DNA from: Bacilli bacterium
Lineage (GTDB): Bacteria; Bacillota_I; Bacilli_A; RFN20; CAG-826
Direction: 5' to 3'
Assembly (NCBI GenBank): GCA_024399115.1
Contig: JAKSHZ010000001.1
Location: forward strand, 62,001-126,000
Length of the DNA: 64,000 bases
Positions within the stretch are counted from its first letter, which is position 1; every line of letters starts with the position of its first letter. The notes under the pieces were generated by a model that did not search any database, had not been told where the DNA came from, and was given only the letters and a program-made list of their open reading frames with translations. The position numbers were made by a program, and so were the translations under genes. This document shows, piece after piece, positions 1-64,000 of the stretch.

Positions 1-2093
1 TCATATAAATCCTCACATCCTTCAAATGTGGAATTCATATTAGTAATTCCGTTTGGTAAATCTGGTTGTTGTTGTAAATTTATACAATTAGCAAATGTAT
101 TTGTTAAGGATCTTACCCCATCGGGAAGTTTTGGAGGATACATTAATGCTTTACAATTGTTAAAGGCATACATTAATCCATCAATAACTGGTAATTGGGT
201 GTCTCTTAAATCCAGATATTTATATGGATATTGTTCAATGGTATATCCTAAAGGACATCTAATAGCACCGTCTATAATAGAGATTGCTAATGCTTCAACA
301 GGAATCTCTGTTATATTGATTTTATATGGAATCATTGGTGGAACTTCACTAACCATAGAAATCCACTCTTCGAAATTCACGTATGGGATTTCGTTAGTAT
401 CAGCTTTTACAGTTGAATTAATATTAAAAGGGAATGATGAAGTATGAACTTCAATATCCTTTAAGGCTTTCTCTAAGAGTAATTCTTCGTAAGGACCATT
501 AACAATTATTTCTTGTATTGAAGAGTTAATAAATATTTCATCATATGCATCATACGTGTTTATACCTTCTCCACTAGAAGATATATTAAGTATAGGGCTA
601 CTAGGCTCAATTTCCCATTTGTTAATCTTTGTTAATTTTGGACAATCAGCAAATGAGTGCCATAAAGCCATAGCTCCTGAAGGAATATTTGTAATTACTT
701 CAAGATTTTCGCATCCTGCAAAAATTCCAGCTATAACCAATTCATTATTATTTGGTAATTTAGGGGATTGAATCATACTTGTACAATATTCAAATGTTTG
801 ATTCAATGAACTTACTGAAGAAGGTATTGCCGGTATGTGAGTTAGGTTTTTACAATTTCCAAAGCAACCTGTTAAATCAACTAAATTTTTTGGAATATTT
901 GGGATTGTAATAATTGCAGTTCCATAAAAAGTTCCGACCATTTCAGTAACTGATTCTGGAATAGTTGGAGTACTTTCTAAATTCTTACAATTTGCAAATG
1001 TGTAATACAAATTTGTAACAGTTGAGGGGATATTATTTATATGAGAAATACCTGTTCCTTGAAAAGAACCTAGCATAGTTTCAATTGAGTCTGGTAAAGT
1101 TCCAATTTCAGTAATTTTTTGACAATTTGAACAAATATTATCAATATTTTTTACTCCTTCATAAAGTGTTGGAAATACAATTAGATTCGAACAATTTTCA
1201 AAAGTTCCAGACAATTCAATTGCATTTATAAACTGTGGCGGCGTAATTAATGTTTTTAAGCCGTTGAATGAAGCGTGATAAATACCATCTGCTTTTGATA
1301 ATACAGTTTCTGACATTCCAATATATATATTTTTATATCTATTAAGTATAAAATTAAAAGAATTTTTATTTACAGGATCTAATGCTTCATCTGTTATATC
1401 AATTACATTAATTTCATACGGAGAATCTAAATCATTTTTTTCTTGGTGCTGTAACCATAAGTCTAATTCATAAAACCCAATACGTGTTTCAAGATTTTTA
1501 ACTATGTCCTCAAAGCCACCTATTCTTTGAGCTTTATGAAATAAGAAATCAATTAGTTTATATTTCGCAGTATAATTACTTATTTTTTTTTCAGAATCAT
1601 ATGCATAAATTGTTAAATTAGTATTTGTACCATCAAATGCATATATAGCTGTAGATTTCATTATTGAAAAACTTTCATCAGAAATTTCCCATTCAGAAAT
1701 CTCTTCTAAGTTAGTACAACCTTGAAAAATGTATTCAAAGTCTGTTAAATAACAAGGTATTCGGGGTATAACCTTTAAATTACCGCAATAACTAAAACAC
1801 CTATTCATACTTGCACAATTATTGTCTATTACGGGGGCAATAACTAAGTGGGGAATACCACTAAATGCCGAATCAAGATTTGTTAAACTTAACTTAGAAC
1901 GGGATAAGTTTACATAAATTGTAGGATTATATTTCATTAAATGGGTTACTGTTGACAATGCAGAATCTAAATCATTAATTTGAATATCATAAGGTTCATC
2001 TGCTGTATTTTGAGGCAATGACTCGAAAAGAGTATGTATTGATTCGTAATCAGAATCACATTCGTACCATCCATCATGTATATAAACACCCAT
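1..2093 (-). CDS. BspA-type leucine-rich repeat protein, C-terminus off window
   Basis: The minus strand is open from an ATG at 2093 to the left edge, so at least 697 residues are visible and the C-terminus is missing. A GAGAGG ribosome-binding site lies just upstream. The protein consists of repeating units of the form 'tFxNCxNLxxxPxIPxxV', for example around TFANCKNLESTPTIPESV, which is the BspA/DUF285 type of leucine-rich repeat known from bacterial surface proteins. No signal peptide is seen at the N-terminus (MGVYIHDGWYECDSDYES). It starts 17 bases after the J-like tail hub gene in the same direction, so a tail-tip receptor-binding or adhesin role is inferred from position. An unrelated cargo gene is the alternative. 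Confidence 0.8.
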   Translation of the reverse strand, partial: MGVYIHDGWYECDSDYESIHTLFESLPQNTADEPYDIQINDLDSALSTVTHLMKYNPTIYVNLSRSKLSLTNLDSAFSGIPHLVIAPVIDNNCASMNRCFSYCGNLKVIPRIPCYLTDFEYIFQGCTNLEEISEWEISDESFSIMKSTAIYAFDGTNTNLTIYAYDSEKKISNYTAKYKLIDFLFHKAQRIGGFEDIVKNLETRIGFYELDLWLQHQEKNDLDSPYEINVIDITDEALDPVNKNSFNFILNRYKNIYIGMSETVLSKADGIYHASFNGLKTLITPPQFINAIELSGTFENCSNLIVFPTLYEGVKNIDNICSNCQKITEIGTLPDSIETMLGSFQGTGISHINNIPSTVTNLYYTFANCKNLESTPTIPESVTEMVGTFYGTAIITIPNIPKNLVDLTGCFGNCKNLTHIPAIPSSVSSLNQTFEYCTSMIQSPKLPNNNELVIAGIFAGCENLEVITNIPSGAMALWHSFADCPKLTKINKWEIEPSSPILNISSSGEGINTYDAYDEIFINSSIQEIIVNGPYEELLLEKALKDIEVHTSSFPFNINSTVKADTNEIPYVNFEEWISMVSEVPPMIPYKINITEIPVEALAISIIDGAIRCPLGYTIEQYPYKYLDLRDTQLPVIDGLMYAFNNCKALMYPPKLPDGVRSLTNTFANCINLQQQPDLPNGITNMNSTFEGCEDLY

Positions 2094-2109
2094 AATAACC
2101 TCTCTTGTA

Positions 2110-5100
2110 TTAAGGATTTACCTTAAATAAGTTTGTTGGGATTGTTTCAAAACCCCAGTTTTCATCAATCATTCTGTTATAACCTAATATTACCTCACCA
2201 TCAGTTCGTATTTTAGATTCACCAACAGAAATGCCGTCAGCTTCACTTTCAAACATAAGGTCAAAAGTTTTATTAGGAATATCAAAACTTACATCTCCTG
2301 AGAGATAAGATTTAGCACCGTCAGATTTAACAACTCCAGATGCAATAAGCTCTAAAGGATTCTTTCCTTCTTCATCTGTAAAGTTTCCCGGTTTATTGAA
2401 GTGATAAATTGCAGATACGATTTCAACACCAGCTTGGGGGAGTTCGCTTTCATCCGTATTATTGGTTAATGTAAGAGTTCCGTTCTGGTCGATTACTATT
2501 TTTCCCTGATCATACCATTCGGTGTTTTCGAAATCTCTTTTTTGGATAACAAATCCATTTTCTTTTAATACAAGACGCTGGAATTTATTATTTGCACTTG
2601 TAATTTCAGTACCATTATCAAGACTTGTTCCACTAGTGGTCAAAGTAATGTTTCCAGCTTTAATTTCAACTTCGTAATCAAGACTCTGTGTAATTGGGTC
2701 AAGTTTCGGAGTAACCTTAATATGCTGCTCATCATTACCAACTTGGAAAGCACCTTTGTAAATAATATCTTCAAGGCCTGTATCTTCTGGTAACAATGTA
2801 CTTAATGCCCAGTAGTTACTCTTACCAAACTCTCCCATACCACCTTGAGAAATCAAACCGATATTCGCACAGATAGCAGAAAGACGTTTTACATATAAGT
2901 CCTGATAGTTCATGTTTGCTTTAACAATATCGCTAAGACTTGTACATAATGCGGTTACTGTAACAACTGCAGGAGTTCCTTCTCCAGCTTCTGTGAAAGG
3001 AGTAATCTGATACTGATATACGGTATTAAGGATTCTTTCTGAATATGGAGAATCTTTACCTTTCTGACCTAACAATGGTAAAGTCTGACTAAATATATTT
3101 CCGTAAATACCTTCGCCTACTTCACCTTTGTAAGCATCTTCATCCACCAAGAAAGTTCCATACAAATCTGGTGCATACCATTCTGTATCAATAATGTCAT
3201 CTAATGTAACACCTTCTTTAAGTGCATATTCAGAATCTAAGTCAGATTCTCTAGCCTTAGTGAACCCGATACGTTTAATAGAAATCTTGTATTTTAAGTC
3301 ACCGTAAAGGCTTCTGCTTGTGCTTGCAGGATAACACTTAATAATTACATTTCTATCAAGAACATCTACCGAAACATTATCTTCTTTTGTAAAGTTTGGA
3401 ATTTTCCAAGTTCCATAACCGACAGTATTTACATTTGCAACAGCCCAGTTTTCAGATTCGTTTCCATAAATGTTTATTGCTTTTACTCTGAATTTCCATT
3501 CACTAAGTGTTGCAGCTTCTGGATATCCATCTACAGTTCTATCAAAGATGTAAGTATCATTTACGATTTCAACTGGTTCAAAAGACTTAGTAACATAAGA
3601 ATATTTATTACCTTCTTCCAAGACAGGTTCTACTCCCTGTGGAATAGTTGTCGGAATAGTGAATAACTCATCTTCATAATAGTTATCATCTTTCTTGTAT
3701 ACTATATGAATAACTGGAATTTCACGTTCATATACAAATCCATTAACAGTTTCTGGAAGACTACTTGTTTCCGGCATTATTGGTCTAAGCTCGATGTAAT
3801 CTTTATATGCGTAACATTCAAGAGTAGGAACATCAATTGGTTTTACATCACTTGTGTAAACTCCACCAATGGACTCAGATGTTTTTTCTGCAAGTTCTGA
3901 TGCAGTTACATATGGTCTGAATTCAAAACTTTCAGCCATAGTAGGAAGTGTCATATTAGATTTGAATACAGGAGTTTTGAAACCTGCATGGAATAAGTCT
4001 TCGTTATAAGGAATAGCAACTAAATCGAATTTATCTTTTGCTTTAGGTGTAATAGAAGCAACAATTGCTTTAATATACATCTTGCCGATTTCACCGTATA
4101 CAACCAGATTGTCGTACTGAGGTCTGAACTGACTTAAGATACCATCTTGAACAGATTCTGCAGATGTTTCTGTACTCTTATTGATTGGGTTTTCTAATAA
4201 TATTAAATTAGTCAAACCTTTCTTCATTGAGTAAATCTTTTCATTGATTTCAACATGAGCACTTTCTCTAGCGACTCTTAAAGTTACACATCTTGAGGCC
4301 TGATATTTAGAAGGCTGAACAATTGTTACACCCTGTACAGATAATCCTTTGTCATCGAGTACACCAGTATATTCAAATGGTTCATCAGTAACAAAACCGT
4401 AAATCATTGAATCATCTTCAATAACTTCTTGGATTCTTGCACCACTATCAGTTCCTACAAGTAAAGTATCATCTTGGATCAATAAAGTATCTCCAAGAGA
4501 TAATGAGTATCCAATCATACCTACAGAGGCATTATAAGTCTCTCTCTGATATAACCTACAAGCCAAGTTGTACTTAGTAAGACACGCAAGCTGGTCTTTA
4601 CTAGTTACATATTCCATATTGAATTGTTCAATTTTCTTTGTTGGGTCTTCTGGTCTTTCACCTTTATCCATTACATAGAAATCATTAGTTCCGTAATTAT
4701 CGTCTTCATCAGTTAACGATGCTTGGAAACCACTTGGAAGTTCATCAAGAATCTTTGTATTAGAACGACTATGGCAGTTTCTCTGATTAAGAACTGTAAC
4801 AGGATAAGGGTTAGGTCTACCAATTAATGGCTCATATTTATTGTCATCACTTCTCTTTAAGTTTGCTCTACCCGTAGCAAGTAACTTAGGAAGCAACTGT
4901 TCCATTTTGATTTCTTTAGTGAGAACACCATTTGCTCTGAAACGATAATGTTTTAAGTTATCCGATTCTTTACAGTATTTTGTAGAACCTTTATTTAATG
5001 TCTGTTCAAGATACATTAATACTGGTTGATAATAGCCATTGAATGAATATGAATTATTAGTTCCTTCTTCTGCTGATAAATCATTCATTAAAAGAATAAG

Positions 5101-8100
5101 GCTCTGGATTAAATCCTCTCCAATATTATCTCTTAATGCATTGATAGGAACATCTTTAAGGCTTTCAAGAATATTTCGACCTTTTAATACAAGTTCAGTT
5201 ACCTGATTTGTGAAATGTATGTCAGCAATATGATGAGCAACCCAACTGTATCTTTCACATTCCATAATACAGTTAGAGCCAGCAGCACGATACATTTCAA
5301 TATCATCGTAATCAAAAGGTTCCCCATTTTCAAAGTGTGTTCGCTGGGCTTCAAATTCTACAGGTGTAAGGATATAACCATTGTTACGAACTTTAGCCAC
5401 AACAACTGCCAACGAAGGAGTTTCATCACTATCTACAAATGTTTCCGCTTCCTGAGTTCCGTAATCACCTGAGAAATCTGACCAACCTGCAGTTACAAAT
5501 TCATCTCTAGTTTTGTATCTTGCAGGATTTGTTGGGTCGAAGTTATTCTTAATCTGGAAAGGTGTTCCAGCATATGTCTGTTTTGTGCCATCAGTAACAT
5601 CATTACAGAAGTCATAGAAATCAGCAAATACCCCCATTTCTACATTATCATAAACTTTAGATTCAGAACCTAAATGATTACCGAATAATGAAAGTAATGT
5701 TACAGACGCTGAGTTTGAAGAAATATATTTTCTTACAACAGTTTCTGGAATTGTGTATTTGATAAGTGGGTCAACAATAATATTTCCACCCTCATCTTTT
5801 TCGATGTTGTCTGCAATAAATATTTCATCTCTGATTTGAGCAACAAAGTCATTACCGTTACAACGCTTAGAATATTCAAGAGGCTTAATTGCGATGTTTT
5901 CTTCATACTCTTCTTTAGAACATTCAACAATTTTAGTTTCATCTCCATCTGTAATCTTATGGAAGTAAGAATAAGTTTTAGAGATGTTTTCCGGGAACCA
6001 TTTCTGCTCGGTTTCAGAATATTTAGGATTAAAAGATTCTGCTATTACATTAAGTTTCTTTAATGATGAACCACCAGTATTAGAAACATCCTGTTTTAAC
6101 TGTAACCCGATATAACAGAATTTATCCAAGTCTTTGATTGTGGCAAATCTTTCAAGATAGTCCATTACACTTACAGAATCTGCATTACCAAATTCCTTTT
6201 CTGCAGCATTCAAAGCATCAATATATTTAGTCTTATCAAACTTATAAGTTCTTAAATATGTCCAGTTAATCAGATCCTGATAAGCAGTTGCAGTTACTGA
6301 ATCGCTAGGTGCACTTGTTTCTTCAAGATAACAAGGAGTAAGACGGATTACACGTACTTCAATATTATCAAGATATGTTGTATCAGTATGGAAATTAACC
6401 ATCTGTCTACATTCTTCTTCTGTAAATGTTTTCTGGAATACATAACGTCTTTCGTTCACATTGTAATCATCATTACCTGTATAAACTTTTTCATCATCAG
6501 CATAGATTTTAACCATAGGTCTACTTTCAATATAATGATATTCACCAGTTCCAGAGGATTTATTTTCAACTTTGTATTCGTTTTCGGACCCCGGATTTAC
6601 AGTGTATACATCATAAGTTGCTGGTCTTTCTCCTCGTACTGCATAAGGATACGAGAAACTTGTTACTTCTTCATATTTCTGTGTATAATTAAAACTAGAA
6701 GTAGATAATTCACCAGAAAGAAGTGCATTGCTTATTTCTTCTTTGGTCATATAACGCCAAGCGTTAGTATCTTCTTCTTCACGAATTGAGAATACAGGTG
6801 TACCAATCCATTTATTGTTATAGTCAGTATCAGTTCCCGGTGTTAAACCTTTATTTGCACTGATTTCACTAATTCTATCTGCAGCTCTGTAAGGTTTTGG
6901 ATAAACAGGACCTTCATCAAATACCATTTCATCAAAAGTATGCCAGCCCTGTGGATTATTGGCATCAGAAGGTTCTTCATCCATTCTTGCAAATCTCCAC
7001 TGAACTGCAATATGTAATGGAACTTTCTTATATCTTGTTTTACCATTATCTTGCCAAACAGCCATATAACCGTTAGGCATATTGAGTTCTACCTGAATCT
7101 TCTGAGGGCAACCGTCTGAGAAACGTACAGTATTAGTACGATATCCTTTTGGGATTTCTGCACCTTTATAAATGCGGTATTCTCTTGCATTATCTTCAAG
7201 TAGCTTATCATACAAATAAAGGATATTTGCTTTAATCTTTTTTTCTGAAACTGACTGTGGATAAATGTTTCCGTAAATCTGTTTATCCATTACGTTTTCA
7301 TCAGTTATCTTACTTCCAGCCTGAAGAATTTCAAGTTTTACATCATTGTTTTTCCAGATATTAGTAATATCGCCAACAGTACCTGTATCAGCATCGTCAC
7401 AACCTGATAACTGACCGTGAAGAATAGTTTTTCTATCTCCATAGTCAGATGACTGGTTATATGCAAGTACTGTATTTTCAATCTTGAAGTTTGTTAATCT
7501 AAGAGGACCATAACCAGCACAATACATTACGTGGAACTGCTGGCCTAAATCACCTTCATTAGCATCCTTAATATTTCTTACGTGGGTTTCGTGATATGGA
7601 GAACCAACAATATATGGATACAATAAATGTTTACCCATTACAAGTTGGTAACGCTTATCCAGAATTAATTCATTCTGAGCACCATCCACAGATAATAGAT
7701 CTTCTTTTTCTTTGTCACTGCTTTTTTCTTTATCATCATTTTTAAGACCCATATAAAGAAGATGCCCTGCAACACCCATAGAGAGCAAAGAACCAATACC
7801 AAGACCTACGATTTTTCCAATAGAAGCACTGGCAAGAACTGCAGAGCCTGCAGCAAAGGCTAAACCTATACCTGTAGCAGCCAAAGCAATACCACCAATA
7901 ATAGCCCAAGTTTTACCATCACCCTGAGGAATAAAGAATAAAGCAATTACATCCTGTTCTTTTACATCGTAATCAAGAGAAGTTTCTTCTCCGTTACACA
8001 TAGCAAGAATTTTATATGATTCGATATTTATTGTACGATATTCTGTAGTATCAGTTTCACTGTTGTAAACTTCTACTACCTTAGTCTCATCGCCTTTTGC

Positions 8101-8205
8101 AGTAATGTAATCTTCTACAATCTGTTTAAGATTTACACCACCACTTACCATAACAGAACTACTTAATTCATCTAAAATATCATCATAAAAACTTACTACA
8201 GCCAT
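2110..8205 (-). CDS. Tail tip hub / host-specificity protein, lambda J-like
   Basis: This 2031-residue protein is the probable central tail-tip (baseplate hub) protein that completes the distal tail and contacts the host. The N-terminal region carries a glycine/alanine-rich hydrophobic stretch near residues 92-150, followed by the segment GDLGQQFHVMYCAGYGPL, which resembles J-family tail tips. Fibronectin-like beta domains follow in the second half, and the last 350 residues look like a repetitive beta-rich fibre tail. The gene overlaps the NlpC/P60 gene by 10 bases, matching the lambda K-I-J order. It is much longer than lambda J (1132 aa), the extra length lying mainly in the middle and C-terminal parts. 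The family call is confident; the receptor is unknown. Confidence 0.88.
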   Translation of the reverse strand: MAVVSFYDDILDELSSSVMVSGGVNLKQIVEDYITAKGDETKVVEVYNSETDTTEYRTINIESYKILAMCNGEETSLDYDVKEQDVIALFFIPQGDGKTWAIIGGIALAATGIGLAFAAGSAVLASASIGKIVGLGIGSLLSMGVAGHLLYMGLKNDDKEKSSDKEKEDLLSVDGAQNELILDKRYQLVMGKHLLYPYIVGSPYHETHVRNIKDANEGDLGQQFHVMYCAGYGPLRLTNFKIENTVLAYNQSSDYGDRKTILHGQLSGCDDADTGTVGDITNIWKNNDVKLEILQAGSKITDENVMDKQIYGNIYPQSVSEKKIKANILYLYDKLLEDNAREYRIYKGAEIPKGYRTNTVRFSDGCPQKIQVELNMPNGYMAVWQDNGKTRYKKVPLHIAVQWRFARMDEEPSDANNPQGWHTFDEMVFDEGPVYPKPYRAADRISEISANKGLTPGTDTDYNNKWIGTPVFSIREEEDTNAWRYMTKEEISNALLSGELSTSSFNYTQKYEEVTSFSYPYAVRGERPATYDVYTVNPGSENEYKVENKSSGTGEYHYIESRPMVKIYADDEKVYTGNDDYNVNERRYVFQKTFTEEECRQMVNFHTDTTYLDNIEVRVIRLTPCYLEETSAPSDSVTATAYQDLINWTYLRTYKFDKTKYIDALNAAEKEFGNADSVSVMDYLERFATIKDLDKFCYIGLQLKQDVSNTGGSSLKKLNVIAESFNPKYSETEQKWFPENISKTYSYFHKITDGDETKIVECSKEEYEENIAIKPLEYSKRCNGNDFVAQIRDEIFIADNIEKDEGGNIIVDPLIKYTIPETVVRKYISSNSASVTLLSLFGNHLGSESKVYDNVEMGVFADFYDFCNDVTDGTKQTYAGTPFQIKNNFDPTNPARYKTRDEFVTAGWSDFSGDYGTQEAETFVDSDETPSLAVVVAKVRNNGYILTPVEFEAQRTHFENGEPFDYDDIEMYRAAGSNCIMECERYSWVAHHIADIHFTNQVTELVLKGRNILESLKDVPINALRDNIGEDLIQSLILLMNDLSAEEGTNNSYSFNGYYQPVLMYLEQTLNKGSTKYCKESDNLKHYRFRANGVLTKEIKMEQLLPKLLATGRANLKRSDDNKYEPLIGRPNPYPVTVLNQRNCHSRSNTKILDELPSGFQASLTDEDDNYGTNDFYVMDKGERPEDPTKKIEQFNMEYVTSKDQLACLTKYNLACRLYQRETYNASVGMIGYSLSLGDTLLIQDDTLLVGTDSGARIQEVIEDDSMIYGFVTDEPFEYTGVLDDKGLSVQGVTIVQPSKYQASRCVTLRVARESAHVEINEKIYSMKKGLTNLILLENPINKSTETSAESVQDGILSQFRPQYDNLVVYGEIGKMYIKAIVASITPKAKDKFDLVAIPYNEDLFHAGFKTPVFKSNMTLPTMAESFEFRPYVTASELAEKTSESIGGVYTSDVKPIDVPTLECYAYKDYIELRPIMPETSSLPETVNGFVYEREIPVIHIVYKKDDNYYEDELFTIPTTIPQGVEPVLEEGNKYSYVTKSFEPVEIVNDTYIFDRTVDGYPEAATLSEWKFRVKAINIYGNESENWAVANVNTVGYGTWKIPNFTKEDNVSVDVLDRNVIIKCYPASTSRSLYGDLKYKISIKRIGFTKARESDLDSEYALKEGVTLDDIIDTEWYAPDLYGTFLVDEDAYKGEVGEGIYGNIFSQTLPLLGQKGKDSPYSERILNTVYQYQITPFTEAGEGTPAVVTVTALCTSLSDIVKANMNYQDLYVKRLSAICANIGLISQGGMGEFGKSNYWALSTLLPEDTGLEDIIYKGAFQVGNDEQHIKVTPKLDPITQSLDYEVEIKAGNITLTTSGTSLDNGTEITSANNKFQRLVLKENGFVIQKRDFENTEWYDQGKIVIDQNGTLTLTNNTDESELPQAGVEIVSAIYHFNKPGNFTDEEGKNPLELIASGVVKSDGAKSYLSGDVSFDIPNKTFDLMFESEADGISVGESKIRTDGEVILGYNRMIDENWGFETIPTNLFKVNP

Positions 8206-8579
8206 GTGTACACTCTCCCAATAAACTGTTTGTATCTGCTTACATTATCAAGATGAACACCAAGAGAATTACAGTGAATAAACTTTCCATTGCCTAAATA
8301 GACTCCTATGTGAGAGTTTATTCCATTCATATCTTTGATAAGAATGATATCGCCTTCATTCTTTGGCTCATCAACTTTCTTAACATTAATCTTTTTAATG
8401 CACTGATTTTCACAGTCTGCAAAATCTCTGTTACTTCTCATTGCATCTTCAACATCATAAAGGTTGTGTCCGAATCGTCTGGAAACTTCTATTGCCAACC
8501 CGTAACAATCAAGTCCACTAGAAATATCACGACCGTTATTGCAATAAGGAATATCGAGCAAATCGTCAATTTCAATCAC
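8196..8579 (-). CDS. NlpC/P60 cysteine peptidase, tail tip (lambda K-like)
   Basis: This 127-residue protein is a minimal NlpC/P60 peptidase. The nucleophile is Cys25 in SGLDCYGLAI, the base is His90 in SHIGVYLGNG, and the third polar residue is probably His102 in FIHCNS. In lambda-like tails this protein acts in tail-tip assembly and probably cleaves peptidoglycan stem peptides during DNA entry. The lambda K protein has an extra N-terminal JAB domain that is absent here, so this is the K C-terminal half alone. It ends in TAG inside the start of the J-like gene (10-base overlap), which suggests translational coupling. Confidence 0.88.
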   Translation of the reverse strand: MIEIDDLLDIPYCNNGRDISSGLDCYGLAIEVSRRFGHNLYDVEDAMRSNRDFADCENQCIKKINVKKVDEPKNEGDIILIKDMNGINSHIGVYLGNGKFIHCNSLGVHLDNVSRYKQFIGRVYTWL

Positions 8580-8582
8580 CTA

Positions 8583-9110
8583 TTATTCCCCTTCCACCGC
8601 TGCTGGACATCTTGTTTTAGTACCTAAATCAACTGGTACACTTAACTGCATTGCCGGATCAAATACCAAGTTCCATTTAGCAGTCTGGTTATCCCAGTTA
8701 ACTGAAGTCATCTCAAATTCATAATGATTAAGTTTATTGAACACAAATTCTGTGTCTGAAATCTTTGCAAAATAAGCTTCCAATACACAACGAGGATTTG
8801 TATTAATAGTTCTAATCATTTCAATAATTCTTCTATCAATTGCAGATACTGTAATTGATGTATTACCAATCTTCTGACCATCTTCACTTGGAAGAGTACA
8901 ACTGAATACTGCTGGTAAATATTTCTTACCGTTATGTCTTACTGCTGTAGTTGAATTAATTAATCTGAAATGACCATTTTCCTGCCCAAAACTCTGGTCA
9001 CTCCATACAAGTTCATCGTGCTGAATATCAATTAAAAATGGGAAAGTTCCTTCTGTAGATGAACTGAACAATTCCTGAAGTGTTAATGTTTCTATCTGTT
9101 TCCCCTGCAT
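8583..9110 (-). CDS. Minor tail protein, DUF1833 family
   Basis: This 175-residue protein resembles DUF1833, a family found in phage tail clusters next to NlpC/P60 and J genes and related in position to lambda gpL. Visible family-like segments are VRHNGKKYLPAVFSCTLP near residue 57 and RIIEMIRTINTNPRCVLEA near residue 93. It probably forms part of the ring that joins the tail tube to the tip. It lies three bases after the next gene upstream and three bases before the NlpC/P60 gene, so it belongs to one operon. No catalytic motif is seen. Confidence 0.75.
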   Translation of the reverse strand: MQGKQIETLTLQELFSSSTEGTFPFLIDIQHDELVWSDQSFGQENGHFRLINSTTAVRHNGKKYLPAVFSCTLPSEDGQKIGNTSITVSAIDRRIIEMIRTINTNPRCVLEAYFAKISDTEFVFNKLNHYEFEMTSVNWDNQTAKWNLVFDPAMQLSVPVDLGTKTRCPAAVEGE

Positions 9111-9113
9111 AAT

Positions 9114-9848
9114 TTACCCCTGAATCAAAAGAACTGCATTTGGATTATCAACGGCAAACTTTGTAGATGTAACTGTGAAATTATAAGTTCCCGGAGTTGT
9201 AATCTTGTCAAATGAACACATCACTGATCTGCGTTCCTGATAAATGCGTTTAATTGTAACTGGTACAACTACATCAGCTTCTGTTGTATAAAAAATAGAA
9301 AGGTCTGTATAAATAGGAAGTTCGTCTGGTAAACCGTTGAACACCAATTCAAGTTCACCGTTTTTAGCATTGATATGGTCGATGGATACAACCTTATTTG
9401 GTACTTCAATAAGTCCTGAATATACTTCTTTCCAAGTCATCTGAACTCTCATTGAAAGACCTGACTTCTGTGGTGATAAGGAAGATGTAATCTTATAAAG
9501 ACACATATCAGCCTTGTCTTTAGACTGTAAGTTATCTACTGGATGCTTAGAAATACAAGGAAACCAGAATGGATTTGAACGTTTATGTTTATACTTAAAC
9601 CAACGCACAAAACGGTCATATTCTGTATATCCTTCTTCATCAACTGGATACTGGTAGTCATTTCCTATTCCATTCCAGTCAAAATCCATCACAACTGTAT
9701 ACTGGTCAGGCACAGCAAGTGCAGTTGCTCTGCCTTCTTCGTATCCGTTTGAGTCTTTATCTTCAATGTATCCATTTTCGCCTATTTTGTAGCTTGAGTC
9801 ATCAATTATACGTTGATTAACACCTACAGGCCATCCTATTATTTTCAT
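9114..9848 (-). CDS. Minor tail protein, tape-measure-proximal tip component
   Basis: This 244-residue protein sits between the tape measure and the DUF1833 gene, the place of lambda gpM or of distal tail proteins in related phages. The N-terminal half has the pattern 'DFDWNGIGNDYQYP' and 'FVRWFKYKHKRSNPFWFP', typical of beta-rich tail components. The C-terminal half looks like an immunoglobulin-like domain (residues 155-240, ending TSTKFAVDNPNAVLLIQG). A copy of the TTAACTACGA motif lies 27 bases upstream of the start. The ribosome-binding site is weak (AAAG). The role is inferred from gene order. Confidence 0.6.
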   Translation of the reverse strand: MKIIGWPVGVNQRIIDDSSYKIGENGYIEDKDSNGYEEGRATALAVPDQYTVVMDFDWNGIGNDYQYPVDEEGYTEYDRFVRWFKYKHKRSNPFWFPCISKHPVDNLQSKDKADMCLYKITSSLSPQKSGLSMRVQMTWKEVYSGLIEVPNKVVSIDHINAKNGELELVFNGLPDELPIYTDLSIFYTTEADVVVPVTIKRIYQERRSVMCSFDKITTPGTYNFTVTSTKFAVDNPNAVLLIQG

Positions 9849-9874
9849 ACTAGGAACTTTACTGTAGGTATTAA

Positions 9875-9884
9875 TCGTAGTTAA
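9875..9884 (-). promoter_or_regulatory. TTAACTACGA motif, copy 1
   Basis: Minus strand reads TAA-TTAACTACGA-TTAATA; it begins right after the tape measure stop codon and precedes the minor tail gene that starts at 9848. It is one of six region-A copies. Confidence 0.5.
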
Positions 9885-12800
9885 TTACATTGTGTATCTT
9901 CTACCAGAATTGTTTGCTTCACGAGCTGCAAAAGCACCATCAACTTCACCATTAGCAACCGCTTCGTTAACAACTGCAACGATTGTTGCTCTGATATCAA
10001 GTTCTCCATTTGGTCCTTCACGCTGTTCTGTTTTACCAACCTTAACTCTATCACCAGCTTCATTAACGATTGTGATATTTACATTTCCTCTACCACCTGC
10101 TAATGAACCCGGAGTTTTTGTTGCAATTAAGTAATCATCAGGAGCAGTTGTAATAACCTTTCCACCCGGAGCAATAATAGCATCGTTTACACTCTGATAA
10201 GATAAGTCGTATCCTCTATCAATTGCGTTTTCGTGACGGAGATTTTTCTCGTAGTATTCAGCATCTGTTTTAGCCTGTTCAAGAAGGTCCGCAAGCATAT
10301 CTTTAAGATTCTTGAGACGAGATTCTTTATCATCCTGTTCGTCATCTTCAAACATACCGCTTATTAATGATGCAATACCACCTACACCTGCCATTGTAAG
10401 ACCGGCAAATACCATTCCCCATTCACCTTTAAGGGCAGCCTGTCCTGCAATTGTAAGGCCTGTCTGAATCATTGTAGAACCGATAGTTCCAAATATGTTA
10501 GCACCAATCTGTTTCCAGCATTTAGCAATTTCTTCTGAACCTGCACTCATGTCATCAATGTATTTACCCATTGTCTTGAATGTATCTGCTACACCACTGA
10601 ATAATCCTGATGAAAGTGAATCCGTGATTGAGCCCATTGCATCATCAAGCATTCCAGAAACAGACTTCTTAAATACTGCAGAATCAATTTTCTTGAACAA
10701 GTTAAATGATGTTTCATCCCAAGTGTTCTGTTCATCGAAATCTTCTTGAGTGATTTCACCCTTACTTAACTGATTTTTCAAAGCTTCATACTGTTCAAAC
10801 TGGCTACGGAGATTTTCTTGAGAGAATCCTAAGCTAGTAAAGAAATCAGAAGCATCTTTGTTGTTAATCAAGTTAAGGATTGTGTCCTGATAGTTCATTT
10901 CACCAAGACCAAGCTGATTCATTAAGTTCTGTTCTACAAAACTATTAGAACCAGTTCTTGTAGAGTTGATCGCAAAATCAGTTCCGAGTAAGAAACTATG
11001 TTCATATTGACCATTTAATACCTGATTAGTAATGCTATTTTCATTGAACTTATTAACGAATTCCAACTGTTTAAGTGCTTTAGTATTCTCATCAGTTGCA
11101 ACGTAATTTTGATAAATTGCAAGCATTAAGTTATCTTCTGCATTAATCAGTTCAGAGCTATTATCAATAATAGCCTGTGCCTCTGCATCGGATAAAACTT
11201 TTGATGCTTCATTGAACGCCCTATTTGTAGCATTCTGATTAGCAAATAACTTTTGAATATAATCATTACCGACAGCATAAGATACAAATGCACTCCAAGC
11301 CTTAGCATCAAGTTCTTTGTTAGAATGCATTGTATCAAAATCTCCACCGAAAGCAGATCTTTGATATTCACTAATTTGATTAAACCATTTTCTATATTCT
11401 ACTTCTGTTGCAACCTGTGCGGCCTGATATGCAGCCTTAGCATTATTATATCTTTCCTGTTGCTCTGATGTGGCACTACCTTTTTTAAGTTCAACGCTTT
11501 CCTGCTGAGATTTAGTCATTTCAGCCGAAGTAACAAGATTTTTGAAACTTTCATCATCAGTGAACAGTTTGAGAATATTTCTAACTTGGAATTTCTCGTT
11601 TTTAGCGAGTTCTTTATATTCATCTTTGTTAAGAGTATCAGTAAGTTTATTTGTGAAATCTTTGACTGTCGCTGTATCCCAACCTTTGAATGCACCTTTC
11701 TGAGCACCACCAGCCATAACACTAAGTTCAACTGATAATGCATCTGTAGATTTAGATAATTCATCAATCTTAGACTTGAATTCAGATAATGCACTAACTG
11801 TCTGAGTTAACTGAGTCTTCTGGTCAAGTAATGCTTTTGCGGCAGTTGTAGCGTTTTCACGCATTTTGATAAAGCCGTTTTCATTTGTGAAAAGAACATC
11901 ATAAGCATTGGCATCAGTTGCTTTAATGCTATTGGCAAACTCACCAAGATGTTTCTGATATTCTGGATCATAAATATTTGCTCCATCTTCCATTGTTGTG
12001 AATGAACTAGCGAGGAATTCTCTTAATGAGTCTGTTTCTTCTTGTAATGAGCTTGCATAAGCCTGAGTAACTTCTGTAGCAGATGTTAAACTCATTGCAA
12101 ATGACTGGAAGTTCTTAGCAGTTCCTTCCCAATCAATTGAACTTGTATTATCTCTTGAGTTGTTACCAGTTGAAGTTTTCTTACCAGTATAAGCGATTCT
12201 TGTTCCACCGTTTACAGAGAATACATCTGCAACTGACATATTATTAAGCATTGCTCTTGTAATATTCTTTACAGAGTTTTTCTGAGCCTGTTTTGCAAAG
12301 AGCTCTACAGCTTGGTCTCCTCTTGTAATCTGACCACTTTTGAAGTGCTCAAGGTCCACTCCAAGAGTTGAATTAAGAATACGCTGCCATAAAGGATATG
12401 TATCTTTACCTTTAGTCTGATGTGTTTCATCCCAACTGCGAATGTTACCAGCCTTTCCATATCGGCTAACTAAATATTCTGGTAACTGAGTAGCTAGAGA
12501 ACTATTTCTTTCTGCAAGCCTACCTAAAATCTTTTCATATCCCTCTGCAAATGTTCTATAATTTGCTTCTGTATTTCCTTTCATAGAACCATCTGCATTA
12601 AATAGATATGATTGTAATGCAGTTATTACAGCATTGGTGAATGCATCTGCTTGGATACTAGAAAGAGACATTACTTTAGCCCCTAAATCTTCCCAGTTCT
12701 TTTGGTTCGCTTCTTTAATTCTTTCCTGTTCTTCTTCTGTTTTACCATAGAATAATTCTGGTATATCATTAACGAAATTTTCAGGAACCATCTGAACTTG

Positions 12801-15800
12801 TTCAAGAGGATTAATAATACCAGAGTCAAGAATCTCACCAAATGTTTCCAAACTTAAATTAAGACCAGATAAAAGAGTTCCTGAATCATCAATCAGCGGT
12901 GCTAAACGTTGATATGCTTCATAACCTTTATTCCACAATTCTTTTTCTTGGTCTTCAGTGTATTTTTTGCCAGCATCTGTTTTGAGCCATTCCTGTTCAG
13001 ATTTTTGACCAAGTTTATACAAACTAGAATCTTTCTTAAAAGCATTAGTCTGGACTCTATCCCATGCCTTAGCAGCAATATCTTCAATATTAAGATAGAT
13101 TTGCTGGAACTGGAATTCTAATCCTTTTTCAGCTTCTTTCTTCTCAATTGCAGTTCTACCATTTTCGAAATAATCAATTCGTTTTTGATAAAACTCTCTT
13201 GCATTTTTTCTTCCCTCTTTTGATGCAAGATCAACTCCGTTTAGAATAGCATATGGATTCGTTTTTGCTAATTTGTTTACAATGAAATTTAATGGGTTAA
13301 AATCTTGAACCTCATCAGGTAATGAAGCATAATATTTTAATGCATTGTTACCAAACTTGTGCCAACCTCTTGTAGCACCACCTAAAGTTACGATTTGATT
13401 AAATCTCTGTAAACCTGCACTTTCACTACCAATAGTATATGAATCTAATGTTTTTCTAGAGTTTCTGTAAACTTCGGCCTGTAAAGCTCGTTTTTCAGAA
13501 ATGGTGGTTAATGCATTTAACTGATTAATTCTTTCCTGAATTCTTTTAAGTTCAGTTTCTGATGCCCCATCTTTCTTTTTTCTATCATATTCTTCTTGTA
13601 ATGCTTTAAGTCTGTTTTCACGAATTTCAATCATTTCAACATTGTGGTCAATATTTCTTAAATGTGCCCAATCTTGTAATCCGTTAAAAAGACCTTCTTT
13701 AATTTCAAGGAGATTTCTTCCGATAGAATCATTTTCACCGTGGTCGCCAATGTTTAATAACATCTGACCAAATTCTGCCTGAGCAAGTTGTTTTGCATCC
13801 TGTAAGTTCTGTTGTCTTGCTGCCCATGTCTTAGAACCAATATTTACAGCATTATTAAACATACCGCCGGGTCCAGTCATATTCTGGAAAACCTTTTCAA
13901 TGATGTTAGAAGTAATTTTACCTTCTTCTGTCATCTTACGGATCTGTTCAACACCTTTACCAAGTTCTTTGGAAAGTTCAGCATAAATAGGAATACCTGC
14001 AGTAGCAAACTCTCTTAATTGTCTTGTAGTTGCTTTTCCATTTGCTTCAATCTGAGCAAACGCATTTGCGATATTACCAAACTTCTGTTGGTTACCACCA
14101 GCAACATCTCCGATTTGTTTAAGAGTATCCATTAAGTTAGAAGCATATACACCAGACTGCTTTAACTGAACTGCAAAAGAAGATACAGTTTCTACACCGA
14201 AAGGTGATTTTACAGAATACTGTGCAATATCATTAAAAAGTGCATCTGCCTGAGACTGCGAACCATATACAATTCCGAGGTTTGTTTTTACAGTTTCAAT
14301 TCTTCCGAATGCTTCAAGAGATTCTTGAGAGAATTTTATAACTGCCTTAGTTGCATCTGTAATAGCCTTACCAAATGCTCCTAAACCTACTGCTTTTAAT
14401 GTACCAGACTGTCTATATCCAATATTTGCTAAGAGACCTGTTAATCCTGTTCTCTGTCTATATCCTGTTGCTTTATTAAATAATGTCTGTTCAAAACTTG
14501 TTTTATAACTTCCTGTTGCTTCAAAACGCTTAAACATTTCTGCCTGTTCCTTCGTTCTGATAGGAGCATATCTAGCTTGATCATATAACTTCTTTCGTTC
14601 TTCTGCAGACTGTTTTTGAGCATTTGTGGCCTCTGAAGTAGATTCCTTAAATTTTGACATTTCAGGATTTAATTCAGACATTATGCTATTAAGTTTTTCA
14701 AGAGTCTTTTGATATTCTTCTTGATTTAATGTTACCTTCTGAGATAATTCAATCTTTTCATTTTCTGAAATTGTGCTATCATTTAACATTTCCTGATACT
14801 TTTTGAGTTGATTATTTAATTCTTCAAAAGTACCAAGTAATCCAGATGCTTCTTGTACAATAACAGTATCACCTTCTTCATCCTTGCCATATACTGTAAA
14901 GTTTCCGATTTTTTTAGTATCTTCTCTATTATTAAACTCAAATGCTTTTTGGCGTTCAGCGATTGTCGAGAACTCATTTTTAGCAATTCTGTTAATATCA
15001 CTAAGATTCTTGATAAACTCACGATAAGTTGTTCTAAACTCAATCATAAGTGCATCATCTTTAGCACTGTCTTTTTGAATTCTATTAACTGCAGATTCAT
15101 ATCTGTCAAATCGAACATCATTTTGTCTCTTTGAGAATTCTTGTCTGTCAATTCTATCTAAGATACTAAATTCTTCTTTATCCTTCCAATTAATTACATC
15201 AGAGAAAACACCAGCTCTTCTAGAAGCTTCATTAAGCATATTAGATTTCTTATCTGCCAACAATTTTGTATCTTCAATAATCTGCTTAAGTTCATTCTTC
15301 TGAGCCTCGTATTCTTTAAGGGCTGTTGAAGCCAATGGGTCACTTGAATTTCTAAGTTTTTCCATATTGGCATCAAGTCTATCTATTGTTGATTTAATAT
15401 TATCAACATTCTTAATTGCAGCAATAAGACTTGTAAAAATCTGTGCATCTTTATCAGAAAGTAAACCTAAAACTTTACCACTAGTTTCTTCTACAACTCG
15501 ATGTTCGCCAGATACCTTACCGAGATTCCAAGGGTCTTTTGTAGCAATGATATTATCAGCATCATCAGTAACATAAGCACGACCATCTTTTGTAAGAATC
15601 AAGTCATTTACACTTTGAATACTCTTTAAGTCTGGAGAAACTAAATAAGAATCAGGAGATACAGAACTGATCTTTTTAGACTGTTCTTCAATATTTGTTG
15701 CAAGATTATTTAAGCTGGTTGTTACTTTTTCTGTAGCAATTTCAAATTCTTCTTCTTCATCTTCTAAATCTAAGTTGTATTCATCATTTAATAAGTCATC

Positions 15801-17465
15801 GTCATCATCTGAACTTGAAATCCCAAGTATATCTTCACGATGAGTAATGGCTTCTATGAAATTTTCTGCAACATTACGTAAACGGTCTTCTGTTAATAGT
15901 TGGCCATCATACAAGTCGCCATTGTGAGTCTTGAAGTCATCAACTATCCCCTGAATTGATGTAGTTTGTGGAGAACCAGTAGAGTGACTATCAATAAAGG
16001 ACTGAACTTTATTAATAAAGTGTTCTGTATATGTTTTAAATAGAACTTCAGGGTCCATTAAGCTAATTTGCTGTTCAGCAATTTGCTTAAACTTTGTGAC
16101 TGGTGTCGCAGATGACAAATTAAATTGTTTTAAAATGTTAGTGTAAGTCTCGTTATCTACACCCTTTTCGATTTGGTCTATTGCATTTTTAAATGATTCT
16201 GTATAAGTTTCGAAATTAGTAACAAGTTGATCAAAAACTTTTTTAAGGCTTTCTCCATTACTATTAAGAAATTCTTCGGCATCTTCTGATAATGGTGTTG
16301 TATCAGTAGGAGTCTTATCCATACCTGTAAAAAGTTTTTCATACAAACCTTGAAGTCCTGTAAAATCATTACTAAGCCCCTGAGAAATTCTTGATTCTTC
16401 TCTTTGAATTGTTTCAACTAAATTAACAATTGATTTGCCAAGTTCTGTAATATAGGTAATGTTCTGATAGTTTTCACGTAAGGTTTCATTTTTAGTAGAT
16501 TGTTGACCTGTTGGTCCTACACCATCAGTAACACCTACAAAATCAACAGTTTCATATCCTCTTTTATAAGCTAAAGCAGAAATTTCATCTGTTATCTTTG
16601 GTGTAAAATCACGTACTACCCCTTGAAAATTATATCTATCAGAAAAACTTCTAAAATCATCAGGGTCATTATTAATTTCATTAAAGATTTTACTCATTTC
16701 GATCAAATCTTTAGTTATTTTACGGCGTTCTTCTAATGTTTTTGTAGAATCATAAACTTGTTTTTCAAGTTCTTCAAATTCTTTAATCCAGTTAAGAGTG
16801 TACTCTCTTAATTTTGTACCTTCTCTTCCAAAGTAATTTAAATTATCCCATTCATATCCTTGAGAATCATTTACAACTAACTCATTACGTGGTAATGCAT
16901 ATCCTTTCGCAATATCTCTTCCAGAATGCTTAAAATATTGTACCTGTTCAAAGTCTTGAGACCAATATCCACCAGAATCTAACCACTCTCCTGTTCTACC
17001 ACTTCTTACACCATGCCCATAGGCAGGGTCCTGTTTTTGACCTGTAGGAGTTTGTCTATCTCCGGCACGATATTCAAGTTTTGCACCTTGGTCTAAAAGA
17101 GATTGAATAGTATCTAATTCTTGATTATATTTTGTAGAAAAATCTTTTAACTGCTGGTCTAAAGTATTACTAAACTCAGCAATTGCATTAATATTACCAT
17201 CATTATTTTTAAGAGAATCGTAAGTCTTTTTTAACTGTTCAATTTGAGTAAGAGCTTCTCGAATATGTTCGTTGTACTGTTCTTGTGCTGCAGAGTTCTT
17301 AATTAAACTTGCAGTATTACTGTCTAAAGAGTTTTTTTCTGATTCAAATGACTTCTGTGCATCATTTCTTAACTCACCAGCCTCTTCTTTTGCAACCGCA
17401 TTTAATAAATCAGCACTTGCATTTTCAATTAAATCATCTGTTTCGTTTTCAAAGTTTTCAGACAT
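9885..17465 (-). CDS. Tail tape measure protein
   Basis: This 2526-residue protein sets tail length and later helps pass DNA into the cell. A tape measure domain lies at about residues 1015-1230, with the segments DIAQYSVKSPFGVETVSSFA and TTRQLREFATAGIPIYAEL. Long charged coiled-coil stretches flank it, and a glycine-rich hydrophobic segment near residues 2330-2400 (GQAALKGEWGMVFAGLTMAG) probably inserts in membranes. Using the usual 1.5 angstroms per residue, the tail would be roughly 380 nm, about two and a half times lambda. The N-terminal 1000 residues contain an unusual non-coiled segment (DRQTPTGQKQDPAYGHG near residue 120) of unknown role. A TTTAACTACGA motif sits 45 bases upstream. 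Confidence 0.93.
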   Translation of the reverse strand: MSENFENETDDLIENASADLLNAVAKEEAGELRNDAQKSFESEKNSLDSNTASLIKNSAAQEQYNEHIREALTQIEQLKKTYDSLKNNDGNINAIAEFSNTLDQQLKDFSTKYNQELDTIQSLLDQGAKLEYRAGDRQTPTGQKQDPAYGHGVRSGRTGEWLDSGGYWSQDFEQVQYFKHSGRDIAKGYALPRNELVVNDSQGYEWDNLNYFGREGTKLREYTLNWIKEFEELEKQVYDSTKTLEERRKITKDLIEMSKIFNEINNDPDDFRSFSDRYNFQGVVRDFTPKITDEISALAYKRGYETVDFVGVTDGVGPTGQQSTKNETLRENYQNITYITELGKSIVNLVETIQREESRISQGLSNDFTGLQGLYEKLFTGMDKTPTDTTPLSEDAEEFLNSNGESLKKVFDQLVTNFETYTESFKNAIDQIEKGVDNETYTNILKQFNLSSATPVTKFKQIAEQQISLMDPEVLFKTYTEHFINKVQSFIDSHSTGSPQTTSIQGIVDDFKTHNGDLYDGQLLTEDRLRNVAENFIEAITHREDILGISSSDDDDDLLNDEYNLDLEDEEEEFEIATEKVTTSLNNLATNIEEQSKKISSVSPDSYLVSPDLKSIQSVNDLILTKDGRAYVTDDADNIIATKDPWNLGKVSGEHRVVEETSGKVLGLLSDKDAQIFTSLIAAIKNVDNIKSTIDRLDANMEKLRNSSDPLASTALKEYEAQKNELKQIIEDTKLLADKKSNMLNEASRRAGVFSDVINWKDKEEFSILDRIDRQEFSKRQNDVRFDRYESAVNRIQKDSAKDDALMIEFRTTYREFIKNLSDINRIAKNEFSTIAERQKAFEFNNREDTKKIGNFTVYGKDEEGDTVIVQEASGLLGTFEELNNQLKKYQEMLNDSTISENEKIELSQKVTLNQEEYQKTLEKLNSIMSELNPEMSKFKESTSEATNAQKQSAEERKKLYDQARYAPIRTKEQAEMFKRFEATGSYKTSFEQTLFNKATGYRQRTGLTGLLANIGYRQSGTLKAVGLGAFGKAITDATKAVIKFSQESLEAFGRIETVKTNLGIVYGSQSQADALFNDIAQYSVKSPFGVETVSSFAVQLKQSGVYASNLMDTLKQIGDVAGGNQQKFGNIANAFAQIEANGKATTRQLREFATAGIPIYAELSKELGKGVEQIRKMTEEGKITSNIIEKVFQNMTGPGGMFNNAVNIGSKTWAARQQNLQDAKQLAQAEFGQMLLNIGDHGENDSIGRNLLEIKEGLFNGLQDWAHLRNIDHNVEMIEIRENRLKALQEEYDRKKKDGASETELKRIQERINQLNALTTISEKRALQAEVYRNSRKTLDSYTIGSESAGLQRFNQIVTLGGATRGWHKFGNNALKYYASLPDEVQDFNPLNFIVNKLAKTNPYAILNGVDLASKEGRKNAREFYQKRIDYFENGRTAIEKKEAEKGLEFQFQQIYLNIEDIAAKAWDRVQTNAFKKDSSLYKLGQKSEQEWLKTDAGKKYTEDQEKELWNKGYEAYQRLAPLIDDSGTLLSGLNLSLETFGEILDSGIINPLEQVQMVPENFVNDIPELFYGKTEEEQERIKEANQKNWEDLGAKVMSLSSIQADAFTNAVITALQSYLFNADGSMKGNTEANYRTFAEGYEKILGRLAERNSSLATQLPEYLVSRYGKAGNIRSWDETHQTKGKDTYPLWQRILNSTLGVDLEHFKSGQITRGDQAVELFAKQAQKNSVKNITRAMLNNMSVADVFSVNGGTRIAYTGKKTSTGNNSRDNTSSIDWEGTAKNFQSFAMSLTSATEVTQAYASSLQEETDSLREFLASSFTTMEDGANIYDPEYQKHLGEFANSIKATDANAYDVLFTNENGFIKMRENATTAAKALLDQKTQLTQTVSALSEFKSKIDELSKSTDALSVELSVMAGGAQKGAFKGWDTATVKDFTNKLTDTLNKDEYKELAKNEKFQVRNILKLFTDDESFKNLVTSAEMTKSQQESVELKKGSATSEQQERYNNAKAAYQAAQVATEVEYRKWFNQISEYQRSAFGGDFDTMHSNKELDAKAWSAFVSYAVGNDYIQKLFANQNATNRAFNEASKVLSDAEAQAIIDNSSELINAEDNLMLAIYQNYVATDENTKALKQLEFVNKFNENSITNQVLNGQYEHSFLLGTDFAINSTRTGSNSFVEQNLMNQLGLGEMNYQDTILNLINNKDASDFFTSLGFSQENLRSQFEQYEALKNQLSKGEITQEDFDEQNTWDETSFNLFKKIDSAVFKKSVSGMLDDAMGSITDSLSSGLFSGVADTFKTMGKYIDDMSAGSEEIAKCWKQIGANIFGTIGSTMIQTGLTIAGQAALKGEWGMVFAGLTMAGVGGIASLISGMFEDDEQDDKESRLKNLKDMLADLLEQAKTDAEYYEKNLRHENAIDRGYDLSYQSVNDAIIAPGGKVITTAPDDYLIATKTPGSLAGGRGNVNITIVNEAGDRVKVGKTEQREGPNGELDIRATIVAVVNEAVANGEVDGAFAAREANNSGRRYTM

Positions 17466-17509
17466 AACTCATTTCTCCTATTCTAGAGAAATGATAAAGA
17501 GGTTTATTA

Positions 17510-17519
17510 TCGTAGTTAA
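17510..17519 (-). promoter_or_regulatory. TTAACTACGA motif, copy 2 (tape measure)
   Basis: Minus strand reads TATTTTTAACTACGATAATA in the divergent gap between the tape measure gene and the rightward moron pair. A TTGACT sequence lies just upstream. It is the only visible signal that could start tape measure transcription. Confidence 0.55.
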
Positions 17520-17587
17520 AAATACTAGTCAAAAAATTAGGTATTCACTTAACAAAATATAAATGATATATTTTTCATAATATTTAA

Positions 17588-17617
17588 CTAACACTTTCTT
17601 GCAGGGTGTAGTATAAT
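17588..17617 (+). promoter_or_regulatory. Sigma-70-like promoter of the moron pair
   Basis: A perfect TATAAT lies at 17612-17617, with CTAACA (four of six matches to TTGACA) 18 bases upstream at 17588-17593. It is followed by a GGGGG ribosome-binding site and the start at 17655. This would be read by host polymerase, unlike the motif-driven leftward genes. Confidence 0.6.
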
Positions 17618-17654
17618 ATTAATAAAGCAATCTATTTATATGGGGGTTATAAAT

Positions 17655-17879
17655 ATGGATACAGGAAGAGTAATAGGAGCTCTTTCCTATTGTACAACAA
17701 GAGAATCAATTGCCGACACATTTGATAAATTTGAAGTAAAAGAGCTGTCTCAAAAAATTGAATATTTGAATCAATGTATGGGTGCGGATGAAACATTTTT
17801 CTCTGGTGGAGATGAATTAAACGAAGAAGTGAAGTATGAATTAACTCTTCAAATGTTTGAACTCGGAGAATGGAGATAG
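17655..17879 (+). CDS. Small protein of unknown function (moron pair, first gene)
   Basis: This 74-residue acidic protein (MDTGRVIGALSYCTTRES...) is not recognised. The start at 17655 is chosen because a GGGGG ribosome-binding site lies ten bases upstream; an in-frame ATG at 17640 has none. The protein is helical in appearance, with no membrane segment. It is co-transcribed with the metallopeptidase gene 11 bases downstream, on the strand opposite to all surrounding tail genes. A partner or substrate of the peptidase is possible. Confidence 0.65.
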   Translation: MDTGRVIGALSYCTTRESIADTFDKFEVKELSQKIEYLNQCMGADETFFSGGDELNEEVKYELTLQMFELGEWR

Positions 17880-17889
17880 TTATTTAAAT

Positions 17890-18438
17890 ATGGGAAAATT
17901 CGACCTTACAGATGATAAAATACAACAAATTGCAGATAAATTTATAGTAGATAAAGATGTTGTAAAAGAGATTGTTTCAGTATACAAAGATATAGACTCA
18001 ATACTTAAACAGCAATATTTAGCACATATTATTAGAGCCGCAGAAGAATTTGTGAGACAACAAATTGGTAATCCTACATTTATTATTAAATGTGTTCAAA
18101 GAAAACCAGAAGCAAGTTTAGAAGGTTTTGGTTCAGCTCAATATATAGAACTAAAGAATAGGTTTCTTATTTATTATCATCCATCTCAAAGTGAAAAAGT
18201 GTTACGGGTGATAATAGCTCATGAGTTGGGTCATTTAATACTAAGGGTTAAAGCAAAAAAGACTGGTCTAAAAAACACCGAACCATTAAGTACTATTTTT
18301 GGGTTAATAACTATCTTAGAAAAAAATAGATTTTATGAAGAAGAAACTTCTAGGTTTCAATATGAAACATGGGAGAATATGTTAGCTGACTTTTCTTTAT
18401 TACATAATCAATGGAAGGGAAAGGTTAATATAAGTTAA
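17890..18438 (+). CDS. ImmA/IrrE-type zinc metallopeptidase
   Basis: This 182-residue protein carries the zinc-peptidase motif HELGH (His111, Glu112, His115 from the ATG at 17890) within VIIAHELGHLILRV. A later acidic segment, WENMLADFSLL, fits the third zinc ligand region seen in ImmA/IrrE-like enzymes (COG2856). Such enzymes cleave XRE-type repressors or act with toxin-antitoxin systems. A TTG start at 17857 is possible but the ATG at 17890 has a GGAGA upstream. No XRE gene is adjacent; the nearest is at 51852. The gene has its own promoter and terminator in the middle of a tail operon, which is the classic moron layout. Its target is unknown. Confidence 0.75.
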   Translation: MGKFDLTDDKIQQIADKFIVDKDVVKEIVSVYKDIDSILKQQYLAHIIRAAEEFVRQQIGNPTFIIKCVQRKPEASLEGFGSAQYIELKNRFLIYYHPSQSEKVLRVIIAHELGHLILRVKAKKTGLKNTEPLSTIFGLITILEKNRFYEEETSRFQYETWENMLADFSLLHNQWKGKVNIS

Positions 18439-18444
18439 TATAAT

Positions 18445-18478
18445 AAAGGATACCATAACTGGTATCCTTTATTTTTTC
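18445..18478 (+). terminator. Intrinsic terminator after the metallopeptidase gene
   Basis: A ten-base-pair stem AAAGGATACC/GGTATCCTTT (18445-18454 with 18461-18470) is followed by ATTTTTT. The stop codon of the converging gene lies in its right arm. Confidence 0.85.
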
Positions 18479-18873
18479 TCCTTTTCCTTTTTAAGTTCTA
18501 CTATCGCTTCTACAGCCCACTCTTTCATTTTTAACACCATAGCACGTTCTCTGAAGTTCATTGTAACTCCAAAGCACTGACAGTAATCAATAATCTGCCT
18601 TGGTGTAAAGATACGGTTTCCATTTATATCTGTTTCACAATGTCTCCATATCTTGTAAAAATGATTGAATAACCAAGTAAAACCTTCCGGGAAAGGTAAT
18701 GGTTGAAGTTCGGCAAATTTTGGATCTTCTTTTGCAAGTTCATCAAATTTCTTTTCACCAAACTTATCAATAAATTCTTGTCGTTTTTCAGCGTTACTTG
18801 TCCACTCTGTCTTTTCTTCCCTCTTCTTTGTTAAGTTATTCATATAACTCTTAGTATAAGAATAAGGTGTCAT
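18469..18873 (-). CDS. Tail assembly chaperone, downstream (T-like) frame
   Basis: This 134-residue reading frame is the downstream half of the tail assembly chaperone pair, comparable to lambda gpT, and is probably made mainly as an extension of the upstream frame. The open frame reaches back without a stop to 18924, where a T TTT TTA slippery heptamer lies in the upstream gene; a -1 shift there gives one protein of about 285 residues running 19325 to 18469. The ATG at 18873 has no good ribosome-binding site. Family members bind the tape measure and deliver tube subunits, and the fusion is needed at low dose. The C-terminus is lysine-rich (ELKKEKEKK). The family assignment rests on position and frameshift. 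Confidence 0.75.
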   Translation of the reverse strand: MTPYSYTKSYMNNLTKKREEKTEWTSNAEKRQEFIDKFGEKKFDELAKEDPKFAELQPLPFPEGFTWLFNHFYKIWRHCETDINGNRIFTPRQIIDYCQCFGVTMNFRERAMVLKMKEWAVEAIVELKKEKEKK

Positions 18874-18892
18874 AAGTCTGAAATAACGCTGA

Positions 18893-18930
18893 AGAGGAGC
18901 TTTAACTTTCTCCTCTAGTTCGATAAAAAA
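18893..18930 (-). promoter_or_regulatory. Programmed -1 frameshift signal
   Basis: On the minus strand the heptamer TTTTTTA (18930-18924) is read as AAT TTT TTA in the upstream frame. Seven bases further on, AGAGGAG (18916-18910) can pair with CTCCTCT (18899-18893) across a ten-base loop. Slippery heptamer, spacer and stem have the geometry of a -1 frameshift site. The zero frame stops at TAG, 18917-18915, three codons later. Confidence 0.85.
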
Positions 18931-19325
18931 TTGTTCTGATTTGATTCGAAGCGAGCAATGTCAGTAGCAATTACAGGAGATTTGTAAAGAATATTCTTTA
19001 CATCTTTCATTGTTACTTCTGTTCCATCTTCATTCAAAAGTTTTTTACCGTCTTTACCACGGATGTCACATACAAGTGCGGCAGCGTATTCTGAAAGCAT
19101 TTTGTCTGTTGCTGTAGACTTTGCTTTTACATCTTCAATTTTATTAACTTCATCTTTTGCTTTCTGAAGTTTATCCTGAGCTACAGAAGCAGCACTTGAG
19201 TTTGGACCATACAATTTGAATTCAATTCCTGTTCCAACACCACGTACTTTTACTTCGTACCAGATACCATTTTCTTCATTGTCTTTTGAGTAGAAATCTG
19301 CAATATTAATTACATTTTCATTCAT
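18915..19325 (-). CDS. Tail assembly chaperone, upstream (G-like) frame
   Basis: This 136-residue acidic protein corresponds to lambda gpG, the short form of the tail assembly chaperone. It lies between the major tail protein and the tape measure, as in nearly all long-tailed phages. The start at 19325 (MNENVINIADFYSK) is chosen because AAGGAT lies about ten bases upstream; the in-frame ATG at 19337 would overlap that site. Its 3' end carries the frameshift heptamer, so a minority of ribosomes would continue into the T-like frame. Confidence 0.8.
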   Translation of the reverse strand: MNENVINIADFYSKDNEENGIWYEVKVRGVGTGIEFKLYGPNSSAASVAQDKLQKAKDEVNKIEDVKAKSTATDKMLSEYAAALVCDIRGKDGKKLLNEDGTEVTMKDVKNILYKSPVIATDIARFESNQNNFLSN

Positions 19326-19406
19326 AATTTTAATCATCCTTATATTTGTAAAGTATAAGGTAACTGGAACAAACCAGTTACCTTATCTCTCCTAACTACA
19401 CTCTCT

Positions 19407-21140
19407 CTAGATGTCGTAGTGTTTTGAAATACTTGCCCAGTCTTTGTAAACTGCTTTTACATCGAGATATGTAATATCATCGAGTGTAATATCGCAAGTA
19501 GCTTCGTTGCCTGTAACAGTAACATCGCCAAGAGTAACTTCTTCTTTTTCTTCACCCTTTGTTGCTGTGATAACTACGTCACCTTCAAAAGGAACTTTTG
19601 AAGTAACAGTAATTTTACCTTCAGTCTTATCAAGAGTAATATCATCAAAAAGAACTTTACCTCTTGTTTCCTGTGCTTCCACCTTCTTACGAATACGGAA
19701 GAAACGACAAGCTCTTTCTTCAAAACTCTGGAACGGCAAGGAAATAGTAAGTTCTTCAGCTCCCTGAGAAATGTCAGTATCTGTGAACTTAGCTTTGAAA
19801 ATCTGAATTACATACAAGTAATTTGGATTATCTTCCTGATCTTGGAAACAGAATGTAATTTCTACATCCTTGTCACCTGTTGCCATGTTGTACAATTCTT
19901 CTGAATAACCTTTGATAAGGTATGCATCCAAAGTTCCAGTAATGTCCAAAGACATTGGAGCTGTTGAGATAGCACCTTTTTCGAAGATAGCAAAAATCTG
20001 TTTAAGACCATTGTTAAGTTCGAATGTAAGGTTAGAACCGTACTGAACACGATGTCCGTTGATGTAAAGGAATCCTTCACGAGCAGTAAACTGGTCTGTA
20101 GTTGTACCAACTTTCTGAGCCAACTCTTCAACCCAAGCTTTTGCTTCTGCAGGAGTTTTTCCTACAACTTTATCGTCATCCATTCCAACATAGAAGCGAC
20201 CTTCCTTGCTACGAGCATCATCATCAGCGAGTGCATCAATGATACCTGTTGGTGCAGCATAATATGTAGTAGAACTATCATATTCAGTAGCACGTTTGTA
20301 GCCATCACCATCTTCAATGTAGAATTTTCCAGCCTTGAAAGCAGCTTCATCAGCAACTTCAACTTCAACGTATCCGTCACCAGTCTGAAGAAGATCTGGG
20401 TTATTTGCACCCATAAATCCGAAACTACCAGTTACAATCTGACCCGGACTTACACTAAGAGACATAGTATTTACAGCAAGATGTTCAAATTCCTGATATA
20501 AATCTTCGTCTTTGATACCGCCATACTGAGCCAAAGCTGAGTATTTAATATCTTCAGTACCACAAGTAAGTTCGTCAATTTCGAATTCATTTCGTTCCTG
20601 TTCATCTTCAAAAATAACGATAGCATCTTCACGAGCCTTATTGCCACCTTTCCAACCTACAAGATATTTAGCCTTCAAGCCGCCATCTTTTTCAGTTCCG
20701 TTTGAAATGAACTGGTCTTCTGTAAGTGTTCCTTTGAAATCAAATTTGATAGCAGAACCATCATCAGATGTCCAAGGCTTCCACTTATTTCTAAGTGCAG
20801 CTTCAAAGATATCGTCATATGTTTCTGGAGAAAGTTCGATATCAAGAGAACCTTCAGATGAAGAGTTTCCTTTTCTAGGTGCAGACTTTGTTCTACCTTT
20901 ACGAAGTTCGTTTGATTCGATAGATTCTGTAGAACCTTTGATTGAGTGACCTGTACGTCTTGTCAACTGTGGATATTCAAAGACATCCGATTCCTGTACT
21001 ACAGGGTCAGTTTTAATACGACCAAGTGCAGCTTTTTCAAAGGCTTTTGCAGAAACATCTCCACCTGTAACTTCACGAGAGAAGAACAGACTTGAGTCTG
21101 AACCTGTTTTAATATTGAATTGTGGAGTAACGTGTGCCAT
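19407..21140 (-). CDS. Major tail (tube) protein with C-terminal Ig-like domain
   Basis: This 577-residue protein probably forms the tail tube. The N-terminal third (MAHVTPQFNIKTGSDSSL, then TGHSIKGSTESIESNELRKG) fits phage tail tube subunits. The C-terminal 95 residues (from about VLFDDITLDKTEGKITV) look like an immunoglobulin-like domain that would decorate the tail surface. It is about twice the usual tube-protein length, through a middle insertion of acidic repeats plus the Ig domain. The start at 21140 is chosen over an upstream in-frame ATG at 21191 because AGGGAGG lies just before it. A TTTAACTACGA motif lies about 110 bases upstream. Confidence 0.82.
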   Translation of the reverse strand: MAHVTPQFNIKTGSDSSLFFSREVTGGDVSAKAFEKAALGRIKTDPVVQESDVFEYPQLTRRTGHSIKGSTESIESNELRKGRTKSAPRKGNSSSEGSLDIELSPETYDDIFEAALRNKWKPWTSDDGSAIKFDFKGTLTEDQFISNGTEKDGGLKAKYLVGWKGGNKAREDAIVIFEDEQERNEFEIDELTCGTEDIKYSALAQYGGIKDEDLYQEFEHLAVNTMSLSVSPGQIVTGSFGFMGANNPDLLQTGDGYVEVEVADEAAFKAGKFYIEDGDGYKRATEYDSSTTYYAAPTGIIDALADDDARSKEGRFYVGMDDDKVVGKTPAEAKAWVEELAQKVGTTTDQFTAREGFLYINGHRVQYGSNLTFELNNGLKQIFAIFEKGAISTAPMSLDITGTLDAYLIKGYSEELYNMATGDKDVEITFCFQDQEDNPNYLYVIQIFKAKFTDTDISQGAEELTISLPFQSFEERACRFFRIRKKVEAQETRGKVLFDDITLDKTEGKITVTSKVPFEGDVVITATKGEEKEEVTLGDVTVTGNEATCDITLDDITYLDVKAVYKDWASISKHYDI

Positions 21141-21254
21141 TCCCAATTCCTCCCTTTTGAAAGCCTTACGGCTAAGATGAGAAAAAAACATCTCTAAGAA
21201 AATGCGGAAGAATAGAGATGTTATCTTATAGATAAAGAATGGCTTGTTTTATAT

Positions 21255-21264
21255 TCGTAGTTAA
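21255..21264 (-). promoter_or_regulatory. TTAACTACGA motif, copy 3 (major tail protein)
   Basis: Minus strand reads TAA-G-TTTAACTACGAATATAA, directly after the tail terminator stop codon and upstream of the major tail gene. TCGACA lies 17 bases before ATATAA, so a sigma-70 promoter overlapping the motif is possible. Confidence 0.55.
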
Positions 21265-21266
21265 AC

Positions 21267-22007
21267 TTATCTGTCGAGATCTGACTGCCAGTCAATTGTT
21301 ACTGGACACCAGATAAAATCGTCTTCTGTCATATTTGGTCCACGATATGTTCTGACAATTCTTACACCTTCCATAATCAGACCCGGTCTAAATAACTGTG
21401 CAATTTCGTCATAGCGGTCCAAAATAGCATCAGTTCCCCAGTTATTAGGAACACAGATATTAACCTGTAAAAATCCAGTCCATCTGATACGACCTTTACC
21501 ACCCAATTCAATCTGATTAGGTGCAGTTGGATGAAAATAGATTTCATACCAAGGATTTGTATAGGCCTCAGAGATTTCACTTCTTTCTTCGACACTGTTT
21601 TCAAATACAACAGAATAGATAGGCATCAAGATTTTCTTATTCTGTTCGGCATCGTAAAGTTCAAGTTTTCTTTTTATCTGTTTTGTGTTATCTCTGATAA
21701 TAATTGTCTCTTTGATAGCATCATACAGTTCATCATCTTCTGGTGAACCTTCTTCAGTTTGATAGAAGTTTGGATAGATTTCCTTATACCACTTAATAAG
21801 TTCAAGTTCTTTTGGACCATCTGCCTTAAACTTCTCTTCATCTGTCATTCCCGGAGTGTACTCTGGCTTAAAGTATTCAAAAGCAGGTAAACAATCAGGA
21901 TTCTCTTTGTTATCCTGATAATACTGGTGACATTTTGAAACAGCATCAATAGAACCTAATTCTAAGAACTTATTAATAATTAATCTTTCAACATATGCGT
22001 CTGTCAT
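21267..22007 (-). CDS. Tail terminator-like protein (lambda U-like / DUF4128-like)
   Basis: This 246-residue protein lies where the tail terminator, which caps the tail tube before head joining, is expected: right before the major tail gene. The C-terminal half (GKGRIRWTGFLQVNICVP near residue 168, then FIWCPVTIDWQSDLDR at the end) matches the pattern of DUF4128-type tail terminators. The N-terminal 120 residues are an extra acidic helical part rich in Glu and Lys. Spacing to the neck gene upstream is five bases. The family call is by pattern and position. Confidence 0.62.
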   Translation of the reverse strand: MTDAYVERLIINKFLELGSIDAVSKCHQYYQDNKENPDCLPAFEYFKPEYTPGMTDEEKFKADGPKELELIKWYKEIYPNFYQTEEGSPEDDELYDAIKETIIIRDNTKQIKRKLELYDAEQNKKILMPIYSVVFENSVEERSEISEAYTNPWYEIYFHPTAPNQIELGGKGRIRWTGFLQVNICVPNNWGTDAILDRYDEIAQLFRPGLIMEGVRIVRTYRGPNMTEDDFIWCPVTIDWQSDLDR

Positions 22008-22012
22008 TTAAC

Positions 22013-24871
22013 TTATTCTCCTTGAATAATTACAAAATTGTTATAATCATACTCGTGAGTTCCAAGAGTACTTTCATATTTTTTCAAATCCTTAATAATT
22101 TCATCAGATACAGTTGCGGCATTAAACCCTTCGGCATTGATTACTGCAGCAAGAATATTACTATCCTGTCCTGTTTCTAATATCTGGTTCCATTGGGCTT
22201 CAATAAGGCGAATCCATCCTTTTGGTGCCTGATAAGTAAAATGGTCTTTTACACCATGTTCTCTTTGAAATTTCCCTTCACCCTGCCAAGGTCCAGAATC
22301 TTTTTTGTAATAACCATATTCAAGACGTTCCCATCTTGGATGTGTGTTAGTATATGTGAAGTTGATACTCTTAACTTTTGAAGTCTCAACTCGTTTAGTA
22401 AAAACTTCTGCTACTTTTTGAATAGAATTCAAGTCTCCCGGTTTCATAAACCACTCATCATGTTCTTGAAAATCACTATCCAACATAGAGAATGTCATAC
22501 CTTTATACTTAAATTCCCAATAATCTCTTACACGTTCATCATCTGGTATATGTTCCCTTTCGATTGTATATGTTACTTTCTTAGCACCTTGTACCATATC
22601 GCTTAAAATATCTTCTGGATCTCGTTCAAACTTAACGCCTTCAAAAGTCTCCGTTTTCTTATATTTACCTTTCTTAATATACACACGAGTTTCTTCATAA
22701 TGATATCTTTCATCTACTGGTGTGTTAGAAATTAATAATTGGAAGAAAATGGCAGCTCGCATATTACCATAGTTATTTTTAAGAATTTGATTTTTAACTA
22801 TTGACTCAGGAACTGGCCAAGGTTTTAAGCCAGATTTACGCACAATTGCTGTAGGTTTAGCCAAATTCATATGATAAGTCCAAGTCTGTTTTATATCTTT
22901 CGCACCGTATTTTGATATTTTTACAGCACCTACATTAATTTCATTCTCTTGAATAATTAATGCCTTTTTCTTTTTCTTAAAATTTATTGTATAATTAATA
23001 TTTTGCTTAAATTCATATCCAAACCCTTGGATAGTATTTGCTGATTTAGGAGTAACATTTTTTTGTGTTTTAGCAACAGATGCAACACTTTTCATTTTTT
23101 TCTCAAAATTACCAACAACTTTTTGAGATATTTTATCCATATTTAATTTAGGCATTTTAGCTAACAATTTTAAATCTGCTTCACGTTTTAGTTCTTGAAC
23201 TTGCTTTTCAAACATACTAGATGCTTTTTTAATTGACAAACTAATTGCTTCATGTAGGCTTAATGCTGCGAATTCATCATTATGAAACTTTTCAAAAGAT
23301 GCATCTGCTTTTCTTTTATTTTCTGCAGCCTGTTTTATTTCTTCTTCAGTTTCAGGCTTTTTTAATACAAGCTGACCATTAATAACAGAATAAACATACT
23401 CTCCGCTAGCAAGTTTCATTATTGTATCTTTATTCTTTTCCGCTTGTATCTGGTCATAATTTTTATAATAATCAATGGTTTTATCAATCATTCTTATAAC
23501 TTCAGAAAGATTGTTTTTGCACTTTTGAACAAAATATTTTACAAAAAAGTTGTATGTAAAATCTAATTCATCATCTTTAGCAATTTTAATGTTTCCAGAA
23601 CCTGTACGAGATTGTTCAATATCCAATAAGGTTCCGTCATTTTTCATATCTACTAAAACAAAACTTTTATCATTAGGTTTCCTTTCTTTAAGACTTGCAT
23701 TCTGTTCTTGAAACCATTTTTCATATTGTTTAGCAAAATCATCTGTAACATTTTCAAAATCATCAATACCAAATCCTGTGTGTTGCCATTTAGGTTTGAT
23801 ATAAATCAAAGCAGTATTTTTAAATGGAGTTTCCCCTTTTTCATCACGATAATACTTTGCAAACTTTGATTTTTTTTCTTTTATAATTTTAAGCTTCTCT
23901 TGAAAATCTGCTAAACCTTCCTTAAATTCCTCTGTAGATAAATCAGCTAAATATTCGAGTTCTGATGCATCTACAGATTCCAAAAATGCAGATTGGACAA
24001 TCAACTTTTCCAAACTTTCGTCTTCTTCCCACCTGTCGAAAGTTGTTAACAATTCTACAAATCTATCATATTCCTTCCTTTTGTGCTCTTGAAGAAAATC
24101 AAGAGTGGCACCATACTGTGCTGCAGGATTATTTGCATGGGCTTTTTTCTTAGCCTCAGTTACCCAATAATCTCTAATCGATGTAGAATCAGGATGTTTT
24201 TTATAAAATTCAATTTCACTTTTCGTGAAATTTAATGGCACAAAATCCTTAACAATATTATTTTGCTGATAATATTCCTTAGCCACTTTTGCATGAACAG
24301 TGTCTAAACATTTTTTTAATACAAAAGGATTATTAGACATATAATCTCTATATTTTGAGATTTCTTTAGTAAAGATGTCATGAATTTCTGTATTTGTATC
24401 AATTATTTCTGACGAAGTAAATGTAGAGTATTTTTTTACATCTGGAGCTTCTTCATCCTCACCTTCTTCAATAACAAAGTTTGGTTGACCTTCCGCATCG
24501 TATGTAGCAGAAACCTTATAAACACTTTGAACTTTGTTAAACATTTCAACTGTTTCATCACAAGCAATTCTTACAATATCAGATGCAGATATCTTTGAAT
24601 TAATTAACTTTTGAACTTTACTATAAAGATTTCCGGGAGCTTCCAAGTATACATTCTTTACAGCTTGATAATCCGCCATCCGTTTTTTCTTACCATTTTC
24701 ATCACTTATATAAAAAATATCATTATCTAAATTATATTTTTGATTTATTGCTATAGCTCGTTCTACAACATCTTTTCTGGTGAGTACTGTAATTTCAATA
24801 TCTTGCTTAAATTTGTTATATTTATCTTGATAAACTTTTTTAAGTTCTGCAATTTTTGAATCGTAATCCAT
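22013..24871 (-). CDS. Neck protein (HK97 gp10-like C-terminus) with long N-terminal extension
   Basis: This 952-residue protein occupies the place of a 110-150-residue HK97 gp10-type neck protein. Its last 250 residues carry the expected pattern: LLISNTPVDERYHYEETRVY, later RWERLEYGYYKK and QAPKGWIRLIEAQW, echoing the 'PVDTG ... EyG ... apxG' signature. The first 650-700 residues are a lysine-rich, mostly helical extension with no recognised domain. Both neighbours are head-tail joining genes; its start overlaps the stop of the upstream gene by one base (TAATG). The extension may be a neck appendage, an internal or ejected part, or a toxin-like fusion. Confidence 0.6.
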   Translation of the reverse strand: MDYDSKIAELKKVYQDKYNKFKQDIEITVLTRKDVVERAIAINQKYNLDNDIFYISDENGKKKRMADYQAVKNVYLEAPGNLYSKVQKLINSKISASDIVRIACDETVEMFNKVQSVYKVSATYDAEGQPNFVIEEGEDEEAPDVKKYSTFTSSEIIDTNTEIHDIFTKEISKYRDYMSNNPFVLKKCLDTVHAKVAKEYYQQNNIVKDFVPLNFTKSEIEFYKKHPDSTSIRDYWVTEAKKKAHANNPAAQYGATLDFLQEHKRKEYDRFVELLTTFDRWEEDESLEKLIVQSAFLESVDASELEYLADLSTEEFKEGLADFQEKLKIIKEKKSKFAKYYRDEKGETPFKNTALIYIKPKWQHTGFGIDDFENVTDDFAKQYEKWFQEQNASLKERKPNDKSFVLVDMKNDGTLLDIEQSRTGSGNIKIAKDDELDFTYNFFVKYFVQKCKNNLSEVIRMIDKTIDYYKNYDQIQAEKNKDTIMKLASGEYVYSVINGQLVLKKPETEEEIKQAAENKRKADASFEKFHNDEFAALSLHEAISLSIKKASSMFEKQVQELKREADLKLLAKMPKLNMDKISQKVVGNFEKKMKSVASVAKTQKNVTPKSANTIQGFGYEFKQNINYTINFKKKKKALIIQENEINVGAVKISKYGAKDIKQTWTYHMNLAKPTAIVRKSGLKPWPVPESIVKNQILKNNYGNMRAAIFFQLLISNTPVDERYHYEETRVYIKKGKYKKTETFEGVKFERDPEDILSDMVQGAKKVTYTIEREHIPDDERVRDYWEFKYKGMTFSMLDSDFQEHDEWFMKPGDLNSIQKVAEVFTKRVETSKVKSINFTYTNTHPRWERLEYGYYKKDSGPWQGEGKFQREHGVKDHFTYQAPKGWIRLIEAQWNQILETGQDSNILAAVINAEGFNAATVSDEIIKDLKKYESTLGTHEYDYNNFVIIQGE

Positions 24872-25257
24872 TAAGAAGCTCTTCTACAATGAAGAGTATG
24901 TACTAAGATATATTTGCCGCTAGGATTACTAGTAGCAACGCTGATAATATTATAAGTAATACCCTCGTAAAGCACTTTATCTTTGCTTTCTTTAGGGATA
25001 ATAGAGATATCATCCATAGTGCAAGAGAAGGATACATCTCCTGCCTGAATAATGTTAGATAACTCTCCAATTGCTTCTGCTGTATAAGTTTTCATTACAC
25101 AGCGACCTTTGTATTCAGCGAACACAGGTTCTACCTTTTTTGTCTTAGGATTATATGCTGGTTCACCAACTTCCTTTTTCAAAGAAAATGGATTACCAAA
25201 TAAGTCGAAGAGATTATTTGCAACTTCTCTCATTTCAGGATAATTAAATGTAGCCAT
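24871..25257 (-). CDS. Head-tail joining / head closure protein
   Basis: This 128-residue protein lies between the DnaT-like adaptor and the gp10-like neck protein, the usual place of the head closure (stopper) protein. The sequence is beta-rich (VSFSCTMDDISIIPKE, ending KYILVHTLHCRRAS), as expected for a gpFII/SPP1 gp16-type fold, but no strict motif is available. A GGAGAGAATT ribosome-binding site supports the start. The call is mainly by position. Confidence 0.6.
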   Translation of the reverse strand: MATFNYPEMREVANNLFDLFGNPFSLKKEVGEPAYNPKTKKVEPVFAEYKGRCVMKTYTAEAIGELSNIIQAGDVSFSCTMDDISIIPKESKDKVLYEGITYNIISVATSNPSGKYILVHTLHCRRAS

Positions 25258-25266
25258 AATTCTCTC

Positions 25267-25509
25267 CTATTTCTTAAAGTTCTTTTTACCATTTCCTGTA
25301 AGTTTTTGATGACAACTAGCACAAAGCCAACGACCTTTAGGTTTGCCAGTTTTTGAATACGAAGTGTGATGAAACTGAAGTTTTTTACCTGTAGCACCAC
25401 AATGACTGCAATGTTTTGGTTTCTTTAGTCTTCCATCACGAAGAGCATTGTTAATCTTTGCTCTTGCAAGTTTCTTTTTGTGTTCTTCTGGAGTTTTTGC
25501 GTCTGACAT
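25267..25509 (-). CDS. Small zinc-binding HNH-like protein
   Basis: This 80-residue basic protein contains CSHCG, then LQFHHTSYSKTG and RWLCASCHQKL, i.e. CxxC-HH-CxxCH. The paired CxxC knuckles and the central HH resemble compact HNH endonucleases and phage zinc-finger proteins. It sits inside the head-tail joining operon, where small HNH proteins are sometimes found near terminase genes. Either a homing-type nuclease or a DNA-binding accessory protein is possible; no catalytic test can be made from sequence. Confidence 0.65.
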   Translation of the reverse strand: MSDAKTPEEHKKKLARAKINNALRDGRLKKPKHCSHCGATGKKLQFHHTSYSKTGKPKGRWLCASCHQKLTGNGKKNFKK

Positions 25510-25518
25510 TCGTTCTCC

Positions 25519-26106
25519 TTAAGGTAACCAACAAGCCTTATGATTTACATCTTTCAGAGATTCTTTATCAATGTATAAACCTCTTAACAATGAATTAAGA
25601 GCAGCATATTTAGATATGTAATCGAGTTCATTCTGGTCTGTACTTGAATTAGCAAAATATTCAATTTCTACAGCACCTTCGATTCTCTGTCGTTTTACAG
25701 CACCATTAGTATTAAGAGTTGTGAACAATTCTGAATCCTGCTTGAATCCATAATAAGCAGCTTCACAAATAGCATCTTTTAAGCATTTTGGAATTCCTTT
25801 AACCGGGAACCCATCTAAGTCATATAACCAGTCATTTCTTCCTTTACCAACTCTAGGGAAAGCCAATGACTGAGTTTCATACATTCGTACACCTTTCCAA
25901 ATAAATAAAGCATCAACATACTGTGTACCAATAATTAAGTTAGCCTGTTTTTCAACATCAGAAAGAGCTAACCAGTCTGCACGATTTTTATTTGTGAAAT
26001 ACTGGTTAGCATCTTCAAGAGTAATATATGAATTTGCATTAGGAACACAAGTTCCGTCTTCTACTATGTATTGTATTTCTAAGATTTCTTCTGTTCCTTC
26101 TGGCAT
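25519..26106 (-). CDS. Head-tail adaptor, DnaT-like (gp6-type connector)
   Basis: This 195-residue protein fits the phage family annotated as putative DnaT-like single-strand binding protein, now seen as the neck adaptor under the portal. Matching segments are PNANSYITLEDANQYF at residue 17, QANLIIGTQYVDALFIWKG near residue 49 and SLAFPRVGKGRNDWLYDLDG near residue 75. It follows the capsid genes and starts the head-tail joining block, consistent with this role. Confidence 0.78.
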   Translation of the reverse strand: MPEGTEEILEIQYIVEDGTCVPNANSYITLEDANQYFTNKNRADWLALSDVEKQANLIIGTQYVDALFIWKGVRMYETQSLAFPRVGKGRNDWLYDLDGFPVKGIPKCLKDAICEAAYYGFKQDSELFTTLNTNGAVKRQRIEGAVEIEYFANSSTDQNELDYISKYAALNSLLRGLYIDKESLKDVNHKACWLP

Positions 26107-26111
26107 AATCT

Positions 26112-26276
26112 TTATTCCTCTACTTCAGTTTTTTCTACGGGTCTTTTACGACCACGTTTGTAAGTTGTTGGAACTTCTTTTTTATCAGATTTAATCCAAC
26201 CTCTTTTCAAATAAAAAGACAGGTCTTCAGTCTGAATCTGTTTTACCTGTCCTTCTTTTTCAATCAACACTGTCAT
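26112..26276 (-). CDS. Small basic protein of unknown function
   Basis: A 54-residue frame, MTVLIEKEGQVKQIQTEDLS to a tail rich in Arg and Lys (TYKRGRKRPVEKTEVEE), overlaps the end of the upstream gene by 17 bases and ends six bases before the adaptor start. The compact packing and coding-like composition support a real gene. Similar short basic proteins often follow capsid genes. Confidence 0.6.
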   Translation of the reverse strand: MTVLIEKEGQVKQIQTEDLSFYLKRGWIKSDKKEVPTTYKRGRKRPVEKTEVEE

Positions 26277-26475
26277 CTACAACCCTCTTTCTACCTACAA
26301 CCTTTTTAGGTTCTTCAGTAACAGGAACCTCAGTTGTTTCTACAGTTTCTGTAGGAACTTCTTTTGGTTCCTGTACTTTGGCAGCTCTTGCATCAGCAAT
26401 TGCTTCTGCAAGTGAGGAATGCACAGGATGATTTCTTTTCACAAGCATTTTTCTAGCGTGTTCTTTAGGTGTCAT
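26260..26475 (-). CDS. Small low-complexity protein after major capsid gene
   Basis: This 71-residue protein has a basic helical start (MTPKEHARKMLVKRNHP) and a Glu/Val/Thr/Pro-rich tail. It lies 14 bases after the capsid gene and is probably an accessory head protein. It resembles in style, but not in sequence, the 97-residue protein after the region-B capsid gene. Confidence 0.6.
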   Translation of the reverse strand: MTPKEHARKMLVKRNHPVHSSLAEAIADARAAKVQEPKEVPTETVETTEVPVTEEPKKVVGRKRVVDDSVD

Positions 26476-26489
26476 CCTATGCCTCCAGA

Positions 26490-27431
26490 CTATGCTGTCA
26501 ATTTTGCTTTCAACATACTGATAGCAACGTTTTTACGTTCTGCAGCAAGTTTCCAGTTTGTTGAAACTTTGAGTTCATTAAGAGTTGGTGATACACCAGC
26601 TGGAGAACCTACCCACTGCATTCCACGAGGATGCATTGTGAAGATACGTGATGAATAGATTTCATCCTGTTTCTTTGCAGCATTGCGAACATATTCAACA
26701 GAGATGTTCTTTTCGTTTTCGTTGTAAGCAAGAGAACCTTCACCGAAGAAGTAGATTGGATAAACACCTTCTAATGGAGCAATGTCATCGTCAACGATTA
26801 CACGTTTTTCCATGTATGTGTTATATCCCGGTTCCATTGCTGAAGGCTGTACCCAGTCAACGAGTTCGAGTTTTTTCAAAGTTGCAAGAACTGCAGAGTG
26901 CATAGCTACACAAGAGATTTTTGAGTAGTTATCACCGATGAGGAATCCTGCATCAGCCATCATGTCTGCTGTGAGTACCTGTGATGAAGCATCAAGTACA
27001 GAGTCAGCCATTTCTGTTACTCCGAATACACCTTCGAGAGATGCAATTGCAACCTGCTGGTATGTCTGTGCCCAGTCATCAGAGAGTTCAAGAGAAAGAG
27101 CTCCAATAGGGTCAGAACCAGAGAAGTGTTTTGAAAGATCAGAAACTGCAAAACCCATACCAAGTGCGTGAACAGCACCGATTGATTTTGAAGCAACGAT
27201 TTTCTTTGTTTCAATATCCTGTCCTTCTACAAGAACCTGTCCAATTGCACCAGTTCTTTTGAAGAATGGAATTGAAACTGTTGTTCCACCTTCAGAAAGA
27301 TTTACTGAAGGGTCAGATGTTGCAATACCAGAATTGATGAATGCAGATTTGTGGATTGTATCTTCAATCAAATAAGGACTGAGGATTTCAGGAATGATAA
27401 GGTCTGTGATTTTGGTTAATTCACTAGGCAT
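26490..27431 (-). CDS. Major capsid protein, region A
   Basis: This 313-residue protein forms the capsid shell of phage A. The N-terminus (MPSELTKITDLIIPEILSPY) and the segment TTVSIPFFKRTGAIGQVLVE are typical of HK97-fold coat proteins that begin with a mobile arm and a beta-rich E-loop region. The C-terminal part contains YNTYMEKRVIVDDDIAPLEG and a final MHPRGMQWVGSPAG stretch, as in many phage coat proteins. It follows the scaffold gene by nine bases. There is no protease gene in this module, in line with a separate scaffold. Confidence 0.85.
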   Translation of the reverse strand: MPSELTKITDLIIPEILSPYLIEDTIHKSAFINSGIATSDPSVNLSEGGTTVSIPFFKRTGAIGQVLVEGQDIETKKIVASKSIGAVHALGMGFAVSDLSKHFSGSDPIGALSLELSDDWAQTYQQVAIASLEGVFGVTEMADSVLDASSQVLTADMMADAGFLIGDNYSKISCVAMHSAVLATLKKLELVDWVQPSAMEPGYNTYMEKRVIVDDDIAPLEGVYPIYFFGEGSLAYNENEKNISVEYVRNAAKKQDEIYSSRIFTMHPRGMQWVGSPAGVSPTLNELKVSTNWKLAAERKNVAISMLKAKLTA

Positions 27432-27440
27432 ATTAGTCTC

Positions 27441-28199
27441 CTATCGACCAGCCTGTCTCTTCAGAGCCTCATAAAGCTGAGGATCTCTTACTTTCAACAA
27501 AGCCTGTTCTGTTTTATTATTTGTTACAAAAGGATTGTTACCGTTTCCATATCTATTAGAACCGCCTTCCGCACCGCCTCCAGTAGATGTGTTCAAGATA
27601 CAATTCTTTCCAAATGTAGTTTGACGTGCTTCTTCAACAGCCTGTTTAATTGACAAACCGTTTTTAGTAGCAAGAATTGATTTACCATCTCCAATAGGTC
27701 TACGTGCGAATTTTGCACAATCTTCGCCTAATACAAAGGCTGAGAATGCTTCCAAAGAATCTGGTGCAATGTTTGCTCCCTGAATTGCTTTGTTAAATTC
27801 TGCCATACATTCATTTCTTAACTGGGCTTTTTCACCCTCAGCAATCTTGTTCTTCTGTTCGTCAATTGTTTTCTGAAGTTCAGAAATCTGACCAGCATAA
27901 AGATTTGCTGCTTCCTGTAATTTGGCATCATAAACTTTCTGCATTTCTTCAGGAGCCAATTCTTTAAGCTGCTTCTCCAACTTGTTATTAGCTTCTTTAA
28001 GTGCATCACGTTCTTTTTCTACAGTATGACGTTTAGCAATTTCATCAGTTTTTTCCTGCTTGATTGCTTCTTTGTTTGCTTTCAATGCGTTAAGCTGTGC
28101 ATCGAAGTCTTCCTGATAAGTATTGATAATAGTATCAATCTTTGCATCGAGTTCTCCCTCTGCGTTCAAGATTTCCTGTAACTGTTCTTTTTCGACCAT
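27441..28199 (-). CDS. Capsid scaffold protein
   Basis: This 252-residue protein is predicted coiled coil over most of residues 1-140 (Glu/Lys/Gln-rich heptads), followed by a Gly/Asn-rich linker (GGGAEGGSNRYGNGNNPF) and a short C-terminal helix (LLKVRDPQLYEALKRQ), the usual scaffold architecture in which the C-terminal helix binds the coat. It directly precedes the coat gene. The start at 28199 is chosen because GAGG lies nine bases upstream; an in-frame ATG at 28229 lacks a site. A TTTAACTACGA motif lies about 100 bases upstream. Confidence 0.82.
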   Translation of the reverse strand: MVEKEQLQEILNAEGELDAKIDTIINTYQEDFDAQLNALKANKEAIKQEKTDEIAKRHTVEKERDALKEANNKLEKQLKELAPEEMQKVYDAKLQEAANLYAGQISELQKTIDEQKNKIAEGEKAQLRNECMAEFNKAIQGANIAPDSLEAFSAFVLGEDCAKFARRPIGDGKSILATKNGLSIKQAVEEARQTTFGKNCILNTSTGGGAEGGSNRYGNGNNPFVTNNKTEQALLKVRDPQLYEALKRQAGR

Positions 28200-28295
28200 A
28201 TTGTGGTACCTCGTATATATAAAATTCACTTACGCCTGTAAGTGCACCTACTGTGCAGATTTTTAATACAAGGACTATTCTTGGATAAAATTAGT

Positions 28296-28305
28296 TCGTA
28301 GTTAA
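28296..28305 (-). promoter_or_regulatory. TTAACTACGA motif, copy 4 (scaffold and capsid)
   Basis: Minus strand reads ATCTTTTAACTACGAACTAA. It lies between an intrinsic terminator and the scaffold gene, the expected place for a promoter of the capsid operon. Confidence 0.6.
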
Positions 28306-28350
28306 AAGATATGTTTGCATACGTGAGAATAATTGAAATGTTTAGGGGTT

Positions 28351-28396
28351 AAAAAAAAGAAACGTTCCCAATACAACGTACCGGGAACGCCTTTTT
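28351..28396 (-). terminator. Bidirectional intrinsic terminator after MuF-like gene
   Basis: CGTTCCC (28363-28369) pairs with GGGAACG (28383-28389); on the minus strand the stem is followed by TTTCTTTTTTTT, on the plus strand by CTTTTT. A second small hairpin, TGGGTT/AACCCA, lies at 28412-28428. The 28230-28458 gap holds these and the motif; no gene is seen. Confidence 0.8.
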
Positions 28397-28458
28397 AAGA
28401 TTGAACACTGATGGGTTGCTGAAACCCACCAACAGTTAAACATATTTATTACTTAAAG

Positions 28459-29367
28459 TCAAATATTATTTTTTGTAATATCTTTCACAGGAATGGTTTT
28501 ATTCTGATTGTCAGTAAACTTAGTTACTGGTACACCTGCCTGATACAATCTGTATCTTGATGGACCTACTGCAGCCAGTTTGTCTTCTTCATCAAGAGAG
28601 TCAAACCAGTTTCCGTAAGATTCAGGCATCTCTTCTACAATATCCTGAGGCACTAAAAAACATCTGCAATTAAAATGCTGAGGTAACAAAGGTGCTGTAT
28701 CTGGAGTATAAACCTTACCATTAAGAATTCCACACTCTAAACAAGTGCCAACATCTAAGATAGAACAGTAGACCGATTTGATATCATTAGCCTTGTATAC
28801 AAGGTAATCAACTGTAGATATTGTATTAGTTTCTACATTCTTAATATTAGATTCAACTTCTTTTTCTACAGAAGTTATTCTTTTATTGAATCTTTCAGTA
28901 ACAGAATTAAGATTTTCCTTAGTAAGATAAGCAACTTTCATAGAATTGTTAATAGACTGTCTAATTTTGTATACAGTATTATCAACAAGTTCATTATATC
29001 CTACAGTCTGTGCAACTGGTGAGAATTTAACACCTGCAAGTATAGTTGTAGGTATGACAATAGTTTTACCGATAGACTTAAAGAAATCTTTATTCCACTC
29101 TGTCTGATAATTTACAGATTCCTGAATGGAAGATTCCATAAGTCTATAAGACTTTCTTTTATATCTACCAATTAAAACCTCAACCTGTTCAAGTAATGAT
29201 TTATAAGTTTTCTTTGTGTAGATATAAGAAGTCTTTGTGAGTAATTTAGAAATCTCTTCGTACAAATCCTGTAATTGCTGCAGAGCCTTAGCTTTATTAG
29301 TATTCCCAAGACTCTGACAGTCAATCATATGTTGTACAAATTCATTAAACTTCTTCTGTTTCTTCAT
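28459..29367 (-). CDS. MuF-like minor head protein, region A
   Basis: This 302-residue protein is a head morphogenesis protein of the Mu F/SPP1 gp7 type, found beside the portal and often packaged in a few copies. The diagnostic C-terminal zinc-like cluster is visible: SILDVGTCLECGILNGKVY, then LLPQHFNCRCFLVP. The gene overlaps the portal gene by 23 bases. Unlike its region-B counterpart it carries no extra enzyme domain. Confidence 0.82.
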   Translation of the reverse strand: MKKQKKFNEFVQHMIDCQSLGNTNKAKALQQLQDLYEEISKLLTKTSYIYTKKTYKSLLEQVEVLIGRYKRKSYRLMESSIQESVNYQTEWNKDFFKSIGKTIVIPTTILAGVKFSPVAQTVGYNELVDNTVYKIRQSINNSMKVAYLTKENLNSVTERFNKRITSVEKEVESNIKNVETNTISTVDYLVYKANDIKSVYCSILDVGTCLECGILNGKVYTPDTAPLLPQHFNCRCFLVPQDIVEEMPESYGNWFDSLDEEDKLAAVGPSRYRLYQAGVPVTKFTDNQNKTIPVKDITKNNI

Positions 29368-30877
29368 CTGTTATCTCTGGATCTTCTTTTGGCGGAAGGT
29401 TTGCAATGTTATTCTTAATCTGCTTAATGCCACTGCCCTGCTGCAATAATCTATACTGATTAATAATATCAAGAGGAGAAGCACCCTGCTGTTCCATTTC
29501 GAGAAGTACGGCATATTCTTCGAATGTTGCACCACTTGGTGTATATTCACCATTAAGAAGAATATCAAATACATAAGGTAATGGAAGTTTTCCTGCTTCT
29601 GCAAGGTTTGCGATTGCGTTAAGTGCATTTGGATCAAATGAGAGAGTATCGTAATCTGTACAAAGCTGAACTTCAATCTTACCTTCAATACCCATCCATT
29701 TTGCCATAATGTTAAGAATCTTTGTAACACGTTCACTAATATTTTTAGCAAATGTAGCCAAAGTTGCATTTTCACCTGCTCTATGGATACGTGCAGAATC
29801 TGAACTTTCAGATACACCTTTTTCAGATGCAAGAAGTCTAGAGCCGAGAATTGCCATATCTGCCAGTGATTGTGTAATAGCAGTTTCTGAGTGAACAAGA
29901 CCTACACCAGAGAATGAAAGATTACCAACTTTTGCTTCAGGTTCAGGGAAGATTAATGCTGCATCCCAACCCAAGTGAATGATTTCTTTTTCACCATCAG
30001 GGCTCTGGTCATTATGTCCAGTTACCCAAAGAGTAGGAATTGTAGTAAGGTGTACACCGTTTTCATAGTCTGCTGTTTTCTGATAATGACCAATATTACA
30101 CATGGCCAAATCGTAGAACATAGGTTTTTCTGGAGTGTCAGATGGAATGAGAACGAATGGTAATTCAGTAAGATTAGAGCCATTTACGACTACATCAATT
30201 ACATCTGTTTCGCCATAAATAACTTCTTTACTATCTTCACTATCAATCTTTCTGAAAATTCTCTGACGATAATGATCGCCACGAGCATCAAGAACACGAT
30301 ATTGTTCCTGTAATGTACAAGTAAATTCATCAGTAGAATAATCTTCTACAGTTTCTTTAAGAACAACAAATGAAAGCTGTTCAACACCATTAATAATTGA
30401 ATATCCCCAGTTGATGATTGATTCTGCAGGATAATAACGAAGATAAGGTCTGATACCAGCCTTTTCAGCTTCTGCTACAGTAGTAATTCCTTCTGCAACC
30501 GGCAGGTCAATTAAGATACCGCCAAAAGAAGTCTGCATAACATCATATACTGAATCAGAAAGGAACTGATACAGATTTGTTCCTTTCCTATCAATGTTAT
30601 CCAAAACTTTCGATTTGATAAATTCTTCTGGTGCATTAATTGTTGGTGAACGTCTAAAGATAAGACCGTGTAAACCACTTAAGTTACGTGCTGTATAGTT
30701 GTTCCATCTTGCACGTTTCTTATAAGCAGCATACTGCATATCTGTAGAACCACCCATTCTAGGAAGATATGTTTCTCCTTTATTCTTGATGGCATCTTCA
30801 CCTTCAATACAATCTCTAATTACTGTCCATTGATGTGCTCTTTTCGCATACAGTGCGTGTAAACTTGTAATACCCAT
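29345..30877 (-). CDS. Portal protein, DUF4055 family, region A
   Basis: This 510-residue protein is the probable portal ring through which DNA is packaged. The N-terminus (MGITSLHALYAKRAHQWTVI) and the segments RGETYLPRMGG-like 'KGETYLPRMGGSTDMQYAAY' near residue 33 and NLSGLHGLIFRRSP near residue 66 fit the DUF4055 portal family. It lies between the large terminase and MuF-like genes. The acidic C-terminus (DPEITDEETEEV) is usual. It is unrelated in sequence to the region-B portal. Confidence 0.85.
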   Translation of the reverse strand: MGITSLHALYAKRAHQWTVIRDCIEGEDAIKNKGETYLPRMGGSTDMQYAAYKKRARWNNYTARNLSGLHGLIFRRSPTINAPEEFIKSKVLDNIDRKGTNLYQFLSDSVYDVMQTSFGGILIDLPVAEGITTVAEAEKAGIRPYLRYYPAESIINWGYSIINGVEQLSFVVLKETVEDYSTDEFTCTLQEQYRVLDARGDHYRQRIFRKIDSEDSKEVIYGETDVIDVVVNGSNLTELPFVLIPSDTPEKPMFYDLAMCNIGHYQKTADYENGVHLTTIPTLWVTGHNDQSPDGEKEIIHLGWDAALIFPEPEAKVGNLSFSGVGLVHSETAITQSLADMAILGSRLLASEKGVSESSDSARIHRAGENATLATFAKNISERVTKILNIMAKWMGIEGKIEVQLCTDYDTLSFDPNALNAIANLAEAGKLPLPYVFDILLNGEYTPSGATFEEYAVLLEMEQQGASPLDIINQYRLLQQGSGIKQIKNNIANLPPKEDPEITDEETEEV

Positions 30878-30878
30878 A

Positions 30879-32132
30879 TTAAACTCCTAAAACGGTAGGT
30901 TTTCTGATTTTGTTGATAAATGCAGGCAGTTTATAAGTAATCAAATAAGCTGCCGCATCTGATATATGATCAAGTCCAGATGATTTATCTGGAGTTTCAT
31001 TTTCTTTGAATGAGTAACCTTCCCAAGCCTTCTTAAGTTGAGGACATTTATTGTGAGCAACAAATACGTGATGTTCACCTTTAGCATTGAGCATGGCTGT
31101 ATTTACTGAGTTCCATTTATCTTTACTTGGATAAGGTCTTGGAGGAGTACAAACAATAAATCCGTTGTCTCTTAAAATCTTGATATCTGTTACACCAATA
31201 GCAGCGTTAGTCTGTTGTTTGTTTCCAGTAGGGTCTGGATAAACAAAGACTGTAAGTCCGGGATATTTCTTTTTAATCATCTGACACATTTCTTGTGTGT
31301 TAGAACCTTTCTCAACGATTTCATCAAAGAAATAAAGTGAACCTCTGGACCACAAAGCAATTGCTGCAGTCATCGGATTAACGTTAAAGTCCATGCCAAC
31401 GTGAATATCACCGTACTGCCAACTGTCATCAAACTCGAAACTATTGAGAGTACGGTCATATGCGTAATAGATTCTGTTTTCAACTGATTCGAATGAAGCA
31501 AGATATTCCTGTGCAAACATCTTAGGAGACATTGTTTTACGGTCTTCTTCGATAACTTCTGGAAGTACGTTTCCACCATCAAGAGTTGTGTATTCAAAAG
31601 TATCCCAATGTAATGGATTTTCTTTAGCCTTACAGAAAAGGTCGTAGAACCAGTTGTAACCTTTAGGTGTTGAAATAAGTAACTGTTCTCCATCGTGATG
31701 TTTATCCGCAATAACAGGTTTAACGACATCATAAAAGTCGTTATCAATCATTGCACATTCATCAACAATCAAAAGGTCTGCGGCAAGACCACGAAGACGG
31801 TCAGGATGTTCAGCAGAAAGACAATAGAACTCTGAACCATTCTTGAATGTCATAACCATATACTGTTCATTCTTATGAGCAATATATTCGTCAGGGATAT
31901 GCTTTTTAATCCAAGTATTCCACATCAAGTTTCTGGCCATAACCAATGTAGGAGCAACATAAATAACAACTTTTCTATCATTGTTTATACACTTGTCCAT
32001 AATGGCTGCACCTGAGAACCAAGTCTTGCCAAAACGTCTTCCGGCATTGACGATTTTATTCTTCTTTTTTGACAAGAAGATTTTTGATTGAGGAGGAGTT
32101 AATTTGAAACTTCTTACTTCAGTTGCTACCAT
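30879..32132 (-). CDS. terL: Terminase large subunit
   Basis: This 417-residue protein is the packaging ATPase-nuclease. Walker A is AGRRFGKT at residues 30-37, Walker B is LLIVDECAMI with Asp124 and Glu125, and the coupling motif is STPKG near 154. The nuclease domain has Asp248 in HVGMDFNVNP, YPDPTGNKQQ further on, and a final acidic motif DHISDAAAYL. All key residues are present. It lies between the small subunit and the portal, as usual. Confidence 0.93.
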   Translation of the reverse strand: MVATEVRSFKLTPPQSKIFLSKKKNKIVNAGRRFGKTWFSGAAIMDKCINNDRKVVIYVAPTLVMARNLMWNTWIKKHIPDEYIAHKNEQYMVMTFKNGSEFYCLSAEHPDRLRGLAADLLIVDECAMIDNDFYDVVKPVIADKHHDGEQLLISTPKGYNWFYDLFCKAKENPLHWDTFEYTTLDGGNVLPEVIEEDRKTMSPKMFAQEYLASFESVENRIYYAYDRTLNSFEFDDSWQYGDIHVGMDFNVNPMTAAIALWSRGSLYFFDEIVEKGSNTQEMCQMIKKKYPGLTVFVYPDPTGNKQQTNAAIGVTDIKILRDNGFIVCTPPRPYPSKDKWNSVNTAMLNAKGEHHVFVAHNKCPQLKKAWEGYSFKENETPDKSSGLDHISDAAAYLITYKLPAFINKIRKPTVLGV

Positions 32133-32135
32133 TTT

Positions 32136-32549
32136 TTATCCCACGTAACTCTTGCCATCCATCTCAGCAATGACCAAACTTTCGTCTTCATCATTGTCAA
32201 CTGCATCTAAAACGAGATTTCTTGATGCATTCACTTTGTCCAATCCATCTTCAGTAAGAGCAAATACAACCTTTGGCATAGGCTTAGTTTCATCAACTTT
32301 CATAACTGCAGCCTTACCTTGTACACGGTCATATATAAGTTTCTGAGCTGCGATAGCATCAGAGTTTGCTTCTGCAAAAATAGAAATATTAACCAACCTT
32401 TCTGCCATAGCCTGTGCAGCAGTCATCTGTCTTCCGTCAGAAGTTGTGATTAATCTGCTTAAATTAGTTGATAAAGCCTCAGTCAAAGCTGTGCTATTTT
32501 TATCTTTTGACTTTTTTTCTGTAATTTTTGGTGCTGGTACTATACTCAT
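32136..32549 (-). CDS. Probable terminase small subunit
   Basis: This 137-residue protein lies directly before the large terminase gene. Residues 40-80 (QMTAAQAMAERLVNISIFAE, then LIYDRVQGKAAVMK) match the pattern of small-terminase-like proteins related to DUF5681. No clear helix-turn-helix is seen, so the call rests on position plus this motif. It is the first gene of the leftward region-A operon and has the TTAAACTACGA motif 26 bases upstream. Confidence 0.65.
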   Translation of the reverse strand: MSIVPAPKITEKKSKDKNSTALTEALSTNLSRLITTSDGRQMTAAQAMAERLVNISIFAEANSDAIAAQKLIYDRVQGKAAVMKVDETKPMPKVVFALTEDGLDKVNASRNLVLDAVDNDEDESLVIAEMDGKSYVG

Positions 32550-32574
32550 ACTGCGATTTTCCCGTATCTTGGAT

Positions 32575-32585
32575 TCGTAGTTTAA
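32575..32585 (-). promoter_or_regulatory. TTAAACTACGA motif, copy 5 (terminase)
   Basis: Minus strand reads TTAATTAAACTACGAATCC; one extra A compared with the other copies. It lies in a divergent gap before the terminase operon. Confidence 0.5.
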
Positions 32586-32623
32586 TTAAGTGTTTTTTTT
32601 ATACTTTATTACTTGTTTTGTAC

Positions 32624-32653
32624 TTGCTTTTTGGAATTTATCGGATATATAAT
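32624..32653 (+). promoter_or_regulatory. Rightward sigma-70-like promoter
   Basis: TTGCTT at 32624-32629 and TATAAT at 32648-32653 with an 18-base spacer. The predicted transcript start is at or next to the ATG at 32660, so the first gene may be read from a leaderless message. Confidence 0.5.
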
Positions 32654-32659
32654 AAAGAT

Positions 32660-32941
32660 ATGGATGCAGTATATATTTCTGGACCAAGAGAAAATGTAGA
32701 AGATTTCGCAAAGAGAGAGTTGTCATTGAAACAATTCGATTACAACCCTATTAATCCTATTGTGTTCAATGAACACATGATTAAGTCTAAGAGAATGAAT
32801 CTTAGCACTGAAACTTTGATGAAAGCTGACTTAATTGCTCTTTTAGAATGCAAAGGTATTTCTTTCTTGGAAGGGTCTGAAAACTCAGATATTTCAAACC
32901 TTGAAAGAAAAATTGCAGAGGTCTGTGGTATCCCTACCTAA
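32660..32941 (+). CDS. DUF4406-like protein (nucleoside deoxyribosyltransferase fold)
   Basis: This 93-residue protein starts MDAVYISGPRENVEDFAK, and the YISGP motif followed later by ALLECKGISFLEGSENS matches DUF4406, a phage-common family with a nucleoside 2-deoxyribosyltransferase-like fold. A role in nucleotide salvage or base exchange is suggested by the family and by the nearby dUTPase gene. The start at 32660 is chosen because the upstream in-frame extension is non-conserved and hydrophobic and covers the promoter. No ribosome-binding site is present. Confidence 0.72.
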   Translation: MDAVYISGPRENVEDFAKRELSLKQFDYNPINPIVFNEHMIKSKRMNLSTETLMKADLIALLECKGISFLEGSENSDISNLERKIAEVCGIPT

Positions 32942-32963
32942 AACTTCAGATGTTTTAGGTAGG
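32933..32963 (+). promoter_or_regulatory. Perfect 12-bp hairpin over stop codon and next ribosome-binding site
   Basis: CCTACCTAAAAC (32933-32944) pairs perfectly with GTTTTAGGTAGG (32952-32963). The left arm contains the TAA stop of the DUF4406-like gene and the right arm contains the AGGTAGG ribosome-binding site of the next gene. No T-run follows, so it is not a simple terminator. Confidence 0.7.
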
Positions 32964-32970
32964 TGTGAAA

Positions 32971-33174
32971 ATGGCTGAGATTAGATTTTGTAGCGAATGT
33001 AAATATGCAAAGGAAGCCATTTTTGAAGATGGAATAAAGATATTCTGTCTAAGAGTGAAAAATCCAGATAATGTCAGTGCGACTATCTGGTCTAGTACTT
33101 TTCAGGTGTGCAAAAAATTAAATGCACAAGCCTGTCAGTACTTTGAAGAAAAGGATGTTACATCAGATCGTTGA
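32971..33174 (+). CDS. Small cysteine-rich protein
   Basis: This 67-residue protein starts MAEIRFCSECKYAKEA and has six cysteines in pairs (CSEC, FCLR, VCKK, ACQYF), consistent with a small zinc-binding fold. Function is not recognised. The ATG at 32971 is used because AGGTAGG lies eight bases upstream; that site is locked in a hairpin. Confidence 0.65.
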   Translation: MAEIRFCSECKYAKEAIFEDGIKIFCLRVKNPDNVSATIWSSTFQVCKKLNAQACQYFEEKDVTSDR

Positions 33175-33216
33175 TTCTGACTGAACATATCTCTCCTACA
33201 TACTTCCAACTTTGGA

Positions 33217-33310
33217 ATGGCAGCTCGGAAAGACGAGCATTATTTTGGGGTTTATTGTAGTCATTTTGTGACTCCTTTTTAAATAGTTGGCAATTCGGAA
33301 CTAGACGAAT
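33217..33310 (+). ncRNA. Pair of related hairpins with compensatory changes
   Basis: Hairpin 1 pairs GCTCG (33223-33227) with CGAGC (33234-33238); hairpin 2 pairs ATTCG (33293-33297) with CGAAT (33306-33310). Both read GGCA-NNTCGGAA-...-AGACGANN, 70 bases apart, and the outer two base pairs differ in a compensating way. This suggests a duplicated RNA structure; the function is unknown. Confidence 0.4.
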
Positions 33311-33311
33311 G

Positions 33312-33388
33312 TGACTTTTAGCTTATGGTAAAGCAAATCGCCCTGAGCAAGCGATGAGGAACTTAGGTTCGATTCCTAAGAAAGTTAT
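33312..33388 (+). tRNA. Degenerate tRNA-like element (anticodon perhaps GAG)
   Basis: A canonical T arm (TTAGG-TTCGATT-CCTAA, 33363-33379) and D arm (TAGCTTATGGTAAAGCA) are present, and TGACTTT pairs with AAAGTTA as acceptor stem. The anticodon arm has a C-A mismatch, C at position 37 and extra bases around it, so this is probably a decayed tRNA or a tRNA mimic. Confidence 0.35.
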
Positions 33389-33614
33389 AGCCCGTATGGG
33401 TGAATTATTAAAATATACTAACCTATATTTTGATTGGCTTTATACAAACAGACCGGGGATTATGGTTTGTCAAATCTTAATCCCCTTTTTTGCTGCTACT
33501 GGTGTAATAACTGATTGAGTTCCCCCTTGCCCAACCCAGTTAGTTATTGAGAAGTTCAATTCTTCTTGGTGGCGTACGGTGTGATGAGCCGTAAGATATT
33601 TGTTCACGCCCCCC

Positions 33615-33649
33615 GGCATACGGATCATAAAGTATGCCAACTTTTTTTT
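33615..33649 (+). terminator. Intrinsic terminator of the non-coding stretch
   Basis: GGCATAC (33615-33621) pairs with GTATGCC (33632-33638), followed by AACTTTTTTTT. It lies just before the ribosome-binding site of the next rightward gene. Confidence 0.8.
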
Positions 33650-33664
33650 ATACAGGAGTTACGG

Positions 33665-33790
33665 ATGGACAAGAAAGAAAATAAATCTAACTACAAGTCT
33701 GGTATTCCTATGAACGATGAACAAATAAAAGAACATCTTAAAGTCTTTGAGGATATCGAAGAAGCAATTAAGGAATTGTATGCTGATTAG
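33665..33790 (+). CDS. Very small acidic protein
   Basis: A 41-residue frame, MDKKENKSNYKSGIPMNDEQ..., begins after a good AGGAG site. It is helical and charged, of unknown function, and its stop overlaps the next start by 11 bases. Confidence 0.55.
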   Translation: MDKKENKSNYKSGIPMNDEQIKEHLKVFEDIEEAIKELYAD

Positions 33791-34043
33791 ACAGGAAGAA
33801 AAATCACCAATTTGCGATGCTTTTGATAAGTTAAAACTTACGGTGGCATTTAAGGGAATTGAAGAACAAGCAACATCTAATGCTTTAGATTCCGAACTTC
33901 TTAAAACCTACTGTGATGAAACGATAAAACTGCTTAGAAGTTTTCAAAAGTCCATAGAGGCTGAAGAAAGAGAAATGGAAAAGCAGAAAAATAAAAACTT
34001 GTTTAAGGAGAAATTATACGGTAACGATCCGTATGGTGACTAA
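33780..34043 (+). CDS. Small helical protein of unknown function
   Basis: An 87-residue protein starting MLIRQEEKSPICDAFDKLKL, rich in Glu and Lys with heptad-like spacing near the C-terminus (KSIEAEEREMEKQKNKN). The start at 33780 overlaps the preceding stop and has AAGGA upstream. Function is not recognised. Confidence 0.6.
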   Translation: MLIRQEEKSPICDAFDKLKLTVAFKGIEEQATSNALDSELLKTYCDETIKLLRSFQKSIEAEEREMEKQKNKNLFKEKLYGNDPYGD

Positions 34044-34439
34044 ATGATTAGTAGAACAAATACTCGTACAGCTCTCAGAAAAGCATTATTACACGAAACA
34101 GAAATGGGTAAAAAGAAGATTTATTACCCTATGGCAGAATTCAGACACGCAATTTTTGAAACAGTTGATTTATGCAAAAGAATTGTATGCTGCAATTTTC
34201 AGTTTGACAGAGAAGAAAAACTTACTATTTGCAACCTTATCTTTAAGACTTGTACTGTCAAATGCTCTTATTCTTATTCTACTGGAAATGTATTAGTAGA
34301 ACTCTTCAATGAAATTAAACAGGATGATGAATATATTAGTGTCCTTTCTCAGATTAGAGAGTGCAAATGTAAGCAGTTGCCACAGATTGTACTTTCTATG
34401 CAGCCTATAACCAAAGTAGTTATTAAAAGGAAGAAATAA
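34044..34439 (+). CDS. Hypothetical protein before dUTPase
   Basis: This 131-residue basic protein (MISRTNTRTALRKALLHETE...) is not recognised. It contains five cysteines in its middle part (CKRIVCCNF, CTVKCSY). It is read from a GGTGA site at the end of the upstream gene and lies one base before the dUTPase gene, so it belongs to the same early-type operon. Confidence 0.65.
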   Translation: MISRTNTRTALRKALLHETEMGKKKIYYPMAEFRHAIFETVDLCKRIVCCNFQFDREEKLTICNLIFKTCTVKCSYSYSTGNVLVELFNEIKQDDEYISVLSQIRECKCKQLPQIVLSMQPITKVVIKRKK

Positions 34440-34440
34440 G

Positions 34441-34860
34441 ATGAAAATTAAATTATTTGAAAATGGGAAGATTCCAACTTATGCCCATAAGAGTGATGCG
34501 TGTTGTGACTGCTATGCAAATGTAGGTTCAGCACCATTCATAATTAAACCTATGGAAACCAAAAAGATTCCTTTAGGGTTTGCTATTCAGCTTGGAAGTG
34601 AAATGGAGGCTGTAATTAGACCAAGATCAGGATTGTCTCTAAAAGGTATTTTGGCACATATAGGAACAATCGATTCTGGTTATACTGGTGAAATTGCAGC
34701 CATTATCACAAACTTATCTGGGAAAAATTTTACTGTTACAACTGGTGATAAAATCTGTCAGATGAAGATACAGAAAGCTAACCAGCATTCTTTTGAAGAA
34801 GTTGATGCTCTTGAAGAAACCGATAGAGGTGACAACGGATTCGGAAGTACTGGTTTGTAA
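34441..34860 (+). CDS. dut: dUTPase (deoxyuridine triphosphatase)
   Basis: This 139-residue protein hydrolyses dUTP to dUMP, keeping uracil out of phage DNA. All five trimeric dUTPase motifs are visible: SDACCDCYA, RPRSGLSLKG, GTIDSGYTGEI, GDKICQMKI and the C-terminal RGDNGFGSTGL. Length is normal for the family. The ribosome-binding site is AAGGAAG. The gene ends seven bases before a tRNA gene. Confidence 0.95.
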   Translation: MKIKLFENGKIPTYAHKSDACCDCYANVGSAPFIIKPMETKKIPLGFAIQLGSEMEAVIRPRSGLSLKGILAHIGTIDSGYTGEIAAIITNLSGKNFTVTTGDKICQMKIQKANQHSFEEVDALEETDRGDNGFGSTGL

Positions 34861-34867
34861 TATATTC

Positions 34868-34940
34868 TGGGTAGTCGCCAAGCGGTAAGGCTCCGGCTTT
34901 TAGTGCCGGCATTCCACAGGGTCGAGTCCTGTCTACCCAG
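34868..34940 (+). tRNA. Suppressor tRNA, anticodon UUA (reads UAA), tRNA-Gln-like
   Basis: A complete cloverleaf is present: acceptor TGGGTAG/CTACCCA with all seven pairs, T8, D arm GCC-AAGCGGTAA-GGC with a tRNA-Gln-type loop, anticodon stem CCGGC/GCCGG, loop TTTTAGT, T arm ACAGG-GTCGAGT-CCTGT and discriminator G73. Anticodon positions 34-36 are TTA, which pairs with the UAA stop codon. U1-A72, G73, U35 and U38 are tRNA-Gln identity elements, so glutamine charging is likely; position 37 is G instead of A. CCA is not encoded. The backbone strongly resembles bacterial tRNA-Gln, with the anticodon changed. Confidence 0.9.
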
Positions 34941-35021
34941 CAAACCTTCCGTGAGTCTAAGGTTAAGAGGCTCTCTGCTTAAAGGTACTTTCTATGTGTA
35001 TGAAGAACATTTAATAAAGAA

Positions 35022-35267
35022 ATGGTGAGTATATACACTTCTTATCTCTGTGATATTTCATACGGAAACAGAAATATGACTCCTAAAGTATTGCAGCAGG
35101 TCAAGGTTGCTTATAAGTACAGATGTGCCGGAAATGATTTATCTGTATTGGCAGCGGCTTGCTTTGATGAAGAGTTAATCCATAGATACAAATTAAGAAC
35201 ACACAAAACCGATAACGATAATGTGGTCCTTGATTTAATCTATATCTTCTCTGGAATTGTAGTCTAA
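35022..35267 (+). CDS. Hypothetical protein, last gene of the rightward cluster
   Basis: An 81-residue protein (MVSIYTSYLCDISYGNRNMT...) with no recognised domain. It converges on the transglutaminase-like gene and the two stop codons overlap by four bases. The ribosome-binding site is weak (AAAGAA). Confidence 0.55.
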   Translation: MVSIYTSYLCDISYGNRNMTPKVLQQVKVAYKYRCAGNDLSVLAAACFDEELIHRYKLRTHKTDNDNVVLDLIYIFSGIVV

Positions 35268-36484
35268 AATCCTTCGTAGAATTTATCACCTGTATAAATG
35301 TTATCAGTGCAGGTAAAATCATTGACTGGATAAGTCTGAACGAACATATGGTCAATTACTCTTCCATCTTTGAAATCAGAGAAAGGAATATTGAAATATT
35401 GCCAACCTTTATATCTTCCTTGAGTCAAATCCAATGCCTGCCAAACTGATGGGTTTTCAAGTTCAGGACTAAACATCATTCCCGGTTTGTATGTAACTAC
35501 ATTCCAAGCGTGTTGATAACTTCCAATCATTCCAGTCATAATAAAGCAGCTTATGCCCCATCGCCATAGACAGTAATTAATAGCCCTTGCTTCTCCAATA
35601 CATAAAGACCTCATATTTCTTTTACACAAAGCAGAATAAGCAATCTGATTTCCGTTCACCATTCCTTCATCATCAACCTTAGTATCAGCAATACTATTGA
35701 GATAAAGGAAATCAAAGACTACTTTAGCAACTCTTTTCTTTTCGAGTTCTGTATAATAAGAGTTGTTAATTACATATCCTTGGTCTTTATATATAATGCC
35801 ATAATACTGCTTTACCTTTTTGCAGATTTCTCTGAAAGTACTTTCGATTTTATTCATCATAAAATCTCTACCAGTTTTATCATATGGGTTAGTTGAAACT
35901 TTTGGATAATAAAATAAACCGTCAGTCTTAACTAAATCTGATGCCCCACCTTTGAGTATTAAATCATTCTGAAACAGGAGTTTTTTATCACTTAATGTAT
36001 ACAACTCAGTACTGTAGAACTGGAAAGTAAGTTCATAATTATCTTCAAAGAAAGCATCTTTGACCTTAAGCCATTCTCCAGTACTAATATCCAAATCTTC
36101 AAGAGGAACATACATTGCAGGAACTGTATAATCTTCAACAGTACAATCTTGCAAATGAACATATTCCTTTATTTCACCTGTCTTAAAATCTTTATACCTG
36201 ACATAAGAAACAGTATCTTGTACTACAAACAGATTATAAAGTCGGTGATAAGCCTCTAATAAATTAGGTTCACCTACCATCAAAAGATTAATATACCCTA
36301 CTTTATATCTATAAGTCTCTAATCTAGGAGTACTAATATTTGGGATAGCATTATCATCATTAGCCACTTCCCAGTTATCGTCTTGATTAGTAGATACATC
36401 AGCTTCCTGCCATCTGTAATCTTTATAAGTCAAAACTTTTGCTGTCTTATATCCGTTAATTGTGGAATCCCAAATATTAATCAT
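35264..36484 (-). CDS. Transglutaminase-like cysteine protein in fibre cluster
   Basis: This 406-residue protein has a C-terminal transglutaminase-like core: Cys295 in RSLCIGEARAINYCLWRWGI, His325 in SYQHAWNVVTYKPG and Asp352 in VWQALDLTQG, in the order and spacing of the Cys-His-Asp triad. The N-terminal half has no recognised domain. It is the last gene of the operon 38633-36489-35264, next to fibre genes. Possible roles are a tail-borne peptidase or amidase acting on the cell envelope, or a protein-crosslinking enzyme. The fold is seen by pattern only; the substrate is unknown. Confidence 0.6.
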   Translation of the reverse strand: MINIWDSTINGYKTAKVLTYKDYRWQEADVSTNQDDNWEVANDDNAIPNISTPRLETYRYKVGYINLLMVGEPNLLEAYHRLYNLFVVQDTVSYVRYKDFKTGEIKEYVHLQDCTVEDYTVPAMYVPLEDLDISTGEWLKVKDAFFEDNYELTFQFYSTELYTLSDKKLLFQNDLILKGGASDLVKTDGLFYYPKVSTNPYDKTGRDFMMNKIESTFREICKKVKQYYGIIYKDQGYVINNSYYTELEKKRVAKVVFDFLYLNSIADTKVDDEGMVNGNQIAYSALCKRNMRSLCIGEARAINYCLWRWGISCFIMTGMIGSYQHAWNVVTYKPGMMFSPELENPSVWQALDLTQGRYKGWQYFNIPFSDFKDGRVIDHMFVQTYPVNDFTCTDNIYTGDKFYEGF

Positions 36485-36488
36485 AAAA

Positions 36489-38618
36489 TTACTCCTGTGG
36501 CTTGATCCAAACTGCAGATGTATCAGCAGGTGCAGAATTTGAAATTACAACTGATGTATCAGGACCCCACTGATAAGTAATAGAGCCATCGATTGCAACT
36601 ACTGCTTTGAGTGTATATACTCCCGGAGTTGTCTGGTCACAAATTGGGATAGGACTTCCACCTGCAGCATAATTCTTTCCGTTACGCATAATCTGAAGTC
36701 CATTACCTTCTACATAATAGTTTGTATCAGGTTTTAATTTGTCGGCATTCTTAAGAGCAATATACTCATCATCAGTACAAGTTACACCTTCTTCTGCTCC
36801 AAGAGGAATCTTATATCCTCCGGCAAACAAGTCTACTTTAGAATATCTGCCATACATTCCAATCTGGTAAGGAATTGTGTTTGTAAGGTCATATTTCTCT
36901 GTATAACTTACTTCAAATACATTGAAATAATTCCATGTCCAGCTAGTACAATCTACTTCACCAACATCACATGATAAAGTAAGTCGGTTTGTGTCTTTTT
37001 CGAAAATAAGTTTGAACTCTTTAAGCTGTTTATAATTAAACTTAACATTAAAGTAGTCTGTTTCAGGAATTGCATATGCAATAAATATAATATAACATTT
37101 AGTAAGATCTTCCCAATAGCCCAAGAAACTTTCTTCAACCTGTTTCTTAAGGTCTTCATTCAAAAACAAATCCTTAACGTAATTTGTTTCAATGACAGGT
37201 TCGCCTTTTGGACAGATGTGCAACCTATCAATGAAGTGTAATTGATTCTGTGCTTCTGCCTTATTTTTGATAAAGTCATAGTTGATTTTATCTGAAAGAA
37301 TATCATTGATTTCATTAAGTTTGATATTTAATTCCCATTTATCAATCTGGGCACAAGTAAAAGAAGAAATTGGAAGTTCATAATTACCAACATGAGCTTC
37401 ACATTCACATCCACACATCGCAAAACAGTTGTAGAACGGAGTTCCTTCATAATTTACCCACGAGTCACTCACAATTAAATCTTCATACATACCAACAAAG
37501 TCAATAGATTTAGAACGATTACTGTAGGTCCAAACCTTTTCAAAATTTTCATCAAATCCATAACATCTAATAGTGGCTTTATCAACGTAAGCAAAATCAA
37601 CCATAACAGGAATAAAGTAATATACCATTCCTGATTTTTCAATTCTGAAACATTTCCAGATATCCATGTTTCTTGCCCACTCTTCCATATGATAAGAGAA
37701 GTCATCTAAGACTCTTTCCGTAGTATCTGCCAGTCCATTGTCAATACAGTTCTGGATCAAGTCTCTCATCATTGTAACTCCATTAGGAGAAATAAAATTA
37801 CCTATATAAGTATATTTTGAATCAAATCCTTTTACAGATGGTTTATTTGCTTTTGTGTCACCTACATAGATATCCTTGACCTCATTCATAAAACAATGAG
37901 CCAATAAAGAATCTGATGCATCAACTCCATCAACGTTTGTCCAAGTTATAGAACTGATATCTGGAATTTCTTTAATTGTAACTTCTTCACTACCACAGTC
38001 TACAACAAAGTATTTAGAGAAGTTTTCGTTCCAATGTTCCATAATGAATCTGCGAAGCTGCCCGTCATCTTCTGTTGTGTAATCACCAATACAAAAAAGT
38101 GTATACCAGTTATCATCGATAACTAAGGAAATTGAGGCACTGTCACTAGGTAATGGACACAAAGCTCTTAAAGTTTCTTCAAGAGTTTCACCCTCGTAAC
38201 CTGATTGGAATAATTCAAGATACTGAAAGTTTTCATCAATGATAGGTAAAACATCATCATCAAATCCCCTTAAAAAAACTTCAAAAGGGTTATCAAAATA
38301 TACTTCTTTTGTTTTTCTGATTTTATAGATAGTCTGGTCATCAAATGATGATGGATGAGAATCAACTGTCTTGATTTCAACACCACCAGAAGAACCACCA
38401 CCAGTAGATTCTTCTCTCCATTTACCAAGTTTTGAATCTACATCATTAGATTTGTTAAATCTATATTTCTTCTGAGTTTCAAGACAGAATGCTTCATACA
38501 TAGGAGGAAGATACTTCTCTTCGTATGCTTTCATTTCTGCAAGTGTATTAAACTGTGAACGAGCATTGTCAGGTAAAGGACCTTTATAATTGATATTATC
38601 AAACATTGGAATAGACAT
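36489..38618 (-). CDS. Phage fibre/appendage protein with shared N-terminal anchor
   Basis: This 709-residue protein begins with an anchor domain (residues 1-75) nearly identical in pattern to those of the proteins at 41674-43149 and 40058-40807: DNIxYKGxxPDNxRSxF, then ETxKxYxF, KSNxVDxxLGKWRE, then a glycine-rich hinge (GGGSSGG). The remaining 600 residues are a unique, Trp/Tyr-rich globular region of unknown fold, ending with a beta domain before DTSAVWIKPQE. A receptor-binding or appendage role is inferred from the anchor-plus-variable-body design. Confidence 0.65.
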   Translation of the reverse strand: MSIPMFDNINYKGPLPDNARSQFNTLAEMKAYEEKYLPPMYEAFCLETQKKYRFNKSNDVDSKLGKWREESTGGGSSGGVEIKTVDSHPSSFDDQTIYKIRKTKEVYFDNPFEVFLRGFDDDVLPIIDENFQYLELFQSGYEGETLEETLRALCPLPSDSASISLVIDDNWYTLFCIGDYTTEDDGQLRRFIMEHWNENFSKYFVVDCGSEEVTIKEIPDISSITWTNVDGVDASDSLLAHCFMNEVKDIYVGDTKANKPSVKGFDSKYTYIGNFISPNGVTMMRDLIQNCIDNGLADTTERVLDDFSYHMEEWARNMDIWKCFRIEKSGMVYYFIPVMVDFAYVDKATIRCYGFDENFEKVWTYSNRSKSIDFVGMYEDLIVSDSWVNYEGTPFYNCFAMCGCECEAHVGNYELPISSFTCAQIDKWELNIKLNEINDILSDKINYDFIKNKAEAQNQLHFIDRLHICPKGEPVIETNYVKDLFLNEDLKKQVEESFLGYWEDLTKCYIIFIAYAIPETDYFNVKFNYKQLKEFKLIFEKDTNRLTLSCDVGEVDCTSWTWNYFNVFEVSYTEKYDLTNTIPYQIGMYGRYSKVDLFAGGYKIPLGAEEGVTCTDDEYIALKNADKLKPDTNYYVEGNGLQIMRNGKNYAAGGSPIPICDQTTPGVYTLKAVVAIDGSITYQWGPDTSVVISNSAPADTSAVWIKPQE

Positions 38619-38632
38619 ATTTTTCTCTCCTA

Positions 38633-39448
38633 TTATTCAAATAAAAAGTTTACATCAGTCATTTCAACTGGATTTCTAAAATGACAAACACAATAGATTT
38701 CCCCAAGGATTTGAAGTTCCTTAAAGACCAAGGTGTTTTCGTTGTATATAATTTCACTATCTAAATCCATTAGATGTGTAATGTTTCCGAGTTTTTTTGG
38801 ATATGCATAAACAAGTCTTCCATAACAGCTTCCGATAAACTGATATTTTTTTTCTTTTTCTGCACTTATAAATGAAGTTAATGTAGAAATATCATCAGAA
38901 GTAATGGCAGTCATATCATTATCAATAAAACCAATATAAGAAGGATTCATAAATAAGACCTTCTTTTCTTCTGAGAAAGATTTATTGCCGGTATCAATTA
39001 CAGTTACTTTTACAGTTATGTCATCATTAATGGAAGAAGGAAAAGCGTGGTTATAAGTGAAAGTTCCACCGTCTGCAACTCCATCTGTAAATTCGGTTAC
39101 CATAGAGTTATTTACATAGAATCTGATTTTTGAGAACTTTTTATAGCCTATAGAAGTTGTTGCAGTAATTTTAACATTTCTGATTAATGTACTTCTTTTA
39201 TCATATACATCTTTAAGGCCATTTAAGTCTATTTGGATTGCAGGAGTAAGATTTTTACCAAGATTGATAATGGCTGATTTGAAACCTGTTTTTTCTGCAG
39301 CATCAAAAACACCATTCTTATCACAAGAAAGAACCTGTAATGTAATATTCGAGTTCTTTCTTTTTGGATCATATTTATGAGATACTACGTTGATTTTAGC
39401 TCTTTTTATTCGTTTTTTTGTTTCTGAACGAATAGGTTTTTTAGCCAT
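38633..39448 (-). CDS. Fibre protein with Ig-like and YYG/AYP tip domains
   Basis: This 271-residue protein has a very basic N-terminus (MAKKPIRSETKKRIKRAKIN), an Ig-like domain (about residues 80-165) and a C-terminal tip module (FMNPSYIGFIDNDMTAITSD, then LVYAYPKKLGNITHLMD, ending NFLFE). The same Ig-plus-tip pair occurs in the proteins at 40820, 41674 and 43165. It is the first gene after a terminator and a TTAACTACGA motif, so it belongs to the region-A regulon. Confidence 0.6.
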   Translation of the reverse strand: MAKKPIRSETKKRIKRAKINVVSHKYDPKRKNSNITLQVLSCDKNGVFDAAEKTGFKSAIINLGKNLTPAIQIDLNGLKDVYDKRSTLIRNVKITATTSIGYKKFSKIRFYVNNSMVTEFTDGVADGGTFTYNHAFPSSINDDITVKVTVIDTGNKSFSEEKKVLFMNPSYIGFIDNDMTAITSDDISTLTSFISAEKEKKYQFIGSCYGRLVYAYPKKLGNITHLMDLDSEIIYNENTLVFKELQILGEIYCVCHFRNPVEMTDVNFLFE

Positions 39449-39487
39449 ACTTTGCTCCTACAATAAGCATTAAACAGCAAAGTCCAA

Positions 39488-39497
39488 TCGTAGTTAA
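39488..39497 (-). promoter_or_regulatory. TTAACTACGA motif, copy 6 (fibre operon)
   Basis: Minus strand reads TTTTTTTAACTACGATTGG. It abuts the T-run of the terminator at 39496-39528 and lies 40 bases before the fibre gene start at 39448. This is the rightmost copy found. Confidence 0.6.
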
Positions 39498-39528
39498 AAA
39501 AAAGACTACACCGATTAAGTGTAGTCTT
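39496..39528 (-). terminator. Intrinsic terminator between fibre operons
   Basis: AAGACTACAC (39502-39511) pairs with GTGTAGTCTT (39519-39528), ten base pairs, followed on the minus strand by eight T. It ends the operon 44193-39584 and separates regions A and B. Confidence 0.9.
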
Positions 39529-39583
39529 AAGTAATTATTCAGTCTTATATATGTAAAAAAACTATATACGTATTTATACTATT

Positions 39584-40048
39584 TTAAGCGTAATACTGAT
39601 AAGTAATAGAAAGTTCTACTGTACTTTCGGAAGTACCACTTCCCCCAGCCGCTGAAATATTTAACTTTGAGCCACTTACACTCCAAGGTACACTAGTATA
39701 TGAACTTGACATTCCTGTTGAGAGATAAGCACTCATGGTTCCACTTAATCCTGATGAAGAAATTGTCGAACTACCACCTCCGGGTAAATTACTAATAATC
39801 TTCGTTACTTTTACCGGAGTATTACTTAACTGTAATGAAGCTGACGGGTATCTAAAACTTGCACCCGAACTACCAGAAGAATAGTAATATGTATATTCTA
39901 CATTTTCAGTAACAGTTGTCAATTTTTTTTGTCTTTCAAATACAGTAGTTCCATTGTAGATAACCTTATCAAGTCTTATCATAAAGACTTGTTCCATATC
40001 TACATAATCAACATTTGCTACTGTTGTAGAACCAAATTTCAATGGCAT
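39584..40048 (-). CDS. Small Ser/Gly-rich structural protein
   Basis: This 154-residue protein starts MPLKFGSTTVANVDYVDMEQ and is Ser/Gly/Tyr-rich with alternating beta pattern, ending ELSITYQYYA. It looks like a trimeric fibre or decoration protein. It is the last gene of the operon before the 39496 terminator. No family is recognised. Confidence 0.6.
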   Translation of the reverse strand: MPLKFGSTTVANVDYVDMEQVFMIRLDKVIYNGTTVFERQKKLTTVTENVEYTYYYSSGSSGASFRYPSASLQLSNTPVKVTKIISNLPGGGSSTISSSGLSGTMSAYLSTGMSSSYTSVPWSVSGSKLNISAAGGSGTSESTVELSITYQYYA

Positions 40049-40057
40049 AACTTTCTC

Positions 40058-40807
40058 CTATTTAGTTGTAATTGTAAGAGTAGTTCCACTCAATGAATAA
40101 GTAACCTGTGTTCCAAGCCTATTATTTATATCAGATATTGACCTCTGTAATTCTGTTTTAGCTTTATAAACTTTGTAATCCATTACTGGCTCAATTGTTT
40201 GTAAAACTTCTGCTTCTGTATTTGCAGCAATACATACGATTTCGTCTTCATATTCAACAGTAATTGTGAAAACACACTGAACACCGAAAGGACTGTTATT
40301 TACAACACTTGTTGGAGCTGCTGACAGTTGTGTAACCACGGAAATAAAAGAATCTCCATATGTACTTACTCTTGTCTGTGATGTTACATCTGCACCACCA
40401 CTAGCTGTACCAATAATATAAGCGTTATTTTCTCTGACAGTCAGAAAAATGCTATCTAAAATTATTTTCTTAATATTCTGGCAAGGAACATTAATTGTGA
40501 AGTAATAATCTTTCCCACCGTTTGTAACAAAACCACCTGTTTTTATGTTTCCACTGAATGTTTTTACAATAGTTTTCTTTTCAGGTGATACACCGCTGGT
40601 AAACTTTCTGAATTTCCCGGTAGTTGGATCTGCTGTATTGGTCTTGTTGTACGTATAAATCTCTCCAGTTTCTTTGTCTGTACAAAAATATGTATCAGGC
40701 ATACCACTGTCTTTCATAGCGAGCATTTCTGCTTTTGTCAAAACAAGTCTTGAATCTACTGAATCGGATCCACCAATCTGAAATCCTGACATTAAAGGAA
40801 TAGCCAT
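40058..40807 (-). CDS. Fibre protein with shared N-terminal anchor (short form)
   Basis: This 249-residue protein carries a variant of the shared anchor in residues 1-72: EMLAMKDSGMPDTYFCTDKE, then TGEIYTYNKTNTADPTTGKF. The middle is beta-rich and the C-terminus has a short helix (LQRSISDINNRLG) plus a final strand pair. It differs from the other two anchored proteins by lacking the YYG/AYP tip. Confidence 0.6.
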   Translation of the reverse strand: MAIPLMSGFQIGGSDSVDSRLVLTKAEMLAMKDSGMPDTYFCTDKETGEIYTYNKTNTADPTTGKFRKFTSGVSPEKKTIVKTFSGNIKTGGFVTNGGKDYYFTINVPCQNIKKIILDSIFLTVRENNAYIIGTASGGADVTSQTRVSTYGDSFISVVTQLSAAPTSVVNNSPFGVQCVFTITVEYEDEIVCIAANTEAEVLQTIEPVMDYKVYKAKTELQRSISDINNRLGTQVTYSLSGTTLTITTK

Positions 40808-40819
40808 TGTCTAACCTCT

Positions 40820-41674
40820 CTATAATTTGAATGTAAGTCCAAAATTAGTCTGACTTTGAACTGTAGCTGAGCGATAAACCATAAGTTCATAACTCTTTCC
40901 GTTTTTTGTAACAGTAACTTTACCAACCTTTGTGAAGTTTCCTAAGTTTTCAAAACCATTTGCGTCCAGGATAGAAGTCAAACTACCATAAGAATAATCG
41001 TAAGCAAAATAGAAATACTGTTCACTTGCTGTGAATTTGTATGTCTTATTTCCCTTTGAAGATACATCTTCTGTAAGAGTAGTTGGATCTGACAATGAAG
41101 CATTAGCCGAAACACCGTAATAATAAGGAATTACAAATGATACAGAAGAAGTTGCCTGTGAAGTTTTTCCCTGACTGTCTGAAACAACAGCCTTAAAAGT
41201 TGTATTGCTTGAAATTCCAGCTCCAGGAGTATAAGAAAATGCTCCAAAAGTGGACTGTGTTTCAATTAAAGTACTTCCGTCATAGAGCTTAATATCTGCA
41301 ATATCAGAAGTTCCTTTACTTCCTGATGTTGTAAGAGTAAGAGAAGTAAGAGGACTCCATTTTGCTCTTAATGATCCTACAGAAAGTTTTAATGAAACAG
41401 AAGGATTGATATATTTCACAAGCAATTTATTGAAAATATCTTCCAACGGTGTTCCAGTAACAAAATTAGTTCCTGACGGAATTCCACCACATTCAACGTT
41501 TGTTGTTATCGGTTGAGTAAGTGTTCCTCCACCTCCGCCGCCTAACTCTCCGTCTTCATACATTTGTTGGAGAGATTTTTCTACGTTTCCTTCTTTTACA
41601 ATATTTATATCTTTCGCCATTGCTGCCGGAAAATCGGCCATAGGTTCAATGGTATCAGCAATTCTTGTCCCCAT
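40820..41674 (-). CDS. Fibre protein with Ig-like and YYG/AYP-type tip
   Basis: This 284-residue protein has a short N-terminal helix, a glycine hinge (ELGGGGGGTLTQP), an Ig-like domain (INPSVSLKLSVGSLRAKWSP onward) and a tip module (IPYYYGVSANASL ... FGLTFKL). It shares the last two modules with its neighbours at 38633, 41674 and 43165. The stop overlaps the preceding gene start by one base. Confidence 0.65.
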   Translation of the reverse strand: MGTRIADTIEPMADFPAAMAKDINIVKEGNVEKSLQQMYEDGELGGGGGGTLTQPITTNVECGGIPSGTNFVTGTPLEDIFNKLLVKYINPSVSLKLSVGSLRAKWSPLTSLTLTTSGSKGTSDIADIKLYDGSTLIETQSTFGAFSYTPGAGISSNTTFKAVVSDSQGKTSQATSSVSFVIPYYYGVSANASLSDPTTLTEDVSSKGNKTYKFTASEQYFYFAYDYSYGSLTSILDANGFENLGNFTKVGKVTVTKNGKSYELMVYRSATVQSQTNFGLTFKL

Positions 41675-43149
41675 TATTTGACCTCCATAGTGAGTGTTCC
41701 AAGACTACTCTTTCCTGTCTTATAGATAGAGTATGTTACTACTCCGCCACTTGCGTTAGTGAAAGAAATTGATCCGCAATCTTCAATTGTTACTTCTAGT
41801 CCACCGATCCAAACACTTAAAAGTTTTCCGAAAGAAGAAGGGAAAGCAATGTAACCATATTCACCGGCACCAACAGTCATTTCATATTTACCAGTTTTAG
41901 ACGTTGCAAACTGATTTTTTGAAAGTCCAAGAATAAAACTTGAATCATAATCATCAGGAATTGCTGCACTTCCCCAATATGTCTTGTTTCTGAATGAGAT
42001 TGAAATAGATTTAGAACAGGTATTCTGTCCGTCACTTGCACTAAGGGTGAAAGTTTTTGTTGTAGAAAGATCTGGATATTCTCCGGATCTTGTGTTTTCG
42101 TCTTCAAGAGTAATGTCTGTTAATGTCTGACTTGTAATATCTTTGTTATAAGTCCATGAGAAAGTAAGTTTACCTGTTGAAGCTCCAACTTCATAAGTAG
42201 TTGTAGCCGGAGAAACAGAAAATGTTTTTACTTCCGGTTTTACATAGTCAATCTTTGCCATAATACCGTCAATTGCTCTTTTCACGTTAGTCCAAGCTGG
42301 ATAACTTGAATTTTCATACGATATGTCTTCTGCGTCCGATCCTGGAGTAATTTCTCCCTTTATTTTTTCTTCAAGTTTGTGCAAAGCTGCTATGTCAGGA
42401 ATTTTGCTTGTTTCGACTTCTTCCCCTGTATAATCCGATACAACGTCCTTTAATTTGCTTACATATTCTCCCATATCAACGCCGAAAGAAAGAATTGTAA
42501 ACGGAATACGGTCGATCCAAATTGTCTGTTCAAGTCCAACTTCATCATTACTCAATACACCGTCCAGGTTATAATCATTGGCGGCCATATAATAAAACCA
42601 AATTTCATCAGCTTTAATTGTGAATTCTTCACCGTCAATTGAGTAAGTAATAGTATCTTCTTCTGGTGTGGCACCTTCTGTATAAACTGGCTTTTCATCA
42701 CAGGCAATGGACTTTTTCTTGTTTAATGTTGCTGCAACTTCATCCGTATATGTTTTACTTTGTTCATATATTTTTGTATCAAGGTATCTGACAGATCCTT
42801 CTGTTTCTGCATTGTTATTGAGAAGATCTGTTGTTTCTTTTACGGATTTCAAATCATCATCATTTGCTTTAGCGTCAAGAAGTTCATTTACTTCAAATTT
42901 TTTGTAATAGTCTGTAAGATCCGTTGATCCACCGCCGGTTACTTCTCTCCACTTTCCTAATTCAGGATCTACGGTGTTGGACTTCTTAAACATATATTGT
43001 TTTCCAGTTTCAACAACCGTTGTTACATATATTTCCGGCAAATAATCTTCCCTGAAATCAACCATATCCGAAAGAGTTTCAAACATTGACCTGACGTTAT
43101 CAGGCTTATTTCCTTTATAGGATATGTTATCAAGCATTGATACAGCCAT
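41674..43149 (-). CDS. Fibre protein with shared N-terminal anchor, Ig-like domain and tip
   Basis: This 491-residue protein combines all shared modules: anchor (residues 1-72, DNISYKGNKPDNVRSMFE, ETGKQYMFKKSNTVDPELGK), a helical stalk (YYKKFEVNELLDAKANDDDL onward), an Ig-like domain and a tip starting RNKTYWGSAAIPDDYDS and containing IAFPSSFGKLLSVW. The anchor is the closest relative of that in the 709-residue protein across the A/B boundary. A GGAGGTCAAATA ribosome-binding site precedes it. Confidence 0.7.
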   Translation of the reverse strand: MAVSMLDNISYKGNKPDNVRSMFETLSDMVDFREDYLPEIYVTTVVETGKQYMFKKSNTVDPELGKWREVTGGGSTDLTDYYKKFEVNELLDAKANDDDLKSVKETTDLLNNNAETEGSVRYLDTKIYEQSKTYTDEVAATLNKKKSIACDEKPVYTEGATPEEDTITYSIDGEEFTIKADEIWFYYMAANDYNLDGVLSNDEVGLEQTIWIDRIPFTILSFGVDMGEYVSKLKDVVSDYTGEEVETSKIPDIAALHKLEEKIKGEITPGSDAEDISYENSSYPAWTNVKRAIDGIMAKIDYVKPEVKTFSVSPATTTYEVGASTGKLTFSWTYNKDITSQTLTDITLEDENTRSGEYPDLSTTKTFTLSASDGQNTCSKSISISFRNKTYWGSAAIPDDYDSSFILGLSKNQFATSKTGKYEMTVGAGEYGYIAFPSSFGKLLSVWIGGLEVTIEDCGSISFTNASGGVVTYSIYKTGKSSLGTLTMEVK

Positions 43150-43164
43150 TTTTTACCTCCAAAA

Positions 43165-44193
43165 TTAAGCAAAAGTAAGCTCTACACCGTCCGCGGCTGA
43201 CGGATCCGTCTGTGTGTAAACGTAATAAGGAATTCCGTCTATATTTATTGTTGTACGGCTAAAACTGTTTGTGTAATTGATATTATTAGGCACGTCTTTA
43301 ATAGAAGATAATGCACCAAAACTTGTTGGATATGCGTAAACAACCTTATTGAAGTCTGCAACAATGTTTTTATATACAAATCCTTTTGAAAGTTTAAGGT
43401 TTTTCAGAAGTGCTTTTACCATACTTTCTGTTGGACTTCCTACTGTTGGATCAATAATTCCATAATACGAATTTGCAACAAAATTTATTGTTGTGGATGA
43501 ACCACCGGTATTTCCTTCTGTATCAGTTACAACAATCTTAAAAGTAGTAGTTGCTTTAATTGGTGTTTCTGGCTTATAGGTACATTCAAAAGATCCACCC
43601 TTGTCAATTCCTGTTGTTACTTCTTTCAGAAGTGTTGTTCCAACATAGAATTCCAGCTTTGCAATGTCATAAGTCTTTCGCGTAAGTGTTGTATGGATAG
43701 TAATTTCTTTTACTTCATCATTTACAATGTCATAAATACTTGTAGACGGCACAAGAGAAATACTTCCAACCGGGTTTTCTGTCTTAATAAGCATGTCTCT
43801 AATAATTGTTTCAAGAGTAGTTCCTTTTTCGTATTTCTTTCCAGGTGTAACAGTTCCAATTGATACTGTTGCAATCAGGTCTTCACTAAGTTTGTCCGTT
43901 GCTTCAATATATCCGGCGTCAAATTTATCTCCGTTAGAATATTCAATAATAAGGTGGTTTTCTTCATCCACCTCAACGGACTTAATTGAAATACCGTCTG
44001 TTCCCCTTTTAATTACTACAAAAGTACGTCTCTTTTCGCCTTCATCATTCTCCCAGGCTAACTCAAGAACGGTGTCTCCGTCTTCATTTTCTGATGATCC
44101 AACAACTTTACAAGGAGCTCCTTTTACAGCTCCAAACTGAATTGCTGTGTCCTTTGTAAATTTCTTTGCAAGAGCAAGTGTAACAATATCCAT
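43165..44193 (-). CDS. Head-fibre-like protein with Ig-like domain and tip
   Basis: This 342-residue protein begins MDIVTLALAKKFTKDTAIQF, a start I associate with phage head-fibre proteins. An Ig-like domain (SISLVPSTSIYDIVND onward) and the clearest copy of the tip module follow (NSYYGIIDPTVG, VVYAYPTSFGALSSIKDV, INIDGIPYYVYTQ). It lies just after connector-side genes of region B. A capsid-attached adhesin is the inferred role. Confidence 0.65.
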   Translation of the reverse strand: MDIVTLALAKKFTKDTAIQFGAVKGAPCKVVGSSENEDGDTVLELAWENDEGEKRRTFVVIKRGTDGISIKSVEVDEENHLIIEYSNGDKFDAGYIEATDKLSEDLIATVSIGTVTPGKKYEKGTTLETIIRDMLIKTENPVGSISLVPSTSIYDIVNDEVKEITIHTTLTRKTYDIAKLEFYVGTTLLKEVTTGIDKGGSFECTYKPETPIKATTTFKIVVTDTEGNTGGSSTTINFVANSYYGIIDPTVGSPTESMVKALLKNLKLSKGFVYKNIVADFNKVVYAYPTSFGALSSIKDVPNNINYTNSFSRTTINIDGIPYYVYTQTDPSAADGVELTFA

Positions 44194-44196
44194 ACA

Positions 44197-44406
44197 TTAC
44201 ACCTCACTCCATGTGCTATTAGGAAAAAGAACATAACAGGCACCTGATTCTCCAACAATTGCACAAGAGCCGATTGGACAAGGGCCTACGTCATTTTCAC
44301 TTTTTCCGTTTTTTCCGATCTTCTTGTCTGTAGGTAAATTCGGTATATCTGCTTCCGAATCTACATAAAATGTCCAGCCAACATTTCTTGCTCCGTTTAC
44401 AATCAT
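44197..44406 (-). CDS. Small structural protein before head fibre
   Basis: This 69-residue protein ends CYVLFPNSTWSEV and has a Cys/Gly-rich middle (GPCPIGSCAIVGESGACYVL). Short proteins of this form commonly accompany head-fibre genes. Its exact role is unknown. A GGAGGAAAACAAA site precedes the start. Confidence 0.6.
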   Translation of the reverse strand: MIVNGARNVGWTFYVDSEADIPNLPTDKKIGKNGKSENDVGPCPIGSCAIVGESGACYVLFPNSTWSEV

Positions 44407-44421
44407 TTTGTTTTCCTCCTG

Positions 44422-45045
44422 TTATTTGTAGTATGTTTCATCACCGTATGAACAATGATATTTTTCAATGTTGAATACTCTCCAAAGTTTCCAACAATTC
44501 TTTTTATCAACAATTACAGTATTTATTCTTGAATACAATGGCGGCACCCAAGTCACAAAATCATAAGTAAGAGTGTATTGTTTACTTTCCTTTACTGATT
44601 TTCTGAAATGTAACCAGGAAAAAAAGCCGTATAATGGTTTTGGAGCTCCAAATGTCATAAGTTCATCAACCTTTAGTCTTGTTCTATACTTATAGTCTTC
44701 GGCAGCTAACACGGCCATTGCTCCACCATAACTCCACCCGGCAATTTGTGTTTCATAGAGTGGAAATCTCATTTTTGCGTCGATAAATGCTTTCATTACT
44801 TCATCATTGCAACTTTTCCAGGCTTTTCCATATCCACCGTGAACATGAAAAAAATATTTCTGTCTTTTATAAAGTTTTGCCGGAAAATTAAGATTTGTTT
44901 TCCAGTCCTGTTTTCCTGATGATTCTTCAAACAAAAGACGGATAACTCCGTCAACTTTATCAACAATCACTTTCCAGTCTACTTGAAGTCCGGAAGTATT
45001 AAACTCCGTTTCTCTGATAAGATCAAAAATCTCATTAGGCTTCAT
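44422..45045 (-). CDS. Class-3 lipase-like alpha/beta hydrolase
   Basis: This 207-residue protein has the lipase_3 layout: HVHGGYGKAWKSCND near residue 68, the nucleophile elbow GWSYG (Ser105) within TQIAGWSYGGAMAVLAAEDY, TFGAPKP near 131, Asp162 in LTYDFVTWVPP and His197 in KYHCSYGD. All three catalytic residues are in place. No signal peptide is present, so it acts in the cytoplasm, in the particle or after lysis. It lies between the connector gene and the fibre genes, one base after the connector stop, so a virion-borne esterase or lipase is suspected. Confidence 0.75.
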   Translation of the reverse strand: MKPNEIFDLIRETEFNTSGLQVDWKVIVDKVDGVIRLLFEESSGKQDWKTNLNFPAKLYKRQKYFFHVHGGYGKAWKSCNDEVMKAFIDAKMRFPLYETQIAGWSYGGAMAVLAAEDYKYRTRLKVDELMTFGAPKPLYGFFSWLHFRKSVKESKQYTLTYDFVTWVPPLYSRINTVIVDKKNCWKLWRVFNIEKYHCSYGDETYYK

Positions 45046-45046
45046 T

Positions 45047-46171
45047 TTAAATATTCCCCATTGGAAGATTACTGAATTTAAGTTTGTTTTCTTTGATGTA
45101 CTCTTTTATATCATCCTTATATTCTTTAATTCTGGCACCAAAATAAGCGGATGTTGCTGACTGTGTAGAACTGAATGATTCCGAAATTCCGTCCATAGAG
45201 AGTGAAGAGGAAGAAAAACCTGACATAAGTCCGTCACCGACAATGTTCAAAAGAGATACGGCACACTGTTTTGCAATAACTTCCCTGAGATCGTCAGGAA
45301 TATCTGCTGCACTTTCATAACCGGCGTCATAATCAATTTCATAGAAGATATGGGCGCCGTATGTTGCATTTCCATACATCCCAATTGAAGTCATAATACC
45401 CATAGTTGTATCTGTTGGTTTTACAGGTCTTCTTGCATAACGGATAACACCTTTCTGTTTATCTACAACAACTTCCGGCAAAAGTGAAACACTAGGAATA
45501 GTCCTGTTTAAGAGTTTAAGTTCGTGTAAAGCACAAATTGGTCTCTGCCTTGTACGGATCATTCCGTATTTCTGAATTCGTGTCCAAGAAAACTGATAAA
45601 GATCTTCTTCTTTGTCATAATCAATACCTTTCACAAGTCCCCTTTCTTTGGGACGTGTTCTGTATCGAGTCTTTATAATTTTAATGTTCAGGAGTTTTTC
45701 GAGATCTGCAACGGCAGCTTTAATCATAAATTCAATCTGTTCGTCTGTGAAAGTCGCACCATTAGTTGCCTTGAAGTCCGTTCCCCAAAGGTATGTATAT
45801 CTGAGATCATCAGGACATACAATTTTTCCCCATTCACCTGGAGCCGGTTCATAATTCCCAAAAGAATATCCGATAGGCCCTGTTATTCCACACCTTACCC
45901 AATTGGAATAATTAAAGTCTTCCGGTTCTGGATTTTCCACATTTTCACCACAAGAACGGTAAGTGAACAATCCGTCTTCTTCTAAAAGGTCTAAAAAAGC
46001 ACCGTTTTCAACAGTTTTAATTACTGTTTCTTCATCAGGAACAACAAATCCGTTTTCTGTATAAACTTCCCATGTTTCAGACCCCTTTTTAAGTCTTTCT
46101 ACACGTTGTTTTTCAGATACATTTGATACAGTAACTATTACTTTATTCTTTAAGCTTTCTGCAACGATCAT
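45047..46171 (-). CDS. Probable head-tail connector protein, region B
   Basis: This 374-residue protein follows the capsid genes and contains a helical central segment, DEQIEFMIKAAVADLEKLLN near residue 143, then IKIIKTRYRTRPKERGLVKG and a beta segment FYEIDYDAGYESAADIPDDL leading to a C-terminal helix. This helix-beta-helix plan is that of gp6-type adaptors in large Firmicutes phages. The N-terminal 130 residues are extra. The call is by pattern and position. Confidence 0.6.
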   Translation of the reverse strand: MIVAESLKNKVIVTVSNVSEKQRVERLKKGSETWEVYTENGFVVPDEETVIKTVENGAFLDLLEEDGLFTYRSCGENVENPEPEDFNYSNWVRCGITGPIGYSFGNYEPAPGEWGKIVCPDDLRYTYLWGTDFKATNGATFTDEQIEFMIKAAVADLEKLLNIKIIKTRYRTRPKERGLVKGIDYDKEEDLYQFSWTRIQKYGMIRTRQRPICALHELKLLNRTIPSVSLLPEVVVDKQKGVIRYARRPVKPTDTTMGIMTSIGMYGNATYGAHIFYEIDYDAGYESAADIPDDLREVIAKQCAVSLLNIVGDGLMSGFSSSSLSMDGISESFSSTQSATSAYFGARIKEYKDDIKEYIKENKLKFSNLPMGNI

Positions 46172-46189
46172 TTTTTACACCCTCTAACT

Positions 46190-46232
46190 AAAAAAAACGG
46201 CCGTACAGATCGGCTAATAACCCATACGGCCG
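46190..46232 (-). terminator. Intrinsic terminator after region-B capsid genes
   Basis: CGGCCGTA (46198-46205) pairs with TACGGCCG (46225-46232); on the minus strand eight T follow. It could also reduce expression of the connector and lipase genes relative to the capsid gene. Confidence 0.88.
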
Positions 46233-46273
46233 GAAAAAAACGTGGAGCTTTTTTCTATGGCAATCCCCTACCT

Positions 46274-46567
46274 TTATTTTTCTGATACTGAATAGCCAGG
46301 AATACGGCTTAAGTGTTCGGCGTCTTTCATCCCAACTTTTGCTTTGCCGTTTTCATCAAAAGTAATAATTGCTCCTGATGAAGCCGAAATTTTTCTTCCG
46401 GCCATTTCCTTGTTTACCACGGTAAATGTTTTTTCTCCAAACAAATACCTTTTCGGTTCTTCCGGTTTAGTTTCCACAATTGGCGATTCAACCGGGCCGG
46501 TTGTTTTTACTTCCGGTTCGGTTGAAACGTTAGTGGAAGTTGTTTTTGGTCTTCCACTTTTTGCCAT
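46274..46567 (-). CDS. Small accessory head protein, region B
   Basis: This 97-residue protein has a Thr/Pro/Glu-rich N-terminal half and a beta-rich C-terminal half (KTFTVVNKEMAGRKISASSG ... SRIPGYSVSEK). Its start overlaps the capsid stop by one base. It may be a decoration or capsid accessory protein; no family is recognised. Confidence 0.6.
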   Translation of the reverse strand: MAKSGRPKTTSTNVSTEPEVKTTGPVESPIVETKPEEPKRYLFGEKTFTVVNKEMAGRKISASSGAIITFDENGKAKVGMKDAEHLSRIPGYSVSEK

Positions 46568-47946
46568 TAGAATCCGCCTGTGTAAGCAATGTTCTTAACA
46601 ATTGAACAGAATTCAGGAGCTCTGTTTTCCAGTGCGCCGTAAAGAACGATAAGGAATGGAGTTTCTGCTTTATCTGTTGGATAAAGTGGAATTGTTGAAC
46701 ATGGAAGCAGCTGATCAAATGACAGAATTGGTGAAGTACGTCCTTCTGACAGGAGGATCATAGAAGCTGTTCCAGGAAGATCTTCGTTAAGGTCAACGTA
46801 AGTTGTATCTCCGGCTGGATTCTTTCCTACCTGTACCATTTCCATACATTCTGTTAAGCCTTTCTTTGAACGACAGATAATAAATCCAGTTGCTTTTGTG
46901 TCACCTGTGATTGTGAGTGTTACACCGTCACCGGCTGCAACTGTAGCGGCTGCTGCAAGTTCTTTTCCTTCTGAAATACCGTATGCGTTTACAGCATGTA
47001 CTGTATACATATAGTCACCAGCGTCTGCTGTAACGAATTTTGATCCCGAAGCTGTTGCGGCCGAAGCTGTGAAAGCTGTTGGAGTTGCTGGACGTTTGTT
47101 TACGTCACCCTGTGCTGTTACTTTTCCCTTAACCTGGAAGAATTTGTCTGCTCCGGCTTCACCTGACAGTTTAATTGTTGATCCAATTGCTGTTACGTGA
47201 TCAGGAAGACCCATACCAGTAGAGTTTACTCCGTTGTTAAGAACATAACGTGAGCGTTCTGCAAAAAGATCTTTAATGTCTTTTGCGAGTACGGCCGGGA
47301 AGAATGATTTTTTAAGATCTCCACCACGTTCCCATACCTGACGTGCAACTTCGTCAAACATTGATTCACCCATAGAGCCGATAGAAGCACCGCGGGCGTC
47401 ATGTTTGTAAGCATTTGTAGAATCTTTGATCTGTTTCAGGAGGCCGTCAAATTCTGTAGGAATTACGCTTGAATCTCCGTGGAAGATCTGGTGTTCGGCA
47501 CCCTTGATAATTGTTTCGATACCAGCGAGTTTTTCACTTGCCAGAGCGCCTTCAAAAGTTTTAACAACTTCCATCTGTTTTGTTACAGAGCGGCGTGTCT
47601 GGAGATATTTCATTTCCAGGAATTTTCTTTCAAGAGCCTGATCTGTTTCTGCACTTGATCCACCTTCTGCTACTGAAAGGAAACGGTAATCACCGTGCTG
47701 AGTGCGGCGGTTGAATTCGTGTACTGTTGAATTTACAGGTTCTTTTTTCAGTCCGTTGAAAACTTTACAGTCTTCTTTGAGCTGTGCTACAACGTTTACT
47801 GTTGTTGATTCCAGGTCTTCTGGGATCATTGCACGTCCATTTACATAAGTTGCCGAGTCTGTTCCGTAACCGGCTGTAAGGGCTTTGTTAAGAGCCTCCT
47901 GTTCTGCACCGTTAGAGGCGCTTGTTACATTTCCGTCAAAAAACAT
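46567..47946 (-). CDS. Major capsid protein, region B
   Basis: This 459-residue protein is the second major capsid candidate. It follows the protease-scaffold gene, and contains the coat-like segments HGDYRFLSVAEGGSSAETD, LQTRRSVTKQMEVVKTFEGA and RQVWERGGDLKKSFFPAVLA. An inserted beta domain lies near residues 285-385 (TPTAFTASAATASGSKFVTA onward). The N-terminal arm, AGYGTDSATYVNGRAMIPED, has a close copy inside the protease-scaffold protein. It shows no similarity to the region-A coat protein. Such coat proteins occur in large Firmicutes myoviruses and relatives. Confidence 0.8.
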   Translation of the reverse strand: MFFDGNVTSASNGAEQEALNKALTAGYGTDSATYVNGRAMIPEDLESTTVNVVAQLKEDCKVFNGLKKEPVNSTVHEFNRRTQHGDYRFLSVAEGGSSAETDQALERKFLEMKYLQTRRSVTKQMEVVKTFEGALASEKLAGIETIIKGAEHQIFHGDSSVIPTEFDGLLKQIKDSTNAYKHDARGASIGSMGESMFDEVARQVWERGGDLKKSFFPAVLAKDIKDLFAERSRYVLNNGVNSTGMGLPDHVTAIGSTIKLSGEAGADKFFQVKGKVTAQGDVNKRPATPTAFTASAATASGSKFVTADAGDYMYTVHAVNAYGISEGKELAAAATVAAGDGVTLTITGDTKATGFIICRSKKGLTECMEMVQVGKNPAGDTTYVDLNEDLPGTASMILLSEGRTSPILSFDQLLPCSTIPLYPTDKAETPFLIVLYGALENRAPEFCSIVKNIAYTGGF

Positions 47947-47973
47947 AGTTTTTTACCTCACTTAAAGATTTGT

Positions 47974-49434
47974 TTAGCAATTTTTCATTTTGTTTGAAAT
48001 GAAAGTGAAACATTCATCAGACATTTTCTTTCCTGTTTTCATTGCGAGCTGTACTTCATTTTCGTACATTGTCGATTTAACAAGATCGAGTTCTCCGGCA
48101 GCTACAGATTTACAGAGGATGTTTCTTACGGCTAAGAAATCTTCCTGTGTAGGTCTTCCTTCCGGCTGTTTTACCTGATTTGAAGTCATGTCGATTGATT
48201 TAGACATAGTAGAATTCATTGGAAGTGGTTCATCAGAAAGTGATTTAACCATTTCGGCAAGTAAAACATTTGCCTGTCCGAGGTCTTCCATTGATTTACG
48301 GAGTTCACGAAGTTCTTCGTGAATTGCCTCATTTTCGTCTTTAAGAGATTTAATGAGTTCTGTACCGTCTACCATTTCTTCTTCATCAAAAGACTTTTTA
48401 CAAGACTTTTTAGTTTCTTCTTTGTCTTCGTCCTGATCGTCTTCGCTGTCAGTATCGTCAAAGTCGAATTCAGGTTCATCCTGGTCTGTGTCTTCCATAT
48501 CTTTGTCTTTGGCGTCTTCTTCGGCCATTGACTTCAACATTTCGTCACAGGTCTGAGCAAAAATAGACTTTTTCATTTTGCCAGTTCCTCCCTTATTTAT
48601 AATTTCACGGACAATTGCCCGTGATTCATCCTGATCAATTCCGTTATCCATTAAAAAATTAACGGCAACGTTGAAATCAGTAATGTTTCCAAATTCCATT
48701 TCTTTTGTAAGTTCCTGAATAACGCTATTTACGTCTGCCTGAGAAACATCATCAAGATCAATTCCGGCACTTTCAGGAACAATGTTGAAAGTGTTTTTTG
48801 CCATATCCTCAGGAATAAGAGCATTTCCACCTTCTTTATTAGCCGAGTCTGTTCCATATCCGGCGGAAAGTGATTTATAAGTATCTGCAAATTCCTGAGC
48901 TGTAAGAGATTTCGCGAAAACGGCGGATCCAACAGTATTGTTTACCGGTGAAGTTGTAAGAGCGAGATCGTTCCACAAAACGTGTGTGATCTGTTCAATT
49001 CCATTTGCTGCTTTTTTGATTTTTGGAAAGATACCACCTACAGAAGCACGAATTCTTGTAGAGCCGTCCTGTAACTTCTGGATAATATCTTTTGCTTTGT
49101 CATTTGATTTATAGAGAATTCCTTTCACGAAAGTTGATTTTCCGTCCGTCCAAACGTCCAAAGGTTCACCGATTACGTTTTCAGGAACACTTTCAACGGA
49201 TCCGTCAGGTTTTCTCATTTTGTGCTGATGATCCCAAGAAATAACTCCCTTTTTAATGAAGTTATCTTTGGATTCCATAAGAGCTGACTGTAAAACAATC
49301 TGGTCTTGCAAGTCCACGTTTTCGTTACTTGCCTCAACCTGAAAAATATAATTTCCGTTGGCGTCTGTTTTGCCGTCTACTGATTTACAGATTGAAAAGT
49401 CTAAGAAAAAATCGTTATTGCCGTAAAAATCCAT
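47974..49434 (-). CDS. Prohead protease fused to scaffold-like region
   Basis: This 486-residue protein begins with a prohead protease domain: VDLQDQIVLQSALMES, His in VISWDHQHKMRKPDG and Ser in IRASVGGIFPKIKK, then LWNDLALTTSPVN. This is the plan of T4 gp21-type serine proteases. A segment similar to the coat N-terminus follows (KSLSAGYGTDSANKEG, NALIPEDMAKNTFNIV), then an acidic coiled region (DQDEPEFDFDDTDSEDDQDE) and a helical C-terminus typical of internal scaffolds. The start at 49434 has GGGAG upstream; an in-frame ATG at 49515 would read through a terminator and is rejected. Confidence 0.8.
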   Translation of the reverse strand: MDFYGNNDFFLDFSICKSVDGKTDANGNYIFQVEASNENVDLQDQIVLQSALMESKDNFIKKGVISWDHQHKMRKPDGSVESVPENVIGEPLDVWTDGKSTFVKGILYKSNDKAKDIIQKLQDGSTRIRASVGGIFPKIKKAANGIEQITHVLWNDLALTTSPVNNTVGSAVFAKSLTAQEFADTYKSLSAGYGTDSANKEGGNALIPEDMAKNTFNIVPESAGIDLDDVSQADVNSVIQELTKEMEFGNITDFNVAVNFLMDNGIDQDESRAIVREIINKGGTGKMKKSIFAQTCDEMLKSMAEEDAKDKDMEDTDQDEPEFDFDDTDSEDDQDEDKEETKKSCKKSFDEEEMVDGTELIKSLKDENEAIHEELRELRKSMEDLGQANVLLAEMVKSLSDEPLPMNSTMSKSIDMTSNQVKQPEGRPTQEDFLAVRNILCKSVAAGELDLVKSTMYENEVQLAMKTGKKMSDECFTFISNKMKNC

Positions 49435-49480
49435 AATGCTTTTTACTCCCAAAAAAAGCACCGGATTCCAGGTTAAAAAG

Positions 49481-49516
49481 AAAAAAGGCGGCGGCACTTT
49501 TTTTGCGTCCACCACC
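49481..49516 (-). terminator. Intrinsic terminator of the nine-gene small operon
   Basis: GGCGGCGG (49487-49494) pairs with CCACCACC (49509-49516) with two G-U pairs on the minus strand, followed by six T. It isolates the small-gene operon from the protease gene. Confidence 0.8.
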
Positions 49517-49590
49517 TTCTTTTGAAGTGTGTATAGATGTTATTTATTTACTAAGATTTGTAATAAGTTTAATTTATCTTTATACAACCG

Positions 49591-49806
49591 TCAAGTATGA
49601 AACTCTTTCACGGCATTAACAAGGCTTTTTTTTATCATCTGCTTACACTTTTTATCGCCGCCTTCTTCAAATTCCTCTTTTCCGGCAAAAGGACATTTTA
49701 TACTGGTTATCTTACAGAAAGAACAATCACAATTTCTGTAAATTAGTTCCACTGTTCTATCAAGGTTTGACAGATTACTGTTTATCATTTCTTCTTCAAA
49801 AGTCAT
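49591..49806 (-). CDS. Small cysteine-rich protein (island gene 9)
   Basis: A 71-residue acidic protein with CDCSFCKITSIKCPF and a later Cys, consistent with a small metal-binding fold. GAGGTAAAAA lies before the start. It is the last gene of the repressor-controlled operon. Function is not recognised. Confidence 0.6.
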   Translation of the reverse strand: MTFEEEMINSNLSNLDRTVELIYRNCDCSFCKITSIKCPFAGKEEFEEGGDKKCKQMIKKSLVNAVKEFHT

Positions 49807-49856
49807 TTTTTACCTCACCCAGATTATAAAACTACTGTTTTTTCATTTCATTCAAC

Positions 49857-50039
49857 TCACAGTTGAATATTTTCCTTTTCCCTGATTGACTCAATAACTA
49901 CTCCCTTTCTCCGGTTCATCATCTTTTCAAGAAAGTATTTTCTTGCTTTGTTCTTGTCTTTTGCTTCAACAGTCATTATTGAAAGTCCACCGGCATTTTT
50001 GTCTAAAGGCCTAATATATCTTATTTCGTATTTCTTCAT
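49857..50039 (-). CDS. Small basic protein, MKKYxIR type (island gene 8)
   Basis: A 60-residue protein, MKKYEIRYIRPLDKNAGG ..., with a beta-alpha-beta look. It resembles island gene 6 in its start (MKKYxIR), suggesting related small folds. Confidence 0.6.
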   Translation of the reverse strand: MKKYEIRYIRPLDKNAGGLSIMTVEAKDKNKARKYFLEKMMNRRKGVVIESIREKENIQL

Positions 50040-50047
50040 TTTCTTAC

Positions 50048-50239
50048 CTACAATTCAATTACGGCATAACCAATGTTTTTCAATACATTATTATCATATC
50101 CAAAGCGTTCATGAGCAACACTAAGGATCATTTCATTCAAAGCACTTTCAGGACAATCAATTATTTCACTGTGAGCTGTAGGATTAAGTCTTGCTCCGTC
50201 CTGTCTTGTATCTCTTACGGTAATTCTGTATCTGTTCAT
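50048..50239 (-). CDS. Small protein of unknown function (island gene 7)
   Basis: A 63-residue protein, MNRYRITVRDTRQDGARLNP ..., beta strand then helix (SALNEMILSVAHERFG) then strand. Its ATG overlaps the stop of gene 6 (ATGA), so the two are coupled. Confidence 0.6.
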   Translation of the reverse strand: MNRYRITVRDTRQDGARLNPTAHSEIIDCPESALNEMILSVAHERFGYDNNVLKNIGYAVIEL

Positions 50240-50397
50240 TCTTCAACCTCCATAATTTCATAGAATCCAGGTTCATATATTCCGTTTGCTTTATCGTCAT
50301 TCTCATACAACTCCAGAGCTTTCTGAGCTGCTTGAAGACTGTCGAATTCGTCTATTATAATTCCACACTGTTTATCTCTTATCTTATATTTCTTCAT
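50236..50397 (-). CDS. Small protein, MKKYxIR type (island gene 6)
   Basis: A 53-residue frame, MKKYKIRDKQCGIIIDEFDS ..., ends EIMEVEE. It fills the gap between genes 5 and 7, overlaps gene 7 by ATGA and starts one base after gene 5, so it is very likely real despite its size. Confidence 0.65.
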   Translation of the reverse strand: MKKYKIRDKQCGIIIDEFDSLQAAQKALELYENDDKANGIYEPGFYEIMEVEE

Positions 50398-50398
50398 C

Positions 50399-50587
50399 CT
50401 AAATCCCACTTGTTACTAGTTCCAAGAGTTTTTCTTCTACAACCTGATATATAATTGCTTTATATCCAGGACACTCTGCCTTAAGTTTGTCTATTTCTCC
50501 GTCAAGTTTTTCAACCGCACACTTTCTGTAATAAACAACCTTGTCAGTACCCATGTCAAATTCAATTCTCCATAACCTAACTTTCAT
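50399..50587 (-). CDS. Small protein of unknown function (island gene 5)
   Basis: A 62-residue protein, MKVRLWRIEFDMGTDKVVYY ..., with strand-helix-strand pattern (DGEIDKLKAECPGYKAIIYQ). A GGAGGTAAGAAA site precedes it. Confidence 0.6.
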   Translation of the reverse strand: MKVRLWRIEFDMGTDKVVYYRKCAVEKLDGEIDKLKAECPGYKAIIYQVVEEKLLELVTSGI

Positions 50588-50607
50588 TTTCTTACCTCCT
50601 ATTCCCC

Positions 50608-50952
50608 TTAAAATTCTGCTTTAATACATCCATTTCTGAATTCAGTCGTTGCTTTTTCATCAGGGCCACCAAAATACCAGCCAACAATTGTTGTACTTTT
50701 TATATCTCCGTTTTCATCAAAAGTATTTTCAAAAATAATTGTTCGATCCATTTCAGGAATGTAACCTACTTCAATTTCTTTTTTCGGTTCTTCATTCACC
50801 CAGTAACCTGGATTTTGACAAAGCCACTCCCTAACCTGTCTTTTATGTTCTGTACTCCAAAAGTTTTTATTTTCAAGACAATCCCAAACACTTGAACCAC
50901 TTTCTTTGGCTTCCTGAACAAGCATTAACCCATATTCTTGAATTTCATTCAT
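50608..50952 (-). CDS. Hypothetical acidic protein (island gene 4)
   Basis: A 114-residue protein starting MNEIQEYGLMLVQEAKES, with a Trp-rich middle (VWDCLENKNFWSTEHKRQVR). The start at 50952 has GGAGG upstream; an in-frame ATG at 50991 would overlap the previous gene. Function is not recognised. Confidence 0.6.
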   Translation of the reverse strand: MNEIQEYGLMLVQEAKESGSSVWDCLENKNFWSTEHKRQVREWLCQNPGYWVNEEPKKEIEVGYIPEMDRTIIFENTFDENGDIKSTTIVGWYFGGPDEKATTEFRNGCIKAEF

Positions 50953-50965
50953 CCCTCGCCTCCTA

Positions 50966-51160
50966 TTAAAATCCGGGATTATAACTTCCATACGGTCTTC
51001 TAATTTCCATGGAATACATCAGTTCACTTCCGCTATTGTTTTCGTAAATCTCACCAAACCACCACCCTTTACCACGGTTTTCGGATCTGTACTTAATTGC
51101 TTCTAATTCCGAACTAAAATCCATTAAAATTGAAATACTAGCAAATGCAATTTTCTTCAT
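50966..51160 (-). CDS. Small protein of unknown function (island gene 3)
   Basis: A 64-residue protein, MKKIAFASISILMDFSSELE ..., with aromatic C-terminal half (GKGWWFGEIYENN). A short hydrophobic start could be a strand; a membrane role is not supported. Confidence 0.55.
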   Translation of the reverse strand: MKKIAFASISILMDFSSELEAIKYRSENRGKGWWFGEIYENNSGSELMYSMEIRRPYGSYNPGF

Positions 51161-51172
51161 TCCCCTTTTCTC

Positions 51173-51457
51173 CTAATAATTCTTCTTGATAATTTTCCAA
51201 CCGGCTGCTACACCGTGATTTTCATTACAACCATTAGCACACCAATAAACACCGTCTCTTTCTGCAATAAACCAACAGTTATCAGGATAATCTTTCAAAC
51301 ATTCTTCATAGCCGTATTCAGCGAATTCCTTTGAATAAGCCGGATAACCGTCTAAACATTGATAGTGCATACTTCCTGAATCATCCCAACTATAACAATA
51401 ACCAACATCAATCAGTTTGTTCTTTTCAATAATTTCCTGACTTAAAATATTTATCAT
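51173..51457 (-). CDS. Hypothetical Cys/Trp-rich protein (island gene 2)
   Basis: A 94-residue protein starting MINILSQEIIEKNKLIDVGY, rich in Tyr, Trp and Cys (CLKDYPDNCWFIAERDGVYW). The start at 51457 has AAGGAA upstream; the longer frame would run into gene 1. Function is not recognised. Confidence 0.6.
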   Translation of the reverse strand: MINILSQEIIEKNKLIDVGYCYSWDDSGSMHYQCLDGYPAYSKEFAEYGYEECLKDYPDNCWFIAERDGVYWCANGCNENHGVAAGWKIIKKNY

Positions 51458-51461
51458 TTCC

Positions 51462-51722
51462 TTATTCTCCGTAATACTCTTTCTGACGTTGCTTGATCCA
51501 ATTGCCTTCATCCTTAGAGAAGAATGTATAACTCTCACAAGGGCTGAACATTTCATATTCATCAGGGATTACGTGCAACTTGTAACGTTTCTGTTCACCA
51601 CCAGGAAGCATTTCAACCAGGATTGTTTTTTCTGTCTTCTTCAAAACTTTACAACCAACCAAAAGGTCATGCTTATTCCAGAATCTTGCCCAATACTCTT
51701 TCCCAATTTCGAATCTTTTCAT
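51462..51722 (-). CDS. Hypothetical protein, first gene of small operon (island gene 1)
   Basis: An 86-residue protein, MKRFEIGKEYWARFWNKHDL ..., with an SH3-like beta pattern (GCKVLKKTEKTILVEMLPGG). The start at 51722 has GGAGG upstream; an in-frame ATG at 51746 is less likely. It is first after the operator-controlled promoter, the place where main effectors usually lie. Confidence 0.62.
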   Translation of the reverse strand: MKRFEIGKEYWARFWNKHDLLVGCKVLKKTEKTILVEMLPGGEQKRYKLHVIPDEYEMFSPCESYTFFSKDEGNWIKQRQKEYYGE

Positions 51723-51752
51723 TTCTTTCCTCCGTCTCTCCCCCACATCTTT

Positions 51753-51842
51753 ATATTACACGATTTTCCGTGTAATGTAAATCCCTACACGAAAAAAAAT
51801 GTAAAAAAAATACTTGTTTATACACTTTTTTTAGTGTAATAT
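51753..51842. promoter_or_regulatory. Divergent promoters with operators in both spacers
   Basis: Leftward: TTTACA (51776-51781), 17-base spacer, TAATAT (51753-51758), with the perfect repeat ATTACACG-N6-CGTGTAAT (51755-51776). Rightward: TTGTTT (51814-51819), 17-base spacer, TAATAT (51837-51842), with TACACT-N6-AGTGTA (51821-51838). A weaker third site, TACACG-N6-AATGTA, lies at 51786-51803. The XRE protein encoded at 51852 is the expected ligand. Confidence 0.85.
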
Positions 51843-51851
51843 TCTGACAAT

Positions 51852-52055
51852 ATGTTTATTTATAAGATTGATATTTTGGAAAAATTAAAAGAAGCTGGTT
51901 ATAACACTACACGTCTTCGCCGTGAAAAGCTGCTTACTGAGTCTGCGATTACAGATCTCAGGAATGGTAAAGTTGTTGGAATTATTTCTCTTGAAAAGAT
52001 TTGTGCTTTGTTAGAAACACAACCTGGAGACCTGATTGAATATAAGCGAGGGTAA
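51852..52055 (+). CDS. XRE-family repressor (small helix-turn-helix protein)
   Basis: This 67-residue protein is a single Cro/C1-type helix-turn-helix domain: TTRLRREKLLTESAITDLRN covers the recognition helices and the end LEKICALLETQPGDLIEY is a hallmark of this family. It has no effector domain. No ribosome-binding site is seen; the predicted transcript start is within about five bases of the ATG. Operators of the form TACACK-N6-MGTGTA lie in its own promoter, in the divergent operon promoter and in the promoter of the gene at 52821, so it probably represses all three. Confidence 0.88.
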   Translation: MFIYKIDILEKLKEAGYNTTRLRREKLLTESAITDLRNGKVVGIISLEKICALLETQPGDLIEYKRG

Positions 52056-52352
52056 ATGAAAGTTTTTTTTGAGAATAATAAATGGGCGGAATTAACCCAG
52101 GATCAATTAGATCTCCATATCAAAATGCAAAAAGTTTATAACGATATTGGAAAAGAACGCGAAGACTTTGTTGAAAAACAAAGAGAAAGGTCCATGAAAA
52201 GTTGTTATAATCCTGATTTATTTCAAAAAGAACAGGAAGAATACAGAGCATTTCTAAAACAATTAGAGCCACGTTTAGATTTTTGCTTTAAATATGATCA
52301 GTGTTCTATGTTGCCACCGTTGAGCGTAAAAATTAAGGAAATTAAACAATAA
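52056..52352 (+). CDS. Hypothetical protein downstream of repressor
   Basis: A 98-residue charged, mostly helical protein (MKVFFENNKWAELTQDQLDL ...) whose ATG follows the repressor stop directly (TAAATG). It is autoregulated together with the repressor. Function is not recognised. Confidence 0.6.
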   Translation: MKVFFENNKWAELTQDQLDLHIKMQKVYNDIGKEREDFVEKQRERSMKSCYNPDLFQKEQEEYRAFLKQLEPRLDFCFKYDQCSMLPPLSVKIKEIKQ

Positions 52353-52364
52353 GGAAAATAAAAC

Positions 52365-52712
52365 ATGGAATTACTATCAGACTATTTTCACATATATACA
52401 GACGATAACGGAATTATTACAGATTTAAAGCCGGATATAGAAAATGGGCATAATCCTGAACTAAAAAATTTAATAACGGAAGACTATGTAAAATTATATA
52501 TTGAAGAATGTGTACAATATTTTTGTAAAAGCAATCATATCTCTCATTTTTGGTGGAAAAAATTTGGTTGCATTGAAAGTTTTTTTTCCTGGCATAACAT
52601 GACTTATAATTTTGTTATTACATTTAGAAAAAAACACATGGCAATTCAATTTAGCAAAAACTATATTGATATAGATAGATTTACCCCACTTTCAATGATT
52701 CTAAGAAAATAA
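52365..52712 (+). CDS. Hypothetical protein, last gene of repressor operon
   Basis: A 115-residue protein (MELLSDYFHIYTDDNGIITD ...) with aromatic-rich beta C-terminal half (NFVITFRKKHMAIQFSKNYI). It is unusually AT-rich. An AAGGAAAATAAA site precedes it and a strong terminator follows. Function is not recognised. Confidence 0.6.
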   Translation: MELLSDYFHIYTDDNGIITDLKPDIENGHNPELKNLITEDYVKLYIEECVQYFCKSNHISHFWWKKFGCIESFFSWHNMTYNFVITFRKKHMAIQFSKNYIDIDRFTPLSMILRK

Positions 52713-52717
52713 AAAAA

Positions 52718-52746
52718 AGCCGGATATATAATCCGGCTATATTTTT
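52718..52746 (+). terminator. Intrinsic terminator of repressor operon
   Basis: AGCCGGAT (52718-52725) pairs with ATCCGGCT (52731-52738), followed by ATATTTTT. Confidence 0.88.
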
Positions 52747-52820
52747 ATACTTCTAAGAATCTAGGTTATCTACATAACGCACTGATTGGATCAGACTTTC
52801 AATTCAAAGAAATACGGTTC

Positions 52821-53039
52821 TTATTTAGCTGCCTGACTTCTCAGTTTCTTCTGTACTTCCAGGGCATAGTCTTTAGGACAGCCACCCCACATAATATCAA
52901 TTGATCCTTTAGGCATTGGAACAACTTCACCTTTGTTATTTAAGGCGTATTCGTTTCCTTCCTTGTCATATCCATAAATTTCGTCATTGTCATTCCAGTA
53001 AAGATCAAGACTTTTCAGTTCAATTTCTTCGTTTTCCAT
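52821..53039 (-). CDS. Small acidic protein under operator-controlled promoter
   Basis: This 72-residue acidic protein (MENEEIELKSLDLYWNDNDE ...) has a GGAGG site and the best promoter of the window (TTGACA-17-TATATT) with an XRE operator in the spacer. Its own operator site makes it a prime effector candidate. No family is recognised. Confidence 0.65.
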   Translation of the reverse strand: MENEEIELKSLDLYWNDNDEIYGYDKEGNEYALNNKGEVVPMPKGSIDIMWGGCPKDYALEVQKKLRSQAAK

Positions 53040-53056
53040 ATCGAACCTCCGTAAAT

Positions 53057-53085
53057 AATATACACTCTTTTTAGTGTAATGTCAA
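53057..53085 (-). promoter_or_regulatory. Promoter with XRE operator in the spacer
   Basis: Minus strand: TTGACA (53085-53080), 17-base spacer, TATATT (53062-53057). TACACT-N6-AGTGTA (53061-53078) fills the spacer. Confidence 0.88.
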
Positions 53086-53092
53086 TTTTTCA

Positions 53093-54121
53093 TTAAAGTT
53101 TTTCCAAAAGTTCCTGAACGTGCTTATAAGTTTTATCATCAATCTTTTTTTCGTTATGAGCAAGTTCAATTTCTGGCATAGCTGCTCTTACATCATTTCT
53201 GATTAAAGCTGCATAAGGTTCATATTTATATCCAAAAACATCTTCTGTATCAGGAAATTTTCCATTCTTTGAAAGTTCATTACTCATTCCATAAAGTTTC
53301 TTCTGTGCATTTCCCATAAGATTAGCAAGATTCTTGTATTTCGGATCTTTTGCAACCGACCGATAAACTTCATACAATGAATGTCCGTAAACATTTTTTG
53401 CGACCATGTTTGCCGTTGTATTCAACTGGATTTCTCCAATAGTTCCGTTTGGTAATCTGATATTCATATTTATATCTGAATAACCTACAGGAGACGGTGT
53501 AGCAAAATTGTTTTTAATTCGGATGATATTCGGCTGCTTATCAAAATATTTAAGCATTTTTGCAACGTCCTGAACTGTTTTGCAACAGAAAGTATGTCCG
53601 TCAACGTCTCTCAGGGTTTCTGCATGAAAAACAGCGTTAGGATCTTTGTAAGAATCTCCTTCAACATAAGCTCCAATTATATTGTTTTTTGCTCTATTGT
53701 CTTTTTCATCATCCCAGAGTTTTTCTTTTGCACGTTCCTGACCTTTCAATTCTTTTCTTTTTACTAAAACCGGCTTTATTGCTACAGCTTTCTGTTTTAC
53801 ATCTTCTGAAAAATCAGAAAAACTTTTTGTAGCTGCCTGACACTGTTTCCATACTTCTTCCATTGAATCTGACGGTTGTACACCTTTTGTACCGTCTCTA
53901 AAACCTTTTCTTATTGAGTTTGAATTATAAAGGAAGTCCACTAACCCCTGATTTCCCCTATGTTTTGGATTCGGCCTGTTTTTATCGTTTGAAATCCATT
54001 TGTGGATCAAGTGTCCTTTTTTATCTGTTCGAGTTTCCAGGTGTTTTCCAGCCTGAGTCCACGTTGCTTTTTCAATACTTTCGAATTCGTCTAACAGTGA
54101 TTTTTCAATCATTATTCTCAT
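53093..54121 (-). CDS. RelA/SpoT-like domain protein in head module
   Basis: This 342-residue protein has a region at about 200-265 with IRIKNNFATPSPVGYSDINM followed by PNGTIGEIQLNTTANMV and YGHSLYEVYR. This follows the RelA/SpoT synthetase pattern (GYxxxxxxVxxxNGxxxEIQ) seen in small alarmone synthetases and in related phage and toxin proteins. Full catalytic residues cannot be confirmed. The N-terminus (MIEKSLLDEFESIEKATWTQ, DKKGHLIHKWI) shares the 'KS ... DKxGHxxxxW' start of its neighbours, a sign that it belongs to the virion-associated set. A packaged or injected nucleotide-modifying protein is possible. Confidence 0.5.
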   Translation of the reverse strand: MRIMIEKSLLDEFESIEKATWTQAGKHLETRTDKKGHLIHKWISNDKNRPNPKHRGNQGLVDFLYNSNSIRKGFRDGTKGVQPSDSMEEVWKQCQAATKSFSDFSEDVKQKAVAIKPVLVKRKELKGQERAKEKLWDDEKDNRAKNNIIGAYVEGDSYKDPNAVFHAETLRDVDGHTFCCKTVQDVAKMLKYFDKQPNIIRIKNNFATPSPVGYSDINMNIRLPNGTIGEIQLNTTANMVAKNVYGHSLYEVYRSVAKDPKYKNLANLMGNAQKKLYGMSNELSKNGKFPDTEDVFGYKYEPYAALIRNDVRAAMPEIELAHNEKKIDDKTYKHVQELLEKL

Positions 54122-54137
54122 AGTTCCCCTCCAGAAA

Positions 54138-54181
54138 ACAAAAAAGGCCGCCGGAATTTCTTATGAATTCTAGCGACCTTT
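54138..54181 (-). terminator. Intrinsic terminator just before the RelA/SpoT-like gene
   Basis: AAAGGCCGC (54143-54151) pairs with GCGACCTTT (54173-54181) with one G-U; TTTTTTG follows on the minus strand. The ATG of the next gene is only about 17 bases beyond, so the element acts as terminator or attenuator. The 54182-54351 gap holds nothing else recognised. Confidence 0.75.
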
Positions 54182-54351
54182 GAAATATTTTTCTAAATGA
54201 TCTTGAATTGATATTACTATAGTTTTTTGTTTTAGTCTAACATTTGAAATACTTCATAATATTCTTAATATTTATTGACAAGGAATAAATTAAAGATTAT
54301 AAAATAACTGTTCATCCTTGAATGAAAGACGTGATCCAGAAGTTGAAGGAC

Positions 54352-54510
54352 TCAACACCGGTAAACAGGTATAGGATGAATGTCGGTATCGTTTATGGGA
54401 CACGCCTTAATCATTCCATTTATTACAGGGTATGTAGTAATAACATTCGCCGTTACATCACCACTTTCGTTATCTGATAAAGCAACAACAATTCCAAATT
54501 TTTGCCTCAT
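54352..54510 (-). CDS. Very small protein coupled to upstream gene
   Basis: A 52-residue frame, MRQKFGIVVALSDNESGDVT ..., starts within the stop of the 398-residue gene (TAATG overlap). Coding-like composition and coupling support it, but no family is recognised. Confidence 0.5.
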   Translation of the reverse strand: MRQKFGIVVALSDNESGDVTANVITTYPVINGMIKACPINDTDIHPIPVYRC

Positions 54511-55706
54511 TAGTCTAAATTAAAAGCCTTTCTCCACGGATTTTCAGGAAGAGACTTTCTTATATCATCCGAATTCTTATCAAATCTTTTTGAAAGTGGA
54601 ATGATTTCTCCGTTATCATCATAAGTAATTGGAGCAAGTGTTTTTCGTGCTGCACTTAATTCCGTTCCGGTATATCCAAGTTTTTCAAGAGACATTTCAC
54701 CGCCTTCCCATTCCTGAGGATCCATTCCATATTTTGATAACATTTCATCACATTCTTTTTGTGACAATGCTCTTTTAATTTTTATGGATCCAGTTATTAC
54801 CCAGTTACCTTTACCACCTGTCTGTGCTTTTACTGTTGGATTAGTTGTATACTCATACATTCCACCCTCAGGCATATACTGTAAATCAGCTTTTTTCTCA
54901 TTCAGGGTTCCGTCCTTTTTTCTTGCTTTCGTCTGGTTTCTTGCTTCTTCTGTATAATCGTGATCGGCGTCTACTTCAATTTCAAAAATTACCTGATTCC
55001 AACGGTGTACATTTCCATAATTTGAATTTTCGTCTTTCTTCCCGCCTTGTGGAAAAAATGGAAGATCTCCACCGTGCCAACCTGGACGATATGCTACACA
55101 TGTTACAGATTTAGCGGTACTTCCTTTTGGTAAATACCCTCTTTCAATCAGTTCATTTCTTACCTGATCATTTGGAATTGCAATAGAAACACCGGTTTTT
55201 CCAGCGTCTTTATTTGTTGCATTTCCCATTGTTGGAACATAAAAGCTACCGTTATCAGCTTTGAAGTGATAAGTGTCATTAGCATTTAACCATACATTAG
55301 TTGGTAAAGCTGCATTGTTATCAACAAATAAAGCACTAGGACGGCCGTTTTCATCCACATAAAAACATTTGTAATATGTTTTTGTTTTTTTTGGCGGAGC
55401 TGTAACCCTGATTTTATAGCCGTTTCCCTGTTCTGGAATTGCATTGTAAAAACCTTTTTCGGCTGCACGATCCATTACCATTTTTTGGATCTTTTCTGTA
55501 TCTCCACTTTTTACGGCGGCAAAATATTCACGATCAAGTTCTATATCTGTCTTTTCAGTTTTTACAGGACGGTTATTTTCTTTTTTTTCATCAGGTCTAA
55601 CCCATACTGTACGTCTATGACCGTTTTTATCCGTTACTTGCTTTCTTACAAGTCTGCTACGGTTCATGCTTTTTGCAATTTCTTCTATCTGTTGTGTTAT
55701 AGTCAT
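54510..55706 (-). CDS. Conserved mobile-element domain protein (RPGWHxGDLP type)
   Basis: This 398-residue protein contains a domain I recognise from large polyvalent proteins and phages of gut bacteria: TYYKCFYVDENGRPSALFVD near residue 112, VAYRPGWHGGDLPFFPQGG near 206, RWNQVIFEIEVDADHDY near 235, and GNWVITGSIKIKRAL near 302. Its activity is not established. The N-terminus (AKSMNRSRLVRKQVTDKNGH, RRTVWVRPDE) matches the 'DKxGHxxxxW' pattern of the RelA/SpoT-like neighbour. The C-terminus ends DIRKSLPENPWRKAFNLD. Confidence 0.55.
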   Translation of the reverse strand: MTITQQIEEIAKSMNRSRLVRKQVTDKNGHRRTVWVRPDEKKENNRPVKTEKTDIELDREYFAAVKSGDTEKIQKMVMDRAAEKGFYNAIPEQGNGYKIRVTAPPKKTKTYYKCFYVDENGRPSALFVDNNAALPTNVWLNANDTYHFKADNGSFYVPTMGNATNKDAGKTGVSIAIPNDQVRNELIERGYLPKGSTAKSVTCVAYRPGWHGGDLPFFPQGGKKDENSNYGNVHRWNQVIFEIEVDADHDYTEEARNQTKARKKDGTLNEKKADLQYMPEGGMYEYTTNPTVKAQTGGKGNWVITGSIKIKRALSQKECDEMLSKYGMDPQEWEGGEMSLEKLGYTGTELSAARKTLAPITYDDNGEIIPLSKRFDKNSDDIRKSLPENPWRKAFNLD

Positions 55707-55719
55707 AATATTTTCCCCT

Positions 55720-55781
55720 AAAAAAAAAGGATTTTAAAACCGATTTTTGTAGTTTTTCCACAAATTCCGACCTTAAAATCC
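55720..55781 (-). terminator. Long-stem intrinsic terminator
   Basis: GGATTTTAA (55729-55737) pairs with TTAAAATCC (55773-55781) across a structured loop; eight or nine T follow on the minus strand. It ends the transcript of the 1395-residue gene. Confidence 0.7.
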
Positions 55782-55794
55782 GTATTATTCGATT

Positions 55795-58700
55795 TTAGAT
55801 AAATCTTTCCCAATGTCCGTTATCGCTAAACTTGAAAATCTTTCCTTTCCAGTGTCTCAGGTCTCCAGGATTGTAAGACTTACCAAGATAGAAGTCACAG
55901 AATTCAAATGTTTTTACAAACAGTTCGTCTTCTTTCAGGTCTGATTTCTGTACTTCTCCAGCTCCGTCAATATCAATCTTTTTGTCTACTCCGGTTTCTG
56001 CAAAAACACGGTTTACAGCCATACGGCCATTACGGTTTAACTGTCTCTGCCATGCTCCCTGGCTAGGTGTCCAATGGAATCCATTGTGTTTAAGAGTACT
56101 GATTGTATCTTTGTCCGGCTTTCCGTCATAGATAATTTGAATACGATCCATTTCCAGGTTTTCGTAAACATATCCACCGTCAAAGTCTACACGGCCAACA
56201 GTTCCAGTATTACCACCATTTTCTGGTTCTTTTTCTGCAAGTTTTTCGATAGCTTCTTTACGTTTCTGCATTTCTTCAAGACGCTGTTTATTTCTTGCTA
56301 TTTCCTGAGTCTGGTTCTGTGGGAATGGATGATTTAATCCCTGTTTTATCTGTTCAATTGAATAACCTTTTTCCTGAGCAAGTTTAATTACTTCACGGTT
56401 TACTTCCTTACGTTTTTCAACATCTTCCGGAGGATCATTCCAGTTCATTGTAGAGATTCCAGCTTTTTTACACTGTTTTCTATACATCAATGTAACGTCA
56501 TGAGCATTTTCCATAAACTTGATTTTTCCAGAAATCTTTTCGATTGCGTATGGATCTGTGTTTTCAATCTTGTCATTATAAGAATAATGACCATTTGAAT
56601 AGTCTTCAAAAACACGTGCTTTTACTTCTTCTTCATTTTCTGCTCCGCCTGTGTATTTAAGTTCTTTCAGACGTTTCTGTGTGTTCTTGATAAACTTATC
56701 TTTCTTTTCTTTAAAATCATCATAAGCTCTCATTTCTGCGTTCATTTTCTGCTCAAAACGCTTGAAATTGTATTTAGCTGGACCTGCAACAACCCAAGAA
56801 GGACCGGCGGCAAGTCTTTTACTTGCCATATTGTTATAACTTGTTCCAACTAATCCGGCATAAGAATTCAGTCTTTCCTGGAAATATTCCTTTTGTTGAT
56901 CATTCATTTTTGAAGTATCAAACATATCACGGAATTCTTTCATTTCAATCTGTACATCCGATTGATAAACGTCTCCGGCATGTCCTGACATAGAGTTATC
57001 ACTTACTCTTCGAGCAACATCAGGATTAATTGTTGGAATAGGTGTTACAAATTCGTCTTCTGCTTCTACAGTTTCAGTTTCTACAGCTGGAGTTTCTTCA
57101 ACAACTGGTGTAGGTTCTGCCGGTGTTTTTTTAGTTTCTGGCTTAATTCCGTCATAAGCTGCCTTATGTTCTGCAAGGATCTGACTTCTTTCCGAATCTG
57201 AAACACCCCTTGAAATTCTTTCGTCTGTTATTTTTCCAACTTCGTCTTTCAGTTTTCTTGCTTTATCGGCGTTTCTTAACCACTTCTGATAATCTGAATT
57301 TGGATCATCATCCGCACCGTTAACAAAACCGGAATTATCGTCATAAAGTTTTTCGTTTTCTGCTACAAGTCTTCCAATTTCTTCTCCAATCTGCTTGTTT
57401 TTAAGCTTCAATTCAGTATTAGTTAAACCTTTATAAGCATTTTGGTTTCCAAGCATTGCATTGCTTCTGTTCTGGTGTTCTTCTGCCGAAATTTCTCTTG
57501 CTGTTGCTTCTTTCAGTTCATCACTAAGAGCTGCATAACGTGTTTTAAGTCCTTCCAACTCTTCGTCTTCGGCTGTAAACATCTGTCTTCTAACGTCTGC
57601 AAGTTCATTAGCAATCTCTGTTGAAGATCTTGTAGGTGTTTCAGGTTCTTCCGGTATTTCTTCTGTTGCCCATTCACTTTCAGGAGATTCCCTAATAGCT
57701 TCAAGTTTCTGCTGCAACTGTTCAAGGAATTTAGTGTTACTTGCAATTGTCTCAGGATCATCAGAATTCTTGATTTCCATTTTAACTTTGAGAATTCTAT
57801 CTTCCATAGTTTCAATTGCCTGATCTTTTGTCATTCCGTCTAAAATTACTGGTGGATCTTTTCGCCACATTTCCGCAAGTTTTTCAAGATTTGCAATAAA
57901 TTTATTAGTAGCTTCAACTTCTTTTTTACGTTCGTTTTCTTCCTGTTCCTTGCGTCTTGCGGCTCTTTCGCCCTCTCTCCACTTTTCTTTTACTTCTTCT
58001 TCGTGATTACGTCTTTCACGGTAAGCTGCAAGTTCTTCGTCTGTAGGCTCTGTCAGTGTTTTTTCCAGGTCTTTGATCTGCTTTTCAAGTTTATCCTGAT
58101 CCTCTTTTGACATTGCGCCCCATTTAGTAGCTCGTCCACGGTATAAACGATTTTTAAGGGCCATTACTTTCAAATGATTGTAATAAGGGTGATCTGGTTT
58201 TACGTATGCACTATCCTTATCAAAATAATCGGTCATTGCGTCACTGTCATTTTCAGGGAAGAAAATAGAAGGAATATGGTCACTATAACCGTCTGCCATA
58301 AGGTCAATAATTTCGTCTGGAGTTCCTTCGTTGTTAATTCTTGCACGAATTTTCTCAAGTTTTCCGTCTTTGTTCTTTATGCCGTCTTTAGTGAAACGGT
58401 ATGTTGGAACAATTGAATTATCTGTCTTTTTAGATATTTCGTTATCAGATCCCAAAACCATATTGAAGAATTTTTCTGCTGGAGTATTTCCCTCTGTATT
58501 GTTAATTTTTTCTTTCAGGGATTCAAAAGTGGCATAAACTTTTGAGAAAGTATCAGAATCCCACATATTCATAAAACTCGGTCTATACTGATCTTTATTC
58601 ATTTCCCCAACATCAACGGAAACATAACTTTCTCCACGTCCTGGCTCACTATATTTAATTCTTACAACTGGATTTGTAATTGTTGATCCTGAAAGATCGA

Positions 58701-59982
58701 TATAAAAATCGTCTCCGAAAGAAAGGATTTCGCCATAATGACCACCGAATTTTTTATCCAACCATTCCCAAGAAATAGTATCTCCCTTTGCAAGTCTTTT
58801 AAGCCATGTATTTGTTACATCCTTATAAGCTGCCGGAATTATCATTTTTCCTTTATTTCTTTCACTGATTTTTGCTTTCAGTTCTCTTAACTTTTCTTCA
58901 ACTTCTGATTTTTCTTTACTTGCTGCACGGCGTTTTTCGTCCTGTTCTTTTGTAGTTCGTTTATAACTGTAACCACCGTTAGCCTTAAATTCTTTATCCA
59001 GTTCGGCATAACGTTTAGTCAGGCTGTTAAATTCTGCTCTTTCTTCTTCATCATGAATATCTTTTTTTGCATTGTCATTGCCAAGCATTGCGTTTGAACG
59101 ATTTTTACGTTCTTCTGCCTCATTATTAAGAGCCTGAATCCACAAATTTGCCTGTGCAAGTCCTTCTGTGTCATTTGCTGCATTAAGACGTTTCACTTCA
59201 TTGGTCATAGATTCCATAGCAATTCTTAACTGTTCGTTTGTCAGTCTTGCTGCTTCTGACGGATAATCCCTGTCAGGTTCAACCACTGTTGGAGTTTCTT
59301 CTACCGGTTCAATGTTTGTACTGTCATAAATTACATTACCCTTTGAGTCAACTTTAATCTCACGTCCGTCTGGCCACTTCATAGTAGTAATCTTTGTTTT
59401 TGTATCAATTGAAGTCTTACGGCCGACAAAATCCTTGATTTTTTCTTCTGCTGGAATAACTGACTCTGTATTTCCTGAATTAAACATAGCTTCTGAATCC
59501 TGATCCTTTGCCGGATTGAAAATACCCCAGATCTTTCTCATAAGAGATCTGTTTATGGTCATTTTCTTTTCAGTTTCTTTCTTTTCGGTTACTTTCTTGT
59601 CTTCTGTTTTTACTCCAGGTTTCTTTTTATTCAGATTCACAGGAGCTTTGTTTTTATGAGCAACTGTAGGATTTGAGAAGAATTTGTCCCATTTTGCTTT
59701 ATCTGTAAGGTATTCCAATACATGAGCAGCAAAGGTGTTTTCATCAACACCGTAATTTTCTTCGATTTTTTCACTTCTAAAAACATTTGCAATTCTTTCT
59801 TTGGTAATTGCAAAAATTGATAACAGTTTCTTAAACGGATTTTTCATGTCTTCCGGATAAATGTATTCATCCTTTCCGTTGTTCCCAGTAAATACACGTA
59901 TGTATTTATGGCTTGATCGTCTAACACCCTTTTTTGATTTTTCGATACTGTCATTTGTAAAAAACTTAAAACCGAATCTCAT
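55795..59982 (-). CDS. Giant polyvalent protein, 1395 aa
   Basis: This is a multi-domain, highly charged protein of the large polyvalent protein class. The basic N-terminus (IEKSKKGVRRSSHKYIRVFT) resembles its neighbours. Two copies of NRSNAMLGNxNA lie near residues 293 and 870. A helical lysine/glutamate-rich section fills the middle. Near residues 1285-1345 the segment TLKHNGFHWTPSQGAWQRQL is a conserved module of polyvalent proteins. The C-terminus is DLRHWKGKIFKFSDNGHWER. Such proteins are often packaged and injected with the DNA to protect it or reprogram the cell. Here the gene lies between MuF and downstream head genes. No catalytic motif is identified. Confidence 0.6.
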   Translation of the reverse strand: MRFGFKFFTNDSIEKSKKGVRRSSHKYIRVFTGNNGKDEYIYPEDMKNPFKKLLSIFAITKERIANVFRSEKIEENYGVDENTFAAHVLEYLTDKAKWDKFFSNPTVAHKNKAPVNLNKKKPGVKTEDKKVTEKKETEKKMTINRSLMRKIWGIFNPAKDQDSEAMFNSGNTESVIPAEEKIKDFVGRKTSIDTKTKITTMKWPDGREIKVDSKGNVIYDSTNIEPVEETPTVVEPDRDYPSEAARLTNEQLRIAMESMTNEVKRLNAANDTEGLAQANLWIQALNNEAEERKNRSNAMLGNDNAKKDIHDEEERAEFNSLTKRYAELDKEFKANGGYSYKRTTKEQDEKRRAASKEKSEVEEKLRELKAKISERNKGKMIIPAAYKDVTNTWLKRLAKGDTISWEWLDKKFGGHYGEILSFGDDFYIDLSGSTITNPVVRIKYSEPGRGESYVSVDVGEMNKDQYRPSFMNMWDSDTFSKVYATFESLKEKINNTEGNTPAEKFFNMVLGSDNEISKKTDNSIVPTYRFTKDGIKNKDGKLEKIRARINNEGTPDEIIDLMADGYSDHIPSIFFPENDSDAMTDYFDKDSAYVKPDHPYYNHLKVMALKNRLYRGRATKWGAMSKEDQDKLEKQIKDLEKTLTEPTDEELAAYRERRNHEEEVKEKWREGERAARRKEQEENERKKEVEATNKFIANLEKLAEMWRKDPPVILDGMTKDQAIETMEDRILKVKMEIKNSDDPETIASNTKFLEQLQQKLEAIRESPESEWATEEIPEEPETPTRSSTEIANELADVRRQMFTAEDEELEGLKTRYAALSDELKEATAREISAEEHQNRSNAMLGNQNAYKGLTNTELKLKNKQIGEEIGRLVAENEKLYDDNSGFVNGADDDPNSDYQKWLRNADKARKLKDEVGKITDERISRGVSDSERSQILAEHKAAYDGIKPETKKTPAEPTPVVEETPAVETETVEAEDEFVTPIPTINPDVARRVSDNSMSGHAGDVYQSDVQIEMKEFRDMFDTSKMNDQQKEYFQERLNSYAGLVGTSYNNMASKRLAAGPSWVVAGPAKYNFKRFEQKMNAEMRAYDDFKEKKDKFIKNTQKRLKELKYTGGAENEEEVKARVFEDYSNGHYSYNDKIENTDPYAIEKISGKIKFMENAHDVTLMYRKQCKKAGISTMNWNDPPEDVEKRKEVNREVIKLAQEKGYSIEQIKQGLNHPFPQNQTQEIARNKQRLEEMQKRKEAIEKLAEKEPENGGNTGTVGRVDFDGGYVYENLEMDRIQIIYDGKPDKDTISTLKHNGFHWTPSQGAWQRQLNRNGRMAVNRVFAETGVDKKIDIDGAGEVQKSDLKEDELFVKTFEFCDFYLGKSYNPGDLRHWKGKIFKFSDNGHWERFI

Positions 59983-60002
59983 ATATTCCCCCTAACAGAC
60001 TG

Positions 60003-61724
60003 TTATCTGTTAAATATTTCTGTGATAGTTTCTGTAATTGATTTCTGCATTTCTGCATTTAATGACTTAACAATTTTCCCCTTGTTTTTTGGATCTAAGA
60101 CTTTAGATCTGAATTCTTCGAGATCCATTGTTGTAATGGACTGTAAAAAACCGGGTCTGTCATATTGTTTCTTGTAAGCTGCTTTTGCCTCTGCAAGAGA
60201 ATTAAAACCAAGCATACATTTGTCTTCATCATATTTTTTTGTTTCAGGATTCTGTTGGTGAACGATATAAACGTTTTTTGCGTTTTCATTTGGACCTAAA
60301 TAACAATCCACATGGTCACCGTCAGTTCCAACTGTTCCACGGATATATCCGTAATCGTGATACATTTTTACACGCCATTTATGACCGTTAGAGTCTGTAC
60401 CTTCACGATATGACCCTTTCTTGTTTTCAATCGAGATATTAAAACCGGCAAATTTCCTTCTTCCCTGTAATGGGAATCCTGAATAAGTAAGGGATTTTTC
60501 TACCGGCTTTTCATCAAAATCAGGATCAAAGCTGTCCCAAGTTCCACGGCAATAAGGATGTTTTACACCGTTTGGAGCAATAAAATTCCAATCGTCCTTT
60601 CCTTCCCATATTGCGTATTCTGCATAAGGATCTTTTACAGATTCAGTTTCCATTGGAGTATTACTCCAGACGGCAATTTTTCCGTTAAGTTTCTTACACT
60701 TCTCACAAGTATTTGAGTCAATCACTTCACGGCGAATGAAATATGTCTTTTTTCCTGATTCTGCATTATTTTTTACGGTCTCAGAAATAAAGGCATTGTT
60801 TACGTTGTTCTGAATTTCTGTATCTGCAATTCTCTGTATATCACGATTTATTCCGGCACACCGATCAAAAAGATCCTGACTAACCTGACCTTTAGACTTT
60901 TTGTTTTTTATTCCGTCAATAAGAATCTGTTGAATGTCATTTTTCATTACATCATCAATCTTTGTGATCTTCTGAGCTGCCGACATTTCTGCAATTTCAA
61001 TTCTTGTTTGTTCCCACTTTTCAGCCGCGTCCCTAAATATCTTTTCAACCTTTTCAGGATCATTCTCAGTCCAATTAAAGCCTGTCTTTCTTCCAGGTTC
61101 TTTAATTTCAGATAACGGTAATTTACGGAGATTTTCTTTTGTCTGATATTCCGACATTTTCTCCAGGAGTTTTCCAAGTTTACGTGAAGTAAGAACAATC
61201 TTTTTACCGAATCCACGGTGATTTCTGTTAAGAAACAGTTCAAGAGCCTTTACAAACTTTTTCCAGTCTCTTTTATTGATAGGTTCTCCGGTTTCCGGTG
61301 AATAAAGTATTTTCCCTTTGTATTTAAGATATGCTTTACTCATTATTGTTCTTTCAGGAAGTCCAAAATATCCGATAACAAAATCATAAATAGCACGTGA
61401 CCGACCTGTAAGATCGTTTACAATAATGTTTGTAAGTTCTTCCTGAGACTGATAATAAAAAACTTCTCCCTTTGCCGCTTTCAAAGGAACATCAAGAGCA
61501 AAAGAAAGATTTCTTACGGCCTTTTCAACTTTTTCTGGAGCATTTTGTTCGTTCATTGAAATAACAGCTTTAAGACTTTTTCCATTTCCTTTTTCTGGTC
61601 TTGAATTAAAAAACACCTGTTTTTCACCAAACCGATCAAAACTATAAAGAGACTTTGCCAGACGATCCATTTTTTCAGGAGCGTTTTCGCTTGTAATGTT
61701 TCTAATATTGATAATTGCTTTCAT
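60003..61724 (-). CDS. MuF head protein fused to inorganic pyrophosphatase-like domain
   Basis: This 573-residue protein has a MuF domain: TEIQNNVNNAFISETVKNNA, then VIDSNTCEKCKKLNGKIAVW and HPYCRGTW. A C-terminal InPase-type domain follows: WRVKMYHDYGYIRGTVGTDG, DHVDCYLGPNENAKNVYIVH, DEDKCMLGFNSLAEA. This domain is known from phage polyvalent proteins and is predicted to hydrolyse pyrophosphate or related bonds; its true substrate is unsettled. The N-terminus contains two similar segments (SENAPEKMDRLAKSLYSFDR and NEQNAPEKVEKAVRNLSFAL), an internal duplication. Confidence 0.75.
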   Translation of the reverse strand: MKAIINIRNITSENAPEKMDRLAKSLYSFDRFGEKQVFFNSRPEKGNGKSLKAVISMNEQNAPEKVEKAVRNLSFALDVPLKAAKGEVFYYQSQEELTNIIVNDLTGRSRAIYDFVIGYFGLPERTIMSKAYLKYKGKILYSPETGEPINKRDWKKFVKALELFLNRNHRGFGKKIVLTSRKLGKLLEKMSEYQTKENLRKLPLSEIKEPGRKTGFNWTENDPEKVEKIFRDAAEKWEQTRIEIAEMSAAQKITKIDDVMKNDIQQILIDGIKNKKSKGQVSQDLFDRCAGINRDIQRIADTEIQNNVNNAFISETVKNNAESGKKTYFIRREVIDSNTCEKCKKLNGKIAVWSNTPMETESVKDPYAEYAIWEGKDDWNFIAPNGVKHPYCRGTWDSFDPDFDEKPVEKSLTYSGFPLQGRRKFAGFNISIENKKGSYREGTDSNGHKWRVKMYHDYGYIRGTVGTDGDHVDCYLGPNENAKNVYIVHQQNPETKKYDEDKCMLGFNSLAEAKAAYKKQYDRPGFLQSITTMDLEEFRSKVLDPKNKGKIVKSLNAEMQKSITETITEIFNR

Positions 61725-61729
61725 ACAAA

Positions 61730-63343
61730 TTAAATAAAGAAAGTAAGAGATTTATTTACAGGGTTTTCGAATTCGTCTTCTCCGAAAGAGTCTTCTCCAC
61801 CGTTTTTTTCTCCAGATTCACCCTGAGTTTCTCCACCTAACGGATTATCGAATTCGTCTTCTCCGAAAGAGTCTTCTCCACCTTCCCCAAAATCTCCGCC
61901 GTCTTCACCAAATCCACCGTCTCCGCCCTGTTCCTGAGCCTGTGCAGCCTGATACATCTGTGTAAACTGAGGATTAGCCGGGCAAGCGTCCGCCCATTCT
62001 GCTTCAAGTGGTGGTAATCCTTTTTCCTTTCTTACTTCATTAAGAGTCTTATAACTGTCAAGTTCTGTTTTTGTAAGATCCAAAAGCTGCTTAGGATCTT
62101 CTTTTTCGTAACCTACGAATTCAAGTTCATAATCAGGATAAAAACGGTCAAGAATACGGTTAATGTAGTTCTGTAAGAATCCCAACATATCACCCAGGAG
62201 AGTTGCTTTACTTTCATTGATCTGAGTAGTGCGAGAAGACTCAAAAACAGCCTGAGATTTCTGAGACTGTAACCCAAGCTCTTCCATTGAAAGTCCAAAC
62301 ATAGCAACAATTCCAGAGGTCTGAAAATCTAAGAATTGCTGGAATTCCATATCTTTTGCGTTACCAGCAAGTGACACCCATTTAATTGATTGGTTATTGT
62401 CACCAGTTCCACCACTAGGAACAATTGGAATTCTCCACTGACTTGTTGCCGTTCCTGACATTACTTCTGCCAGATAGTCTTCCATTTCTTCTACAGTGTC
62501 CTGAGATACGTTGCCGTCAATAAGCAACATCCCCCTAGGCAGCTTGTTATCGGTGAAAAATCCGGCATTGTAAGCGAAAGTGTTTATAAGACTTGTTACA
62601 AGTTCAATAACCTGATCTACAATTGAATATCCGTAATAAGCATGTTTAATGTCGGTTCGAGGGTTCTGATAATCAAAAATCAGGTTTGAGTCCTGATATA
62701 CGGCCTGAGGAATACCGTCAATTATCTGAATATATTTGATATTATCAGGGTTCACCTGACCTGGAATAACTCTGTTGATTGTTCCGGCGTCTACCGCCTG
62801 AAAGGCATAAGGTTTGCCACCTCTTGTATAACCAATTTCTGTTGCAACCTGATCAAGTTCAAGTTCATCACGGATGATTTTAAGACAAAATCTCTGAAAA
62901 TTGTCTCTTTCGCTGTCATAGTCACTTCCACAGTTTTTAAGGAAAGTTTCAATTTCAATTCTTTTTTTTGACTTCTTCGCCATTTGAGATTTGAGATCCG
63001 ATCCCTTTTCTTTAATGACAAATCCTTTGACGTTATTGTCTGTTGTTGGTTTCAGATATGGTTTTATTTTCTTGAGTATATGATTGATACAAATATTGAT
63101 AATAAATGCTTTTTTAGAGACACGGCGAAGAGTTTCACAAGATATATCACCATTTGTGTAGCGATCAATTGTTTTCAGGTTCTTTGCGTAAACATTGTAA
63201 TTACCAGAATAAGGATTGAAAAAAGAAGACTGAAAACCTTTTTCCTTTTTGTAAACGTCACTAGCTCCGGCGTTGGAGGCAATGGATAAAAGTTTTCTGA
63301 AATTGACTGGTTCAAATTTTGGTTCGGTTTCAATTGTATTCAT
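61730..63343 (-). CDS. Portal protein, region B
   Basis: This 537-residue protein is a portal of the HK97/SPP1-like superfamily: QVATEIGYTRGGKPYAFQAV near residue 170, AYYGYSIVDQVIELVTSLIN near 239, PRGMLLIDGN near 273 and SMEELGLQSQKSQAVFESSR near 361 are typical. The C-terminus holds a Gly/Glu/Asp-rich tail with a duplicated GGEDSFGEDEF unit and ends NKSLTFFI. The start lies inside an inverted repeat. It is unrelated in sequence to the region-A portal. The terminase should lie to the right of the window. Confidence 0.83.
   Translation of the reverse strand: MNTIETEPKFEPVNFRKLLSIASNAGASDVYKKEKGFQSSFFNPYSGNYNVYAKNLKTIDRYTNGDISCETLRRVSKKAFIINICINHILKKIKPYLKPTTDNNVKGFVIKEKGSDLKSQMAKKSKKRIEIETFLKNCGSDYDSERDNFQRFCLKIIRDELELDQVATEIGYTRGGKPYAFQAVDAGTINRVIPGQVNPDNIKYIQIIDGIPQAVYQDSNLIFDYQNPRTDIKHAYYGYSIVDQVIELVTSLINTFAYNAGFFTDNKLPRGMLLIDGNVSQDTVEEMEDYLAEVMSGTATSQWRIPIVPSGGTGDNNQSIKWVSLAGNAKDMEFQQFLDFQTSGIVAMFGLSMEELGLQSQKSQAVFESSRTTQINESKATLLGDMLGFLQNYINRILDRFYPDYELEFVGYEKEDPKQLLDLTKTELDSYKTLNEVRKEKGLPPLEAEWADACPANPQFTQMYQAAQAQEQGGDGGFGEDGGDFGEGGEDSFGEDEFDNPLGGETQGESGEKNGGEDSFGEDEFENPVNKSLTFFI
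61767..61882 (-). repeat. 35-bp direct repeat inside region-B portal gene
   Basis: The 35 bases at 61767-61801 recur exactly at 61848-61882, offset by 81 bases (27 codons), so the reading frame is kept. They encode the repeated GGEDSFGEDEF unit near the portal C-terminus. Confidence 0.9.
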
Positions 63344-63385
63344 GACGCGCCCTCATAAAACACTTTTGTTTTCTGTAAGCGCGTC
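63344..63385 (-). promoter_or_regulatory. Structured leader of the region-B portal gene
   Basis: GCGCGTC (63379-63385) and GACGCGC (63344-63350) are inverted repeats; the second copy touches the ATG at 63343 and flanks the GAGGG ribosome-binding site. A nested hairpin AAAACA/TGTTTT lies at 63357-63372. Folding would hide the start region. Confidence 0.6.
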
Positions 63386-63431
63386 TATTGACGTCACCAA
63401 TTGAATTAAAATTAGAATACCACAATTCTAT

Positions 63432-63782
63432 TTATATGTCTATTTTTTCACCCTGCTCTACAAGTTCGAATTCCCTTTCGTTTATATCCCAATAACCACG
63501 ATCCCCTTCCATTACTGTAAATGTTTTTCTTACGTGGTCAAAATGAATAGGTCCGGCTGTAACTAACGTTCCATATCTGAATATTTTGATAACGTCTCCG
63601 TCTTTACACGGTTTTCCGTTTCTATCTGCAATAAATCCACCAAGATTCAGGTATTTTTCAACCTGGAGCAATTTCTTTTCCAGCTCTTCAACCTTATCAA
63701 TAATTAAACTAGGATCAATATTTTCTGCATAAGTTTTTGGGTCTTTTAGTTTTTCCAGAATTATTTTTGTTCCTTCTTTCAT
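63432..63782 (-). CDS. Hypothetical protein, YopX-like pattern
   Basis: This 116-residue protein has a helical start with a short coiled coil (DKVEELEKKLLQVEKYL) and a beta C-terminal half, GKPCKDGDVIKIFRYGTLVT then PIHFDHVRKTFTVMEG. The 'GkpckdGDvi' turn resembles YopX-type phage proteins, but the match is weak. Its ATG overlaps the stop of the next upstream gene (ATGA). Confidence 0.55.
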   Translation of the reverse strand: MKEGTKIILEKLKDPKTYAENIDPSLIIDKVEELEKKLLQVEKYLNLGGFIADRNGKPCKDGDVIKIFRYGTLVTAGPIHFDHVRKTFTVMEGDRGYWDINEREFELVEQGEKIDI

Positions 63783-64000
63783 TTTGTTTCCTCCACACGT
63801 TTTTCAAGTTTTGCTCGATATTCATCAATGCTTGAACAATTCAAACCATACACACTTCCATTACATTCTGCATAATGACTTTGTGATAATGCGTCTTTCA
63901 TTGCCATTTCAAGCATTTTGGAAAGTCTTGCATTTTCTTCTTTAAGTTCTTTAATGTATTCGATTTTCTGTGCAAGGCATTTATCATTGTATTCTTTTTC
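63779..64000 (-). CDS. Coiled-coil protein, N-terminus off window
   Basis: An open frame of 73 codons enters from the right edge and stops with TGA at 63779-63781. The visible part is a charged coiled coil (YIKELKEENARLSKMLEMAM) followed by a short Cys-containing tail. It overlaps the next gene by ATGA. Function cannot be told. Confidence 0.6.
   Translation of the reverse strand, partial: EKEYNDKCLAQKIEYIKELKEENARLSKMLEMAMKDALSQSHYAECNGSVYGLNCSSIDEYRAKLEKRVEETK

Follow-up and report, generated by a model that had tools for sequence, protein, structure and literature searches.

Does a phage tRNA gene whose anticodon, UUA, matches the stop codon UAA mean that the phage reads this codon as an amino acid? 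The gene, here tRNA(UUA), lies at 34868-34940 in a window of 64,000 nucleotides that covers 62001-126000 of contig C1 (182,044 bases), part of a metagenome-assembled genome of 2.13 Mb (the bin). The tRNA model RF00005 matches it completely (model 1-71) with 49.7 bits, above the gathering score of 29 bits (E=1.2e-7, whole window searched), and ARAGORN calls tRNA-Stop(tta) at 34868-34941 on the forward strand. The 73-nt gene does not encode CCA, and its cloverleaf is complete, with Watson-Crick pairs throughout both in the sequence and in the ARAGORN drawing (acceptor: 7/7, TGGGTAG/CTACCCA; D: 3/3, GCC/GGC; anticodon: 5/5, CCGGC/GCCGG; T: 5/5, ACAGG/CCTGT). In the seven-base loop TTTTAGT, T33 is followed by the anticodon TTA (34900-34902), the arrangement of an ochre suppressor. 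Shuffling the window 100 times gave 0 chance matches to the signature of tRNA(UUA). The initial annotation had described an intact cloverleaf with UUA in this loop, and the full-length RF00005 match, the ARAGORN call and the paired stems bear this out.

The T-loop shows a single deviation, G54. U54 is near-invariant and is found in the other 11 of 12 aligned tRNA-Gln, whereas the T-loop of tRNA(UUA) reads G54 U55 C56 G57 A58 in place of the conserved U54-U55-C56/A58. The U54-A58 contact is broken, and a G54-U60 pair, leaving a smaller T-loop, is possible. This lowers confidence in full activity but not in the tRNA call. Phage tRNAs scored alike give 40.8-79.6 bits, so that 49.7 bits is lower than most; the closest relative scores 59.5 bits. 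Immediately 3' of the gene, Rfam gave no match with E up to 1, and hence no downstream ribozyme.

Table. Features of the window discussed in the text (window positions; C1, contig positions)
Feature	Position	Strand	Basis or remark
Phage A morphogenesis genes	18469-32549	-	standard code, no in-frame UAA
Tail, phage A	19407-21191	-	
MCP, phage A	26490-27431	-	phrog_247
MuF, phage A	28459-29367	-	
Portal, phage A	29345-30877	-	phrog_145
TerS/TerL, phage A	30879-32549	-	
Island: deoxyribosyltransferase-like, tRNA-like, g144, g145, dUTPase, tRNA, 81-aa ORF	32528-35267	+	ORFs, phrog_355, phrog_135
Weak tRNA-like gene, tRNA-Leu(gag)	33312-33388	+	ARAGORN; RF00005 29.1 bits, just at cut-off
dUTPase, stop TAA	34441-34860	+	phrog_135 8e-46, PF00692
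tRNA gene, tRNA-Gln backbone, anticodon UUA	34868-34940	+	RF00005, ARAGORN, tRNA-Gln alignment
Anticodon loop TTTTAGT, with G37 and U38	34898-34904	+	sequence
37-mer, junction phage A / phage B	40465-40501	.	also at C1:1-37 and C1:182008-182044

By sequence comparison, the gene is a derivative of tRNA-Gln that would not read Gln codons. We aligned it with tRNA-Gln of the same bin, related genomes and phages, using the determinants listed in PMC9976931. The acceptor and core identity elements are all present (U1-A72, G2-C71, G3-C70, G10-C25, U35, U38 and G73), and the variable loop has six bases, as in the bin's own tRNA-Gln(TTG). At position 36, A is found where G36, a binding and recognition base of GlnRS (PMC9976931), is expected, and the anticodon is consequently neither UUG nor CUG. 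The elements on which the initial annotation relied (U1-A72, G73, U35, U38) are in place, but it had passed over the loss of G36, the G54 and the absent CCA. Beside A36 stands G37, atypical in a tRNA for U-first codons. The nearest of 81 ARAGORN tRNA-Gln(ttg) from IMG/VR contigs is a phage tRNA in locus L234, identical at 62/73 positions without gaps and throughout the acceptor stem. Its anticodon loop is TTTTGGT, the sole loop difference being G36A, and this change alone would make such a tRNA an ochre reader; at least 24 of the 81 phage tRNA-Gln have a TTTTGG loop. The stem differences from L234 retain pairing (27-43: A-U to C-G, 30-40: G-U to G-C, 49-65: G-U to A-U), which argues that the structure has been under constraint. 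The proposal of an ochre anticodon on a tRNA-Gln backbone in a phage is therefore upheld by ARAGORN, RF00005, the alignment and the L234 comparison.

The combination is rare. As a tRNA, the same D-arm with a UUA anticodon occurs nowhere else in 2.9 million IMG/VR contigs, 84,980 GTDB genomes or 279 genomes of the order, collections that may omit close kin of the window. Besides the window, this signature matched 3 stretches in IMG/VR and 59 in GTDB contigs, in none of which ARAGORN recognised a tRNA, and a looser one gave 8 matches, again none a tRNA; both fix one D-arm type, so that their scope is this backbone and not ochre suppressors on others (e.g. Bacteroidetes tRNA-Gln). With a UUG anticodon the D-arm is common: as a positive control, the same D-arm with TTG was found in at least 120 stretches, and 80 loci yielded the 81 tRNA-Gln(ttg). 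Among the relatives, nine IMG/VR records are without a suppressor tRNA: in six nothing matches a tRNA, and three have Met, Thr and His tRNAs. A UAA reader had been expected to be unusual, and the IMG/VR, GTDB and order-wide searches agree; the suggested search for the same tRNA in relatives found it in none of them, and so nothing points to selection acting on the UUA anticodon as such.

The window had been read as part of one phage, and this was wrong. The 37-mer at the start of the contig recurs at C1:102465 and at the contig end, and it lies in a 72-base exact match, itself within a direct repeat of ~2 kb (85-87%) that is a tail-fibre cassette. The contig follows the path R-A-R-B-R, with phage A at C1:1-102464 (~102.5 kb) and phage B at C1:102465-182007 (~79.5 kb). 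Phage A has one TerL, a portal (phrog_145), a capsid (phrog_247), DnaB and an integrase; phage B has its own TerL, portal (phrog_12) and capsid (phrog_752), a sheath, RecT, YqaJ and an integrase. tRNA(UUA) belongs to phage A, a temperate phage of gut type, whose TerL best matches those of Vibrio and Pelagibacter phages (up to 38%). In a relative of phage B (L014), the genes on either side of B's fibre cassette lie close together, which supports phage B as a circle of its own. On the simplest reading, the contig is probably an assembly join of two unrelated temperate phages at the shared 72-bp stretch; possibly it is an in-vivo cointegrate. The cassette shared by A and B is evidence of fibre exchange between unrelated phages.

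We note some further features of these genomes. In the head protein of phage B (window 60003-61724), a MuF domain is joined to a domain that resembles an inorganic pyrophosphatase (InPase, PF18823). Phage A has a reverse-transcriptase-like gene (phrog_1423; C1:13403-14716), an IS605 OrfB/TnpB gene with a Cas12f1-like TNB domain (C1:43645-44820) and two RRXRR-HNH endonuclease genes (C1:18068-19384 and C1:28327-29562). A 53-base inverted repeat, 91% identical, links C1:32145-32197 in A with C1:125900-125952 in B, in regions that are otherwise unrelated. Elsewhere in the bin, contig C89 (L172, G000:C89:4000-7000) has eight tRNAs in a row and an odd tRNA-Gln(ctg), and may be another phage or a contaminant.

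Within phage A, tRNA(UUA) follows the dUTPase gene after 7 bases, and the two are probably on one transcript. The surrounding forward-strand island is short, concerned with nucleotide metabolism, flanked on both sides by minus-strand gene blocks and outside any late operon; a role in stop readthrough late in infection, suggested at the outset, is not borne out by this position. Relatives of the upstream gene g144 were not found in IMG/VR; one related locus (L015) has a 44% homolog. ARAGORN finds two tRNAs in the whole contig, Leu(gag) and Stop(tta), both in the window. The former has a short variable arm, and a C-A mismatch closes its anticodon loop. GAG is absent from the Leu anticodons detected in the bin, and among the Leu codons of the contig CTT is the most frequent. 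The stretch at 33180-33620 of the window is non-coding and has several hairpins and a lone perfect T-arm-like motif, AGAAGTTCAATTCTTCT, perhaps remnants of more tRNAs.

Is UAA then read as sense in phage A? Coding density is 0.893 under code 11 and 0.898 with UAA read (phage B: 0.913 and 0.908). Under the standard code UAA terminates 81/137 ORFs of phage A, and throughout the contig it is the most frequent stop (0.60-0.68 in each part). This code gives unbroken frames for the TerL, portal, MuF, capsid, tail and dUTPase genes, and a search for in-frame UAA inside conserved genes, as had been advised, found none. We compared each stop with 15 or more open codons before and after it with the stop-to-stop ORFs of 81 related loci, and in this screen no called gene extends past its UAA into conserved sequence. 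The exception is the small-terminase boundary, where one side aligns over 10 residues only; the remaining stop-spanning alignments are shadow frames or gene boundaries. Where a UAA-ending gene has a homolog, it stops at the end of the relative's protein in 26/33 cases. A second stop lies within 5 codons behind 43% of UAA genes, 44% of TAG genes and 59% of TGA genes (other frames: 26-30%), and this absence of excess backup stops behind UAA, that is, of tandem-stop protection, is the pattern predicted for very weak or no suppression. The density, the gene-end homology and the backup stops together indicate that UAA is a working stop in phage A, with any suppression weak, conditional or absent. 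Recoding via UAA, UAG or UGA is ruled out by coding density and homology. The initial annotation had judged full recoding unlikely, with which the density, the UAA gene ends and the lack of any conserved gene spanning UAA accord; its further idea, that the tRNA serves recoded genes outside the window, fails, as the whole 182-kb contig reads in the standard code throughout.

The candidate host, represented by the bin, has GatB (566.6 bits), whereas its best GlnRS-like match reaches only 34 bits, and no GlnRS is recognisable above the cut-off. With this gene set, tRNA-Gln in the bin is probably charged by GluRS and then amidated, and the charging of tRNA(UUA) would likewise be indirect. Its U1-A72 pair is an element recognised by amidotransferases (PMC9976931). 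Gln would be inserted at UAA only if a non-discriminating GluRS accepts A36 and GatCAB then amidates. The earlier prediction of Gln insertion draws on identity elements that are present, but the E. coli GlnRS rules from which it derives do not apply directly here. U34 can read both UAA and UAG. Since RF1 and RF2 both compete at UAA, suppression should be weak.

tRNA(UUA) is genuine and rare, and we suggest that it is most likely (a probability of about 60%) a weak or incipient ochre suppressor and not the sign of a new genetic code. The gene, its anticodon and backbone, the lack of recoding and the host gene set of the bin are the fixed points of this reading; as phage A is not recoded, the tRNA would be an incipient or accessory suppressor. 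Transcription, charging, readthrough and any benefit are inferred, along these lines. A phage tRNA-Gln with the loop UUUUGGU would have exchanged its UUG anticodon for UUA, for which a single G36-to-A substitution is the simplest route. It would be transcribed with dUTPase, trimmed and given its CCA by the host, and charged by way of U1-A72/G73 with Gln, or with Glu if amidation fails. It would then decode UAA, and UAG by U34 wobble, at low efficiency against RF1/RF2, and cause partial readthrough of host and phage stops. A stronger version, in which the tRNA is an active and selected suppressor, charged by the indirect Glu-to-Gln route, that places Gln or Glu at UAA and gives partial readthrough of UAA (and UAG) without recoding, seems to us distinctly doubtful.

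A different reading is that we see a decaying or inert tRNA, descended from a tRNA-Gln(UUG), whose anticodon and U54 have been lost and which has gone out of use. G54, G37 and the lost G36, a score at the low end for phage tRNAs, the absence of the gene from relatives, the likewise poor tRNA-like neighbour (29.1 bits) and the want of a genomic footprint of suppression would all fit; however, 20/20 stem pairs still form, one of them through a compensatory change against L234, and the cloverleaf is whole and scores above the Rfam cut-off, and we consider decay unlikely, if still deserving of weight. It is quite improbable that base-calling, assembly or strain mixture has misled us and that the true base at 34902 is G, giving an ordinary tRNA-Gln(UUG). 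A single base does separate UUA from UUG and this metagenomic contig already joins two phages, but the unusual G54 means that the gene is not otherwise a perfect tRNA-Gln, and the adjacent ORFs are clean, without frameshifts.

Programmed recoding, by which UAA would be read in selected genes and at a set time, much like amber or opal codons in recoded phages, is suggested by the very presence of a suppressor-type tRNA and by the UAG and UGA suppressors that serve late genes of other phages (PMC7886860). We strongly disfavour it: every conserved gene for structure or replication that was checked has an unbroken frame in the standard code, no homologous sequence runs across the UAA that ends a called gene, UAA prevails among the stops throughout, and one survey found no jumbo phage that recodes UAA (PMC13037316). 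No more probable, in our view, is a purely hostile function, in which the tRNA perturbs host termination or is a decoy for defences that cleave tRNAs, and is of no service to phage genes. Such a function has been put forward where a phage has a suppressor tRNA and is not recoded (PMC12386605, PMC7886860), yet the UAA stops of the phage itself would be affected just as much, and they carry no protection.

Of the stops, UAA is the most difficult to reassign, since it is recognised by both release factors of bacteria, and the recoding reported for phages concerns UAG or UGA. Natural phage tRNAs that read UAA can thus help to test how changes of the code begin, and in particular whether the suppressor comes first and the genes adapt later.

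The ochre suppressors of E. coli (supB) and phage T4 (psu+) are likewise tRNA-Gln with a UUA anticodon and suppress both UAA and UAG. They are laboratory mutants with U54 and are charged by GlnRS, whereas the tRNA of phage A is natural, has G54 and accompanies a bin without a recognisable GlnRS. The amber (CTA) and opal (TCA) suppressor tRNAs of recoded phages (codes 15 and 4) are also phage-encoded and matched to a stop, but as a rule they go together with in-frame UAG or UGA codons within conserved genes, for which phage A has no UAA equivalent; among ribozyme-linked suppressor tRNAs, amber accounts for 99.7% (PMC10879173). Zeta crAss-like phages resemble phage A in having a suppressor tRNA without the matching recoding, and anti-defence roles have been suggested for such tRNAs (PMC12386605); theirs, however, is CTA, is kept across diverged phages and has a second stop close behind, while that of phage A is UUA, a single occurrence and without backup stops. 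The closest parallel is the crAss-like alpha-group phage OKSC01000115, in which Yutin et al. 2021 (PMC7886860) found a tRNA-Gln changed from TTG to TTA with UAA not reassigned, and which they described as suppressor pre-emergence. As in phage A, a point change in the anticodon makes a tRNA-Gln a UAA reader in a genome that has not reassigned UAA. The OKSC01000115 tRNA sits in a three-tRNA block common to close relatives, whereas that of phage A lies beside dUTPase and no close relative with it was found; the former phage is crAss-like, the latter temperate with an integrase. The two would be independent suppressors without recoding, and tRNA(UUA) is a second natural case of the kind seen in OKSC01000115, in another type of phage, rather than a new category.
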